Under the pieces are notes generated by a model. It ran no database searches and was not told where the DNA came from. It worked only from the letters and a program-made list of their open reading frames with translations. Of a stretch of 64,000 nucleotides of DNA, positions 1 through 64,000 are shown in pieces. The translations under genes were made by a program, and so were the position numbers. The stretch is from Salvia splendens (taxonomy: Eukaryota > Streptophyta > Magnoliopsida > Lamiales > Lamiaceae), in contig NC_056044.1 in the NCBI RefSeq assembly GCF_004379255.2, positions 7,666,001 to 7,730,000 on the forward strand, written 5' to 3'. The first letter of the stretch is position 1. Every line of letters starts with the position of its first letter.

Positions 1-132
1 AGAGAAAAAAATAGTAAAAGTAGAGTTAGTGGATTGTGGGGTTATGTCCTAAAATAGAAAGATTCTAAAGTTTCTATTTTTAAGGAACGACCTAAAATGG
101 AAATAGTTGTTATTTTTAAAAAACGGACGGAG
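1..132. mobile_element. Right end of a Stowaway-type MITE (left end outside window)
   Basis: The stretch ends in ACGGACGGAGTA, the inverted form of the Stowaway terminus (CTCCCTCCGT), followed by TA, the usual target duplication of Tc1/mariner MITEs. The left terminus is outside the window. There is no coding capacity. Confidence 0.55.
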
Positions 133-1210
133 TATTTTATGCGTAGGTAAAGAAAATGAGGATTTCTGTGAAAGTTCGTGATTCACTTTATATATTTGAT
201 GTATGCTAATAAAGGTCAAATGGTCGGAAAAAACGAAGTTTATTCAAATTGCAATTTTAAAAATATAATGGAAACATTACATTTTTGGATTTATTCGCAT
301 TTATCTCACATAAAAAAGATGATTTCTTCTGCGCGACATAATTACAAACAAATCTATAGTTCATGATCTTTTCGGCTGATTTTTAAAATTACCAACAAGA
401 ATTTGACTAAAATACGAGTAACAAATTTAACACAAATCACTCAAAAATAAGTGATTTCATCACTAATCTAATACTATAAATAAGTGATTTCCCTCAAATT
501 TTACACAAATCTAAAGTTGTTTATAGTCTTGGCTCCCTTAATCTTCACATGCTTTTTCAAAAGGGTATAACATATTAAGTGGAGTACAACACTTCTTTTT
601 GGACTTGGGTTTTATTCAAGACTTCCCAATAATAGCATGGCTACAACAAAGAGCACAGACTCTCACACACAAACAAACAAAATGTAAAAGTTAAAAATGA
701 ATACACAAGTAAATTTGAGGTTTCTGAAGTAGCATAGAGCCCTCAAATTTTGAGACACTACAACCATTGATGGTCAAGCTCTTCATCCATGTTTTAGGAA
801 AATTTTCATACTAGCCTATATATCTTCTGCACACTACAACAAATTCTAGAGTTTCACAGGCACAAGAAAAAAGAATTCAATAAAATGAATTATATACATC
901 ATTGATTAATGAAAGAATTGACCTCATAAACAAAAATGTTTTTTGAATGCAATACTCATTTACAGTTGAAATAGCCATCTTCAATTGGCCATGACTTTCT
1001 AATGTATACAAATGTTCCTAGAAGAATTTGAGTTTCAATATGGTGTTCACCATCAACCTACGATATTGAACGATTAAGTTATTATTGCAACGACGAAACT
1101 GAGATTTCTAACCTAATTGCTTGCTTGCTGCATTCTCTACATTTCTAGATGTTGGATGCCACTTTCGTGCTGGGAGAGTTTACACTTTTGAAGCGGAGTT
1201 TAGGATGCAC
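133..1210. other. AT-rich spacer, no gene seen
   Basis: No open frame with family resemblance is visible on either strand. The part nearest 1,210 may include the polyadenylation region of the minus-strand 5-phosphatase gene, but no clear boundary can be read. Confidence 0.5.
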
Positions 1211-1610
1211 CATACATTAAGCAATGAGTAGGAACCATCATCACCGTCTCCCTCCATCTCATCTGCAAATACGAGCCAATGTTAGACTAGGACATGACCA
1301 ATATAGGTGAATGTCAACATAAGTTGTTTATGTAATAAGTTTAGCAAATGAAAGTAGAATGATTGAGCAACGAAAACGAAAAGGGCGATCCGAACTCACC
1401 TAGAATCATTAAAGGACTCCTAAATCAACCATAGAATAATAGGAACTCCACTCCATGTAAGAGTTGTAAACCTTCTGAAAGAAACAAAAAAATTATCTTT
1501 TCCTTTGCCAGAGGGATGGAAATTCGTGTTTTTTAGGAGAAAATGACATACTTGTTGAGAGCAGCAGCTAATCTCGAGGTCCAACACAAGATCCAAATGA
1601 GCAGAAGAAG

Positions 1611-4312
1611 CTAAATTTGATAACCATGTGCATATGGAAGCATTTCTTCAACCTCAACTCTTGCGCTCGAATAAGCCATGTTTTTCTTGATGCGGTTGCG
1701 ATTGATGGACTCCACTTCTGCTATAAATATACTGTAAACTGGTCTGTGATCAGAGAACCTAGACTCCCCACGAACATATGATAGTTGTTGGAGGCCACGG
1801 CCATGCCATAATATACGATCACACCAAGCTGGTGTTCTACGTTTCTCTTTTGGATGCATATCTTCACCTGCATACCGGTCAGAATTGTTTGAATATTTGT
1901 ATGTAGGGGGGAAATATATCCTCCCTTCGTTCCATCCGGTAAAGACTCTCCCATGTCGCTGCTCAACACAAAGCTGTTTTGAAGCACTGAAATCAATCAT
2001 TATAATGTTTTATAGGTAAAATGGAAGCTTTGCTGAAGTTATAGTTTGCTTGCCTGGTCATTATCTAACAAAACTCTCCAGTTCCTCATCTCAACAAGAG
2101 CTTTTGCACATCGGTAAGAAAGGGCTATTCGGTAATTCAAGTCCCCAAGCCATATTATTCGACTGGAAAAGGTTTTTCAAAATCAAATCAAGAATGAAAA
2201 AGGAATTAAAAACTTAGTCTTGAAAAATATATGAACTTACTCATGCTCAAGAATTGTTTGAGGAGAGTTCTCATCACCAATGCCATGAACTCGTGGGAAC
2301 CGTGTTTTCCTCAGAATCTCCATGACATCGGAATTCCTCCTCAGCTCGTCACCATCCTTTTCTCCAGAGGTCAAATGGCTACAAATGAAGCAGAAGCTTG
2401 TTTGGTGCAAAGACAAGCTAATAGATATCGAACCCTGCCAAAACACACAATAAGACTTTGCCTTTTCCTTTAACTACAAAAGTAGTCTCATTCTTGAATT
2501 CAAGAACCATACCTTGTTTCCAAGATACCCCATCAAGCCTCTACCGACACACGAAACCTTCAGATTCCGTACTGCGTCTCTTAGATCCCTCTTGACCCAA
2601 ACGGTGAGAAAAATCCCCACCATCTGCTTGCTTGCAACCAAGCAATACCTCGACTGAACAGGACCCCTGTCTCTATCCTCCATAGAAGCAGAACCATTGT
2701 ATGGAACGGGCGAGGAATAAGTGCAATGAGACTCACTCAATCCGTTATTATCATCATCTGAGGAGCAATCCCACCTCCCATTAGAATTGTAACTGTAATC
2801 ACTTGGCCTACTACGCCCGTAGATAGCTCTATCGCAGACACTGTATCTACAATCAAGTCTTGGTTGGGACATCGAGCTGTCATCCTCAACCACCCTCATG
2901 CTACGGCTCAATGACTGGAAGGAACGGCGGTGGAAGAAAGAGGAAGCATTCTCCCTGTTGGATCCTTCAAAATCATCATCTAACTCGACTATAGGGTCAG
3001 GCACCGGTGAAGGAGTGCGACAGTTGCCACTACTCCCTGGTAGACTATTCAGCGTTTCTCGAATAAGTGCCAGCCATTTCCTAGCAGGGCCATTATCCTC
3101 TGTGCCCAAAACATTACCAGCGTTTAAAGGGACAATTTCTTGAAACCTTAAAATAAAATTTGCAAACAACCCTTCATCAATACTAGGAAGCAGCAATCAA
3201 CACAAATGCAAAAAGAAGACAATTTTCGACCGACTCAAACTCACCCAAGGACATAAACATCTGCTGGAGGTGAAGTGTGCAGCCACTCTTCAAGATTTAG
3301 ATAACTAGGGGGTGATTTCCCAGCCACATTCCATGTTGCCACAAAGATTCTGATACATAAATATAAAGGCATTGTGCATAGTAAAGTGATAAGTGATGAA
3401 ATACACAAACTTAGAATTCAAAAACACACACCTAGAGTTATGCACATCTGTGAGCTGGGAGGCCTCAAGATCAATCTTACTTCTTCGGAGACGATCTGAG
3501 GTTCGTCTACCTGATCTCTCTACTAATCCAAATAGGAGAAAGTAAGCAAACACAAATCTCAAAACAAGAAAGGAACTTTTTTTTTAAATGCTTGCAAAGA
3601 TTAATAATGGCCAGTAATGATATATAGTGGTCCTAAAGGGAAAACCAGTTGTGTCTGAACCTGTTTTGCTTTTCTTGATAGTGCATGCCTCCTCCCTCTC
3701 TCTGAAATTGTTCCTCCATTCTTCATCAACGCCTGAAAAAGCAAAAATATACTTCAAAAAAAAAGGTTTTTGAAGTCATCAACTGTTGCAGCATATGGCC
3801 CACATTTGCACGAAACCAAAACATAATTCTTTATTTTTGGAAAAAAGGGATAGCTTGAATTGAATATAGGTAACTACATAGATATGATGCAGAATGTGAA
3901 AAAAAAAGAGCTCAGCAGACTGGAGATATCAGAAATCTCTGCAACAATCTAAAACTCATGTGCATAGCAAGCTGTGATTCAACACACCAATTGCACAGGG
4001 GCACCTTCTATTTAATCTTAAAAATGTCAGAGAAATAAAAAAGATTCCATTTTTCCTTCTTCAGAGACCCAAATTAGATTTACCATGAACTCTTTTTACC
4101 TCCGGAAATGATGTCATCAGCGTGAAAATCCTCAGTTTTGCCCTTGATGTTGAGCCATTTCTTCACCAATGTCTTCGGCCATGAAAACTTAATATCAAGA
4201 AACAGAAATTTATAGAAAAAATAATCAGAAATGTTGAAAAAATAATCAATGCAGTAATGGTTTCTTCTTCAAAGATGCAAACCTTGCTTTTCTTGGAGTT
4301 CCCATTTCTCAT
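1611..4312 (-). CDS. Type I inositol polyphosphate 5-phosphatase (CVP2/At5PTase4-like), nine exons
   Basis: The enzyme removes the 5-phosphate from soluble inositol polyphosphates and, in plants, from some phosphoinositides; relatives such as CVP2 act in vein patterning. Exons on the minus strand: 4312-4283, 4187-4100, 3732-3661, 3522-3432, 3349-3245, 3146-2513, 2434-2241, 2162-2054, 1973-1611. They sum to 1686 bp, 561 aa, normal for the family. The first exon starts [10 protein letters not shown] and the next carries KKWLNIK, both typical of this plant subgroup. The catalytic domain shows [36 protein letters not shown], the phosphatase signature WLGDLNYR and [11 protein letters not shown], then SRFSDHRPV near the C-terminus. 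A serine-rich insert of roughly 120 residues lies between [10 protein letters not shown] and the SKQMVGIF block. No transmembrane or signal segment is seen. Exon 8 ends at an apparent GC donor. Which paralogue this is cannot be decided without a tree. Confidence 0.92.
1974..2053 (-). other. Probable GC-AG intron in the 5-phosphatase gene
   Basis: Exon 8 ends in ...GACCAG and is followed by gcaagc. No GT donor keeps the reading frame here. Joining to the acceptor before CTTTGTGTTGAG gives the conserved block [14 protein letters not shown] in phase 0. AG|GCAAGC is close to the known GC-AG donor consensus. Confidence 0.7.
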
Positions 4313-5761
4313 TGTTTCCACCGATTCATATATGATTGAACACTTTCTCCACTCTCGGAATCAAAGAGGGTCTAAAAAAGATGGGATTTTTAGGTGAGAA
4401 AACTGAATAAAAATAATGCAGCAGTGGAAATCAGGGGCTCGTGCAAGTCAGTTTTTGGAAATCGAATTTTCAATTGAAGAATTTAAGAAGTTGGTTGTAT
4501 TTTTCGAATCAGGGAGGGAGAAAAGGAAATGAAGGCAAAATCAAGAAAGTGAGGAGAGCAGTGAGATAGCGAGGGTTGTGAATTTAAGTAGTACTACTAC
4601 ACAATGATTTATAAAGAATGGGAGGTTGTATTGCAATTTATGTGTATTCTCTCCTCAAAAATCTCGTTGTGAGCACTGAGAAAAGTATCTAAATTTTCAA
4701 GAGAATAATGTGCAGAGATGGGAGAACAGGGGAGGTACCAAAAAAATTTGTTTTGAAAAACACATACACATATATACACACAGTGAAAGGCCGTGAGTTA
4801 AATATTAAAATATAAAAATATAATGATGAAAATTCAGTTTGAAGAAGCAAGAAAAGGCCATTTGGGAAGGTTGGATTTAGTCACCTTTTTTTAACTTACA
4901 ACTTTTCTTGAGAAACTAACCAAAGTTAAATATAGCTCAGCTCACATACATAAAATGTTTTATTTAAGTGGGAGAAAGAAAAATATGGACAGCATTTTTA
5001 CAGATTGTGGAATGTTTTTGGGAGAAATTATGCATGCGAAAACAAGTCTAGATTATTGGGTTTTGGGTAATCTTGGAGTGGCTTTATTGGGTTTAGTTAT
5101 GCATGGGGGCGTTGGCCATTTCTCAAAATATGGGTTTTTGGGTTCACAAATTTTCAAGAAAATTAATATAGTGAGGTTCTTACATCTATACACTTGTTTT
5201 CCTATATAGAATGTGACAATTCTTTGTAAACCAATTTGGAGTTAATTTTGGGTCAAACTAGGCTAGTGTCTTGGGATTCATAGGCAACTATGTCCTAATT
5301 TGAGAATTGTTGTTGGAATGATTCTATTTGCTACAAACCGATATATTGTTCTTAGTATATAGTATTAATTTCATGAGTTAATGCAACTTCCTTTTTTTTG
5401 TGCTTTGGAATTACCTTATTCACAAAAGGGGAATTTGCATTCACAAAACTGGAAGGAATGTTTTCTTCTATTTTATTTTTGAGGTAATTAAGGTGTACAT
5501 GTCTTAATTCTTTACTAATACGTGTGTAAATGTGGTAACGCGTAAAGAAGGGGAAATGAGAAAAAAAGTGGAAGGAAATTAAAGAGTTGACCTAAATCCC
5601 ATCTCAGATCTATTTCAATTTAAAACTATGTTTCCTAACTTTTCTTTAAAAAAATATTATAATTGTTAATTAATTAAGTACAAATCATAGGCTAAAATTA
5701 TCTCAAAACGGAGCTCTAATGCATACTTATTGATCTCGTGAATACTAGAGGTGCGATTCGT
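4313..5761. other. 5' leader/promoter side of the 5-phosphatase gene, then AT-rich spacer
   Basis: Just upstream of the start codon a T-rich tract ending in TTTTTTAG (minus strand, about 4,371-4,378) looks like the acceptor of an intron in the 5' leader. Beyond about 4,700 nothing recognisable is seen. A short open frame at 4,955-5,209 has no family resemblance. Confidence 0.4.
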
Positions 5762-5955
5762 TGGTAACTTTGCTAACTTATCAATGCAATGTATTAAAAA
5801 TGTCAACACGATGATATTTAAATGTCAATATAAACTTAGTTGATATTTTAATACACAGTGTTGATATTGATATTTAAAATGTCAATGCAGTATATTAAAA
5901 TGTCTACACAAATTTGTGTTGACAATACACTGCATTGATGAGTTGGCAAGTTAAT
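5762..5955. mobile_element. Small palindromic MITE-like repeat
   Basis: The left end (GCTAACTTATCAATGCAATG) is matched by the inverted right end (GCCAACTCATCAATGCAGTG), with further inverted similarity outwards. The interior repeats AATGTCAA-type words on both strands. It is about 194 bp and non-coding. No clear target duplication can be assigned, so the superfamily is unknown. Confidence 0.5.
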
Positions 5956-7610
5956 AATTTAAAAAAAACTAGCATTATAAGGCACTCTAAAAAAATATAC
6001 ACTTAGATGTACAACTTATCAGATATTAATATACACATCACATGCATTTATTTGGTGAGAAAATAGATACACAATTTGGTTGTTGGACTTGAAAATATCT
6101 CAAGATGATTTTTATTATTTTTCATTGAAATAGAGTTTAATGATTTCATCATAACATAAAGTAAGTAATGAATTTTGGCCTTTAAAAGAAGAGCACTTTT
6201 GCTTTGATATAGATAGGAAGATCTTGTTTAGGGCATTAGCCCTAGATTAGTCGACCCACAGCCCACGCGATCTCCTAGGGTTTTGATCAACAAATCCAAA
6301 TTAAGTGAATTAATTAACGAGTTAAAACCGATTAATTTAATTGGATTAAGCCCTCTTAGACTTGGAGTATTGATTGACTAATCTAAAAACCCACATGACG
6401 CATGTGGGAGACTGTGTTTTGGTCCCAACCTTAGTCTTTGTTTCATATTTCCAAGGCTCTTTACTCTTCATTTTTTTTATTATGTTAATTACTCCTAGAT
6501 TACCAGGAAATCCACATAGACCTACTACTTCCATATACTCCAATTAAAATCCCTCTAATAACCGATGAATATCCTATTATAAATATTCCTAAAACGGTGA
6601 GCATTAAGTTTTATCGAAGTTTCAACCGACCATGGATAGTTTATAGTACTACTAGTATATAATTATGAGTTTGTGTTATAGGTTCAGTTCGCAGAATGCA
6701 TATTCTAGATTTTATGAATTTAATTGCATATGTGCATATTATATATGTACACCTCTATATAGGAGTATACGAATTATAAAATTGATAGAAATTGTCTAGT
6801 TAGATAATGTATAGTAGCAATAATCAGTCAAGAATAAGGTCCAATGCTTCTTTCTTATATTACTTTGAAAGTGATAAAAGGGAGAAACCTTTGTGGCCTC
6901 CCATATCGCGCTTTTCTATCTAAGCAATAGACTAAGGTGTGTGTTATGTGCTAATTACTCCTTTGTTGCATTTTTTGTTTATTAAGTATAAATGTTGGTG
7001 ATGCCGTGATGATGTTTAGCCAAAACATGATGCCATGATGATATAGAGTTTATATTAATTTTAGGACCACTTTTTTTTAAGTTACTAAATTTGAATATTG
7101 GTTCTTAGATGTGAATTTTAGACGATTTTGATTGCATTATATGACGACACTGCATATTTAACTAGGAGGTTAGGAGCATTTATATAAATTGTGTTGTGTT
7201 GAAGTATGATTAGCTATTGAGTAAAAATATGTTTTATTCAATGTTATGGTGAAATATACTTTAACTTATTGTTGTGTGAAGTATATTTCTCTTATTAAAG
7301 ATGCCTATAAAAATTATTAAAAGAGTATAATTAATTTTTTGGGTGTTGTAGTGCTTAGTTGTCAAGGAAGAATGTTATTAATTGCAGTCATGACAGCATC
7401 ACTGTCGTTCTTTTCGACACTAACAGTTGTTTTCAACATTGTCGGTTCTTTCAACATCTATTGTATGTATTTCTAGTTTTGTCACCTATTCTTCAATTCG
7501 TTTTCTCCCATTACACATCTCTCCGGCAACTCCCGCTACAAATGTCAATTTCTTTTGGTGACGCCCACATCCAAAAATACCCAACAATTATCAATAATGA
7601 CATGGGGCCA

Positions 7611-7822
7611 GGGGCGGAGCCAGGAATTTGGTTCAACAGGGGAAAAAATAAATATATTAAAAAATTTTGAAATTTGAAGTGGGACATTTAAAAAGGAAAG
7701 TAAAAAAATTTTAAAATTAAATAACAAATTAGTATACATAAAATAAATTGAGATGGGGCAATACACATTAAGTAGATAGATCCTCCCCTGTTGGGCCCCA
7801 TCTTCCGAATTCTGGCCGCGCT
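7611..7822. mobile_element. Candidate MITE with imperfect terminal inverted repeats
   Basis: The left side reads GGGGCGGAGCCAGGAATT then TTCAACAGGGG. The right side, inverted, reads GCGCGGCCAGAATTC then CCCAACAGGGG, so the order of motifs is mirrored. The interior is AT-rich and non-coding. No target duplication was recognised, so the exact edges are uncertain. Confidence 0.4.
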
Positions 7823-8436
7823 ACTAACTGTAGTACTTAAAATCACTGAATAAATCTCGAGTGTCCATTTTTATATCTTGTATTTCAAATTTGGTTTTAA
7901 CTTTAACTATTAATAGAAGAGTGTGGGATATGTCACCCTCATGAACCTTGATAATGTATAGCTATATTCATAAAGAATTATACTACTATTAACCAACACA
8001 TATAAGAAAGTGTATATATAGATGATTTTACCAAAATATATACGTGTAATTAACATGCATGACTACTATATTACGAATTTAAATCTACAATGAATCCTGT
8101 ATTTCAAACCTTGCTATGCAGATTTTGCCCCATGCGAAAAGCAAATAGTAGTATGAGGCAAACATGTAATAGTGCAAGTGGAAGCCATTTGACAAAAATG
8201 GACAATCTAAATATTACTATCAATTTGCTCACTTTTTATTTTTTATTTGGCTCATGACATCAGGTATTCCATTTCCATGATTTACTTCACTTATTAATAC
8301 TTGAGAAGAATATTCCCTGATTTTATACACAGCATATCTTATAAATAGCATTAGAAGTTATAACAACTCACAAATGTAATATTTTCTGATTGATTTATAG
8401 GCTGCACATGAACATGATTTACTAAATTATTATGTA

Positions 8437-8666
8437 ATCCCTCCGTCCCATGTTACACTCTTCCATCTCGGCTCGTCACAAACTACTTACACTATTTATA
8501 ATTTAAGTTATAATTAATGTATTTAATAAATACGTTAGATTAAGTTAAGAGCTTCTTTATTAAGTGATGACTCATTACACTTAAAATTCTAATTAAATAA
8601 CACTAAAAATCAGTCCCAAATTTACGACCTAAAATGAAAAGTGCGAGTAACATGGGACGGATGGAG
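8437..8666. mobile_element. Stowaway-type MITE
   Basis: It starts with TCCCTCCGTCCCATGTTAC and ends with the inverted GTAACATGGGACGGATGGAG, with TA at the right edge. It is about 230 bp, AT-rich and non-coding, as expected for a Tc1/mariner-derived MITE. Confidence 0.75.
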
Positions 8667-9565
8667 TATTTATCAGTAGAAGTGTAAACTTTTCCAAATC
8701 GGCGTCTCTGCAGACATAAATACACAGAAAACTCTAATACTCCTAGTAATATATAGTAATAGGACAACTGTAGCAGACAGCGAAATGCATATATTAAATA
8801 GCACAAGAAATCTGAAAATATATTCTGCATAGTTTTATAACCTTTCCTAAGTAAACCATCATCCAAAGCATAAGATTAATGTACATATCGTACCCATTGA
8901 CTTTTATTTATTCCAAAAAAAATACACATATTTATGCAACAGGAGCAGAGAATGGCATGGGCAGCTATTGCAACCTAGTTCATGCCAATGTAGTAAAACG
9001 AAAAAAAACACAATTCGTGTGGAGTATTATAATTTTTGAAAAAAAGAAGCAAAATTAGATGAGAAGCTTTAAATTATGATGTGAAACTTTTCACCAAAGG
9101 GTGTAAAACTGAGGTTAAAAAAAATTCACAATCAATTTCATTGACTTGGACTCTGCCTAAAAATCTCGTCACTGTCTTTCTTGCCTTCCCTTTTTTCCAA
9201 GTTCTCCTACATTTATTTCTAATCTATTGCACATCAAATCTCCTCACTCAATCATGTTTTCCCACTCCTTTTTTGATCCAAGGAAACACAATTGTGTTGC
9301 AAAAACTAGTTTGAGTGTAAAAATATAAATAACCATTTTTAAAATATTTACGTAAATGTACACTTTGCTAAATGTACCAATAGTAGTAAAGATTTTCGAC
9401 CATACTTTCAAGTTTCAAAATTGTCCATTAAATTATAAATATGCTCTTTCAATTACGTATATTATGGTCAATCTATGAAATTTATTCTCTCTTTCTCAAC
9501 TTTCTTCCCATTCAGAAGAAGGTTTTGCTTTAAATTTACAAATTTATCATATTACTAGGAAAGTT

Positions 9566-10679
9566 TGTTGGAATTATGTTTGGTCAAATAATTTTTGACT
9601 AATAGTAAATGTTACAAGACATTTAATTTTGTGAAATTAAATGCAATAACGTCGATCTACGTTCCGAGTAGATGACCGTAGTATATTCATTTTCTCAAAT
9701 CCGATTCCTGGTGAGTGACAAATAATATATTAAAGTTGGTCACAATAAAGCTAGAAATGAGCTATGTGAAAAGACTAAGGGATTAATAAACTAGGTGTTA
9801 ATTATCCCGATGACTTCTTTGATGAAGTATTTAATCAGATGAATTATCATGTGTAATAATTATCGTGGAATAAGACGAGTGACAGAGCCCACACGCGCGC
9901 GCCGCCGCCGCCCGCGACTCGTGTCCCGTGCACCGGGTGCCTTGTGTGGTCTTTGGAGCTGGTCGTTGAGCGTGGTTCGAGCCTCGCTTGTTCTTTTTAG
10001 ACCACCCCAAACTCCACACTACCCCCGACGGGTCCTAGTCCACGTCATGGTCCCGCTGGACCCCGACGCATGATGGGAGTCAAAAGGTCCCCGCTGGACC
10101 CCGACGCATAACGGGAGACAAAAGGTCCCCGATGGACCCCGACGGTCCATGGTGTATCCCGTCATGTAGCATGTCCAGGTGCATCATGTCTCTTCAGCTT
10201 CCACTGGCTAGTGCACCAGTCAATAACCCCCGGCGGTTACAGTCAAGCCATCATGGCACACATAATGGTTGTTGACTCCATCAATGCCCTGCAGGTGGAC
10301 TTGGCCTATAAATAGGCATGCATCCATTGCATTCAAGGACATAACATACACAAGCATCTTGCATTCACGCTATCTCCCTCTCTGCATAATCTTCCCTGTC
10401 GAAGCTCTGCCCCCGCCTCACTCCCGTTCGTCGGAGCTCTATTGCTAGCGGTGCTGCTACTTCAGAGACCAAGCCGTTTTATTTTTGGGGACGACACACC
10501 AAACCGAAACCACTACCGGGACATATCTCGTCTTGCGGAAAGAGGACTCCTCGACTCGGCTTACCACTTTCCATAAGTTTTCCGTGTAATATTGTTCAGT
10601 TATTTTCCGTGTAATTTCCTTGTTTTATTTTCCATTATAATTTCGCCCGGCAAGATTTGTATATCTCATTTCTACAACA
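9566..10679. mobile_element. Solo LTR of an LTR retrotransposon
   Basis: The 1,114-bp sequence begins TGTTGGAATT and ends CTACAACA, giving the TG...CA ends of an LTR with a TGTTG/CAACA inverted pair. A perfect 5-bp target duplication, AAGTT, lies at 9,561-9,565 and 10,680-10,684. A TATA-like CCTATAAATAGG is at about 10,305 on the plus strand, suggesting plus-strand transcription. There is no internal domain, so this is probably the product of recombination between two LTRs. The GC-rich middle contrasts with the AT-rich flanks. Copia versus Gypsy cannot be decided. Confidence 0.85.
10049..10140. repeat. 37-38-bp tandem repeat inside the solo LTR
   Basis: Three units begin with GGTCCC or GGTCCCC at 10,049, 10,086 and 10,124. 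The shared core is TGGACCCCGACG, and the first two units continue GGGAG.CAAAAGGTCC. The third unit is incomplete. Confidence 0.75.
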
Positions 10680-10684
10680 AAGTT

Positions 10685-12104
10685 ATATTCAAACATATTG
10701 ACAAATGACATTTTGAAGAATTGATTTTTTTATAAATGCCATCAACAGTCTTATTTGTTAGATATATTCAACTTGTGTACATCTCTACTTGTAAATGGCC
10801 GTACGTAAGATATAGTCTTTAAATAATTATATAAGTATATCGAAATAAAATAAACACGAATGATTAATGTCCATATGCCAGTAGAAACAGACTTGCTAGT
10901 TGTTTTGATCAAATAATGAACTATCTATTTTAAAAAGTGAAAAGAAAATGATATTAATGAAATACTAAGAGGTGGGAAGCAAGTTGTACAAGATTTTGAG
11001 AGACCATGTCTTCTCTAAGTTTTCCTAAATCGTTTTTTTTTTTCTGGTGAAATGGTTCTTCCACCCAACAAGACCAAATATTAGTTACTTATGGTTAATA
11101 AATATTTTAAGTATTGTTCAAAATATGCAACCACCCTCACTATACATTCCATGTGCTTAGATAATGAATATGGAAGGCAAGGAAGAAATATGGGGGCAAT
11201 AGTGATTCAACTGCAAAGCTCTACCAAAAAAGTGTAACAAAACAGCATAAAACCAAACTTTAATCTACTATCGACCACAATTAATAAACATCAAATGAAG
11301 GATACAAATCTACAAGAGGTGAAGATTTCAGTACAAAGGAACATGTAATACTGACATATACGACGAACAGTTTAAGGCTGTGTCGATTGCTTAACATTCT
11401 GATTGGCCAAAATTGTCAGAGACAGTAAACAGAGCATTGTTTAGAATTGGATTGATCTCATATTTCTCTAGTAAGAAAAGCCAAACACATGCTACAATCT
11501 AAATGAAAGATGAACTGAACTTAAGAGACAAATAGACACTGTTGATTTGGGGGTTTTCTAGCAAGGAAAAACATGTTCCACTATCGACATGTCGCTTAGT
11601 TCTCTAGAAATTGGATCGTAACACTAGCGAAACAGAATTACAACCAACAAGTTACAGCAGGACAAGATTTACCATTAGAAAGAAATGGACTTGATATCAA
11701 AATAGCAATTGCTATATAGAGCAAACAATTAATCGACAGCTCCTATGTTTGGTTCTGTTCAACTAGTTTCCAGACTTGGTGAAACATGGAAATTTATTAG
11801 GAGCCTAGTGCAACAAGGGGCCGGGGTCCCCGAACACATACAAACTCGCAGAGGAACGAAAACTAAGTATCTCTCAATACCAATTGTTTTAGTCAATGAG
11901 AATTCTCTATTCTCTAAATTGGAGTACAACACATGCTTGTTGAGCTGATTAACCAATTATTTTGAATAGCAATACTCACAAACAAGGAATCAAGAATCAA
12001 CAGCAAGCAAATTGAATGAATCAAACAAACCCCCAACATATGAATCAAGTAAAATTGGGTCGATTAAGCAAATTAACTTCATAAACAAGAAATCCCTAAA
12101 TCAA
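10685..12104. other. Intergenic region; probable 3' side of STN1
   Basis: No gene is seen on either strand. The segment next to 12,105 should hold the 3' untranslated region of the minus-strand STN1 gene. Short open frames around 11,745-11,956 overlap on both strands and look random. Confidence 0.4.
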
Positions 12105-12587
12105 TCAAACCCTAATTATGGAAAACTTATCGTAACATCTCCTGGCCAACCTGACACAGTCCAACCAATGCAAAACCTGCGCATTCGGATCGGTCTCCAA
12201 AGCAACATCGGAAACCGTAATCTGGACGGTTCCTCTGTAGCCGGTGATTCTGCCGCGCACCCTGACGACGACACCGAGCTGGATCTCGGAGGCGAAGTGG
12301 AGCGCCGATCGGGCAATTGATCGAACAGATGATGGGCTCCTCCTGGAGAAGTAAGAGGAGGTGAGTTGGTTGAGCCAAAGGACACAGGGGATGCAGCCGG
12401 TGCCGTCATCGATGGTGAAGCGGAGGAATTTACCGGGCTTGAGCTCCCGAGTGACCACCACTCCGATCGACTCGGCGCGCGAGAGGCGCAGGCCCTTGCG
12501 TTGGAAGCAGGAGGGATCTGATCGGGTGGGGGTAAGAGAGAGAAAATCAAAGGCTAGAAGCTTCACGTGGGTGTTGTACAGATCCAT
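12105..12587 (-). CDS. STN1: CST complex subunit STN1 (telomere capping, OB-fold)
   Basis: STN1 joins CTC1 and TEN1 in the CST complex, which binds single-stranded telomeric DNA and helps C-strand fill-in at chromosome ends in the nucleus. The single-exon frame gives 160 aa, the expected size for plant STN1, which is little more than one OB-fold. Visible family blocks are NTHVKLLAFDFLSLTP near the start, LSRAESIGVVV, KFLRFTIDDGTGCIPCVLWL, FSRRSPSSVR, VVRVRGRITGYRGTVQITVS and LHWLDCVRLARRCYD at the C-terminus. The start codon at 12,587 is the first ATG before the conserved block. Intact, with no frameshift or stop. The coding region is much more GC-rich than its flanks. Confidence 0.93.
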   Translation of the reverse strand: MDLYNTHVKLLAFDFLSLTPTRSDPSCFQRKGLRLSRAESIGVVVTRELKPGKFLRFTIDDGTGCIPCVLWLNQLTSSYFSRRSPSSVRSIARSALHFASEIQLGVVVRVRGRITGYRGTVQITVSDVALETDPNAQVLHWLDCVRLARRCYDKFSIIRV

Positions 12588-13375
12588 GGCTCAATCCAAA
12601 CTCACTCAGCTGAAGAAGTTAACGTTTTTTGCGCGGGAATTTCAGCTTATTAAAACGTTGTTACGAATAATACTAATGCTAATTTAAATAATTCAATCTC
12701 AGTAGTAACCATTAAGTTTTAATTTTTCTTAATTATTACAAAATGATATTTTTATACTACTCAAAAAGATGTTGTTTAGTTAAAATAACAAAAAATTCAT
12801 CAGAATAATATTTGTATTTTATTCAATCAACGTTATTTTGAACAATACTAAAATATATTTGCATACTATTGAGACAATTGAAAAAATAAAATTTAACTTC
12901 CTAATTTATTATTCTATTTTCAATTTATTGAGATTAGTGATACAATCTTTTCCACATCAAATTTAGTTGAAACTTAATCAAATGAAAAACATCTATAAAT
13001 GAAATTTTTTTTCTCATATAAAACTTTTAATTCATTAACATTATAAGTACTACTATTATACAATAGTTCTATTTTTTGCTAAAATTATTATCATTTCTCG
13101 ACGATAAGTTAAAACTTTTTATAGACTACCAATAAATTGATTTAATTACTAGGAGTATTTGATTTGTTAATGAAAGTTTACCAAGAAAAATAGGATGAAG
13201 CATCACTTTCCCCAAAACAATGCATCATTATTCCCATATTATGTGAACTTACAAATAATGATGAATGAGCCAATTCACCCAGAAAGAACAACCGCGGGTG
13301 GAAATGAATGGCATTTCACTTAAACCTTGATTAGTTCAAGACTATTGCACACGAACAATGTTAAGAAACCGGGCT
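12588..13375. other. AT-rich spacer between STN1 and the kinase gene
   Basis: This is the upstream side of STN1 and the downstream side of the kinase, since both are on the minus strand. It is very AT-rich with no recognisable element. The STN1 promoter must lie in its left part. Confidence 0.4.
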
Positions 13376-13470
13376 GCGGCCTCATGGGCCTCGACCAGTT
13401 CTAATACGAAAGCAAAAAGCTAGGTCGCGGCCTCAGTGGCCACGACTAGTTCTAATACAAAAGCAACCAC
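13376..13470. repeat. 51-bp imperfect tandem duplication over the kinase stop codon
   Basis: GCGGCCTCATGGGCCTCGAC at 13,376 and GCGGCCTCAGTGGCCACGAC at 13,427 each continue as AGTTCTAATAC.AAAGCAA. The period is 51 bp. The right copy contains the last codons and stop of the kinase gene; the left copy lies in the 3' untranslated region. Confidence 0.8.
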
Positions 13471-15310
13471 TTGCCTCATCGTCCAGTATCATCCCACCAC
13501 CTTTGCTCGTCTCCACTACTTCCAACATCCTCACAACCTCGTCCATCTCAGGCCGATTCTCAGGCTTCGCATCCCAACATCTACGCATGATGTTTGCAAA
13601 TGGTGCTGGGCAGCATCTTGGAATTTCTGGCCTCAGATTCTACCCAAAATGGCATCATGTGTAGATGTAAAATTATGAAGGCATAGATAGTGAATTTTCA
13701 TTTTTCTAAACAAAAACACCAAAAAAAAAAAATACAAACCTGCTGAACTACAGCTGAAGAGACTTCAGCAAAGCTCAAATTAGGATAAGGCATGTTGCAG
13801 CTGTATATTTCCCACAAGCATATGCCAAAGCTATACACATCACATTTCCTATTGTATGGCTTCCCATCAAGAACCTAACGTTTCGTCACATGAATTTCGA
13901 TTAGACGAGCCATAAAGAAATTTTTTTATTGCAAAACACAGTAATAATAACATACCTCTGGAGCCATGTAGCCAAGAGTTCCTGTGTTTCCAGTCATGTC
14001 CCTTGGATTCTGAGCTTCAACTCGAGCCACACCAAAATCCGCAATTTTCAGAGTTCCGCGAGCATCAAGCAACATGTTCTCTGTCTTGACATCACGGTGC
14101 ACGATTTTCATGGAGTGGAGGTAACTCAAGCTGCAAGAATTGGAGAGGAAGTGGGAAATGAAAAAAGGACTAATCGAGCTAGGTTAAGACCGTGGAATGA
14201 TGAACACAGGCATGGCGTTTTCTCACCCTCTAGCAAGATCCAGAGCAAGTTGAACCACAGTCTGGAATGCCAATTTCTTCATGTTATTCCTAACCAAGAC
14301 CTTCTTTAACGTCCCACCAGAAACGTACTCTACCACGACACAACATGCTCTAGATGGCAGCGAATTGAGACTAGCAGCTAAAGTGCCTTCAGAAGGTAGC
14401 TTAAGGTTTGTAGTTCCGACTGAGGCACCAACGAACTAGACACCAAGAACGAGCTTCTAGGTTAGAGTAAGGAATATCTTCAACCACAAAAGAATGGATA
14501 CTCTTTTATCAAAATGAAATGTGGAAACGGTTCATCTTCTTTCACCTTAGTAACGTTAGGATGGTCGAGCTTATGCCAAACAGCTACTTCTTGTCGAAAA
14601 GATGTCTGAAGAGCATCGCTCTCATCAGGCGTGGTCATACCATCCTCCCCCCACTCCAATACCTTAACTATATGCAATTGAGAATAGCCTTAGTTGTGAC
14701 AGTACTATAATTAAATATGCAACTTCATCCAATATCAAGAAATGCCCACAATCAATAAAGATCAACAATGGCAACATAATCTATCTTTATCCACAAAATA
14801 CACTTAACATGATGATTTCACAAGGTTGTAAGAAATGAAATGATTGATTCAATAAACTCATTAACACTTCAAATTAGCATTTTAAGGCATTAACTCAACT
14901 GAAAAAGAGAGCTCAACCTATTTATAAATGTGCATACAAATTGAATCATATCATAGTCAAAACACACACAAGAGATAAAAGGAACAAAAAAAAAAGAAAG
15001 AGTTATGACCTGCAACATCTTGGGCATCATAAACACCTTTATAAACAGTGCCATAGGTTCCATGAGCAATGGCATTCTTGATGTCAAGCTTAGCCAGATC
15101 AATCTCCCATTCCTCGGGCTGGTTGCGGGCTGAGGTGTTTCTGGGCCAGGCCCGGTTCAAATGCTTCTCCAATTGCACATCCCATGTCTTGAAATCAATC
15201 ATATCAGCCCTCGAGTACACACTACTCTCCGTAGTAGTATTATCTCTCACATTCGAATCCAAGGCCTCTTGTTCGAATTCCCGGGCTTTCCCCACATTCT
15301 TAAAATCCAT
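13433..15310 (-). CDS. Raf-like MAPKKK-type serine/threonine protein kinase (MRK1-like), six exons
   Basis: A soluble protein kinase of the plant Raf-like group, close to Arabidopsis ATMRK1 and relatives; the substrate is unknown. Exons on the minus strand: 15310-15010, 14667-14546, 14435-14227, 14130-13956, 13874-13740, 13639-13433. Sum 1149 bp, 382 aa, normal for the group. A variable region of about 75 residues ends at [13 protein letters not shown]. The kinase domain follows with the glycine loop [11 protein letters not shown], the lysine in [44 protein letters not shown], the catalytic loop [31 protein letters not shown] and [12 protein letters not shown]. The C-terminus has ETSKGGGM, as in MRK1. 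All key catalytic residues are present. The start at 15,310 (MDFKN) is preferred over an upstream in-frame ATG at 15,412, which would add a hydrophobic stretch not expected in this family. The stop codon lies in a local tandem duplication. Confidence 0.9.
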
Positions 15311-16448
15311 CAATCTCGGGCTCAACTCAAATGTGGCAAGAAATGGTGGAGGAATGAAAATATATAGGGAAAGAAGGGAAGGGAGAGGAAAAGTTAAATT
15401 GATGAAGGACAAGAAGCATATATATATATATATGTCCTTGATTTAGCAGAGATACGTGTCAACTAAAGAGACGTGAAGGCGACAAAAGATTGAGATTTTA
15501 AACAAAACCAAAACACATCGTGGACCGTATGCTTGTGCAATGTGTATATACATACCAACGTGCTAGACTAGAGATTTTACAAATTATAGGAAGAAATGTA
15601 GGAAACCGAATTTGTTATCATAATCATTAAGAAATATGGAAAATTGTAATTTAAATTACATAATTGTGTGATTAAGTGGAGAGATTCAATTTTATGAACT
15701 GAATGATCTCTTAGTACTAAATTATTTCATGTGGTCTCTTCTCATTTCGTAATTTTTCATTATTAGTTACTGATTTGGCGATATCCTCAACTGCATCTCG
15801 GCGGCACCTTTTTCTTCCGTCGACAACAAGAATGATCTGCCGCCGCGTTTTTGGAAACGGATTGTAGTATTATATCCTAATTTTGTGCAATCTCTTCAAA
15901 AAAATCTCATGATGCAACCCTTCTTCCTCTAATTCCGATTCAACTAAAAATGTAGTTCTCTCTTTTTGTGAAAAAATTAGGCTCTGTAACTTCAAATTAC
16001 GTTTTGAAATCTCGTTAGATTGAGAAAACTCAAAATAATTAATGTGACTTTATGATTTCCTTCGAAAATGGTAAGTACTACTTTGATTCCCCTATTTTAA
16101 TCAAGAATTTAAGATGGTGCGGTGCTATTTCATTGGTCGAGCCCTGTTTGTGTTAGGAGATTTAGAGACCAAAATAATTTTCTCATGAACTAATGTGGAA
16201 TGGAATATACACAATTGAAAGAAGTGAGAAAATATCTAAATTGACTAAAAGTACTCATAATATCCAATCATGGAAGAGGATTCTTAAAATTTATTTAATG
16301 TACTAAACTTTGTTTGCAAGTAAAATTTGCTGGGAAGGGGCATGTGTTGCAAATTCAATTATGTGTTTTAACAATCAATTACTACGAAAAATCGTGGGCC
16401 AGATTGAAATAAACAAGATTTATTTTTCCGAATATGTGGTAGATGTTA
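15311..16448. other. Upstream region of the kinase and spacer
   Basis: This should contain the kinase promoter. A short AT run lies at 15,418-15,433. No further gene or element is recognised up to the first Harbinger element. Confidence 0.35.
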
Positions 16449-18371
16449 GAGCATCCACAATGGTTTTGGACAAGCAATAGCTCAGTCATAGCCTAGCCAC
16501 AAACTCCTCCGGCCACATCATCAGCACTAAAAATTCCTCATACCACATCATCAGGACAAACAACTGGACAAGCAATAGCCTAGCCACAATAAACAAAATA
16601 ATAAAAATAACAATCACACAAAATACGGACTTCAACTTACGATACAGATACGGAAAAATGCAATAATTTTATTTAAATAAAAAAAGGTACATTAAAAAAA
16701 ATTACATAATTTTAAAAATAACTAACTCCGTGCAGTCCTCCGCGCCCACAACTCTTCAATTAAATCCTTTTGGAGTCGAATATGAGCTTCTACTTGGCGC
16801 ATGTCGGCATGTGCTTGGAGGCGGCCGGCTTCATCGTGAGGTACAGCACTTCGTACGTTCGGGGCGGCCACGCCGTGGCTTGGACCGGCTTCATTATCTT
16901 CGTTGGCCCAACTAGTCAGTTGTACACCTTCATCTTCGACAATCATGTTGTGCATGATAATACAGGCGTACATTATATCAGCAATGCAGTCGACATGCCA
17001 CAACCGCGTTGGACTCCTAATTGCCGCCCATCGAGACTGGAGCACACCAAATGCGTGATCCACGTCCTTGCGCGCCGACTCTTGCCGTTCCGCAAAGTAG
17101 GCCGTCCTCTCATCTGATGCGCACCTGATCGTCTTCACAAAGACGGGCCACCTAGGGTATATCCCATCCACCAAGTAGTAGCTCATATCATGTTGGTTCC
17201 CGTTGGCGATAAAACTGATGGCCGGACCGACGCCCTGGCACTGCTCGTTGAAAAGGGGCGACGAGTTGAGAACGTTGACGTCGTTGTTCGACCCGGCTAC
17301 CCCAAAATATGCATGTCAAATCCACAGCCGGTAATCAGCTACGGCCTCGAGGATCATCGTGGGATTCTTTCCCTTGAGCCGGTCGTGTAGAACCCCTTCT
17401 AGGCAGCGGGACAGTTCTTCCACTCTCAATACATACAATCTATACTGCCTAACATACCCGAGAACCCATGCTTCTCCCTGTGCATCTGCATCAGCTCCTG
17501 GCAGTCTTCGGGGGTAGGGCTTCGAAGGTACTGATCACGGAATATTTCAACCACGCCCTGACAGAAATACTTCATACATTCAAGGGCAGTCATCTCACCG
17601 ATGTGGAAGTACTCGTCCCACATGTCTGTCGCGCCTCCGTAGGCCAACTGCCTGATTCCGGCAGTGCACTTTTGAATAGGTGTGTGGTCGGGTTTGCTAG
17701 CCGCATCGTGCCTGAAGCGGAAATACAGATATCGACTCTCCAAAGCGTCAACAATACGCATAAACAGGGCCCTGCTCATCCTAAAACGCCGCCTGAAAAG
17801 GTTGGCGTTAAACCGCGGCTCCGGTGCGAAGTAGTCTTCATATAGCCGCTGATGTGCAGCTACGTGATCCCGCTCAATCACTACTCGGCGGTGAACAACG
17901 GGTCGAGATTGAGGTACCGCCGGCTGCAAGGCCCTCTATAACAGCCGGTTTATCTCATGGGACGTATACACCTCCAACGCTTCGTTCATTCGTCGGTCGT
18001 ACTCCTCAGCATCCCCACCACTACCACCACTACTACCACCCGCGCTACTCATTTTGCGTTGTTGCTCTTGTACAGAAATTAAGATAGAGAGAATACTCGT
18101 TAAAACAAGTGGTGCAAATAAAATGACGTGCAAATCGCGTATATATAGTATTTCAAAAATTAAATAAAAATAAAATAAAATCCGCTTGCTGATCGCTCAC
18201 CGATCGGGAGCCTACAATGGTGGCCAGCCGATCGGCGAGCGCATCAGCCAGGGGTTGGGAATCGGCATGCGCTTGCCGTTTTTTTCGCTGATTTGGCGTT
18301 CGCCGGCTGCAATGGTTCGGCGAGCGCCAGGGATCGGCTAGCCGGTGGGCTCGCCGCCATTGTGGATGCTC
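16449..18371 (-). mobile_element. PIF/Harbinger DNA transposon, copy 1
   Basis: The element has perfect 15-bp terminal inverted repeats (GAGCATCCACAATGG at the left, its complement at the right) and a 3-bp target duplication TTA at 16,446-16,448 and 18,372-18,374, the hallmark of PIF/Harbinger. It is 1,923 bp and holds only a transposase gene on the minus strand. No MYB-like second gene is present. The intact ends suggest it may still be movable by a transposase supplied from elsewhere. Confidence 0.92.
16722..18052 (-). pseudogene. Broken Harbinger transposase (HARBI1/ALP1-like nuclease), copy 1
   Basis: The reading begins MSSAGGSSGG and covers the family blocks FRRRFRMSRALFMRIV, CTAGIRQLAYG, GFSGMLGSIDCMY, GVAGSNNDVNVLNSSPLF and DGIYPRWPVFVKTI. 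Lesions: TAG at 17,936-17,938; TGA at 17,426-17,428 and TAG at 17,399-17,401, both at tryptophan positions; a one-base loss near 17,370; TGA at 17,316-17,318, again a tryptophan position. The DDE triad has D in SIDC and D in SNNDVN, but the usual glutamate block VERAFG reads VDHAFG, so the third catalytic residue is altered. Almost certainly not functional. Confidence 0.88.
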
Positions 18372-18461
18372 TTAGAACACATTTCAACATTCAAATCCCT
18401 TTTACCCCCATCACACTAAAAATGGAATTAAAATGTTTTTACGAACTTGTAAAGCTTTTTA

Positions 18462-20414
18462 GAACATCCACAACCGTGCTCTTGCCAGCGGCACGGTTGT
18501 GGGCCCGTCCCCACTTTTTCTGCCTGCTCTCAGGTAAGAGCACAACACCCACAGCTGTGCTCTTCCGCAAGGACGAGCACAATTAATTTAAAATTCAATT
18601 AAACAATAACATTTCCATAATAATAAAATTCATTAAAAAAACCTAAATAAAATTACAAATGACAAATAAAATAAAAACGACATAATTAAAATCCTAAAAA
18701 TTAAAAATTACACAATTAAAATACTAAAAATTAAAAAAACACTACTCGTTGCCGAATTTCGCCCACATGTGGTTGATTAGGTCTTCTTGTAACTGAATGT
18801 GGGTTCGGGTATCGCGCATTGTGTGCCTTGTCTCGATCCTCTGGCCAACCGTCGTATGCTCACCTCGGCATGGGGGAGACCTCGCTGTTGAGCTTCCGGC
18901 TTCATCCTCGTCGTAGAAGCTAGCCGCCCTCGGCCCTTCGTCGGCTATAATCATGTTGTGTAAGATAATACACGTGAACATGATGTCGGCGATATTATTC
19001 ACGTACCACAGCCGAGCCGGGGCCTTCACAATGTTGAATCGAGCTTGAAGGACCCCGAAGGCTCTTTCGACGTCTTTCCGCGCGGACTCTTGACGCTGCG
19101 TAAAAAGAACTCGTCTCGGGTCGTGCGGGTTGTGGAGCGTCTTCACGAACGTCGACCACCTTGGGTAGATACCATCGGCGAGATAGTAACCCATGTGGTA
19201 TGTATTTCCGTTGATGGTGAAGTCGATCGCCGGTGCTACACCATTCATCACATCATTGAAGAGTGGTGACGAATAGAGCACGTTCAAGTCGTTGTTGGCT
19301 CCGGCAACGCCAAAATATGCATGTCAAATCCATAGGCGGTAGTCGGCGACCGCCTCAAGGATAAGTGTTGGGCCGCCGCCTTTGTGACCGCTTAAGTGTT
19401 GCCCCCTCCAAGCATTCGGGCAATTCTTCCACCTCCAATGCATGCAGTCAATGCTGCCAAGCATTCCGGGGAAGCCATGGACTGATTCGTGAAGACGAAG
19501 CAACCGTTGGCAATCATCGGTGCTGGGTGACCGAAGGAATTCATCCCCGAAAGCTGAACGAACGCCCTCGCCAAAAATTCTTTAGACAAAGGATTCTAGT
19601 GGACTCACCGATATGCAAATACTCGTCGAAGATGTCGGCCGTTTGCCCAGTAGCGAGTTGTCGGATGGCACACGTACACTTCTGCAACGGCGTGATACTT
19701 TGCCGGCCGGCTGAATCTGGACCTGTTTGGAAGAATTTAACACGTGCGAACAATGTGTTGACAATTCGCATGAACAAGCGCTTTGACATGCGAAAACGGC
19801 GCCTAAAGTAATCTGCCGGAAACCGCGGCTGGTCGGCAAAGTAGTCGGCAACGAGCCTTTCGTGGGCTCCCTCCCGGTCACGATGGATGTAGCGGCGATT
19901 TGATCTAGTTCGTTGAGGAGGAGGAGCGGGGGTATTCGCCGCGACATATGCTTCGTAAGCGGCACGATGTTGTTCGTAGTATTCTTGTTCTTCGCGCTCC
20001 ACTTCCGCCATAATATGGGTGAAATCCATTTGAGGTTTTGAGTGAGGGATGAATGTGTTGATAGTTTGTATGAGAATTATGAATGAGAGATGATTTGATG
20101 TGATAAATGGATGATGAATGTGTGTATTTATAGATGATTTTGGGAAAAAAATAAAAAATTCAAAAAAAATCAGAAAAAATGGGAAAAAACGGCCATATTT
20201 TTTTGGATTTGGAATTTTTTTTATTATCACTATTTACAATTAAATGCCGATTTTTAAGTAAAAAAAAATTTGAAGGCAACGACTATGCCGTTGCCCAATC
20301 CCGTGCCGCCACGTCAGCTGCTCGCTGGCACGACGCGAGCGCAGCGGCGGCGGTGCTTCGCCTTGCCAGCGGCGCGGACGGCGGTGGCGACCGTCGCCAC
20401 CGTTGCGGATGCTC
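18462..20414 (-). mobile_element. PIF/Harbinger DNA transposon, copy 2
   Basis: The left end GAACATCCACAACCGTG matches the inverted right end GAGCATCCGCAACGGTGG imperfectly. TTA flanks both sides (18,459-18,461 and 20,415-20,417). It is 1,953 bp and contains one transposase gene on the minus strand, in the same orientation as copy 1, which starts only about 90 bp away. The two copies differ strongly in sequence, so this is not a recent tandem duplication. Confidence 0.88.
18742..20029 (-). pseudogene. Harbinger transposase with one frameshift and one stop, copy 2
   Basis: The start chosen is MDFTHIMAEVEREEQEYYEQ at 20,029. Family blocks follow: FRRRFRMSKRLFMRIV, CAIRQLATGQTADIFDEYLH, HGFPGMLGSIDCMHWRWKNC, GVAGANNDLNVLYSSPLF, DGIYPRWSTFVKTL, RKDVERAFGVLQARF and CIILHNMI. 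The DDE residues (SIDC, NNDLN, VERAFG) are all present. Breaks are a one-base loss near 19,580 and a TGA at 19,324-19,326 where relatives have tryptophan (LWI-stop-HAYFG). The same stop at the same position occurs in copy 1. Closer to functional than copy 1. Confidence 0.87.
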
Positions 20415-20689
20415 TTACATATTGCTCATGAAAATTGTACTACTGCATTTCACACTTATATCAATTGGATAAGGGAGCACCTCTTTTTTAACCATGAAAG
20501 TTAAATTGTTATATACATGGCTATCCCTATCAAGTCCAACGACACAGACTACACATTCAATATAGGTCAGGTAATAATGATACACAGAATTTGCTTTAGA
20601 AGTGAATAATAATGAAGGACCACTCTTACTCATATTCTATATGTCAGAATAAAATTAATAGTGATGAGTTATCCTAGAAATAGAGTAGA

Positions 20690-20755
20690 TAATGTCCGAG
20701 GCCAGATGTCTCGAACTCGAGTCTATCGTGATGCGACTTTCAAATTTCTATTTAT
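20690..20755 (+). repeat. SINE-like fragment (tRNA-related 3' half)
   Basis: CTCGAACTCGAGTCTATCG resembles a degenerate B box plus flank. The following GTGATGCGACTTTCAAATTT is closely similar to GTGACGCGACCTTTAAATTT at 57,430, so the two are copies of one repeat family. Both ends are unclear. Confidence 0.35.
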
Positions 20756-21045
20756 TTGTTAATAAAAATAAAAATAAAATAACAGATATGATCAGTGAAT
20801 AAGTTGATCTTTAGGAGAAAAGAAAAAATCTCTATGGATGGATTCATGGCAGGGCAACAAGCCACATAAAAAGGCATAAATTGTAGATGTAGTAATGATA
20901 TTAAACACAAGAACAAAGAAATGAATTTAGAGATGAAGAATTTGAGAACATGTTGGTCCACACAACCTAGAATTATCATCCACTTGGATACAGATTACAG
21001 AATAAAGTCCAAAACAACAAATTTGTGGGCTCCACTGTTTCTTGT

Positions 21046-21164
21046 TGTTATAGTGAATGTTTCAGGCAAAATTATTACAATTGGTTCATTGGTTGAGGTG
21101 TATAAATGTTATAGTGAATGTTTCAGGCAAAATTATTACAATTGGTTCATTGGTTGAGGTGTAT
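21046..21164. repeat. 61-bp tandem duplication
   Basis: TGTTATAGTGAATGTTTCAG begins at 21,046 and again at 21,107, and the following bases to GGTTGAGGTGTA are identical. The near-perfect identity suggests a recent local duplication. It is non-coding. Confidence 0.85.
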
Positions 21165-22321
21165 TTTATACATGCAAAAGTACACTAAAGGTGTTACATT
21201 TGGAGGGGGTGGATATCAAATCAAAACTGCATTGCAAGACCTCTCTACATGTTTCCTGTTCAAGAAATAAGTGCAGTTTGCATTATTCTTACTAAATGTT
21301 ATGATTCAATCATCTTTATGCTTCATATCTTTTTGGATTTTATTAAGCTCGAAAAGTTATTCTTAGTATCCAAACTCAACTATTATACCATAAGCTCATG
21401 GATTGATGGTGAGGCTGAGACCATTTCATAATGCAAGCAGCCCAAATTGAGTTCTCTTTCTATAGGCCCAGCCCAAATACTATGATTAATTAATTTCTAA
21501 TTAAGATGTACTCCTACAATGCAAATAAAACATGGTGAGATCCTGTTCACAAGAAATTCTTCCAACACGACTCTAATTTGGTAATCCTTTTTTAATCTCA
21601 TCTTAACCAAACCATTTCATTGTCAATCACTGTTGATTGCAACAGCCACGAGACTTGTTTGGAATTTTCAAGCATGTCTATATTTCTTACCAAACTTTTA
21701 TATGATCTGATGTTTTGCTTCATCGCATTCGGCCAAACAACGCCTTATCTTATCAAATATCAATCCTAATTTCGTTTTCTTGGCTACTAAATTCCGAAAT
21801 TATAAATGATAGTTTTATATTGCTTTATGAGGTGTTTTCCATTTATAAAAAAGATAAGTTTGTGACTTGTTACTTGTTACTTGTTAGTCTCTATCGGCAC
21901 ATATGCCAAATTCCAAAACAATAGTACGCTTATATAAATTGGAGCTCGGTTCATCCTTTTTACGCTTGGTTGGAAATTATATATATTCATGTATAATTCA
22001 TCAATAAAACACTCAAGATAATTTGTCGTTTGGCCATGGAATTTCGTAATGTGGGAGTATAAAATTTAATTACGTTCCAAGTTAGGGATATATAAAATAA
22101 AAACATAGATTTTGAGCATTTTTTTAAAAAAATCACTCCAAATTTGGAACATAAACTGTGTATATGATAACCTTGTATCTACGAAGTGAAGGAGATTGGT
22201 GGTGCCACTAGCGCGCAGAGAGGTGGAGGTGTCGCCAAATATGACGAGTAAACTAAGGTTTTGAAAACCCTAGTTTGACGGCGATGGAGAATAGGGTTTG
22301 CGGGAAGAAATAATCAAAAAC

Positions 22322-22801
22322 TACTTCTTTCGCCTCTCATTATATGCCCAGTTTCTATTTTGGTCCATCCCATATTAATTGTTCCACTTCATTTTCTCCA
22401 CTTTTGGTAGTGGATCTCACGTTCAACTAACACATTTTCACTCACATTTTATTATAAAACTAGTATATAAAAGTAGGATCGACATTCACTAACTTTTTCA
22501 ACACACTTTCTATTATATTTCTTAAAACTCGTGCTAGGTCAAAGTGTGACTCACACTACAACAAAAAAAACTGCTAATGACACTTTTTAATGCTATTAAG
22601 GACGCTAATTTGTCCCAACTAATAGAAACGTCCTACAAAATAAAAGATTAAGATTTGTGCCATCAACTTAGGGACGTTTTCTTTTGCGTCCTAAATTATG
22701 GTTGTTTTAAAAAAGTTCCAAACATTAACAACTGCTCAATTTTTATGTCCTTAAAAGATAAGTTTTTGACTTTTGTAGTGACATATTGGGACGGAGGGAG
22801 T
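22322..22801. mobile_element. Stowaway-like MITE interrupted by another element
   Basis: The right end ACATATTGGGACGGAGGGAG matches the inverted left end CTTCTTTCGCCTCTCATTAT only loosely, as in old Stowaway copies. The length of about 480 bp is explained by the CACTA-like insert at 22,554-22,780. Confidence 0.5.
22554..22780. mobile_element. Small CACTA-type MITE nested in the Stowaway-like element
   Basis: It starts CACTACAACAAAA and ends TTTTGTAGTG, the classic CACTA terminal pair, with a 227-bp non-coding interior containing GACACTTTTTAATG-type text. The flanking triplets (TCA and ACA) do not match exactly, so a target duplication is not confirmed. Confidence 0.55.
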
Positions 22802-22997
22802 TTTGTATTTCTTGAAATGTGAAGGAATACAATGTCTATTTATAAATATCTAGACAATATATGCGATTCGACTCCCTTTTGCATCTCGAAAAAATTAGAT
22901 AAAAAGAAACGGATATTGTAACCTTTAATTTTGCTTGATTCTATTATATTATAATTTAAATAAGAAGACTAGAAATTAAAAACTACACATAGTAATT

Positions 22998-23165
22998 CAA
23001 GGGTTGTGGTCAAGTGGCATGTGACTCGTCCATCCTTAACCAAATGGTCAGAGTATCAATCCTTGTCTTTAGAAATGGAGCAGCCTTAAAGTGTCTATAA
23101 AACAGCACGGGAAATAGTCACTAGATCCGTCGGTGGATATCCTTAATCTAACAACAAAAAAATTA
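22998..23165 (+). mobile_element. tRNA-derived SINE candidate
   Basis: TGGTCAAGTGGC fits a pol III A box and AGTATCAATCC is a near match to a B box about 45 bases downstream. The segment ends in an A-rich stretch (ACAACAAAAAAA). CATAGT occurs on both flanks and may be part of a target duplication. There is no coding capacity. It is not a working tRNA gene, because no cloverleaf forms around the boxes. Confidence 0.45.
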
Positions 23166-25448
23166 TGCATAGTCAGTAGTCATTAAGATTACGAGGTGGG
23201 GCGACGCTGCACCTCAGGCGTTCGTGCGTCATGAGGAGCCACCGAGTTATTCGTGTATTTAATTTACTTCAACCATTACACATTAGTCATTAAGTAATCT
23301 AAATCACTTATTTATTTTTTTTCTATTTGAACCAATGGTTGGTGACTTGGTGCAATAATAAATGGCTTGACTAGCCTTCTATCATGCAACTTTTTTTTTA
23401 TTTTATTCCTCACTAAAGTCAGTTTATAATTCTCTGGCTAGCTAGTGCCTACAACTCCTTTTCAGTCCCCACTCAACCACCATTTCGATTTTCGGACTCC
23501 ATCATTAAAAAAAACAAATTTTAATTTCTCTACTAAATTAACTATGATCAGTTATTTTTTCTCCAAAATTTCATTTTATGAAGTGGGATAGTAGGGTTTT
23601 CAAATCATAACAGCCAGTTCATTTCAGCTATAATCTTGTATGAATATTAAAAATAATAAAAATGAACAAAAGATAGTATCCCCATACTTGCCTTGTTCGC
23701 AAACGAACATCAGCTACAAGGATATTAGTACTAGTACAATAAAAATACATTCTCTATATGGCATGTTATACGTATATATATTTATATATTCCATGAAATA
23801 AATATTTAATTTGCATGCTTTCAAAATGGTTTCTACTGAGTGCACATCTAATAACTTTATTATAACAGATATATATAGTAATGTATGCATTTTCGAGTAT
23901 ATTATCTGTGTGGAAACAAATATAATGATTAGGAACGAATCATATACTCTTCTCTGAAAATCGAAACAACTTTGGTATAGAAAGGAAATGGGTTTGAATT
24001 AGACTAATATGGATTAAATAATTATAGTTGGACTATAAATATATTAATTCATGAGCCCAACAAATCTAGAGCCCAAGCGACTTTTCAATTGCTTGACTTA
24101 TATACGTAAAGTATCTGCAAGTAGATTTCCTAGCTTTCTACGACGGATTAGAATACGCGTGGACCTCAATAGTAGTAGATTCAAGCTACAAGATTTGATC
24201 AATCGTGGAAATAAATTACCCAACAAGTATAAGATTTAATTCCGTTATGTTTTATATACTCAACCTACAATTTGATTATAAACTAGATTTTATATTCAAT
24301 ATGCTTTTCAGCCGCACTCGTCAAATGATTACATGAATTTCTAACAAGTATTACATGCACGTACTAATGCACACATTGTCAACTTTAAATTTGAATAGTT
24401 GATTGGACATAGAAGTATTACACTACAGCGATAATTTTAAATCATGATTTAAGAAGTTACAAGTCCATGCACAAAAAATCAAAATAAGTTTGGATATTGG
24501 AGTTGATCCAGCTGATAATCTCGAAATCCCTTGAATTTTAGTTCAGGTATCACATTAATTAATATGATATGAATAAATCACTTATCTACGTGTTGTCCGC
24601 GTGTTTAAAATATTTGTAGTATAAAAAATGTCCAACAACTTTCTTAAAATAAAAGTTTGACCAAAACTTGCGTAGTATTGTGTCAAATGAAGAGTATCAC
24701 AACATCACGTTTTGTTTTAGTAAAACAAATTTAAAATGAATTCATAAAAAGATAAAAGTTAACACAGCAAAGCAGTTTGAGGACAGAATTATAAGCCAAC
24801 AATAATTAAACATGAAAAAGACATGATTCACGTGGGCCAATCTTACGCAGACGGCGGTTAAACGACACCGTCCAGGCCAACCCAATGGGCCCCCACATAT
24901 CTCTAATTGGTCTATATCGGCAAGTCGACAGCGTGTACAGTAGACTAAATCATACAGTCCGAAATTACAAATACACCCTCCAAACGAACTTTTCTACCTG
25001 ACGGAATCTTTTAATCTTTTCCCTTTTTAATAATGGAAAGAAGATTAGATTTTATCATTAGGATCATAACCACCAGATTTGCATAAAATTACAAATAATT
25101 TAATAGAACTTCTATTTATAGGACAATGAAATTTGAAATTCAATCTAGAACCCACTCAATTACAAGTACTCATTTGTATGCATTTTTCAACATTTGAAAG
25201 TGATGATTATTGCAAAAGTATTGAAATGTTAAAGTTAGGTTAACTTTTAAATGTTGGAGCCAATGTATAATATTATCTCCGTTCATAAAAAAAATATACT
25301 AGTTTTAAAATTTTGAATAGACCATCAAAATTAAATTTAAATATAAAAAGTTTTAAATATTACTAAAAACATGAACCCCGTAAGAATACCATTTTCACCA
25401 TCTTTCCCTTATCACACTTATTTTATCAATTGCTCATTAAAACTCATA

Positions 25449-25671
25449 TTCCCTATGTCCCCAAAAAGTATGAACTATTTCCTTTTTCGTCCGTCCCTAA
25501 AGAGTATGAACTTTCTAATTTTGAAAAATTCAAACAATATACTACCCATACACATCATTTTATTTACAACTTATATCATTATCATTAACGCTTATACCAT
25601 TATAATAATGTGGACCTCACTCTTCACTAACGCTTATACCATCATTATCATTAACGCTTATACCATTATCA

Positions 25672-25738
<67 letters not shown>

Positions 25739-25803
25739 TTTTCCCCTTATTTATTAAAACTCGTGCTGAATCTAAAGTTCATACTCTTTGGGGACGGAGG
25801 GAG
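25449..25803. mobile_element. Stowaway-like MITE with internal duplication
   Basis: The left end TCCCTATGTCCCCAAAAAGT is mirrored by the inverted right end CTCCCTCCGTCCCCAAAGAG, and both continue ATGAAC. A second left-end-like copy (TCGTCCGTCCCTAAAGAG) starts near 25,489, so two related MITEs or a duplicated end are superimposed. The interior holds GCTTATACCATTAT repeats and the CT microsatellite. Confidence 0.6.
25674..25734. repeat. (CT)n microsatellite
   Basis: About 61 bp of uninterrupted CT dinucleotides lie inside a MITE. Likely to be length-polymorphic. Confidence 0.95.
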
Positions 25804-25846
25804 TATCATCTATTACTTTATTTATTTTTTATGGACTAAAATAGTA

Positions 25847-26026
25847 CTCCCTCTGTCCCATAATAGATGGCACATAGGAGATGTTGTTTTGTGTGTTAAG
25901 TGGAAAGAGAAAATAATATATTTATATTAATGTTAGAGGGAACTTTTTCCAAAAAGGTAAATGTGACATCTTTTGTGGAACAAACTTAAAAGAAAAAGTT
26001 TGACATCTACTATGGAACGGAAGGAG
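25847..26026. mobile_element. Stowaway MITE
   Basis: It starts CTCCCTCTGTCCCATAATAG and ends with the inverted CTACTATGGAACGGAAGGAG. TA flanks both sides. Length is 180 bp, non-coding. Confidence 0.8.
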
Positions 26027-27149
26027 TAGTATTTATTACGAGACTACTAGTTGCTATATCTAAATTTTGATGAACCTCATTTCTCCATAAAGCACTTATT
26101 GCTATAATTAATTAAATAAAGTTTCACTGGTAATGATAGTATTAAAAAGAGCACTTATGGACTCACATGGCAATAGTACTTCAGCCTATTATTTAGCTTC
26201 CCACATTCGCTAATTATAAAAAAAACTTAGCGGTTCACTCCGATTAAGTTGAAAGTCGGTACTTGTATACCAATTGAGGAAATGAAATGTTAAAGAATAT
26301 AAATGCCGTGGTTTAGCAATCATAAACAAATGAATAATGTGACAAAAATATTAAAGCTTTGACCAAACACGTTGGTTAAAGTGTCTTTATAGTCCTCAAT
26401 CCTCATTACCCAATAAAATAGAATTCACTAGTGGTCGCAAGAGACCGACGGAAAAAAATAAACCATATACGTATAATTAAATTTGGTTAATTTATTTCGA
26501 AGGGAAAGTTCAAACAAATAAAACACAAACACTTATTCAAATATTTAATAATAAAAAATCATTATACGACTCTTTAACTATATAAAATAACTCAAAAAGG
26601 AATGAAAGGGCAGTAGTTTAAGCGTCCCTTCCATTTCAGAGTTCGGGCCTTACAGCCTCCTTGACCCTGTCCCGGATCCAGACACCAAACCCCTTTATGT
26701 CATCATTCTCTTTATCTTGTAGGCCAGTCACAACTCTCACAATCACGTGGTCTCAGGCCCCAACTATTAAATTACATTATTCACAACTACATGAAGTACT
26801 ATTTTACTTATAAAAATGGAAAACATTGAGCAATTATTACATGAAAAATTTATTCTTAATTCAAAAATTATAAATTATAAACTAGAAATTCAAAAAAATA
26901 TTGATCAAAATGAGATCCACACTTCCACATAAAATTATAAATCACTATATGCTAAAAAAATTTAAAAAAATTGATGAAAATGAGAAAATCAAAATGAGAA
27001 CTCCATTTCCCAGCTTCCAACATAAAACTGTGGGCATATTGCACACTACTCTCCGTCTCCCTCTCCCTCTCCCTCTTCCTCTTCCCCCTCTTCAATTCTT
27101 CTTTCTATTTTGCATTTGTACGCAAAACTCCACTCTTCTTCTGGGCTCT

Positions 27150-27400
27150 GAATTCAAAATGCAAAAAAAAAAAAAGAAATTGCGGCCTGAATCCGGCCCG
27201 TGCGCCCGCAACCGGGCACGGCCCCAGCACCAACAACGCTGGGACATGACTCAACTAGGCGCAGCCCCGGACCTCACCTCCGTCCCTAGGCGCGGCTCAG
27301 GCCGCGTCTCCCTCCCTCCAAGGCGCCAGGCTGCGGGCCGGGACCCAGGTGCAGTCCAGCCCCCAGCGTTAAGGATGCTCTCATATTTGCCTCAAATTCT
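27150..27400. mobile_element. GC-rich segment ending in a Harbinger-like terminus
   Basis: After a poly-A run at 27,163, the sequence becomes strongly GC-rich and ends CCAGCGTTAAGGATGCTCTC. Inverted, this begins GAGAGCATCCTTAACGCTGG, very like the ends of the two Harbinger elements at 16-20 kb. No matching left end was found, so this is at best a truncated MITE. A proline/arginine-rich open frame over it is a composition effect. Confidence 0.4.
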
Positions 27401-28012
27401 CACAATCACCGCCTAATAGACTTTTCTCACGTTGTCTCTTTTGATCTATGGTTTGAAAGCTTGACACAAATACCCACAATATTATTAGATTGAGGTCAAA
27501 CTTTATGATAATTGTGTCATTACCAAGTTTACTAGTTCCGGATTGAGTTCGAATAACTCATAAAAATAATATTATTATTTTCATTTTTTGTTCATTTTTA
27601 AAAAATTATACGTAAATTTTAGTTTTCATTAGATTTGTATAAATCAAGTTTAACAGACAAATTTAATAGTGTAATATCAACTTCTAATCATGTAATCAAG
27701 TTCGTGTGGTTATTCTATTGTTACTGTGTCGCGTCAATACAAAATATCAGGCTGTTAACAAGTTCGTGTCGTGTTCAGGTTTAAAGATAGTAAATGGGTA
27801 GGTATGATTTGTATTGCAAACTTCCAATTAATAACTTTTTAACGAGTTCATATTGAATTGGATCATTATCAAGTTGACATTGTAATAATCAAAATCATAA
27901 TATGTGCCAATCCTATATTCTATGTAAGATGATAACTAAAATAATCATGAAACCCATTATATATTGTGAAAACAAATACTCTAAGTCATTTGATAATAAA
28001 CATATAGACATA

Positions 28013-28247
28013 TTCTCTTCGTTCTATTCTATAGTAGTAAAATCATCTTTTTTATTTTGAGTGTTTTATAATAGGTGAGTCATTTTCTTTTTTAGTCTAA
28101 CTCTTACTTTTTCCTCTTTCATACTTTATTATCTCTACTTTTTCTTCTTTCCTACTTTATTATATTTTTATTTAATACATGACACACATTTTTTCTTAAT
28201 CTCCGTGCCGAAAAGAAATGTCCACTCTACTATGAACGCATGGAGCA
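28013..28247. mobile_element. Degenerate Stowaway-like MITE
   Basis: The left CTTCGTTCTATTCTATAGTA and inverted right CTCCATGCGTTCATAGTAGA keep the general Stowaway terminal pattern. The interior is T-rich with repeated CTTTCCTACTTTATTA-like text. A further left-end-like sequence (CCCATCCGTCCATGATAGGA) lies at 28,270 without a partner. Confidence 0.4.
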
Positions 28248-28339
28248 TTACTTTTCAACAATTTATATACCCATCCGTCCATGATAGGAGTCACATTTAG
28301 TGTGACCATGAGTTTTAAAAAATGTAAAGAATAATGGGT

Positions 28340-29190
28340 TAAAAGGGGGATAAACACGGGTTTTGCATATTTTTAAGACCTAGATTTGACTCGTTTTAAA
28401 TGTCAATCATGAAAATTATGTTCTTAAATTGCATATGTTATACATTTTGGTATTTGGACGTGTTTGTTGATAAATGATAGAAAAATACAGAAAAAAAGTG
28501 CAAAAGTGTCACGGTGCAGCAGCCTCTAGCCCATTCTGCCAACGACTTTGTAGTCCAATCAGTGTTTACTATATACCATTCGCTTCCTCTTTGAAAGAGT
28601 TTCGCGTGGGTACCTTGAACATCTAAATCGGAGCTCTGTGAAGAAAGTTATAGTCATTCTACGAATGTCGCACAATGCAGTCAAAAGTTGGCTGAAATTA
28701 AGGAAGGAAAGAAATTATTGCTAAATCTTTCCTATTAATTGAAGGGCTCGAATTTACCATCTTTTCCAATTCTTGGAGGATACTTTTTTACCAATTTTAA
28801 ATATTTTTCAAGCTTATATATACCACATAACCTAATTCATAATAATTATCTTAGAGCCTCCAATCCTTTCCATCTCTATACTTCTTCCATCTCATATTCC
28901 ACATATTATTCTTCCATTGGAGCATAGCTCTGCAGATCTAGACAAGAGAAGACTGGAGACTACATAATTCAACATTGGGTTTTGATGACTGAAGACTACA
29001 TAATTCAACATTGGGTTTTGTTTTGTTTTACTTCATGTCTAGTACTTTAATTGTTGTTTTTTGCTTGTCTATGAGTAGTAAACATCTTTTGTAGATTTTT
29101 TGGTAGACATGCTATGATTTTGAGTTATTTATTCAATTGTAGTTATTTCAATTTCTCTTGTGCTTATACATTTGTTTGGTTGGTAGTTTT
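28340..29190 (+). mobile_element. Probable LTR-retrotransposon remnant
   Basis: The composition and text, including GAGTAGTAAACATCTTTTGTAG and the TTTGAGTTATTTATTCAATTG-like 3' part, resemble the LTRs of large plant Gypsy elements. Neither terminal TG...CA pair nor target duplication nor coding domain is visible, so the assignment rests on general resemblance only. Confidence 0.3.
28951..29022. repeat. 36-bp direct repeat, two copies
   Basis: GACTGGAGACTACATAATTC at 28,951 and GACTGAAGACTACATAATTC at 28,987 each continue AACATTGGGTTTTG. Only one base differs in the quoted part. Confidence 0.85.
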
Positions 29191-29706
29191 ATAAATGCTG
29201 TAGGGGTGGCAAAACGGGTTCCCGCACCCGATAAGTCGTGTACCCGTACCCGCTTTTAGCCAAATTTATTGTCCCAATACCCACCCCGCAATATATCGGG
29301 ATTACCCAATACCCGTGTCGGGTATCCCGTATCCGATATTGCGGGTACCGGCATCCGACCCGAAAATAAATTTATAAGTGAATAAATTTATGAGACATAA
29401 AATATTTGTTACTAATTAACTAAAATAGAAAATTTGAAGCAGACAACAATTTCTCGTAATTAATTTACCGTATTAATTTTGATGATAAACTTTAAATAGA
29501 TTAGGAATAAAAGTGAGGGAAAATCTATAGCTAGTTCCGATGAGTTTTCAACTGAATATTCGTTGAAATATAAAAATGTTTCAAAAGATCTCTTATAACA
29601 CTTAAATTCTATAAAGTATTAAAAGATTCTATAAAGTATTAAAAGTTTGTACTCCATAAAGCTAATACTAATAATATCGGGTATTGTCAAGACTAACGAG
29701 TATATC

Positions 29707-30526
29707 TAGGCATGCACAACGGTTCCGAACTGCCGGTTTCGGTTCATGAACCGGCGGTTCACGGTTCATCATATGCATGGTGGTTCCAGTTCCGGTTCAA
29801 AAAACCGTCGGTTCACGGGTGGTTCAAAACCGCCGGTTTTTGGCATGAACCGGCAGTTCGTCGGTTTGAACCGGCGGTTCAACCGAAAATTAAAAAAAAA
29901 TACTTTTTATTTATAAAAATTGATTTTTATACTTAAAAACAATTTTTACAAATAAATGAATACAAGAAATTCATAATAGCCCATAGATATTTGATGAGCT
30001 TGTGAATTTATGAAACCATTCTTGGTTGTTTCTCTTTTATAGAGACATCCTTGAATGTTTGATGTTTCACGTTCGATGACATCCTTGAATGTTTTATGTT
30101 TCACTTTCGATGTGGGACAAAATCATTCTTGATTGTTTCTCTTTTATAGAGACATCCTTGAATGTTTTATTTTTCACTTTCGATGTGGGACAAAATATGT
30201 TGAAGTATTTTCTTTTATAACTATATGTTTAGAGCATTCATTCATCTTTTTCCAATGTGGGATACAAAACTTTCTTTTATCTTCTACTTTTCTTCATGTT
30301 TTGTATAATATATATAAATAAAATTATTATTCAAATATATTCTTGATTGATAAAAATAAAGAATTATTAAGAAATATGATTTGTATATAGAAAATATTTA
30401 TTTGTATAATAATTATTGTTAGATTTATACAATTTGTATAAGAAATATTCTTTCAATGTGTATAATATTATTTATTAGTTAACATATACATAAATTTATA
30501 AACCTAAGCAAATCATTAATGATAAA
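29707..30526 (+). repeat. Left arm of the long inverted repeat
   Basis: This arm is the reverse complement, with small differences, of 31,781-32,640. Shared landmarks are the AACCGGCGGTTC end, TAGCCCATAGATAT, GTTTCTCTTTTATAGAGACA and AAATCATTAATGATAAA at the inner edge. Confidence 0.8.
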
Positions 30527-30534
30527 GAACTAAT

Positions 30535-31764
30535 GAATAATAGTTTATGTAATAATATTTGTTGTTAAATTATAATAATAGAAGATAGAGTATTAATATA
30601 GACGAAGAATGATGGACGATCTATAATATACTTATAAATAATGACTTTTATCTCACATTGAAATAAAGAGTAACACATCCAAAATGTGTAACTATAAAAG
30701 AGAATAATTCAATATACTATCTTCTAAATTAAATAAAATCCAATATACTATCATCCAAGTATTGGCATTTTAAAAATCAAATCCAACTTTAAGTATGGAG
30801 TAATTTTTTTTTTTGACTTTTTAGTCTTTATTATGTATAAAATGTGCTTAAACAAATTTCAAACAATAAGGTGAAAATTACAATTTTATTGATAATAAAT
30901 TTGAATTAGACTAAAAATTACAACTTATAATGAATATATTTTATTTATAAAAATTAATAAAGACTACTTAAAGTTAAACCTTTTGATTTTTAAAATATCA
31001 ATACTTAATATTGGACTTGAGCATTTAAATTGGAAGAGAGTGTATTGAATTATAGGGAAAACACTACTTGAATTATAGACAGTGTATTGAATTATAGAGA
31101 GTGTATTTCAACTTATAATGAATATATTTTATTTACAAAAATTAATAAATGAATAATAGTTTATGTAATAATATTTGTTGTTAAATTATAATAATAGAAG
31201 ATAGAGTATTAATATAGACGAAGAATGATGGACGATCTATAATATACTTATAAATAAAGACTTTTATCTCACATTGAAATAAAGAGTAACACATCCAAAA
31301 TGTGTAACTATAAAAGAGAATAATTCAATATACTATCTTCTAAATTAAATAAAATCCAATATACTATCATCCAAGTATTGGCATTTTAAAAATCAAATCC
31401 AACTTTAAGTATGGAGTAATTTTTTTTTTTGACTTTTTAGTCTTTATTATGTATAAAATGTGCTTAAACAAATTTCAAACAATAAGGTGAAAATTACAAT
31501 TTTATTGATAATAAATTTGAATTAGACTAAAAATTACAACTTATAATGAATATATTTTATTTATAAAAATTAATAAAGACTACTTAAAGTTAAACCTTTT
31601 GATTTTTAAAATATCAATACTTAATATTGGACTTGAGCATTTAAATTGGAAGAGAGTGTATTGAATTATAGGGAAAACACTACTTGAATTATAGAGAGTG
31701 TATTGAATTATAGAGAGTGTATTTCAACTTATAATGAATATATTTTATTTACAAAAATTAATAA
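30535..31764 (+). repeat. Two tandem 616-bp direct repeats in the loop of the foldback element
   Basis: GAATAATAGTTTATGTAATA starts at 30,535 and again at 31,151 and the copies stay nearly identical to ATTAATAAA at the end. Differences are few, such as AAATAATGAC versus AAATAAAGAC. Each unit also contains two copies of an AACTTATAATGAATATATTT block. Non-coding and very AT-rich. Confidence 0.88.
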
Positions 31765-31780
31765 ACACTACTTAATATTT

Positions 31781-32640
31781 TATTTATCATTAATGATTTG
31801 CTTATGTTTATAAATTTATGTATATGTTAACTAATAAATAATATTATACACATTGAAAGAATAATTCTTATACAAATTGTATAAACCTAACAATAATTAT
31901 TACACAAATAAATATTTTCTATATACAAATCATATTTCTCAATAATTCTTTATTTTTATCAATCAAGAATATATTTGAATAATAATTTTGTTTGTATATA
32001 TCATACAAAACATGAAGAAAAGTATAAGACAAAAGAAAGTTTTGTATCACACATTGGAAAAAGATGAATGAATGCTCTAAACATGTAGTTATAAAAGAAA
32101 GTACTTCAACATATTTTGTCTCACATCGAAAGTGGAACATTAAACATTCAAGGATGTCTCTATAAAAGAGAAACAACCAAGAATGATTTTGTCTCATATC
32201 GAAAGTGGAACATAAAACATTCAAGGATGTCTTTATAAAAGAGAAACAACCAAGAATGAGTTTGTCCCACATCGAAAGTGGAACATAAAACAATCAAGGA
32301 TGTCTCTATAAAAGAGAAACAACCAAGAATGGTTTCATAAATTCGCAAGCCCATCAAATATATATGGGCTATTACGAATTTCTTGTATTAATTTGTTTGT
32401 AAAAATTGATTTTAAATATTAAAATAAATTTTTATAAATATTTTTTTTTAAAAAAATTTGGTTGAACCGGCGGTTTGAACTGTTGAACCGCCGGTTCACG
32501 GTTCACGCATCCTTCGACCCTGAACTGGCCCGTTGGAACCGGCAACCCGCCGGACGGTTCAAACCGCCGGTTCCGGTTCATGAACCGGCAGGCCCGAACC
32601 GGCGGTTAACCGCCGGGCCAGTTCGGTTTGTGCACACCTA
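31781..32640 (-). repeat. Right arm of the long inverted repeat
   Basis: Inverted partner of the left arm. It carries three 73-bp tandem units where the left arm has about two, so the arms have diverged in copy number as well as by point changes. Confidence 0.8.
32119..32335 (-). repeat. 73-bp tandem repeats in the right arm
   Basis: GAAAGTGGAACAT occurs at 32,128, 32,201 and 32,274, each followed by AACAATCAAGGATG-like text and TCTATAAAAGAGAAACAACC. Each unit has a TATAAAAG-like word. Long open frames across it arise only from the repeat. Confidence 0.8.
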
Positions 32641-32734
32641 AGTATACCTGAGCGGGTAGCAGGTTTAGGGTATTGATTAAAATGGTAAATTGCGAGTCGT
32701 ACGTAATAAAGAATATTGTATTTGGTCAACACTC

Positions 32735-32768
32735 GTGTGGTGTGGTGTGGTGTGGTGTGGTGTGGTGT
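32735..32768. repeat. (GTGTG)n-type microsatellite
   Basis: About six GTGTG/TGTGG units. A second simple repeat, (ATTTT)n, lies at 32,880-32,905. They lie on the upstream side of the NET1 gene. Confidence 0.85.
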
Positions 32769-32905
32769 CAGTGTGTAAATCGTATAGCAGAATCATAGAA
32801 ATCCGCAAACAGTAGTCGATGATCCCAAGGCCACCATCGTCATTTCAAACCAAAACTAATCTAAACCCACTTGATCATCGATTTTATTTTATTTTATTTT
32901 ATTTA

Positions 32906-33715
32906 ATTTAGGAGCGGGAGAGAATTATTTTAAGTAAAGTCGCTTTAATTTCGTCCCGTTACAATATGATCAGCAATTCACAACGCAACATATACATATA
33001 TACCTATCAACAAAGGACAGAAACTGAAAAGCAGCTCTACTGTTTCTCTTTATCACACCCATTTCCCTTTCCCTTACGCAGTAAGTTTTTTGGTTGACTT
33101 AGTTTCATCATTTTTCATTTTTCACTGCTGTTTTGACGAATTTTATTTTGTGATCACGCTTCGATGATCTCGATTTTGTTTCGACAATTTTCCTTGATCA
33201 AAATCAGATCCTGTTTTTAGCGGATTTTGATTTTTTTTTTGAACTCTGTGTTGGAACCTCACTCTTTGTGTTTATTCTGTTGAATTTAACAAAATAGTTA
33301 TTGTTTGAAATGTTTCTGGTATAGTTACTATTGTCACTGATTTTGTTGTTTTTTGTCTAATTCATGTTGTGAAATTTGTGAAGATGCTTTTTGATGAGCT
33401 TCTCTGTTGAAGGAGGCCACTGATTTATTCGAATTATTAAAGACTTAAATTTCTGTAAGTTACTTTTTCTCCCCAAATTTGTTCTCCTTTTTAGTGGTTA
33501 ACCACTTCATCTCATACTTTGAATCCTTTGTCTTTGCGTAGTTGCAGTGTTTCAAGAGAAGCTACACTCAATTCTGACTATTTACTCTTGAATTGAGTGA
33601 TCACAGAATTTTTGTAGAGTTTTTTCCACAACGAATTTAGTTTATCCGAGCTTTGTGTTTAATTTGCCCAATATATTGCCTATTTGGTGATAAATCTGCG
33701 ACTAGACATTGAAGG
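32906..33715 (+). promoter_or_regulatory. Probable promoter and 5' leader of NET1
   Basis: The region upstream of the NET1 start codon holds pyrimidine-rich leader-like text (CTCTACTGTTTCTCTTTATC, about 33,033) and possible leader introns. No TATA box can be fixed with confidence, since several TATA words occur at 32,985-33,005. Inferred from position only. Confidence 0.35.
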
Positions 33716-36700
33716 ATGGCCAAATTGTCGCATTCGGATTCGAGACGAATGTATTCCTGGTGGTGGGATAGTCATATTAGCCCCAAAAATTCGAAATGGC
33801 TCCAGGAAAATCTTACAGGTATAGATTTGATATTATTGTATGGTGGTAAATGTGCTGATAGTATGCAGCTCTTCATTGTTTAAATATGTAAATTTTTTGC
33901 TTGTATAATTAGTCAATACTTCAGAATTATGTCAATTTTTTAAAGCATATTACAATGACTTGATATTAGATGACTTTTATTGCATGCATTAATTGCCATT
34001 TTTATGGCTGAAGAAAACCTTTGCCTTTCAATATCAGTTTGTTCTGTTAACATCTCGACTTTTGTCTTTCTTCTTTAGTCATTCGTCAGACCTTCTGTGC
34101 TGTCATATGTTTCCCATATCACTCTTTCTAGTGGATTATTAGAGAATCAATTGAATGCGTTAGTTTTCTGGTCAGATTGTTCGAGTTTGACGAGTTGTGT
34201 GTGCTAAGTTAAGGTCATTTGAAAGATACCTCTAAATTTTATTTTTGATGAACTAATGATGCTTTAATCTGATCTCTTTTGATGCCCAACAAAATTGAAA
34301 TCCTCTTAAGCATATAATTTTGAGATCATATAGCTGTGAAGTTGGTCCCTTTTGGCTGTCACTAAAGCATCACAGTGGAAGGATGCAATGCATGTGCATC
34401 TACTGAAAAACCCTTGTGTGCTTTTGTAGATATGGATGTTAAAGTTAAATCAATGATAAAGCTCCTTGAAGTGGATGAGGATTCCTTTGCGCGAAGGGCA
34501 GAGATGTACTACAAGAAAAGACCAGAGCTTATGAAAATGGTTGAGGAGTTCTATAGAGCATATCGTGCGTTGGCCGAAAGATATGATCACGCCACTGGTG
34601 TGATTCGGCATGCTCATCGAACTATGACAGAAGCTCAAGTTCCTATGGTGTTTGCTGATGATTCACCTGCTAGTTCTGTTTCTGGAGTTGATTCTAGAAC
34701 ACCTGACCTGGTAAGTTATTATGCGGAATTGTTTAGCTGCTACTGTATCACTACGATTCTGTTTTGTCTGATTCTCGTTTTGTCTAACAGATTGGAGAGT
34801 TCACTCATGATTCTGATAATGGGACTAGAAAAAGGACTTCAAAGCCGTTCCCTAGTTCATTTGGGCAAGTTGAGCGGGTGAGGAGAGGTCTGAATTTTGA
34901 TGAGGCGGATGATGTGTTTAGCAATGAAAACAACCATGTTGATGATAAAAGTTCATTAAAATACGACCGACAAAGTGATTCTAAGGAGATAATAGCATTG
35001 AAGGAAGCCATTGCCAAACTGGAAGCCGAAAAAGAAGCTGGCTTTATTCAGTATCAACAAACTTTGGATAAATTGTCACAGCTTGAGACTGAAATCTCCA
35101 GAACCAGAGAGGAGTTCAGTATGCTAAAAGATCATGCAAATAAAGCTGATACTGAAGCTGCTGCATTAAGCGAAGCTCTGGTGACATTAGAAGCTGAAAA
35201 GGAATCTAAGCTTCAAGACTACCAAAAATGCTTGGACAAAATATCTGACCTGCAGATTACTGTATCTACTACTCAGGATGATGCTCAGAAACTTAGTGAA
35301 AGAGCTAATAGTGCTGAAGTTGAAGCACAATCGTTGAGAAGTGAACTGGATGTATTAGCTGTCGAGAAGGATGCTGCTCTCAATCAGTATCTAGAATCAC
35401 TGGAGATCATATCAAACATGGAGAATAAGTTACGTCTTGCTGAAGAAAATTCTTCAGGGTTTAAGGAGCGAGCTGAAAAAGCAGAAAGTGAAGTGGAAAG
35501 TCTAAGACAAGCAATCTCCAAATTGACCGAGGAAAAGGAAAGTGCAGCTCTGCAGCACCAGCAATGCTTGGTGACAATATGTAGTCTGGAGCAGAAACTC
35601 ACATTGGCCAACGAGGAGGCTAAGCACCTCAATGTGGAGATAGAAAATGGAGTGTCCAAGCTAAAAGGTGCCGAGGAGCAATGTCTGATGTTGGAAAGGT
35701 CAAACCAGTCTCTTCACTCGGAGTTGGAATCTTTGATGTTAAAGATGGGAACTCAATCTCAAGAGCTTACTGAGAAGCAGAAGGAACTGGGAAGACTTTG
35801 GGCAGCCGTACAAGAAGAGCGATTGCGCTTTGTGGATGCTGAAACTGCTTTTCAGACTTTACAGCATTTGCATGCGCACACTCAGGAGGAGCTCCGATCT
35901 ATGGCTTCTGAGCTGCAAAATAGGGCTCAACTTTTGAAGGTTTCTGAGACCCAAAATCAGAGTTTGCAAGATGAGGTTCTAAAGGTTAAGCAGGAGAACA
36001 AGCATCTTGATGAGCTGAACTCATCTTCTGCATTATCAATACAAGATATGCGGAGTGAGATTTCTAGCTTAACGGAATCAACAGTAAAACTGGAGGAGGA
36101 AGTTGAGCTAAGGCTTGACCAGAGAAACGCACTGCAGCAAGAGATTTATTGCCTTAAAGAGGAACTAAATGCACTGAACAAGAAGCACCTTTCAGTTTTG
36201 GACCAGGTGCATGAAGTAGGCTTAAATCCAGAATCCTTGGGCTTGTCAGTGAAGGAATTGCAGGATGAGAATTCCAATCTGAAAGAAACTTGCCACAGGG
36301 AAAGTACTGATAAAGCAGCTCTCCTACTGAAATTGGAAATCCTGGAACAGCTTCTCGAAAAAAACTCGCTCTTGGAGACCTCCCTTTCTGATTTGAATGC
36401 TGAACTAGATGCTGTTAGAGGGAAGATAGAAGAACTAGAACAATCTTGCCAATCTCTAATCCAAGAGAAAGCTACTCTCCTCTATGAGAAGGAGACGCTC
36501 ACCACACAGTTGCAGGAAACAAACAAGAATCTGGAAAAACTCTCACAAAACAACACAGTTCTAGAAATCTCCCTGTCTGATGCACATCATCAGCTTGAAG
36601 CTTTAAAGGCTAAATCGAAAATCTTGGAAGATTCATGTCAGTTGCTTGTTAATGAGAAGGCAGATTTGATAAGTGAAAATGACGGTTTGACTGCTCAGCT

Positions 36701-39700
36701 GGAACAGACTCAGAGAAGACTGGTAGATCTTGAGAAACTTCATGGAGAACTTGAAGGAAGATGTGAGCATCTAGAAAACGAGAAAAAATCAGCTCTTCAA
36801 AAAGTTGAAGAGCTGCAAGTGTCATTGGATGTAGAGAAGCAAGAACATTCAAACAGTATTCAGATTGACAAAGCTCGACTCAATGAGATTCAATCTGAGA
36901 TGCGTGTTCTGCAAGAAGAACACAAACGGCAAAAGACAGAACTCGATCATGTGCTTGATAGTGCCATAGCTAGTGAAATTGAGATATTTGTATTGCGCAC
37001 AACTGCTCAGGTGATGAAAGAAACCAATTGCTCCTTGCTTTCAAAGAATCAGAAACTCTTTGAGCAGTCTAGTTTATCAGAAAAGGAGGTCTCACGGCTA
37101 GAGCATGACAAACTCAGAAAGCAGTCTGAAATCAGATCATTGGCAGATCATGTTAGTACTCTGAGGTCAGGGACCCGCCAGTTGTTGAAGGTTCTCAGCA
37201 TTGCTGAGGATTGTGTGTCTACGGATAATGTGGAACTAGACCAGATTTACATCAACCAGCTATCAAGTACACTCCAAAATTTAAAGAAATCAATGTGTCG
37301 CGCTGATGAAGATAATCTGGAGTGGTGTGTTGCATTCTCAGTCCTTAGCACATGGATTGAGCAACTGGGATTACATTCAAAGAATGCCGAGGTGGAAAAG
37401 GACAAACTAGAGCATGAGTTCAAGCTGAAGGCCGAGCAGGTGTTACAGTTACAGAGCGACTCCCTTACACTTCTAGAGATGAATGAACAACTAAAGTCAA
37501 AATTGAGAGAAGAAGACCACAATAGGAAAGCTCTGATGATCCAGATTGAGAGTTTGGACTCAGCGCTTAAAGACATGCAAGATTCTTGCCAGGTCTTACA
37601 AAGAGAGAAACTACAGTGTTCTGAGGAGAAAATATCCTTAACGGATAGAATCGTGCACTCAGAGGAAAAGCGTAATGTCCTGGAAGAGGAAAATTATGTC
37701 TTATGTGATAAAGTATTAGCTCTTGAGAACTTATACTTGATTTTCCAAAGCTTTGCTGATGAGAAACTTAGGGTGCTAAGAGATCTTGGTGATGATCGCA
37801 ATAAGCTTAATGTGATGAATAATGCTCTTATTGGAAAGTTGAGCGTGGCTGAGGGGAGGCTTGAAGAATCAGAACTCGAGAATCTTCATCTCAAGGAGAG
37901 GCTGCAGAAGACAGATGATGAGCTCAAGGCTATAGCAACAGTCAAAGATCAGTTGATTATTGAGATTGAAAATGGAAAGGAAGTTTTGAATCAGATGGCA
38001 CAAGAACTTCAGGAAGCAGGAGAGAAGATAAGTCTAGCTGAGAAAAAGAAATCAGAGTTAAGTAATAGTGTTGAAGATCTCAGAAAGGAATACAATGAGG
38101 TCAAAATGGCTCGAGATGACCAAGAGAATCAGATTTTCAAACTGTCCACAGATAGTGACAATTTGAGCAAGGAGAATGTTTTCTTGCTTGAAGCAACTCA
38201 GAAACTGGAATCTGATCTGCAGGTATTGCAAGATAATAATAACAAGAGTAAACTCCGAGAAGAGAAATTGCATTTGGAGCTGGACAGCAAAATCAACGAC
38301 ATCAATGACTTGGAGGCTCAAGCTGCTTCACTTTTTGGTCAATTGCAACACACCATGATCTGTCAGGTTCTCTATGAGCAGAAGTTTTATGAGCTCCATG
38401 ACACATGCCTTGGCTATATCGATCAAAATGAAGGCCTCAAAAATCAACTGGATGCATTTCGACCGGAGATTATATCATTGAAGGACTGCATTTCATCCCT
38501 GGAGGACCAAACTGTTATACACATCAAGTTTCAAATTCCTGAAAATGAGGATTATCAGGTCAGTTTTAACACTAGAAATATTTTGCAACTGCCTGTTCTG
38601 ATTTTCAGCAACTACTCTAATCTGATAATGCTACCTTTCTGTTCAGTTAGACAACATTTTGAAATGTCGGTGTGGCCTCACTTTGGATTTTTGTAACTTT
38701 TAATTTTCCGTTTTGCATAGATTTCTTGTGCTAAATAGGCTGGTTTATAATTTGTTTTCTGCTTTTTTTTTCCCTGAGAAGGTTTTTTTACTTGCTAGTA
38801 GAGGCCTTCAGGTATACTTCTACGGTTCTACCCATATTATTGCTTGCTTCTGCCAGATAGATATATGCTGACTGGAATGATAATACGGTGGCCCTCCTAG
38901 AATTGAGTACTATAACTAGTCATGGCATATCAAGTCTCAGAATTATGCAATCTAAGATTTGCTTGTGTGACTAAGAATCACAAATGATAAGACTTCTTGA
39001 TTGTTAACTTTTGCTATAACTTGATTGTGATAATGGTGATTGTCTCTGGAGGTCCATAGAGTAGTATACCGCTTTGTATCTTTTATTCTATTTTAAACAT
39101 TTTTAGCTAATTCTCTGTTCTGCTATATGATCTTTTCAGGGTGCTCACAGTACTGACATTTCACCCAAAAGCATTCATAATGAAGACAAGAAAGTGTTGG
39201 CGCCAGTTTCTGACTTGCATGATCTACGGGTTAGGCTTCAAGCGGTTGTGAAGGCAGCAGTCGAGATGAAGGAGCTAATGGTTCACGAGAACACTGATCT
39301 GCACGCCAAGCTTGACCAATCATCGAGGCAAATCGAGCTACTGCAATCTGAAAGCGGGAAGCATCAAAGAAACAAGAGACCTACATCCGAAATCACTATG
39401 GAAGATAGTGCACTTTTGACAAAAGATATCGTTCTTGATCAGGTCTCCGATGGTTCATACCGATACAGCAAGAATGAAGCCGCTGACGTGGACGATCAAA
39501 TCGTCGAGTTATGGGAAACTGCAGAACCAGATGGCACCGTGGGTCTCGCCATTGGCAAGTCAAACAAAACCATTCCTCCTTCCACCACCGCGACCTCTGA
39601 TTTTCATCGTTCTAAATCAACGAGGGGACAGAAAGGAGGTTTTGGGGCCTCGTCTGATGCACTCGATGTGGACTTGAGTGTGGACAAGTTAGAGATCTCA

Positions 39701-40258
39701 AAAAGATCTACTGATTCCATACAAGAAGGGAACAAGAGGAAGGTCTTGGAGAGGCTCGACTCCGACGTTCAGAAACTGGCAAATCTCCAGATCACGGTCC
39801 AGGACTTGAAGAGGAAACTCGAGGTCACTGAGAAGGGCAAGCGGGGCAAAGCTGTGATCGAATGTGAGTCGTTGAAGAGACAGCTCGATGAAGCTGACAT
39901 GTCCGTGATGAAGCTGTTTGATCTGAACGGCAGGCTGATGAAGAGCATCAATGACAAGTCGTTCTCGGACTCAAAGTCCTCGTTCGACTTTGAAGGCGAG
40001 GAAGGTGCCCGGAGGAGGAGAGTGTCCGAGCAAGCACGTAGAATGTCTGAGAAAATTGGGAGGATACAGTTGGAAGTACAGAAGCTGCAGTTCGTGCTGC
40101 TGAAACTAGACGACGAGAAGGACGGGATGTCGAAGATGTCTGAAACGAGACGGAGAATATTGTTGAAGGATTATCTGTACGGAGGGGGAAGAGGGAGCCA
40201 GAGGCGTAAGAAAGGGAATTTCTGTGCTTGCGTTCAGCCATCAGCAGTTAAAGATTGA
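33716..40258 (+). CDS. NET1: NETWORKED 1 (NET1A/B-like) actin-binding coiled-coil protein, four exons
   Basis: NET1 proteins bind F-actin through an N-terminal NAB domain and link actin to the plasma membrane, notably at plasmodesmata. Exons: 33716-33818, 34430-34710, 34791-38558, 39140-40258. Sum 5271 bp, 1756 aa, close to Arabidopsis NET1A/NET1B. The NAB domain spans roughly residues 10-90: [65 protein letters not shown]. From about residue 180 to 1,300 there is almost continuous heptad-rich coiled coil. The last exon ends with the family-typical [19 protein letters not shown] and a basic, cysteine-containing tail ([14 protein letters not shown]). No transmembrane segment is seen. Introns are 611, 80 and 581 bp. 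The start codon gives the conserved [11 protein letters not shown] opening. Intact and probably functional. Confidence 0.94.
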
Positions 40259-40966
40259 GAGACATTGTTGATTAAAATTGCTTCTTCTATTAGATGTTTT
40301 GTGGCCGTATATATATATATATATTAAGCATTGTAAATTTGGTCACAAAATAGCTCTGCTTATGTTTAGTTCATTAGCATAAATTCTCGTATTTTATTTC
40401 ATCATCAATGCATCGTAGCTTTGTTGTGAGTTTGAAAATTGTCTAAAGCGTTATTGTTACGAAAGCTTAATTATAAGTAATTTTGTGATGCAAAAAGATT
40501 AATTGCCATATATACAAAGCAATTCGACAGAGAGATAAATTGCAGTATAGTATTTTGTAATTCTTCAGTTTTTTTTTTCCTTAAGTAAATTTTTGTTTGG
40601 ATGGATATATTTTGCCATTTTAGTATTTTACTCTTTCAAATTGACAATATATTGGCCTTTATCCATTTTTTACTTCATAATAATAACATTATAGTACCAC
40701 TTCGAATTTATTTTACTTGTGCGGTAGAAAGCACCAAAATTTTCAGAATATAAACAATAATGCAAAATTCATAATATTACAATCCTAAAAATTAATATCA
40801 AATTTTTTAAAATATAAAAATCATCGACTATAATCATCAGTTTGGAGTATGTAAGTAGTAGTACAATAGATACTAGCTTAAGTCAAACATTTGTAGTAAC
40901 TAGTAGTATAAGAAAAAAATTCAAATTTTAGTGAAGTTCACTTTATTATTAGTATGACTTTTGCCT

Positions 40967-41002
<36 letters not shown>

Positions 41003-41120
41003 CGAGACAAAGAGTGGAAATTAGTGAAATTTATGACATCTAAACTTGTGCAGTTGTGAATTAATTAGGCAAGGATCTAATAGATACATATACAGCGTGG
41101 TTTGGGGTATTACAATGCAC
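40259..41120. other. Convergent intergenic region between NET1 and SULTR3
   Basis: Both genes end here (NET1 from the left on plus, SULTR3 from the right on minus). It includes AT runs at 40,307-40,324 and 40,973-40,998. AATAAA-like and other A/T-rich signals are plentiful, but no cleavage site can be named. Confidence 0.5.
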
Positions 41121-44100
41121 TCAAACAATATTGGTATATTTTTCAGAATCTTGTGGTTTGCAGTCAAGCATGTAACTACATGCTCTCACAGCCTCCTCCA
41201 CAGTTAAGAAGACCCATTCCATTCCTAATGATTCCAGAAATTTCGATTTTTCAAGCTTCTTCATCACTTCTGCAACTGGATTCACCAACACCAACTGTTC
41301 CACAAATTCCCCATCATATTTAAGTAACCTATTTTAATTTAAATAATCCTACTCTAAATTAATTTATTTATAAAAATTGATTACCTTTAGCCCTCTTCGA
41401 TCAATAATCTTCTTAATCTCATCCATCATGCTAATCCCACTTGTATCAATGTTTCCCACAGCTGAAAATCATTTAGAACATTTTTCAATTAAGCATAGAA
41501 TTCTTAAAACTCAATTTTATTACAAATTTTAGTATACTTACCACTCATGTCGAGCACAACGTGTTGCAATCCTGTATCACCGCAGGATTTGATCCTCTCC
41601 TCTTCCTCGTCGATCCATCTTGAAATCCTAAACAAAAGATGGCAAGAAAAAAATCAATTAGAAAAATTAAGAAGCATGTTCATTTCATACAATTAATTAA
41701 TCTCAATTTCATGTACTAGCATAGTATTATTTAATAAGTAGATACCTCTCTCTCAAATAGTTGGAATTGGCAAAGTAAATGGGAGCATCGATTTCAAGAA
41801 TGAGAATTCCGGGCACTGTCTGTGCTTGCTGATAATGATGGATGTTTCTATACTCCTTTGAATCAGGAAGATTCCCAAGAACTAATGTTCTTGGTCTTGC
41901 CACAAAAAGCAAAACCCTCAATACCGAAAGTCCAATCTGTCAATTAATATAAAATTTAATCTTAGTATTGATTATTAATCTAAAATTATTGAAATGAAGT
42001 GTGGAGGTAGGGTAGGGTAGGGTGGTTACGGCGAGAACGAGTCCGATCTGAATGCTGCCGAAGACGACGCCTACATAGGCTGCCATGCAGACAAGGAAGT
42101 CGAATTTGTCGACGTGCCACAAATGCATGGCCGCCTCGTAGTCAATGAGCCCTAGCATCGCCGCCATAATGATGGCGGCCAGCACCACTAGCGGCGTGTA
42201 GTAGAACAACGGTGTCAGGAAAAGTAGCGTCGCCATCACTGCCACTGCCATCACTATGTTCGACACTGCCGTCTTGCATCCCGCGTTGAAGTTCACAGCC
42301 GATCGAGAAAACGGCCCTATTTTTCAAACCATTAATAGGGATTTTTCAGTTTAGTGCCTATTTTTATGAGACGAACTGAGTATTTTTTTTTTTTTTTTTT
42401 ACCTGTGGTAAGGTAGCAAGAGGTGCAAGAACCAACAATATTCATCATTCCAAAAGCAATCATTTCTTTGTTGCCATCAATGTGGTAATTCTTGAACATG
42501 GCAAAGCTTCTCCCCACTGCCATCCCCTCCTGTCAACCAAAATATAAATCCATTATTTAAATCATCTCAGGCTAAAAAGTGGTAATTAAATTAATATATG
42601 TAATTAGACATTGCATTGGATTACTAAGGCTGAATAATTGAAGACTTGACAATGGATAGATAATTGATTAGACTGCCCCAAAAGATAAAACCTCAATTTG
42701 AGGGCACCATTAACTGTCAATGTTGCTCCCCAATAATTATTCATCATCGTCACAAGCATATTATATTTTAAATAAATTATATTGATATATAAGATCAATA
42801 GAAACCATTAGTTTAGAGTGCTACAAATAGTCAAGTTGCTATCTTGACGCACTATAGGCCATATATTGGGACCATTTAAAGGCACACTAATGAGTAATGA
42901 CAAGTGGTCCAAATAAATAATGAGCAAATAAAAACAAACCATGTTTTCTATGTTTGAAGACTGATAAAAAATATTTACTACTTTGTAGTATTATGTGTAT
43001 AGATATGATAGCCAATACGACAGTAAAAAAATAAAAAAGAAATATACTTACAGCCATTGAAATGATGCCAGTGATGATGCCAGTCTTGATTGCTATGGGC
43101 AGATATCTTGAATCAAAGTTGAGATCCATAAATGAAGCTGGATTTATTCCCTTTTTCAAATGTCCTATCTGCATGTAAAAACAACCAACATTATTAATTT
43201 ATCCAAACCTATCTTCCTATTTAATTCAATTAATTTAGAAAATATTAGAGGACTCACCACTTGCACTCCGTGCTTTTCGGCATGGGTGAGGTACACAAGA
43301 AGGCTTCCCAATATCACTGATGTTAATGGAGCCATTGCTGATATCCAGAATAGATTTGCCCTCTTCTTGCTCTGTAAATTTCATTTATTCTTATAACTAT
43401 TTTTCCTTTCAAAACTTGTACCAACAAGTGGGATCATGCCATGCCTAATTAATTAATTTCTACACTTGACATTCTAGCTGCAAACATTTCTAGAAAATTT
43501 TTAATTATTAAAGCTAATCTTGTTCAACTTTAAATTTGTTAATACTAAGCAAACTTTTTGTGAAGGAATTATTGGTAAACTAGCTGTGTGGGCCCTCTTA
43601 GGAGAGATTACATGATTCTTCTTTTTTCTTACCAAGCATTGCTTGACTGCTGTCGATTAACCTTCTTTAGTAGTAGTAATAGAATAATATTGATTTTAAC
43701 AGAAATAAAAAGTGGCATGATAAAATTATACTGCATATAATGGAAAAAAAAGTTAAGTCTAAAAGTTGAGAGATGAACTTACAAAATATCTCGAAATTAG
43801 GAGGTAGAATAGGAAAACAAATCCCAATAAAGCACTTTCCCATCTCCACTGCAAATTACCATAGTTATATTTAATGAGAAAAAACATATTGTAAATACAA
43901 TTGATTATTGCTATGAACATAATATGTATATATAAAACTAGGGTATCCGTACCCGACAAGTCGGGTACCCGTACCCAATTTCAGCCAAATTTGTTATCCC
44001 AATACCCGCCCCGCAACATATCGAGATTACCCAATACCCGTGTCGGGTATCCCGTACCCGACCCGAAAATAAAATTATAAGAGAATAAATTTATGGGACA

Positions 44101-46504
44101 TAAAATATTTGTTACTAATTAACTAAAATAGAAAATTTGAAAAAACCTTATAGCCGACAATGTTTCCTAACTAATTCAGTGTATTAATTTTGATGGTAAG
44201 CTTTGAATAGATTAAGAATAAAAGTGAGGGGAAACTCTATAGCTAGTTTCGGTGAGTTTTTAACTGAATATTCGTTGGAATATAAAAATGTTTCAAAAAA
44301 TCTCTTAGAACACTTAGATTCTATAAAGTATTAAAAGATTGTATATAACTAATACTAATAATGTCGGGTATTATCGGGACTAACGAGTTTATCCGTGCGG
44401 GTAGCGGGTATACCCGCTACCCGCAAAACTCTAAAACATACTACCCGATCCCGCCCCATTTCCCGCTATCGTCGGGTAGCGGATACCTAATACCCCTGGG
44501 TATCGGATCGGAATAGAAATTACCCGTTACCCGCTACCCATTTTGCCACCCCTATATAAAACGAAACGATTTACAAATACCATGAATGACAAGACCCAAC
44601 CAAATCATTAATAATATACGTTTTAGTTTTATGATAGATAAATAAATAAGTGATATTGATTTTTCTAGAAATCAAAAGTCATTTTCAACACAAATTGATA
44701 AATATGGGGCAGTGATCAGAGATTCATTAAAGATGAGATAATTAAAGAGATGTATCTAAGTTGATTTTTCAAAAATAGCTAATTAAGCATATCAATGTAA
44801 TTCTTTCATATCGGACAAGAATATATGATATCAAAGACAAAGATTAGCTCGAATATCTATCTTAATCAATTATTAATCTCCATTAAGGAATTATGTATGT
44901 GCGTGTACACACAGAATATATTCACTCGACCCATTAATAAGAAAAAAAATGGCCAATTAGCGCTATAAGTTTTAATAGTCTTTGATGCTCGTGTAATAAG
45001 AATATGTTAAGTTAATGTCTTTTTAGCATTTAATTAAGAATCTAAACTCTGTCATGCGCATGCAATTACTTCGCATGTATATGATCGGCAATATAAAAAT
45101 TAAGAAACACCTAATTGTTTAATTAATTAGTAATGAATCCCCTTTGCCAAAATTGAAATTTATCTACCAACCCAATAAACAAAGCCAAAAAGAAAAGGAA
45201 AAGACTCTTTTCACTATAGAAATGAGCACACATATAGTAGCAACAAATAGATTTTTGAACAACATATTCCATTCACACAAGAAATATAAACATATATACA
45301 CATGCTAACATAATTGAGGAGAGAGATAGTAAATAAAAATACCTGGTGAGTTTGAGTGAAAATAGAGTGTAAGACATCGATGACGTCAGTTTTATGAGTA
45401 AAATGTTCTAGCCCTAAAACGCCTTTCAATTGTTGCAGAATCACAACCGTCGCCGCTCCGGCCATAAACCCTACTATCGTTGCATGCGACAGAAAATCCA
45501 CTATGAATCCCAGCCTGTCACAAATTAAATATTCTTTTTATCACATACATAAATAATTACTAAAATAAGTAGTGCTTGCATTTAAATCACATGGCTCATA
45601 ACATTTTCTAGCTCTGTCCCACTTTAAGTAGAACATTTCTTATTCGACACATGATTTTATGCGGTGTTGTTTTGTGAGTAAAGTGAACATAATAAAGTAA
45701 AAGAGATGGAACACGTAGAGTTAGTGATGTTTCTATTTTTAAAAATATATCATTTACAATGACATTTCAAAAAAAAAATTGTGTCACTTAGAATGAGACA
45801 AGACTGAATAAATTGCTATGCAAGTATTATAATAATAGTATATGAAAAAATAGTGACCTGAAAATTCCCATTGCCGTTTCAAAGAGGCCGGCGAAGAAAG
45901 TCGCGGTGAAGGCAAGATGGACGTAAAGCTGCGGATCTTGTTGCGCGTCCACGACGTCGCCAAGCATGGAAGCCGTGAGCAGCGATGCCACGGCCACCGT
46001 GCCAACGGCCAAGTCCCGCGAGCTCCCCATTACTCCGTAAATTAACGGTGGAACAAAGCTTGAATCTACACATATCATTATATATATTTATGTCACGCAT
46101 TTAACATTAAGAAATAAAAACAAAGTAATAAATGGATGTATATTAAAAATAAATAAAAAAAACTTACAAAGGCCAAGAATGGGTGGCAAATTGGCTAGCT
46201 TGGCATAGCTGATTCCCTGAGGAATGGCCAAGCTGGCAATGGTGATTCCGGCGATGAGGTCGGCCTTGAAGAACTCGAGGGTGTAGTGGCGGCCCCACTC
46301 GATGATCGGGAACACGTATTGCAGGCCGAGGATGAGTCTCCGACGCGGTGGCTGGTTCTTGAACTGGCGGAGGGGGTCGTCGGGGAAGAATGTCTCCTTC
46401 AGTGTGTTCTTTAAGGACTCCGAGAACGGCTGCGGAGGCGGGATCTCCACGCGGTGGGTGCCGCCGGCGCCGGCGTACGTGTCCACGTGGTCGGCGGTTC
46501 CCAT
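41121..46504 (-). CDS. SULTR3: Group 3 sulfate transporter (SULTR3;1-like), twelve exons
   Basis: SLC26-type proton/sulfate symporter; Arabidopsis group 3 members act largely in the chloroplast envelope. Exons on the minus strand: 46504-46168, 46065-45858, 45514-45343, 43848-43783, 43371-43258, 43168-43052, 42529-42403, 42316-42030, 41936-41746, 41627-41542, 41461-41385, 41294-41121. Sum 1956 bp, 651 aa, normal for the group. The N-terminal region has VEIPPPQPF and TFFPDDPLRQFKNQ. The transport domain shows ADLIAGITIASLAIPQGISY, GSSRDLAVGTVAVASLLTAS, VDFLSHATIVGFM, GNKEMIAFGMMNIVGS and TGPFSRSAVNFNAGC. The C-terminal STAS domain has EIDAPIYFANSNYLRER and DMSAVGNIDTSGI, with the conserved threonine. 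No lesions were found. Intron 3 (about 1.5 kb) holds a hAT MITE and intron 2 a degenerate Stowaway. SULTR3;1 versus 3;2 needs a tree. Confidence 0.94.
43939..44554. mobile_element. hAT-type MITE, copy 2, in SULTR3 intron 3
   Basis: The right end inverted reads TAGGGGTGGCAAAATGGGT. A perfect 8-bp target duplication TATAAAAC lies at 43,931-43,938 and 44,555-44,562. The left end reads TAGGG directly followed by TATCCG, so about 15 bases of its terminus are missing although the duplication survives. The interior is the same ACCCG/CGGGT-rich family as 29,201. It carries the empty version of the site used by the foldback element in copy 1. Confidence 0.88.
45609..45803. mobile_element. Degenerate Stowaway-like MITE in SULTR3 intron 2
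   Basis: The left CTCTGTCCCACTTTAAGTAG and inverted right CTTGTCTCATTCTAAGTGAC are similar but worn. It lies wholly within the intron between exons 2 and 3. Confidence 0.45.
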
Positions 46505-47086
46505 TCTATGGTAAGTATTTTTTTTTGTTACTAAGTTTGTGTGTGTTTTGGGTAAGGAGAAATGTTGTGTAAGCTTATAATGTTGGTGTAGAGTGTGAGG
46601 AATGCCAGGGGAGTTTATATAGAGGTGGAGAGGGCATCAAATTTGAGTGCTTTGTGGGGTCATACACTCACACACAACAAACATTGATGATATTAAAATG
46701 TTTTGAAAAAAAAATGTTTGTCAAAGAGTGATTGCTTTTTTTCATTCAACTTAATTAACTACTCTCTTTAATTGTTTAGTTTCCTCTTTTGCAAGAAGAG
46801 GAAACTTCATGGAGTATCAATATCCACTCACTAACTATCGTAAGCATGTTTTTAGCCTCCTTTTACAAATCCCACATTTTCATTGTATAGACTATCGTCA
46901 ATATAAAAGAGACGAACATAAAGAATTATTTAATCAGTTTAATACGAAGTGTATCTACGTCTGTAGGCTATGCTAAGCTAGAGATTTCACCATATAATAT
47001 TCAGGATGATATTACAATGAGGAAGCACCTCTATTTATAGGCACAATAGAAAGCCATAATTCTTATCTCACTAGGAAAAATGTGTA

Positions 47087-47281
47087 CTCCCTCCGTCCCA
47101 CAAGAATATACACTTTCCAATTTTAGAAACTATTTTCTCTCTAATGATATGTGACTCATTCCCCACTAACAATATTTCAATTACTTTTTCTCTTTACCCC
47201 TCTCTTATTTTACCAATTTTGCACTAAAAGTCTAAAACTCGTACCCAACCCAAAGTGCATATTCTTTGGGGACGGAGGGAG
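47087..47281. mobile_element. Stowaway MITE upstream of SULTR3
   Basis: It starts CTCCCTCCGTCCCACAAGAA and ends GACGGAGGGAG, with TA on both sides (47,085-47,086 and 47,282-47,283). Length is 195 bp. Well preserved, so probably fairly young. Confidence 0.85.
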
Positions 47282-47518
47282 TAGTATATACCGAGGCACT
47301 CCCATAAGTAATCTTGTTCTTGGAATTTACTGTCTCGTGTTTTTAGTTATCAAGTGATAAAGAGATGTATTTATTGTATTAAGAAACAAGTAATATACAA
47401 TAGATGACTCGAACTCACACCTAATTGTTTTAGTGCAAATTTTTTATCTCGACTAAAATTATGTTGAGAATAAGATCTTCTATTTCTTGTTTTAACTGTA
47501 ACATAATCTCATATACTA

Positions 47519-47851
47519 TTCCCTCTGTCCTAGTTTAGGAGTGCAATTTAGTTAGGGCACGGGTTTTAAGAAATTGTTGTAGTGTGTAATAATTGAAGTG
47601 AGATAATGGTTGTTGGAGTCTGTAATAATTGAAGTGGGATAGTGGAAAGTGGAAAGTGAGACCCTTTTGACTTTTTGTAGGTTTAAGATTTTGTTTTGTT
47701 TTATTTTTATGAAATTAATGGCAATTGAGTGTAAATTCCATCAACAATGAGATTAAAGTTTATGTCCAAATATGGTAAATTCTAAATGAGACTCTTAAAC
47801 CGGGACAGACGAAAATGACAAAATATGACTTTTAAATTGGCACGGAGGGTG
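47519..47851. mobile_element. Stowaway-like MITE, second copy upstream of SULTR3
   Basis: The left CCCTCTGTCCTAGTTTAGGA and inverted right CACCCTCCGTGCCAATTTAA are mirrored, with inner inverted GGACAGACG text as well. It is about 330 bp and non-coding. Confidence 0.6.
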
Positions 47852-48096
47852 TATTATTTTAATAATTATAATTTTGAAGTAAAGTTAATTCTAATCATAC
47901 TTACTTAATTTTCTTCTGTTGTAAGATGAGAGAATGAGACTCTGAGCTCATTGTACTTTAATCTTTTAGTACTAATAACTAATTAAAAATTAACACTGAA
48001 AGTTAAGGACAAATAGTTATTATGGCTCTTAATTAGATATAATCAATCTTAGTTAATAATAGTAAGTAAAGTCAAACCATAACACGAGAAGTATAC

Positions 48097-48155
48097 CATG
48101 TGCAAACCTAGATTTAATTTTTAATTAAATCTAGTTTTGCATAGATCAAAACCCT
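48097..48155. repeat. Head-to-head pair of element ends
   Basis: GCAAACCTAGATTTAATT is followed at once by its near-complement AATTAAATCTAGTTTTGC and then ATAGATCAAAACCCT. The same terminal text closes the elements at 48,157 and 49,261. It looks like two right ends joined without an interior. Confidence 0.55.
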
Positions 48156-48156
48156 A

Positions 48157-48445
48157 AGGAGATGATCAAAATAAAATCCATTTAAATCCAGAAATGCAGC
48201 TCAAATCTTGGCCATAAGATTAGATGATCTAATGGTCAATAATTAACCAAAAACATGGAAGGTCATAATTAAGCAATTTTATGTCATATTATAATATTTG
48301 GGTTTAATGTCATGCTAAGATCATTTTAGGTCATGCTTTGTTAGCATGATCTAAAAATTAACTAACTATGACCTAAAAGTGTCATACGTATGATATTGTT
48401 CTGCGTTTCTGTAATTAAATCTAGTTTTGCATAGATCAAAATCCC
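48157..48445 (-). mobile_element. TA-flanked element M1 (inverted copy of M3)
   Basis: It starts GGAGATGATCAAAATA and ends GCATAGATCAAAATCCC, followed by (TA)n. Inside are CAGAAATGCAG, CAAATCTTGGCC and TTAGGTCATGCTTTGTTAGC blocks. It is about 289 bp and non-coding. It is the reverse complement of 49,261-49,549, with numerous differences. Confidence 0.7.
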
Positions 48446-48457
48446 ATATATATATAG

Positions 48458-49208
48458 AGTCTCATTATTCACAAATCCACTCTTAAAGACCGAACCACCG
48501 AACCATACCAAATTAGGGTTTTTTGATCTAGTTTTTTATGGATGAGAGGCACAAATTTATAATTTATTTTCACCTTCATCACGAGCCTATTTTAATTCAT
48601 CCGAAGGTAAATAAGTCATACAAACATGTTACAAAGATTTAAATTCATTCCAGTAGGTTTTTACTTCATTCCAGTAGGTTTTTACTTCATTCCAGTAGGA
48701 TTATTACTTCATTCCAGTACGTAAATGCGGTTTCGCCGTCGCGTGTCGTTCTTTCTCTCTACAATATCTATCACCACCGCCACAACGCTGATATGATGTA
48801 ATAAACACATGGAATGATGCAATAAATTATTGGAATGAAGTATGTGAAGTCCTACTGGAATGAAGTAAAAACCTTATCCAATGAAGTAATAACGTTTCTG
48901 AATGAAGTAATAAACGCACTTGAATAAATTGTATTTTTAATGTAAATAAAGTAAAAACTCAGGTCAATGAATTCAAATTAAACATATGTTGAATCATTTC
49001 AAAACCTACTGGAAGAAAGTAAAAACATGTTGTAGTTTCAAGGTATTACGTACGGAATGAAGTAATAAATCTATACAATGAAGTAAAATGGGCTTGTAAT
49101 GAAGACCGAAAAATTTACACAGCAGCACATCTCATCAAAAAAACTAGATCTAATGGCCCAGATTTGGTCTCTAGTTCGGTCTTTAAAATTGGTTCGACAT
49201 TGATCACA

Positions 49209-49212
<4 letters not shown>
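48458..49212. mobile_element. TA-flanked element M2 with inverted repeats
   Basis: The left side CTTAAAGACCGAACCACCGA is mirrored on the right by TTTAAAGACCGAACTAGAGA, and both continue towards GATCTAGTTTTTT. The right end inverted reads GGGTTGTGATCAATGTCG, followed by (TA)n. Inside are three to four 21-22-bp units of CATTCCAGTAGGTTTTTACT and inverted GGAATGAAGTAAAAAC text. Non-coding. Confidence 0.65.

Positions 49213-49260
<48 letters not shown>
49213..49260. repeat. (TA)n microsatellite between M2 and M3
   Basis: About 48 bp of pure TA. Similar TA runs separate or bound the neighbouring elements at 48,447-48,456, 49,550-49,575 and 57,132-57,159. Confidence 0.95.
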
Positions 49261-49264
<4 letters not shown>

Positions 49265-49549
49265 TTTGATCTATGCAAAACTAGATTTAAATACAGAAAC
49301 GCAGAACAATATCATAATTAGGGCACTTTTAGGTCATAATTAGGTAATTTTTAGGTCATGCTAACAAAGCATGACCTAAAACGATCTTAGCATGACATTA
49401 AACCTAAATATTATAATATGACCTAAAATTGTTTAATTATGACCTTCCGTGTTTTTGGTTAATTATTGACCATTAGATCATCTAATCCTAGGGCCAAGAT
49501 TTGGTCTGCATTTCTGGATTTAAACACATACTTATTTTGATCATCTCCC
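49261..49549 (+). mobile_element. TA-flanked element M3
   Basis: It starts GGGTTTTGATCTATGC and ends TTGATCATCTCCC between two TA runs. It carries inverted CATGCTAACAAAGCATGACC and the CCAAGATTTGGTCTGCATTT block shared with M1. About 289 bp, non-coding. Confidence 0.7.
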
Positions 49550-49858
49550 TATATATATATATATATATATATATAGTAGTGATCTATGGCAAACACCTCT
49601 TAACCAAATAACTAGAGAACAAATAATAGCTACAAGATCAAAAAAATCAAGGGCTGGTATTAATTTTTGAATTTAAGGAGATATTGGTTCCTTTAATCAC
49701 AAATTTACTCTATAATAAAATGCAGGGGTATTATGGTCATTGCATACCAATTGAATTAACTCCAAAATTAGGGTAGTTCGAAAAATTGAATTCAATTGCA
49801 AACGAGCGTCTTCAACCTAGCATTCTCTCTTCTCCTCTTCTCTATTATAGAAATTCAC

Positions 49859-50020
49859 CTGTTTCAGCTCCAGGTGAAGGTCAGAGGAGATCTCCAGCCA
49901 CTCGCCGGAGGAGGTGGAGGGGAGCATGCTGTTGGACGAAGGAATCGGACGATCCGTATCTGGATTTCCGGCAGTTGATTCTGCAGATGTTACTAACTCC
50001 GCTGCTCTGCACCGCCGCAT
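49859..50020 (-). pseudogene. Exon-like fragment of an unidentified gene, inside M4
   Basis: From an ATG at 50,020 the minus strand is open for 54 codons (starts MRRCRAAELVTSAESTAG, ends WLEISSDLHLELKQ) and stops exactly at CAG|GTGAAT, a good splice donor. The sequence is more GC-rich than its surroundings and not repetitive. I do not recognise the protein. It may be a captured first exon or a chance frame. Confidence 0.35.
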
Positions 50021-50362
50021 TTACGGTTCGAGATTGGATTGGAAGGAGATGCTTGAGGGTTAGTGGTGAAAATTGGTGAAATTGATTGAAATTGAGCAAA
50101 TTTGAGGTTGTTGGGTTTAGTGTTATCATTTGGTTTTTGGTTTTGAGAGGGAACGCAGACAGTGTTTTTGTTATTAGTTTAACGGTTGAAGATAGTATCA
50201 TCTTTCTTTATCTATTCATTTCTTTTTGTACTCACTCCTTCTTTTTACCACTGCTATTGTCTCACATTCAAGTAATAAAATCCACGTCAGATTCTAGAAT
50301 TCGTTTATGAACAAAATCCACATGAAATCCGAAATTCAAATTCTTAGATTTATTTTGTTATT

Positions 50363-51180
50363 AGTGATGTATTTTGTAAACAAGAGTGAAGTAAAATCAT
50401 GCTAAGAGTGATGTGTTTTGTAAATAAAAGTAAAGTAAAATCATAATAAGAGTGATGTGTTTTGTAAACAAGAGTGAAGTAAAATCATGCTAATAGTGAT
50501 GTGTTTTGTGAACAAGAGTGAAGTAAAATCAGAATAAGAGTGATGTATTTTGTGAACAAGAGTGAAGTAAAATCACAGTAAAAGTGATGTGTTTTGTGAA
50601 CAAGAGTGAAGTAAAATCATAATAAGAGTGATGTGTTTTGTGAACAAGAGTGAAGTAAAATTAGAATAAGAGTGATGTGTTTTGTGAACAAGAGTGAAGT
50701 GAAATCACAGTAAGAGTGATGTGTTTTGTTAACAACAATGAAATAAAATTATGCTAAGAGTGATGTGTTTTGTAAACAAAAGTGAAGTAAAATCAGAATA
50801 AGAGTGATGTGTTTTGTAAACAAGAGTGAAGAAAAATCAGAATAAGAGTGATGTGTTTTGTAAACAAGAGTGAAGTAAAACCAAAATAAGAGTGATGTGT
50901 TTTATTAACAATAGTGAAGTAAAATCAGAATAAGAGTGAAGAAAAATCAGAATAAGAGTGATGTGTTTTGTAAAAAGAGTGAAGTAAAACCAAAATAAGA
51001 GTGATGTGTTTTATTAACAATAGTGAAGTAAAATCATTATAATAGTGATGTGTTTTATTAATAACAGTAAAGTAAAATCATTCTAATAGTGATGTATTTC
51101 GTTAACAACAGTGAAGTACAATCATTATAATAGTGATGTGTTTTGTTAACAACAGTGAAGTAAAATCATGCTAATAGTGA
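50363..51180. repeat. 44-bp minisatellite, about 18-19 units
   Basis: Units begin AGTGATGTGTTTTGTAAACA at 50,363, 50,407 and 50,451 and continue regularly. Each unit is itself two 22-bp halves, AGTGATGTGTTTTG... and AGTGAAGTAAAATC.... Some units are shortened near 50,930-51,000. Inside element M4. Confidence 0.9.
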
Positions 51181-51442
51181 TCGTTTTAATTAGCTTTTAA
51201 TTTATCAATCTACTTTGTCTCATCTCCATCGTTTTTATCCTCCGAATCGAGACATTTTTTCTCCGAACTCAAGTTCTACAAGTCCATCGCAATTTCTTGC
51301 TCAATTCCATCGTTGAATTGCAATTTCTTGCTCAACTCCTTCGTCATCGCATTTTACACCAAAATTAGATTCCACAACGTTTTTTTCCGAATTCAAATTC
51401 CAAAAAAAGTTTATATTCTCTCAAAGTAAAAATTTCAGAAAT

Positions 51443-51843
51443 AACAATCGGTTGAAGATTGGAATGAAATTGTAAAGGAAATTTTATTCACTGGAATGAG
51501 AAAAAACGAGAGCGAGAAGATGAGCTACAGTATGTTAAACTAACTACTGAAAAAAGCTATTTAACAGAAACTAAAACTAACGGCTAGTTTCAATCCTACG
51601 GCTAGGATTAAAACTTGACTAACAAACAGATCTAACGGCTGCCGGAAACGAGTTGTCATAACAGCCGATCTGCCGAGCTGCCGAGCTTGACGAGCTTGAC
51701 GAGCTTGCCGATCTTGACGAGCTTGCCGAACTTGCCGAGCTTGACGAGCTTGCCGAACTTGCCGAGCTTGGCGAGCTTGCCGAACTTGCCGAGCTTGGCG
51801 AGCTTGCCGAACTTGGTGCTTGAGCCATCACAATCTACCAACA
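51443..51843 (-). repeat. 3' LTR of the Copia element (outer end truncated)
   Basis: 401 bp from AACAATCGGTTG to CTACCAACA on the plus strand. It contains a tandem array of about 9-bp GCCGAGCTT/GACGAGCTT units (51,671-51,815). The first ~34 bp seen in the other LTR are absent. Confidence 0.88.
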
Positions 51844-51855
51844 AACTCCACCTTG
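51844..51855 (-). promoter_or_regulatory. Polypurine tract of the Copia element
   Basis: On the minus strand AAGGTGGAGTT lies directly before the 3' LTR start TGTTGG, the expected position of the plus-strand primer for reverse transcription. Confidence 0.7.
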
Positions 51856-51860
51856 ATTGC

Positions 51861-54800
51861 TCAATCACCAACCAAACTCTTCCTTTCCAGTCCCACTAGT
51901 TTCAAACATAGCAGAAACTTTTCCTTAGGCAATGGTTTAGTTAACATGTCTGCCGGGTTCTCTGAAGTATGAACTTTGAAGACTTTCACATTGCCTCTTT
52001 CAATCTCATCCCTGATGAAGTGATACCGCACATCAATGTGCTTTGATCTCTCGTGATAAGCTTGATGCTTGGCCAGAAATAGGGCACTATTATTGTCACA
52101 GCCAACTGCTATCGCCCCTTGCTCAATCCCAAGATCAGACAACATTCCTTTCAACCAGAAACTTTCTTTGATTGCAGCAGCAAGTGAGATAAATTCTGCT
52201 TCCGTTGTGGAAAGTGCCACCACACTTTGGAGACTTGATTTCCAGCTAATAGCAGACCCAAACATTGTGAATATGTATGCCGACTGAGACTTTCTGTTGT
52301 CTAAGTTACCAGCAAAGTCCGAGTCACAATATCCCACAATAGCATCAGCTCCACCTCCATCATTCACTCCATATAGAATGCCTACATCCCCAGCACCCCT
52401 TAGATATCTCATCAACCATTTGAGAGCAATCCAATGTTCTCTTCCATGATTTGCCATAAACCGGCTGACAACACTTGTGGCTTGTGCTATATCTGCTCTG
52501 GTGCTGATCATAGCATACATAATGCTCCCTACTATATTAGCATAGGGTATCTTCATCATTTCTCTGGACTCAGCCTCACTGTTGGGCCTCTGATCAGCCT
52601 TGAGCTTGAAATGCATTGCTAGTGGAGTAGCCACTGCCTTCATATTCTCCACCTTGAACCTTCTCAGCAACTTTGATATATAATCAGATTGTGTGAGCCA
52701 TAATTGCCTTTTAGCTCTATCTCTGATAATGTTCATGCCTAAGATTCTCCTTGCTGGCCCGAGGTCTTTCATTTCAAACGCAGCATTGAGTTCATCCTTC
52801 ACTTCTTGCACTGCCTTCCTGCTAGCTCCAGCAACAAGCATGTCATCTACATAAAGTAGAAGATATGTAGGATGTATGCCCCTTTTTCTGACATATACAC
52901 AGGAGTCATAACTTGATCTCTGAAAACCAATCTTGATCATATAATCATCAAAGGTCTTATTCCACTGTCTACTAGCCTGCTTCAAACCATATATACTTCT
53001 TTTCAGCAAGCATACTTTATTTTCATTCCCTGGTTTGATGAAGCCCTCAGGCTGGGCCATGTAGATTGTTTCCTCTAGTCCTCCATGTAAGAAGGCCGTT
53101 TTCACATCAAGCTGCTCCAATTCCAGATCCAACTTAGCAACCAAAACCAGCAACATTCGAATGGAAGAATGCTTTACAACCGGTGAGAAGACCTCATTGA
53201 AATCAACTCCATGCTCTTGAGTGAATCCTCTAGCCACTAACCGGGCTTTAAATCTGATCTGATCACCCTCAGCACCTTCCAGCTTCTTTTTGAATATCCA
53301 TTTACAGCTGATAACCTTCCTTCCATCAGGTTTCTCAACCAATATCCAAGTGCCATTTTTCAGTAGAGAATCAATTTCATCCACCATTGCTTTCATCCAC
53401 TTTTCCCATTCTTTGCTCTCCATTGCTTCCTTATATGAGGATGGCTCTATATACTCAACATCTTCAACCACACATAATGCATAAAATAGCATCTCAGAAT
53501 CATCAAATCTTGATGGCAGCTTGATCTTTCTTCTGACTCGATCCCTAGCCAGCTGGTAGTTTTCCAGATTATCTGGAGGCTGTGTTTGTGTCTCATTCTG
53601 AGCACTCTGAGGCTCAGTGACTTCTTCACTCTCCCCACGTTTCTCATGCCTCCCATGCTCCACCTCAAAGTCAGCTTTATCAACAGAATCAGTCACAGAA
53701 TCAGGCTTCTCAACTATCACTTTGTTCTTATCCAGAAAAGGCATTTCAGTTTCAGAGAATACAACATCTCTACTAATCACAATCTTGTGATTCCCTGGCT
53801 CTACACACCACAAACGGTATCCCTTCACCCCAGGTTGATATCCCAACATCACACACCTAATAGCCCGAGCATCCAACTTCCCTTGTTTGAGATGAGCATA
53901 TGCCTTGCAGCCAAACACTCTCAATGTGGTGTAATCTCCATGGCTGCCATACCATCTAAAATCAGGTGTGTCTCCCTCTATACTTGATGAGGGACATTTG
54001 TTGATAAGTTTCACAGCCGTGGATGCAGCCTCGGCCCAAAACTTCTTCTCAAGTCCAGATGAGAGGAGCATACACCTCACCCTCTCTAATATGGTTCTAT
54101 TTGCCCTTTCTGCTATGCCATTCTGCTGAGGATTCAGAGGTACAGTCCGGTGCCTTTTAATTCCCCTCTCCTTACAAAAGTTATCAAACTCTTTGGAGAG
54201 ATACTCCAAGCCGTTATCAGTCCTCAAACATTTAAGAACCACTGACTTCTCCTTCTCCACTTCCAGGCACCATTGCTTGAACTTACTAAAAGCCTCTGAT
54301 TTCTCTCTCAAAATGTATATCCACATTTTTCTAGAGTAGTCATCTATGATACTCATATAATACTTCCCTCCACCTACTGACACCACAGATGCAGGACCCC
54401 ACAAGTCACTATGGGCATAATCAAGAGTGGATGTGGAAGTGTGCTTGCCTTTGGGATAGGGCTGTTTCTTGGACTTACCCAAAATGCATTCCTCACATGG
54501 AGTAGTGTCCATCTGCCCAGAACTTTGTATAATCCCCTTCTTGGCCAGCTCTTTAATGCTTCCCTCAGCTGCATGAGCAAGCCGCATATGCCAGATTTTG
54601 AAGTCATCAGCCTTCACAATATTTGCCTGTGCAGTAGGGATTTCAACACTAGCCAGTAGATAGTACAAGCTTCCCCTCCTTTCAGCTTCCATCACCACTC
54701 TTTGATCCTTGGAAACTGTCATTTTTCCCCCAGTAGAGCAGAATGTATATCCCTTGCGTTCAAGAAGCCCAAGTGAAATGAGATTCCTCTTGATATCAGG

Positions 54801-55868
54801 TATATATCTCACTTCACTTATAATCTTCACAGATCCATCTTGCATTCTCAGCCTGATCTTGCCTATACCTTGGATGGTACAAACCTGGTTGTTGCCAAAT
54901 ATAACCGATCCAGTCATCTCTTGGATCTCCTCAAACCAGCCAAGATTCGGACTCATATGCAGACTACACCCCGAGTCCATGATCCAAGATCCTCCCAGAC
55001 CACCCTCCATCACATTCAGAATTTCTGGCACATCAGTTTCCTCAACACAGTCAGTGGATGGAACACGGTTTCCACCACCATTTGCTTGCCTTCTTTTCCA
55101 TGCGAAGCAATCCTTTTTGAGGTGACCCGGCTTCTTGCACCAATGACATGAGCGGGTTTCCTTTTGATTATTTGATGGAGTTTTCTGATTTTCTTGGCTC
55201 GGCTTCTGAATTCTCTTGACTCCCTTGAACTTCTTGACATTTAGGCTCTCAGCCATAGCCTCTGGATTCTTAGAGCCTGACTTCTGAATTTCTTTTGCTC
55301 TTATGGCCGACTGAACTTCAACAAGGGTGATAGTACCCTCTCGGCCATACAATATGGCATCTCGTAGCTGATCAAATGACTTCGGCAGAGCATTCAAAAG
55401 TAATATTGCCTTATCTTCATCCCCTATCGAGGCGTCGATATTTTCAAGATCATCGACCGCCTTATTGAAGTCTTCAAGTTGCTCCAATATCCCTTTATCT
55501 TCCAAGAATCGATAGGAGTATAACCGCTGCTTCATGAGCAGCCTATTGGCCAAGGACTTAGCCATGTACAAGTCTTCGAGCTTCGCGATTATTCCGGCTG
55601 CAGTCTTTTCTTTTGCAACCTCTCGAAGAACTTTATCCCCGAGGCATAGCACAATTGCACTATGAGCTTTCGCCTCGATCTCAGCTCGTTTAAGGATCTC
55701 CTTTTCGTCAAGATCCATCTTCTCCCCTTTCTCCGACTTGTCCTCCTTTTCGCCCGCCTCCAACGCCGAAGCAAGGCCTTGATGAATCAGCATAGCCCGC
55801 ATTTTCATCCGCCATAAGCCGAAATCATTCCTACCCGTGAATTTCTCGGCCTCAAACCTAGAAGCCAT
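51861..55868 (-). CDS. Copia gag-pol polyprotein (TNT1-94-like)
   Basis: A single uninterrupted frame of 1335 aa from the ATG at 55,868 (MASRFEAEKF). Order of domains: gag; CCHC zinc knuckle (CHWCKKPGHLKKDC, around residue 240); aspartic protease with WIMDSGCSLHM (around 300); integrase with the histidine/cysteine finger and catalytic acidic residues near HSDLWGP, RTDNGLEY and NPQQNGIAERANR; reverse transcriptase with DVKTAFLHG and YVDDML; and RNase H with ALSTTEAEF and KHIDVRYHF. Protease-integrase-RT order identifies Copia. The length and layout match TNT1-type elements. No stop or frameshift is seen, so it may be able to move. A slightly longer frame upstream begins at a non-ATG codon and is not preferred. 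Confidence 0.95.
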   Translation of the reverse strand: MASRFEAEKFTGRNDFGLWRMKMRAMLIHQGLASALEAGEKEDKSEKGEKMDLDEKEILKRAEIEAKAHSAIVLCLGDKVLREVAKEKTAAGIIAKLEDLYMAKSLANRLLMKQRLYSYRFLEDKGILEQLEDFNKAVDDLENIDASIGDEDKAILLLNALPKSFDQLRDAILYGREGTITLVEVQSAIRAKEIQKSGSKNPEAMAESLNVKKFKGVKRIQKPSQENQKTPSNNQKETRSCHWCKKPGHLKKDCFAWKRRQANGGGNRVPSTDCVEETDVPEILNVMEGGLGGSWIMDSGCSLHMSPNLGWFEEIQEMTGSVIFGNNQVCTIQGIGKIRLRMQDGSVKIISEVRYIPDIKRNLISLGLLERKGYTFCSTGGKMTVSKDQRVVMEAERRGSLYYLLASVEIPTAQANIVKADDFKIWHMRLAHAAEGSIKELAKKGIIQSSGQMDTTPCEECILGKSKKQPYPKGKHTSTSTLDYAHSDLWGPASVVSVGGGKYYMSIIDDYSRKMWIYILREKSEAFSKFKQWCLEVEKEKSVVLKCLRTDNGLEYLSKEFDNFCKERGIKRHRTVPLNPQQNGIAERANRTILERVRCMLLSSGLEKKFWAEAASTAVKLINKCPSSSIEGDTPDFRWYGSHGDYTTLRVFGCKAYAHLKQGKLDARAIRCVMLGYQPGVKGYRLWCVEPGNHKIVISRDVVFSETEMPFLDKNKVIVEKPDSVTDSVDKADFEVEHGRHEKRGESEEVTEPQSAQNETQTQPPDNLENYQLARDRVRRKIKLPSRFDDSEMLFYALCVVEDVEYIEPSSYKEAMESKEWEKWMKAMVDEIDSLLKNGTWILVEKPDGRKVISCKWIFKKKLEGAEGDQIRFKARLVARGFTQEHGVDFNEVFSPVVKHSSIRMLLVLVAKLDLELEQLDVKTAFLHGGLEETIYMAQPEGFIKPGNENKVCLLKRSIYGLKQASRQWNKTFDDYMIKIGFQRSSYDSCVYVRKRGIHPTYLLLYVDDMLVAGASRKAVQEVKDELNAAFEMKDLGPARRILGMNIIRDRAKRQLWLTQSDYISKLLRRFKVENMKAVATPLAMHFKLKADQRPNSEAESREMMKIPYANIVGSIMYAMISTRADIAQATSVVSRFMANHGREHWIALKWLMRYLRGAGDVGILYGVNDGGGADAIVGYCDSDFAGNLDNRKSQSAYIFTMFGSAISWKSSLQSVVALSTTEAEFISLAAAIKESFWLKGMLSDLGIEQGAIAVGCDNNSALFLAKHQAYHERSKHIDVRYHFIRDEIERGNVKVFKVHTSENPADMLTKPLPKEKFLLCLKLVGLERKSLVGD

Positions 55869-55927
55869 AACACCCTCCAATCTCACCACCGAAAGAACAA
55901 ATCAGAAATCAATCGCGCCTCCCGATT

Positions 55928-55946
55928 CCCACAGACGGCGCCAATT
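55928..55946 (-). promoter_or_regulatory. Primer-binding site of the Copia element
   Basis: Minus strand AATTGGCGCCGTCTGTGGG directly follows the 5' LTR end TTTACA. TGGCGCC is complementary to the tRNA-Asp 3' end, while the TNT1-like relatives generally use initiator tRNA-Met, so the primer here may differ. Confidence 0.55.
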
Positions 55947-56389
55947 TGTAAACAATTGAGGAACGATTTGAGTAGCAAGAACAATCGGTTGAAGATTGGA
56001 ATGAAATTGTAAAGGAAATTTTATTCACTGGAATGAGAAAAAACGAGAGCGAGAAGATGAGCTACAGTATGTTAAACTAACTACTGAAAAAAGCTATTTA
56101 ACAGAAACTAAAACTAACGGCTAGTTTCAATCCTACGGCTAGGATTAAAACTTGACTAACAAACAGATCTAACGGCTGCCGGAAACGAGTTGTCATAACA
56201 GCCGATCTGCCGAGCTGCCGAGCTTGACGAGCTTGACGAGCTTGCCGATCTTGACGAGCTTGCCGAACTTGCCGAGCTTGACGAGCTTGCTGAACTTGCC
56301 GAGCTTGGCGAGCTTGGCGAGCTTGCCGAACTTGCCGAGCTTGGCGAGCTTGCCGAACTTGGTGCTTGAGCCATCACAATCTACCAACA
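55947..56389 (-). repeat. 5' LTR of the Copia element
   Basis: 443 bp with TGTAAACA at the plus-strand left and ACCAACA at the right, i.e. TG...CA on either strand. It has the same GCCGAGCTT-type array as the 3' LTR but one unit more. It ends inside the TIM23 fragment. Confidence 0.88.
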
Positions 56390-56746
56390 AGCAGCTCCTA
56401 CCACCACGCCTCCAAGCGCTCCCGCCAGCGCCGCCGCCCTCGGCCCCGAGGCCGCCTTGTACAGCGCTCCAGTGGCCAATCCCGCCACGACGCTGTTGAT
56501 CACGTCGTCCGTATCCCTCCACGTGACCATGCCGCTCTCGAGCCCAGCGTACATCAGCTCGATCACGCCGCAGCAGTTCCCGATCTGGCGCCCCCTGTGC
56601 CCCAAGCCGTTGAGGATCCGGTTGATTTTGAGCTTCGTGGTATCGGTTGGCTCGATCGCCTTGACCACGGTGGCGAGGCCCTGGGCGGCGCCGGCGAGGT
56701 AGCCGATTCCGGTGTAGTAGGTGATGTTCTCCCCCCAGGAGCGGCG
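56390..56746 (-). pseudogene. Fragment of a mitochondrial import translocase TIM23 gene
   Basis: TIM23 forms the presequence channel of the inner mitochondrial membrane. The minus strand reads, without a break, [20 protein letters not shown], then [43 protein letters not shown] and [13 protein letters not shown], matching the Tim17/22/23 core of plant TIM23. About 119 residues remain of about 190. The N-terminal part and the last ~20 residues are missing. The C-terminal side is cut by the Copia LTR; the N-terminal side stops at the junction with the ERF fragment. Intronless and GC-rich. A captured fragment, unlikely to function. Confidence 0.85.
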
Positions 56747-56773
56747 CTACGCGATTGATTCGTTGGCTTGCAC

Positions 56774-56899
56774 AAGAGGAAATCGGGGAAGTACTCAGCC
56801 GAAGTGAGGGATCGTCGGCTCAAGAAACGTATCTGGCTGGGCACTTTCAACATCGCCGAAGAGGCCTCCGCGGCTTATCTCGCGGCGAAGCTCCTCTAG
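56774..56899 (+). pseudogene. Fragment of an AP2/ERF transcription-factor gene
   Basis: The plus strand reads KRKSGKYSAEVRDR, then KKRIWLGTFNIAEEASAAY and a stop at 56,897-56,899. This is the middle of an AP2/ERF DNA-binding domain (the WLGTF and AEEA motifs), with the KSGKY form seen in the CRF-like/ERF118 group. About 41 codons survive. The usual AYDAA-like end is altered to AYLAAK. It lies only 27 bp from the TIM23 fragment, in the opposite orientation, so two different genes contributed. Confidence 0.75.
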
Positions 56900-57128
56900 G
56901 CGATCGGATTTGCCCATGAATTTGGTAAGATTGGATCACGATGATGATTATATGTTATGCAGCAATTCATGTTGAGATATTGAATTCCCAAAATGCCCTT
57001 GGACAAGTGTTTTTTCATAAAAATCTGAAAGTTTGTTTAAGCCATAGGATTAATTTGGAGTAACAAAATGTATGGCTGAGATTTGTTCTCTAGTTATACA
57101 CTTAAAATTAGTTATACTTTGATCACTC

Positions 57129-57159
<31 letters not shown>

Positions 57160-60100
57160 ATGAGCTACAAGAATATATTTATGTCATCGTATTCTTTATG
57201 TGTTTTTATATCCATACTTATCACATTTATACCATAAAAATAAGTTTACAAACTAATCAAAGCATATTAATTAGGTCAACAAAACCCCCCAACAAAACTT
57301 CTCGTTCTTTATATGGTATATCCCTACACATGCAATACCAAAATTTCCCACTCTTTATGAGTGTGAGTTGGTCAAACAGTAGAGAGGTCAATGTCTGAAG
57401 CCAAAAGTTTCAGATTCAAGTCCTCCGTGACGCGACCTTTAAATTTAAATTAATTTCCGTAAAACACAATTCACTCTTTGATTCTCATGATATGAATTTA
57501 ATTCATACTAACCAAGTTTCAATAGGCTATAAATCTACTAATCATGAATTCTCAGTCGAATATGCATAAATTCAATGTGAAAATGTTTGAATTCATAAAT
57601 TGAGACTTTTGTCTCTGTGAATTCGAACACTAGACTCCGAATTTATTCAACATTATAATTCCTATACTTTTTTTATAATAAATTGACCTATTTATTCAAT
57701 CCATGTACACGGCAATTTCAAATTTGAACAAATTATGATCAATCAGTATTATACAAAATTCTCCACTAATTCCTCATAATAAATTTTTGTATTTTTGTTA
57801 TTACTGTTATCTTTTCTTGAGAAAACACAACTTTATATACTACTAAAAGGTAGTGGTAACTGGTATGATATTGAATCTTCTAGGTTGGACAATGGCTGCC
57901 TACCAACGTGGTCGATTCTTATTGGATGTAAATTACAACAACCAATGAGCTTGCAACACTTGTCACATGAACCTACAGCCAAAACGATATTTGATTAATA
58001 AGGTTAGGTACAGGGTGGCATGGCTTCTGATAAAATGGCATGCTGGTCGAATTAAAAAAAACCGGAAATGATTAATGATTAATGAATCATTAATTCAATT
58101 TAAAGTTATAGTTTTTGGTGGTAATGAAATCATGCCAATTTAGGGGGTTGGTAGGCTTCGAATCAGATATTTTATACAAATGCGATAGAAAACCAGATTT
58201 AATTAAATTTGATTTGACGATGCCAATCAAATATTTACAAATGTGGCGATTTTGTCACACACAATATGGTCAGTCAAACTCATAATTCAATAACGAAACT
58301 AATTGAACAGATTATTATGGGTTCAGTTTGTTACAAGAGTTTGATTCGATTTTTAATTTGTGCCTAGATTTTGACATGTGTTTGGCTCAGAGAAAACCCC
58401 TAATTTCATTGCATCTATAAGTGCATTAATTCTAGTAATTAATGTTTTGACTTATATACTCTATTTCATTTGATAGTAACTTGACAACGACGAACGCATT
58501 AACACTACTACATAGGGAGTTTTTATCCCCTGAAACCGATTTTTAATTTATTTTTAAATATGTTGGAAATCTTTCTTTAGAAGTCACGCTCAGATAAGAG
58601 TATGTTTGTTATTAATTTATCCTAAATAGAATGATAATATAAGGTATAAATTTATCTTTTATATTAAATCTCAAAATTTTACTCTTATCCAAGGAAAATG
58701 TGTTGTCCGAAATTTTATAGGACCTAGCAATTTATTTTATAGAATTATTTCATTATTGATTTGGGTGGCACGTAGTTAGGTTGCTGGTGTGTAGTGATTA
58801 TTTATATACATATAAATAGACAATAGTTATGAAGGATGTTTAAGTACAAAATTATCTATAATAGGTAATTTCGAAAAATGAAAAAAATGTGTATGGTCGT
58901 GCAAATTGTGGATTGGATGCAGCTAGGTAAAGTGAGAAGCACTTAATGTGGATCCCCTGCTTCCAAGTCTCTATTTATGGGAAAACACACTTTCACTTCT
59001 TTTTATTGGATTAATAATTATTACGAAATTTGTTTTTTAAAAAATCTGTAAAATTAGACTTTGGACTGGATCGACATCATTTTCTTAGCAAGGTGTATAC
59101 ACTTACTACTAAAGTAAATACGTACACTTATAATTCCAAAATATTTAACTAATTAAAGTACCAAAAAATATTATGTTCAAATTCAACCTAAGAATTTATA
59201 TTTATCTAATGTTACATACAACTTTATTAACAAATTTGTCTTACATATGCATGTTAGAAATCTTAATTATTGCACGACCTCAAACTTTTTAATGATCCAA
59301 AATTTGAGTTGTGAGTGATTATAGTAATTGCAAATCAAACTTAGATGTAGTATGAGTATTTGATGAGATAGAGAATAGATGTACATGTTTGTACTATAAA
59401 AAAAACATATCATTTTCCAATAAATTAAAGATGTTAGGCTAGCATTATTAGCAATAATTGGTAGTAAACCAATAGTATCCATTACTTATAAATTAAAAGG
59501 ATGTTATCGTGAACGTGTAGCCTCAAATGAAATACGTAACATATTGGTGGTGTGGAATGGTGCTAGTTACATGAATAGGGCTCGTTTGATTTTGTGAAAT
59601 GCATTAATATGATGTGGGATTTTTGTTGAAGATTGAGAATTTACCTTTTTTTTTCAATCAACCATTGTGGCATTGTTCTTTTCTATCACAAATTAACCAT
59701 TTACATACAAAAAAAAGAGAAAAACGTACTATGTATTTGCATTAAGTTTGTTACATAGTTTAGGGGATTGCATAGGAATGGATCTTATTTACCCATTTTA
59801 TTAGAAGAAAAATGTGAAGAAAAAAAAATCAAAATAGCAATAGGCTCTAAAATTGAGTGGGTTGACTCAATAGTCAATTCATTGAATTTTTCTTCATTAT
59901 TTATTTTTAAAATAATAAAAAGTTTAGTTGATTTGCTTTGGTTTTTCCACGCGGAAGTTGTGCATTTCTCGTATATCTCTTTATTACAATGCCTAATAAA
60001 AAATCTTTTGATATGAATAATATGTAAATGTGGGCTCAATCTTTATCGCAAACATTTTGGCACTTCAAGACGGTATCAAAGCTGTTGATTGAGTAAATAC

Positions 60101-60516
60101 AACCTTTTTTTAAGCACCTGGCGTTATTAAGAATATTTGCTTTAATAAATCACAATTTTATAGCTCTGCAAGCTACCAAAAATTATAGCCTAAATATCTG
60201 AGCTTGAAAACACAAGAGGCCTAAATAGAAAATAGTCCAAATCAAATAAAGTTGATCCATATCAATGTAAGGTAGTTCCCAAATGACTAAATGTCACACA
60301 AAAATAAAAGACATCAAAATTGTAAGACTATCTCCTATGTGTCTGTTTCTAGTAATACAAGGGGCTCATTTGTTATGGAGCATGTGATATTAATATTGTA
60401 TTTGGTAATTATCTCCAAAAAAATGATGGTAGAAAAATAATTTCTTTGAAATTTTACCCATAAGTTTATGGTTGGATGCTGAAATTATGGTAATTTAATT
60501 TATTAATATATGGTAT
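57160..60516. other. AT-rich spacer without genes
   Basis: Only a SINE-like fragment at 57,365 can be named. No coding bias, splice-linked frames or element ends are seen. Short frames such as 59,768-60,016 are open on both strands and look random. Confidence 0.45.
57365..57455 (+). mobile_element. SINE-like fragment
   Basis: GAGTTGGTCAAACAGTAGAG resembles an A box region and GATTCAAGTCC matches the pol III B box at all but one position. The tail GTGACGCGACCTTTAAATTT is shared with 20,730. Start, tail and target duplication are not clear. Confidence 0.45.
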
Positions 60517-60722
60517 TGTTGGAAAGAAATCAAGTCACGAGGAAACAAATCAAGGCAAATCAAGGGAATATGAAATTGATACCGTGATTGATTCTTACCA
60601 TGTAATATGTGATTAGGAACTAGGGTAAATCTTTACCTTAATTGTGTATAGTCTATATCCTATATAAAGGAGTATAAATCATAGAGATTAATAAGTTGAA
60701 TAAAAATAGAAGCCTTTCAACA
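60517..60722 (+). repeat. 5' LTR of a second Copia element
   Basis: 206 bp from TGTTGGAAAG to TTTCAACA, with the TGTTG/CAACA terminal pair and an internal TATATAAAGGAG. Directly followed by a tRNA-Met type primer site. The partner LTR is outside the window. Confidence 0.82.
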
Positions 60723-60736
60723 TGGCATCAGAGCAA
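60723..60736 (+). promoter_or_regulatory. Primer-binding site of the second Copia element
   Basis: TGGCATCAGAGC follows the LTR directly and differs in one base from TGGTATCAGAGC, the usual site for initiator tRNA-Met in plant Copia elements. Confidence 0.8.
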
Positions 60737-60801
60737 AGGCTCAGAAATAAACTCATCACAGCCTAGATATACCGTTTCTCGACCTAAGGCAGAATTAAGC
60801 C

Positions 60802-63800
60802 ATGGCCGACGACGAAGACAGAACCAAACCCAAACTCTCAGACGATAACAAATTGAGAGTTAGCAAGAATATTACCGTTGCCGTGAAGCTCAATGGAACC
60901 AACTATTTGATATGGGCGCGGCTAATGAAAATCCAGATCGGGAGTAGGAGGGTACTCCGATACATCAACGGCAATCCGCCACCACTCGAACCAGGGGCGG
61001 CTGATTACACGGAGTGGGAGGAGACAGACTTAATCGTCTTCTCGTGGATTCTAGACAACATCGAAACCGATATTGTCATTGATTTTGCCCATCATCAAAC
61101 GACAGAGGCTATGTGGAAAAGCCTAGTCGTGACATTCGAAAGCACATCCGATTCATTCCAGCTTTTCGATCTAGAAGAAAAAGTAGAAAATGTCAAGCAA
61201 GGAGAACAAAGCCTGGAGACGTATTGGCGGCACTTACATGGGACGTGGATCGATGCCAAGAACAGCCGGTCACATGTTGTGACAAAGGGGTCAGCCAATT
61301 CCGGAAATACATCGAAACCTGGCGGTTATTCAAGTTCCTAACCGGGCTCAACCCGAGATACGATCAGATGAAGCGGGAAGTGCTCAAGGAACGACCATGG
61401 CCCTCAGCCGAGGTCGCATACGGCTGGATTAAGATGGAGACCGCCCAACTTAAAATCATGCCGACAATCTCCACCGAACCAACCGGTGCAACCAACGACG
61501 TCGCATCATCGGGCCATATCGGACTTGGATTCGCGGCTCGGAGTCAGCAGCGGGGTGGACCATCACCGCATCGAACCGGTGCACCCAACCCCCAAAATCC
61601 CCGACCCTTTATACCGGACAAATTGAAGCTATGGTGCTCGCACTGCGGGAAACACAAACACACCAAGGAGACGTGCTTCCTCCTTGTCATCTTCCCGGAA
61701 TGGTGGGACGAGAACCAGAAAGCCAAGGCGAAGCTGGCGATTGGAATATCCGAAAATGGGGGAGGGTTATTTCCGATGACTGGAGCGGGCAACTAGGAGG
61801 CCGCCGACGCTCACGGTCGGCAAGAGAACAAGGGTGGTGCAGTCGGAGAGGCGGCGATCGCCGATTTCAGAGGAGTCGGCGGGTCGTTTGGCGGCGGATC
61901 TTGTGGAGGTAAAGGGTTAGGGGTTAAAAACCCTAACCCTACTTGGTTAATTGCTATTAAGCCCCCCGAGACTGATAAATCATGTTTTTACCCCCAATTC
62001 TGGACTATTACATAAGAAACCCCATGCTGAACCTAATGTGCAATTGAGTCCCATTAGAGTTAAAAACACGAAAACTTACCCCCCAGCTTTAGAAAAATCA
62101 TTTTTTGACCCCAATTATTTTGCACCTCTTGAAAATACCCATATTGCATGCGTAGCAGAAAAATTACAGGGTAATACTGGGAGTGAGTGGATATTTGATT
62201 GTGGAGCTACATATACTATGACCTATGATAAGAGTGATTTTACCACTTTTAATAATGCAACGAAAAGCCAAATTCAAACCGCTGATGGGGAGTTGACATC
62301 TGTGAATGGGAATGGAACTATTGAAATATCACAAGTCTGAAACTTAAAAATTGCCTATATGTGCCAAAACTGTCTCACAAACTGATGTCTATTAGTCACG
62401 TGACGAAGGAACTAAATTGCACTTTATTGATGCATCCAAATTTCTGTGTTTTACAGGATATCCGGACGAGGAGGATAATTGGGAGTGGCACTGAGCATCA
62501 GGGGCTCTATTATGTGGATGAGATAGCTCACCAAGGGGGGGCGCGATGCTTGCTCACGGATCTGCTGATAGAGAAGCTTGGTTGTGGCACCGTCGAATGG
62601 GTCATCCTTCCGCGGGTTATTTCAAATTACTTTTTCCAAAGTTTTCCCATCTTAAAGACATTTCTTGTGAGTCATGTGTTTTGGCTACGAATCATAGACA
62701 ATCTTTTAAATCTAGTAATACGCGTGTTAAATATATTTTTTCCATTGTTCATGCTGATGTGTGGGGCCCTGCGCCTATTACTGGTGATCATGATTTTAAA
62801 TACTTTCTTCTGTTTGTCGATGATTGCACTAGAATGACGTGGGTATATTTTTTGAGACATAAATCTGAAGTTTTCGAAAATTTTACCATCTTTTTCAAAA
62901 TGATTTAGACACAGTTTCACCAAACTATCTCGGTTCTTAGGTCAGATAATGGTAGGAAATTTGTTAATCGAGACATGGAAGAATTTTTTACGAAAAATGG
63001 GTTAATTCACCAAACCACTTGCCCGTATACACCGGAACAGAATGGGGTAGCAGAAAGAAAAAATAGAATTCTTCTTGAAATAACTCGAGCTTTGTTTTTT
63101 GATTCAAATGTTCCGAAATTTCTTTGGCCTGAAGCAGTAGCTACCTCGGTGTACTTGGTCAACCGTCTTCCAACAAAAATTCTTGATATGAAAACACCTC
63201 TTCAAGTTCTCTCGAAATTGACAAGAGTCCCTGAACCATATACTCTTCCACTAAAGATTTTTGGGTGCTCTGTCTATGTGCATGTACCGAAACATGAACG
63301 CACAAAGTTTTCTGCATGCGCCGTGAAATGTGTCTTCTTGGGATATAGGATTAATCAAAAGGGGTATAGATGTTATGATCCGTCTTCTAGGAAAATAATC
63401 ACTACTATGAATTGTAACTTCCTGGAGTGCGAATACTTCTATCAAACCCAACTTAGCGGTCAGGGGGAGAGTAGGAATACCCTAAGGGATATGAGTGGAC
63501 CTCCAAGTTGGTTGGTGCCTCAATCAAGCAACTCCGAAGTGGAACTAACAGAACAAGCTAGCGCCACCGCCGAGCAGGTCACGTCCACTGTGGATCCCCT
63601 CAGCGAGCCACGCCTCAGACCAATCCTCCTCCAGTGATATCCGAGGTAAATTCTGAACCCATTCCTGAGAGTACAGTTATTACTAATAACCTTCCTGAGA
63701 AAGATGAGGTCACAACTATTGATGGGGTCCCCCACGAAGCACTCGAGGGGTCCCACCTAAAAGATACAGTCCAGAAAAGATCGAAAGTAAAAGTAGATAC

Positions 63801-64000
63801 TCGATGGCAAATCATGCTAAAGCCAACCTCACATAGATGGCTAGAGCTTTCACAACAGCCCTGTATGAAGAAGAAGAGATCCCTCAAACAGCTGAAGTGG
63901 TAATGCAAATACTTCATTGGAGAAAGACGATGATGGTAGAGATGAAAGCACTGATGAAGAGCAAAACATGGGAAGTGTGTGCCAGACCAGAAGGCGTGCG
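60802..64000 (+). pseudogene. Decayed Copia gag-pol, cut by the window end
   Basis: Gag starts MADDEDRTKP and includes NYLIWARLMKIQIG and ESTSDSFQLFDLEEK, then shifts frame near 61,240. A CCHC knuckle (CSHCGKHKHTKETC) is at 61,642. Protease text WIFDCGATYTM is at 62,190, where relatives usually have D-S/T-G. Integrase follows: WHRRMGHPSAG, HADVWGP, a stop TAG near 62,907, RSDNGRKF and CPYTPEQNGVAERKN. The frame shifts several more times, and the start of reverse transcriptase (EMKALMKSKTWEVC) is visible at 63,940. Different in sequence from the Copia at 51-56 kb and much older. Confidence 0.88.

Follow-up and report, generated by a model that had tools for sequence, protein, structure and literature searches.

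Positions 48101-57159 of the 64,000-nucleotide stretch of the Salvia splendens genome analysed here (the window) hold a remnant (M0) and four elements (M1 to M4) in a row, with TA repeats in between (Table 1). The members lie end to end and none interrupts another, the sole interruption being a Copia retrotransposon inside M4. Most probably, this is an array of non-autonomous TIR transposons, modular and without nesting, of the MULE kind that targets TA microsatellites, similar to SaTar and MuTAnT elements, and M4 is a Pack-type member carrying pieces of host genes.

Table 1 Features of the array and of M4 (positions in the window)
Feature	Position	Strand	Remarks
M0	48101..48154	.	What remains of one end of an M1/M3-type element; forms a short foldback; left end lost
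M1	48157..48445	-	Non-autonomous TIR element of 289 bp, in inverse orientation to M3
TA run, M1/M2 interval	48446..48456	.	11 bases
M2	48457..49212	.	756-bp foldback TIR element; 21-bp subterminal repeats in both orientations
(TA)24, M2/M3 interval	49213..49260	.
M3	49261..49549	+	289-bp foldback TIR element of the family of M1
(TA)13, M3/M4 interval	49550..49575	.
M4	49576..57131	.	Large TIR element with host-gene fragments; ~2.6 kb without the nested retrotransposon
GC-rich island (0.55) with OVATE-like peptide	49880..50065	+	Weak, non-significant match
44-bp tandem array	50363..51188	.	Two stretches, 13.1 and 5.8 copies
Nested Ty1-copia retrotransposon	51443..56390	-	gag-pol frame uninterrupted
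SASPL_135213, approximate span	56381..56917	-	TIM23 exon joined to a first exon that lies mostly antisense to the ERF piece
TIM23 fragment	56391..56761	-	ESIA, stop, RRSWGEN to GVVVGAA; cut off by Copia
Partial AP2/ERF domain	56759..56896	+	Opposite strand to the TIM23 fragment
(TA)14, right of M4	57132..57159	.	No element end in the flank beyond

Array layout and element ends

An earlier note on this DNA had described four elements between TA runs. M1 to M4 and the runs were confirmed, but what had been taken for the left part of M1 is the end of the separate remnant M0, so that M1 begins at 48157 and not at 48097. M0 matches the left end of M3 at 97% over 35 bp (48122-48156 against 49293-49259), forms a palindrome with itself (48101-48141, 88%) and is joined to M1 by a single TA unit.

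TIRs were evaluated from the best local alignments of the terminal 70 bp of each element, using 2,400 random 70-mers from the window as the null. In each of M1 to M4, the two ends paired better with each other than either did with any random stretch, with scores of 36 for M1 (null maxima of 32 and 34), 32 for M2 (27 and 26), 37 for M3 (33.5 and 29) and 43.5 for M4 (31 and 29.5). The TIRs are imperfect and cover 28 (M3), 42 (M2), 47 (M1) and 59 (M4) alignment columns of the terminal 70 bp, which is within the range of tens to hundreds of base pairs of the long TIRs of MULEs. M2 has additional subterminal arms (106 columns, 71%), and its outermost 20 bp do not match between its two ends. Several cross-pairs scored at random level, namely the left end of M2 (M2L) with M1L, M3R, M4L and M4R, and M4L with M1L and M3R. 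Whole-element hairpins were marked in M2 (z of -9.7, 20 shuffles) and M3 (-9.0), and the hairpin of M1 reached -4.7.

At five of the seven element-facing sides (M1R, M2R, M3L, M3R and M4R), the motif GGG-N(1-4)-TGATC adjoins the TA run. The common end previously described, of GGG, variable bases and TGATC, thus stands for these five but not for M2L, which starts with GAGTCTCATTATTC (GAGTCTC) and has neither part, and only by its TGATC for M4L, which starts with GTAGTGATC and lacks GGG. None of the seven other TA-run sides in the window carries the motif (six at three unrelated runs and one at the outer right flank). Across 128,000 strand positions we counted 14 matches, overlapping ones included: seven are array ends (M0, M1R, M2R, M3L, M3R and M4R twice) and seven lie elsewhere, one of them in the nested Copia. 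With so few matches window-wide, finding the motif at five TA-run sides excludes chance abutment. The proposed subterminal box is likewise common to the elements, but clear at one end only of each: the M2 box has three matches at up to three mismatches (M2, M3 and M4), compared to 0.04 expected in shuffles, and M1 holds a fourth, diverged copy at about 48197-48215.

Host-gene fragments and a nested Copia in M4

About 5 kb of the 7.6-kb M4 is a young nested Copia retrotransposon. Its LTRs (51443-51844 and 55980-56390) differ by one substitution and one 9-bp unit, and no matching target duplication was seen at its borders. This retrotransposon, which makes up most of M4, was absent from the earlier note.

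Profile searches bore out the claim that M4 carries pieces of at least two host genes, here TIM23 and AP2/ERF. The TIM23 fragment matched Pfam Tim17 (3.1e-25), PDB TIM23 (3.2e-12) and a TIM23-1-like protein of S. divinorum (88% over 86% of the query), and it contains an in-frame stop. The AP2/ERF piece matched PDB ERF096 (8.6e-9) and Pfam AP2 (1.4e-6), the latter at 29.0 bits and under the 33.3 cut-off. A third piece is possibly an OVATE fragment, for which the Pfam Ovate match covers 17 residues and is non-significant (14.1 bits, cut-off 25; E = 0.051) and no PDB match was found. Neither the OVATE-like nor the ERF fragment had a homologue among proteins of similar length, where no candidate shared three words with them; full-length parent genes fall outside such a length range. 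The GC content of the gene pieces is 0.55-0.67, compared to 0.29-0.34 in M1 to M3 and the arms of M4.

The S. splendens gene model SASPL_135213 is identical to the TIM23 frame of M4 (100% over the 120-aa query) and is evidently located there; its final residues, CW, are encoded by the Copia LTR, and its exon limits, read from the frames of the window, are approximate. A chimeric gene model in the annotation thus already stems from M4. SASPL_141321, another copy of the TIM23 piece and likewise truncated, shares with SASPL_135213 a four-residue deletion and three derived residues, but is without the tail from the Copia LTR. We considered SASPL_141321, known from its protein alone, as a possible donor gene.

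Origin of the array and competing explanations

M1 and M3 are inverted copies with 91.7% identity over 303 aligned positions, TA included, and they form the only pair repeated within the window, together with part of M0. On both sides their similarity ends at the element end or the TA run, which argues against segmental duplication, and we rejected that origin for the pair. The proposal of one TIR-element family whose members end alike at TA runs is supported and, as far as M1 and M3 can tell, neither of the signs named beforehand as contrary to it, a lack of common end points or similarity past the TA runs, is present. It is highly improbable that segmental duplication or microsatellite-mediated recombination, rather than transposition, accounts for the repetition of M1 and M3 and for the flanking TA runs: different elements also have end sequences in common, at equal distance from the TA run. 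Recombination might nevertheless be part of the normal process, as the entry of SaTars into microsatellites is proposed by their authors to proceed through circular intermediates and homologous recombination (PMC5907723; this and the other papers are cited from parts of their text). The elements could also belong to another superfamily, either a relative of Stowaway/Tc1-mariner with TA duplication or a lineage without a known transposase. This is unlikely, although the window has no MULE transposase, target site duplications (TSDs; 8-11 bp in MULEs) are not measurable in TA runs, TA occurs in the insertion site and the MuTAnT authors think that several families unrelated to one another evolved TA targeting (PMC4486113). 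The long imperfect or foldback TIRs, the G-run ends and the non-nested stacking are instead as in SaTar and MuTAnT (PMC5907723, PMC4486113), and SaTars, the reassigned Micron, MuTAnT, Ac-mMITEs and MiMs are all attributed to MULEs (PMC5907723, PMC4486113, PMC8449440, PMC8227079).

Stowaway elements, which are Tc1/mariner MITEs, have CTCCC-type termini beside a TA duplication. The inward-read GGG of the array has the opposite orientation, and we rejected Stowaway on the ends, five of the seven sides reading GGG..TGATC / GATCA..CCC and the other two GAGTCTC and GTAGTGATC. MULEs are recognized by the homology of their TIRs to an autonomous element with a mudrA-type transposase. A Pfam scan of all 39 stop-to-stop ORFs of at least 120 aa in the window matched no MULE transposase, and an autonomous MULE within the window was rejected accordingly; transposase fragments at 16.7-19.3 kb are Plant_tran/DDE_Tnp_4. 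No RNA families were found at the gathering threshold, and DNA-pattern scans of viral contigs, a set that may omit records of the genome analysed here, gave zero matches, as expected for plant DNA. The gene fragments sit between the TIRs of M4, itself MULE-like by analogy, and M4L and M4R may be the ends of two different array elements that bracket chromosomal sequence or insertions by chance. We regard this as fairly unlikely, though not negligible. M4L matches M2R (44.0) as well as it does M4R (43.5), M4R pairs with M2R at 61, M4 is far longer than M1 and M3 (7.6 kb, or 2.6 kb without Copia, against 0.29 kb), and fused elements with lost ends are known in SaTar clusters (PMC5907723) and present here at M0/M1. 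A single element is favored by the TA runs adjoining both M4L and M4R, by Pack-type elements with short adjoining pieces of at least two genes (PMC8903248/PMC13317346) and, weakly, by a 17-nt stretch (ATAACTAGAGAACAAAT) identical in M4L and M4R that differs by one base from M2R, M3R and M1L; the argument is weak because M1R and M3L have the same base.

Under the favored reading, of an array of TA-targeting, MULE-like elements, a transposase from elsewhere in the genome would recognize the GGG-N-TGATC ends and the subterminal AGACCAAATCT-type box and would use a (TA)n run as the insertion site. Copies arriving later would enter the TA run next to earlier ones, giving the end-to-end stacking. 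M4 would have acquired the TIM23 fragment, now with its in-frame stop, between its ends, would also have taken up the AP2/ERF piece, oppositely oriented, and perhaps a fragment of an OVATE gene, and may transpose as one unit; Copia landed in M4 very recently. A bolder and rather less likely reading is that the TA-targeting MULEs of S. splendens form a lineage of Pack type, picking up host exons and releasing them nowhere but in TA runs. M4/SASPL_135213 and SASPL_141321 would then be copies of one element, and array neighbors might even move together with the intervening DNA. If true, such a lineage would move shuffled exons without breaking genes.

Comparison with known systems

The earlier note had pointed to rice Micron as a precedent. 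Micron is a TA-microsatellite MITE, as here, and is likened by its description in other papers (PMC5907723, PMC4486113), but its place as main precedent was not supported: TA-microsatellite targeting is published for Medicago (PMC4486113) and carrot (PMC8227079), and its combination with clusters or end-to-end arrays is known from guayule, rice, sorghum and citrus (PMC5907723) and from pineapple (PMC8449440), and the SaTar paper reassigns Micron to MULEs (PMC5907723). M1 to M3 look like new members of this published type. The closest description is that of the SaTars of guayule (gSaTar) and rice (rSaTar), whose TIRs are imperfect and whose flanks are TA runs; they form mixed, modular arrays without nesting, with non-autonomous members of 0.38-1.9 kb and neighbors fused after loss of the linking microsatellite (PMC5907723), comparable to the single TA between M0 and M1. 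As in SaTars, we found a TIR-bounded repeated element between microsatellite runs, its repetition in the window being M1/M3 and part of M0, and modularity without mutual interruption from M0 to M4. In 11 of 15 guayule SaTar families, some members lie outside microsatellites with 9-10 bp TSDs (PMC5907723). The present array, with no linked MULE TIR or 10-bp TSD, is classed by analogy.

MuTAnT elements of Medicago truncatula are likewise foldback TIR elements in TA microsatellites, with ends starting with 0-4 G, a variability also seen here, and whole-element hairpins like those of M2 and M3 (PMC4486113). They differ in their TIR mask (GGGGTTTGCTAGAACA) from the ends of M1 to M4 and have a mudrA/Jittery-like autonomous partner (PMC4486113). 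Ac-mMITEs of pineapple and MiMs of carrot are TA-microsatellite MITEs attributed to Mutator, likened here by description (PMC8449440, PMC8227079); the former are frequently clustered through adjacent insertion (PMC8449440), and the carrot paper calls it unclear whether autonomous Mutators mobilize such MITEs (PMC8227079). For the mint family we found no paper on microsatellite-targeted Mutator MITEs, which is thin evidence that Lamiaceae may be new ground for such arrays.

Gene capture in such a family had been thought new. Capture by MULEs is well known from Pack-MULEs (PMC8903248, PMC13317346), but its union with TA-microsatellite targeting in one element is possibly new. No Pack-type MULE, carrying genes and targeted to microsatellites, turned up in our literature search: the available SaTar, Ac-mMITE and MiMs texts contain neither 'captur' nor 'gene fragment' (PMC5907723, PMC8449440, PMC8227079), that of MuTAnT neither 'captur' nor 'cluster' (PMC4486113), and 'microsatellite' occurs zero times in the main text of both Pack-MULE papers (PMC8903248, PMC13317346). 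Microsatellite targeting has been proposed to spare genes from transposon damage (PMC4486113) and gene capture to be a transposon route to new genes (PMC8903248, PMC13317346); an element that combines them would shuffle exons at low damage, whereas a single, immobile relic, should M4 be one, would be an ordinary case. rSaTar1, 3 and 5 are called non-Pack-MULEs (PMC5907723), whereas M4 has gene fragments. What defines Pack-MULEs is that their TIRs are homologous to those of MULEs, an identity assigned to M4 by analogy, and M4 resembles them and other Pack-TYPE elements in holding fragments of different genes between its TIRs (PMC8903248, PMC13317346).

Element ends and array layout

Elements with terminal inverted repeats (M1 to M4) lie side by side among TA runs next to an element remnant, M0 (see table). 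TA runs of at least five units occur at seven sites in the window, four of which separate or bound elements, and no element end was found in the flank to the right of the (TA)14 of M4.

Positions of the array elements and of other features in the window
Feature	Positions	Strand	Remarks
M0, element remnant	48101-48154		followed by a single TA, then M1
M1	48157-48445		TA run to its right
M2	48457-49212		(TA)24 to its right
M3	49261-49549		(TA)13 to its right
M4	49576-57131		(TA)14 to its right
27-nt stretch in M2	48930-48956		78% shared with the 44-bp array
44-bp tandem array in M4	50363-51188
Copia junctions in M4	51430-51445, 55940-55990		in our reading, LTR similarity ends ~33 bp before a possible inner LTR end
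TIM23-like frame in M4	56387-56746	minus
Plant_tran/DDE_Tnp_4 transposase	16725-19323	minus	two fragments (Pfam 2.6e-53 and 8.8e-59), a weak third between them
KIP1-like domain, then 1302-aa stop-free frame	34366-38696	plus	frame with weak Pfam matches, below cut-off only
Sulfate permease family	41943-46636	minus	two frames, start and end of the family
Second Copia-type retrotransposon	60799-63634	plus	broken, over several frames: gag, Pol_BBD, gag_pre-integrs, SH3, rve

The outermost 70 bp at the eight ends, with TA removed, were compared against a null of 2,400 random 70-mers taken elsewhere in the window. Left and right ends scored 36 for M1 (null maxima 32 and 34), 32 for M2 (27 and 26), 37 for M3 (33.5 and 29) and 43.5 for M4 (31 and 29.5), and the cross-element pair of right ends, M2R-M4R, reached 61. 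Scores fell within this null for the left end of M2 against M1L, M3R, M4L and M4R, and for M4L against M1L and M3R. GGG-N(1-4)-TGATC was present at five of seven element-facing TA sides compared to none of the seven other TA sides, and the M2 subterminal box occurred three times at up to three mismatches (0.04 expected). Whole-element hairpins were strong in M2 (z = -9.7, 20 shuffles) and M3 (z = -9.0, 200 shuffles) and weaker in M1 (z = -4.7, 200 shuffles).

M1 and M3 are copies of one another in opposite orientation, with 91.7% identity over 303 aligned positions. In 900-bp slices including ~300 bp of surroundings around each element, their alignment ended within the TA run at one edge, and at the opposite edge it extended one TA past the element end and no further. 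The remaining similarities in these slices were a 35-bp match between M0 and the M3 end, the M2 inverted arms, which lie partly inside both slices, and a single 36-column match among element ends.

Elsewhere in the window, the transposase fragments, which we take to be Harbinger-type, are apparently two broken copies in tandem order, and the two sulfate permease frames are probably exons of one gene.

Contents of M4 and related gene models

In M4, the largest element, ~4.95 kb belong to a Copia retrotransposon whose gag-pol frame is uninterrupted (RVT_2, Pfam 2.5e-70). The only differences between its ~400-bp LTRs are a single substitution and a 9-bp repeat unit (the 97.1% BLAST identity includes the 9-bp gap and a few bases outside the LTR), and because the LTRs are nearly identical the insertion is young. 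No matching target duplication was visible at the two Copia junctions; the outer LTR end and the target duplication may have been deleted.

The remaining ~2.6 kb comprises arms of 32-34% GC, the 44-bp tandem array and GC-rich islands. The array and the similar stretch in M2 are possibly related subterminal repeats. The islands are a TIM23 piece (67% GC; Pfam 3.1e-25; PDB TIM23 3.2e-12), on the opposite strand a partial AP2/ERF domain (56% GC; Pfam 1.4e-6, under the curated cut-off; PDB ERF096 8.6e-9), and an OVATE-like peptide (55% GC) whose Pfam match is not significant (E = 0.051). Directly upstream of RRSWGEN, the reading frame of the TIM23 piece contains a stop; the piece also lacks four residues found in intact relatives and is interrupted by the Copia.

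The TIM23-like frame corresponds to the Salvia splendens gene model SASPL_135213 (143 aa; 100% over the entire 120-aa query), whose protein reads MGKSDRLEELRREISRGGLFGD, then RRSWGEN...GVVVGAACW. Judged by translations, its first exon is mostly antisense to the ERF fragment, and its terminal CW is encoded by the Copia LTR. The window accordingly covers this locus of S. splendens, or of a species extremely close to it. A second model, SASPL_141321 (136 aa), showed a 96% match across 97% of the query and lies at another place, because its longest listed contig has 34,957,497 bases versus 35,138,742 for SASPL_135213. From column 67 onward, in a comparison including four other plant TIM23 sequences, the two models share the four-residue deletion and L, E and T residues absent from those four. 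SASPL_135213 alone has two substitutions and the two Copia-encoded residues; SASPL_141321 alone has three substitutions and one extra residue near its differing start, and it ends in GAAVAS, without the Copia-encoded tail. At the protein level, the two look like copies of a single degraded fragment, and the proteins alone fit either transposed copies or homoeologs; Salvia splendens is described as a tetraploid with 11 homoeologous pairs (PMC8408255).

Mechanism and comparison with published elements

The likeness of its two ends suggests that M4 is one unit. The weak point of this reading is that M4L and M4R may not be one pair, as M4L scores equally against M2R. The two M4 ends do share a 17-nt stretch that differs by one base from M2R, M3R and M1L, but this distinguishing base also occurs in M1R and M3L.

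The most probable mechanism is that elements are inserted into TA runs by a MULE-type transposase supplied in trans, each insertion leaving TA on both sides as a site for the next. The alternative proposed by the SaTar authors is that circular intermediates recombine into microsatellites (PMC5907723), and the data here fit this too. Capture would probably have proceeded in Pack-MULE fashion, with short GC-rich exon pieces copied between the TIRs.

SaTars (PMC5907723), MuTAnTs (PMC4486113), pineapple Ac-mMITEs (PMC8449440) and carrot MiMs (PMC8227079) are TA-microsatellite-targeted and attributed to MULEs; SaTar arrays are non-nested, pineapple Ac-mMITEs are frequently in clusters, and rSaTar1, 3 and 5 were labelled non-Pack-MULEs by their authors (PMC5907723). 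The terms 'captur-' and 'gene fragment' are absent from the main texts of the four papers. Open-literature searches that joined microsatellite targeting to gene capture, gene fragments or Pack-MULE gave no gene-carrying, microsatellite-targeted element among the matches listed, mostly titles and abstract starts. M1-M3 resemble the published elements in structure, in stacking and even in the fused neighbour (M0/M1); by this analogy M1-M4 would be MULEs, and M4 fits a Pack-type member carrying gene fragments between its TIRs.
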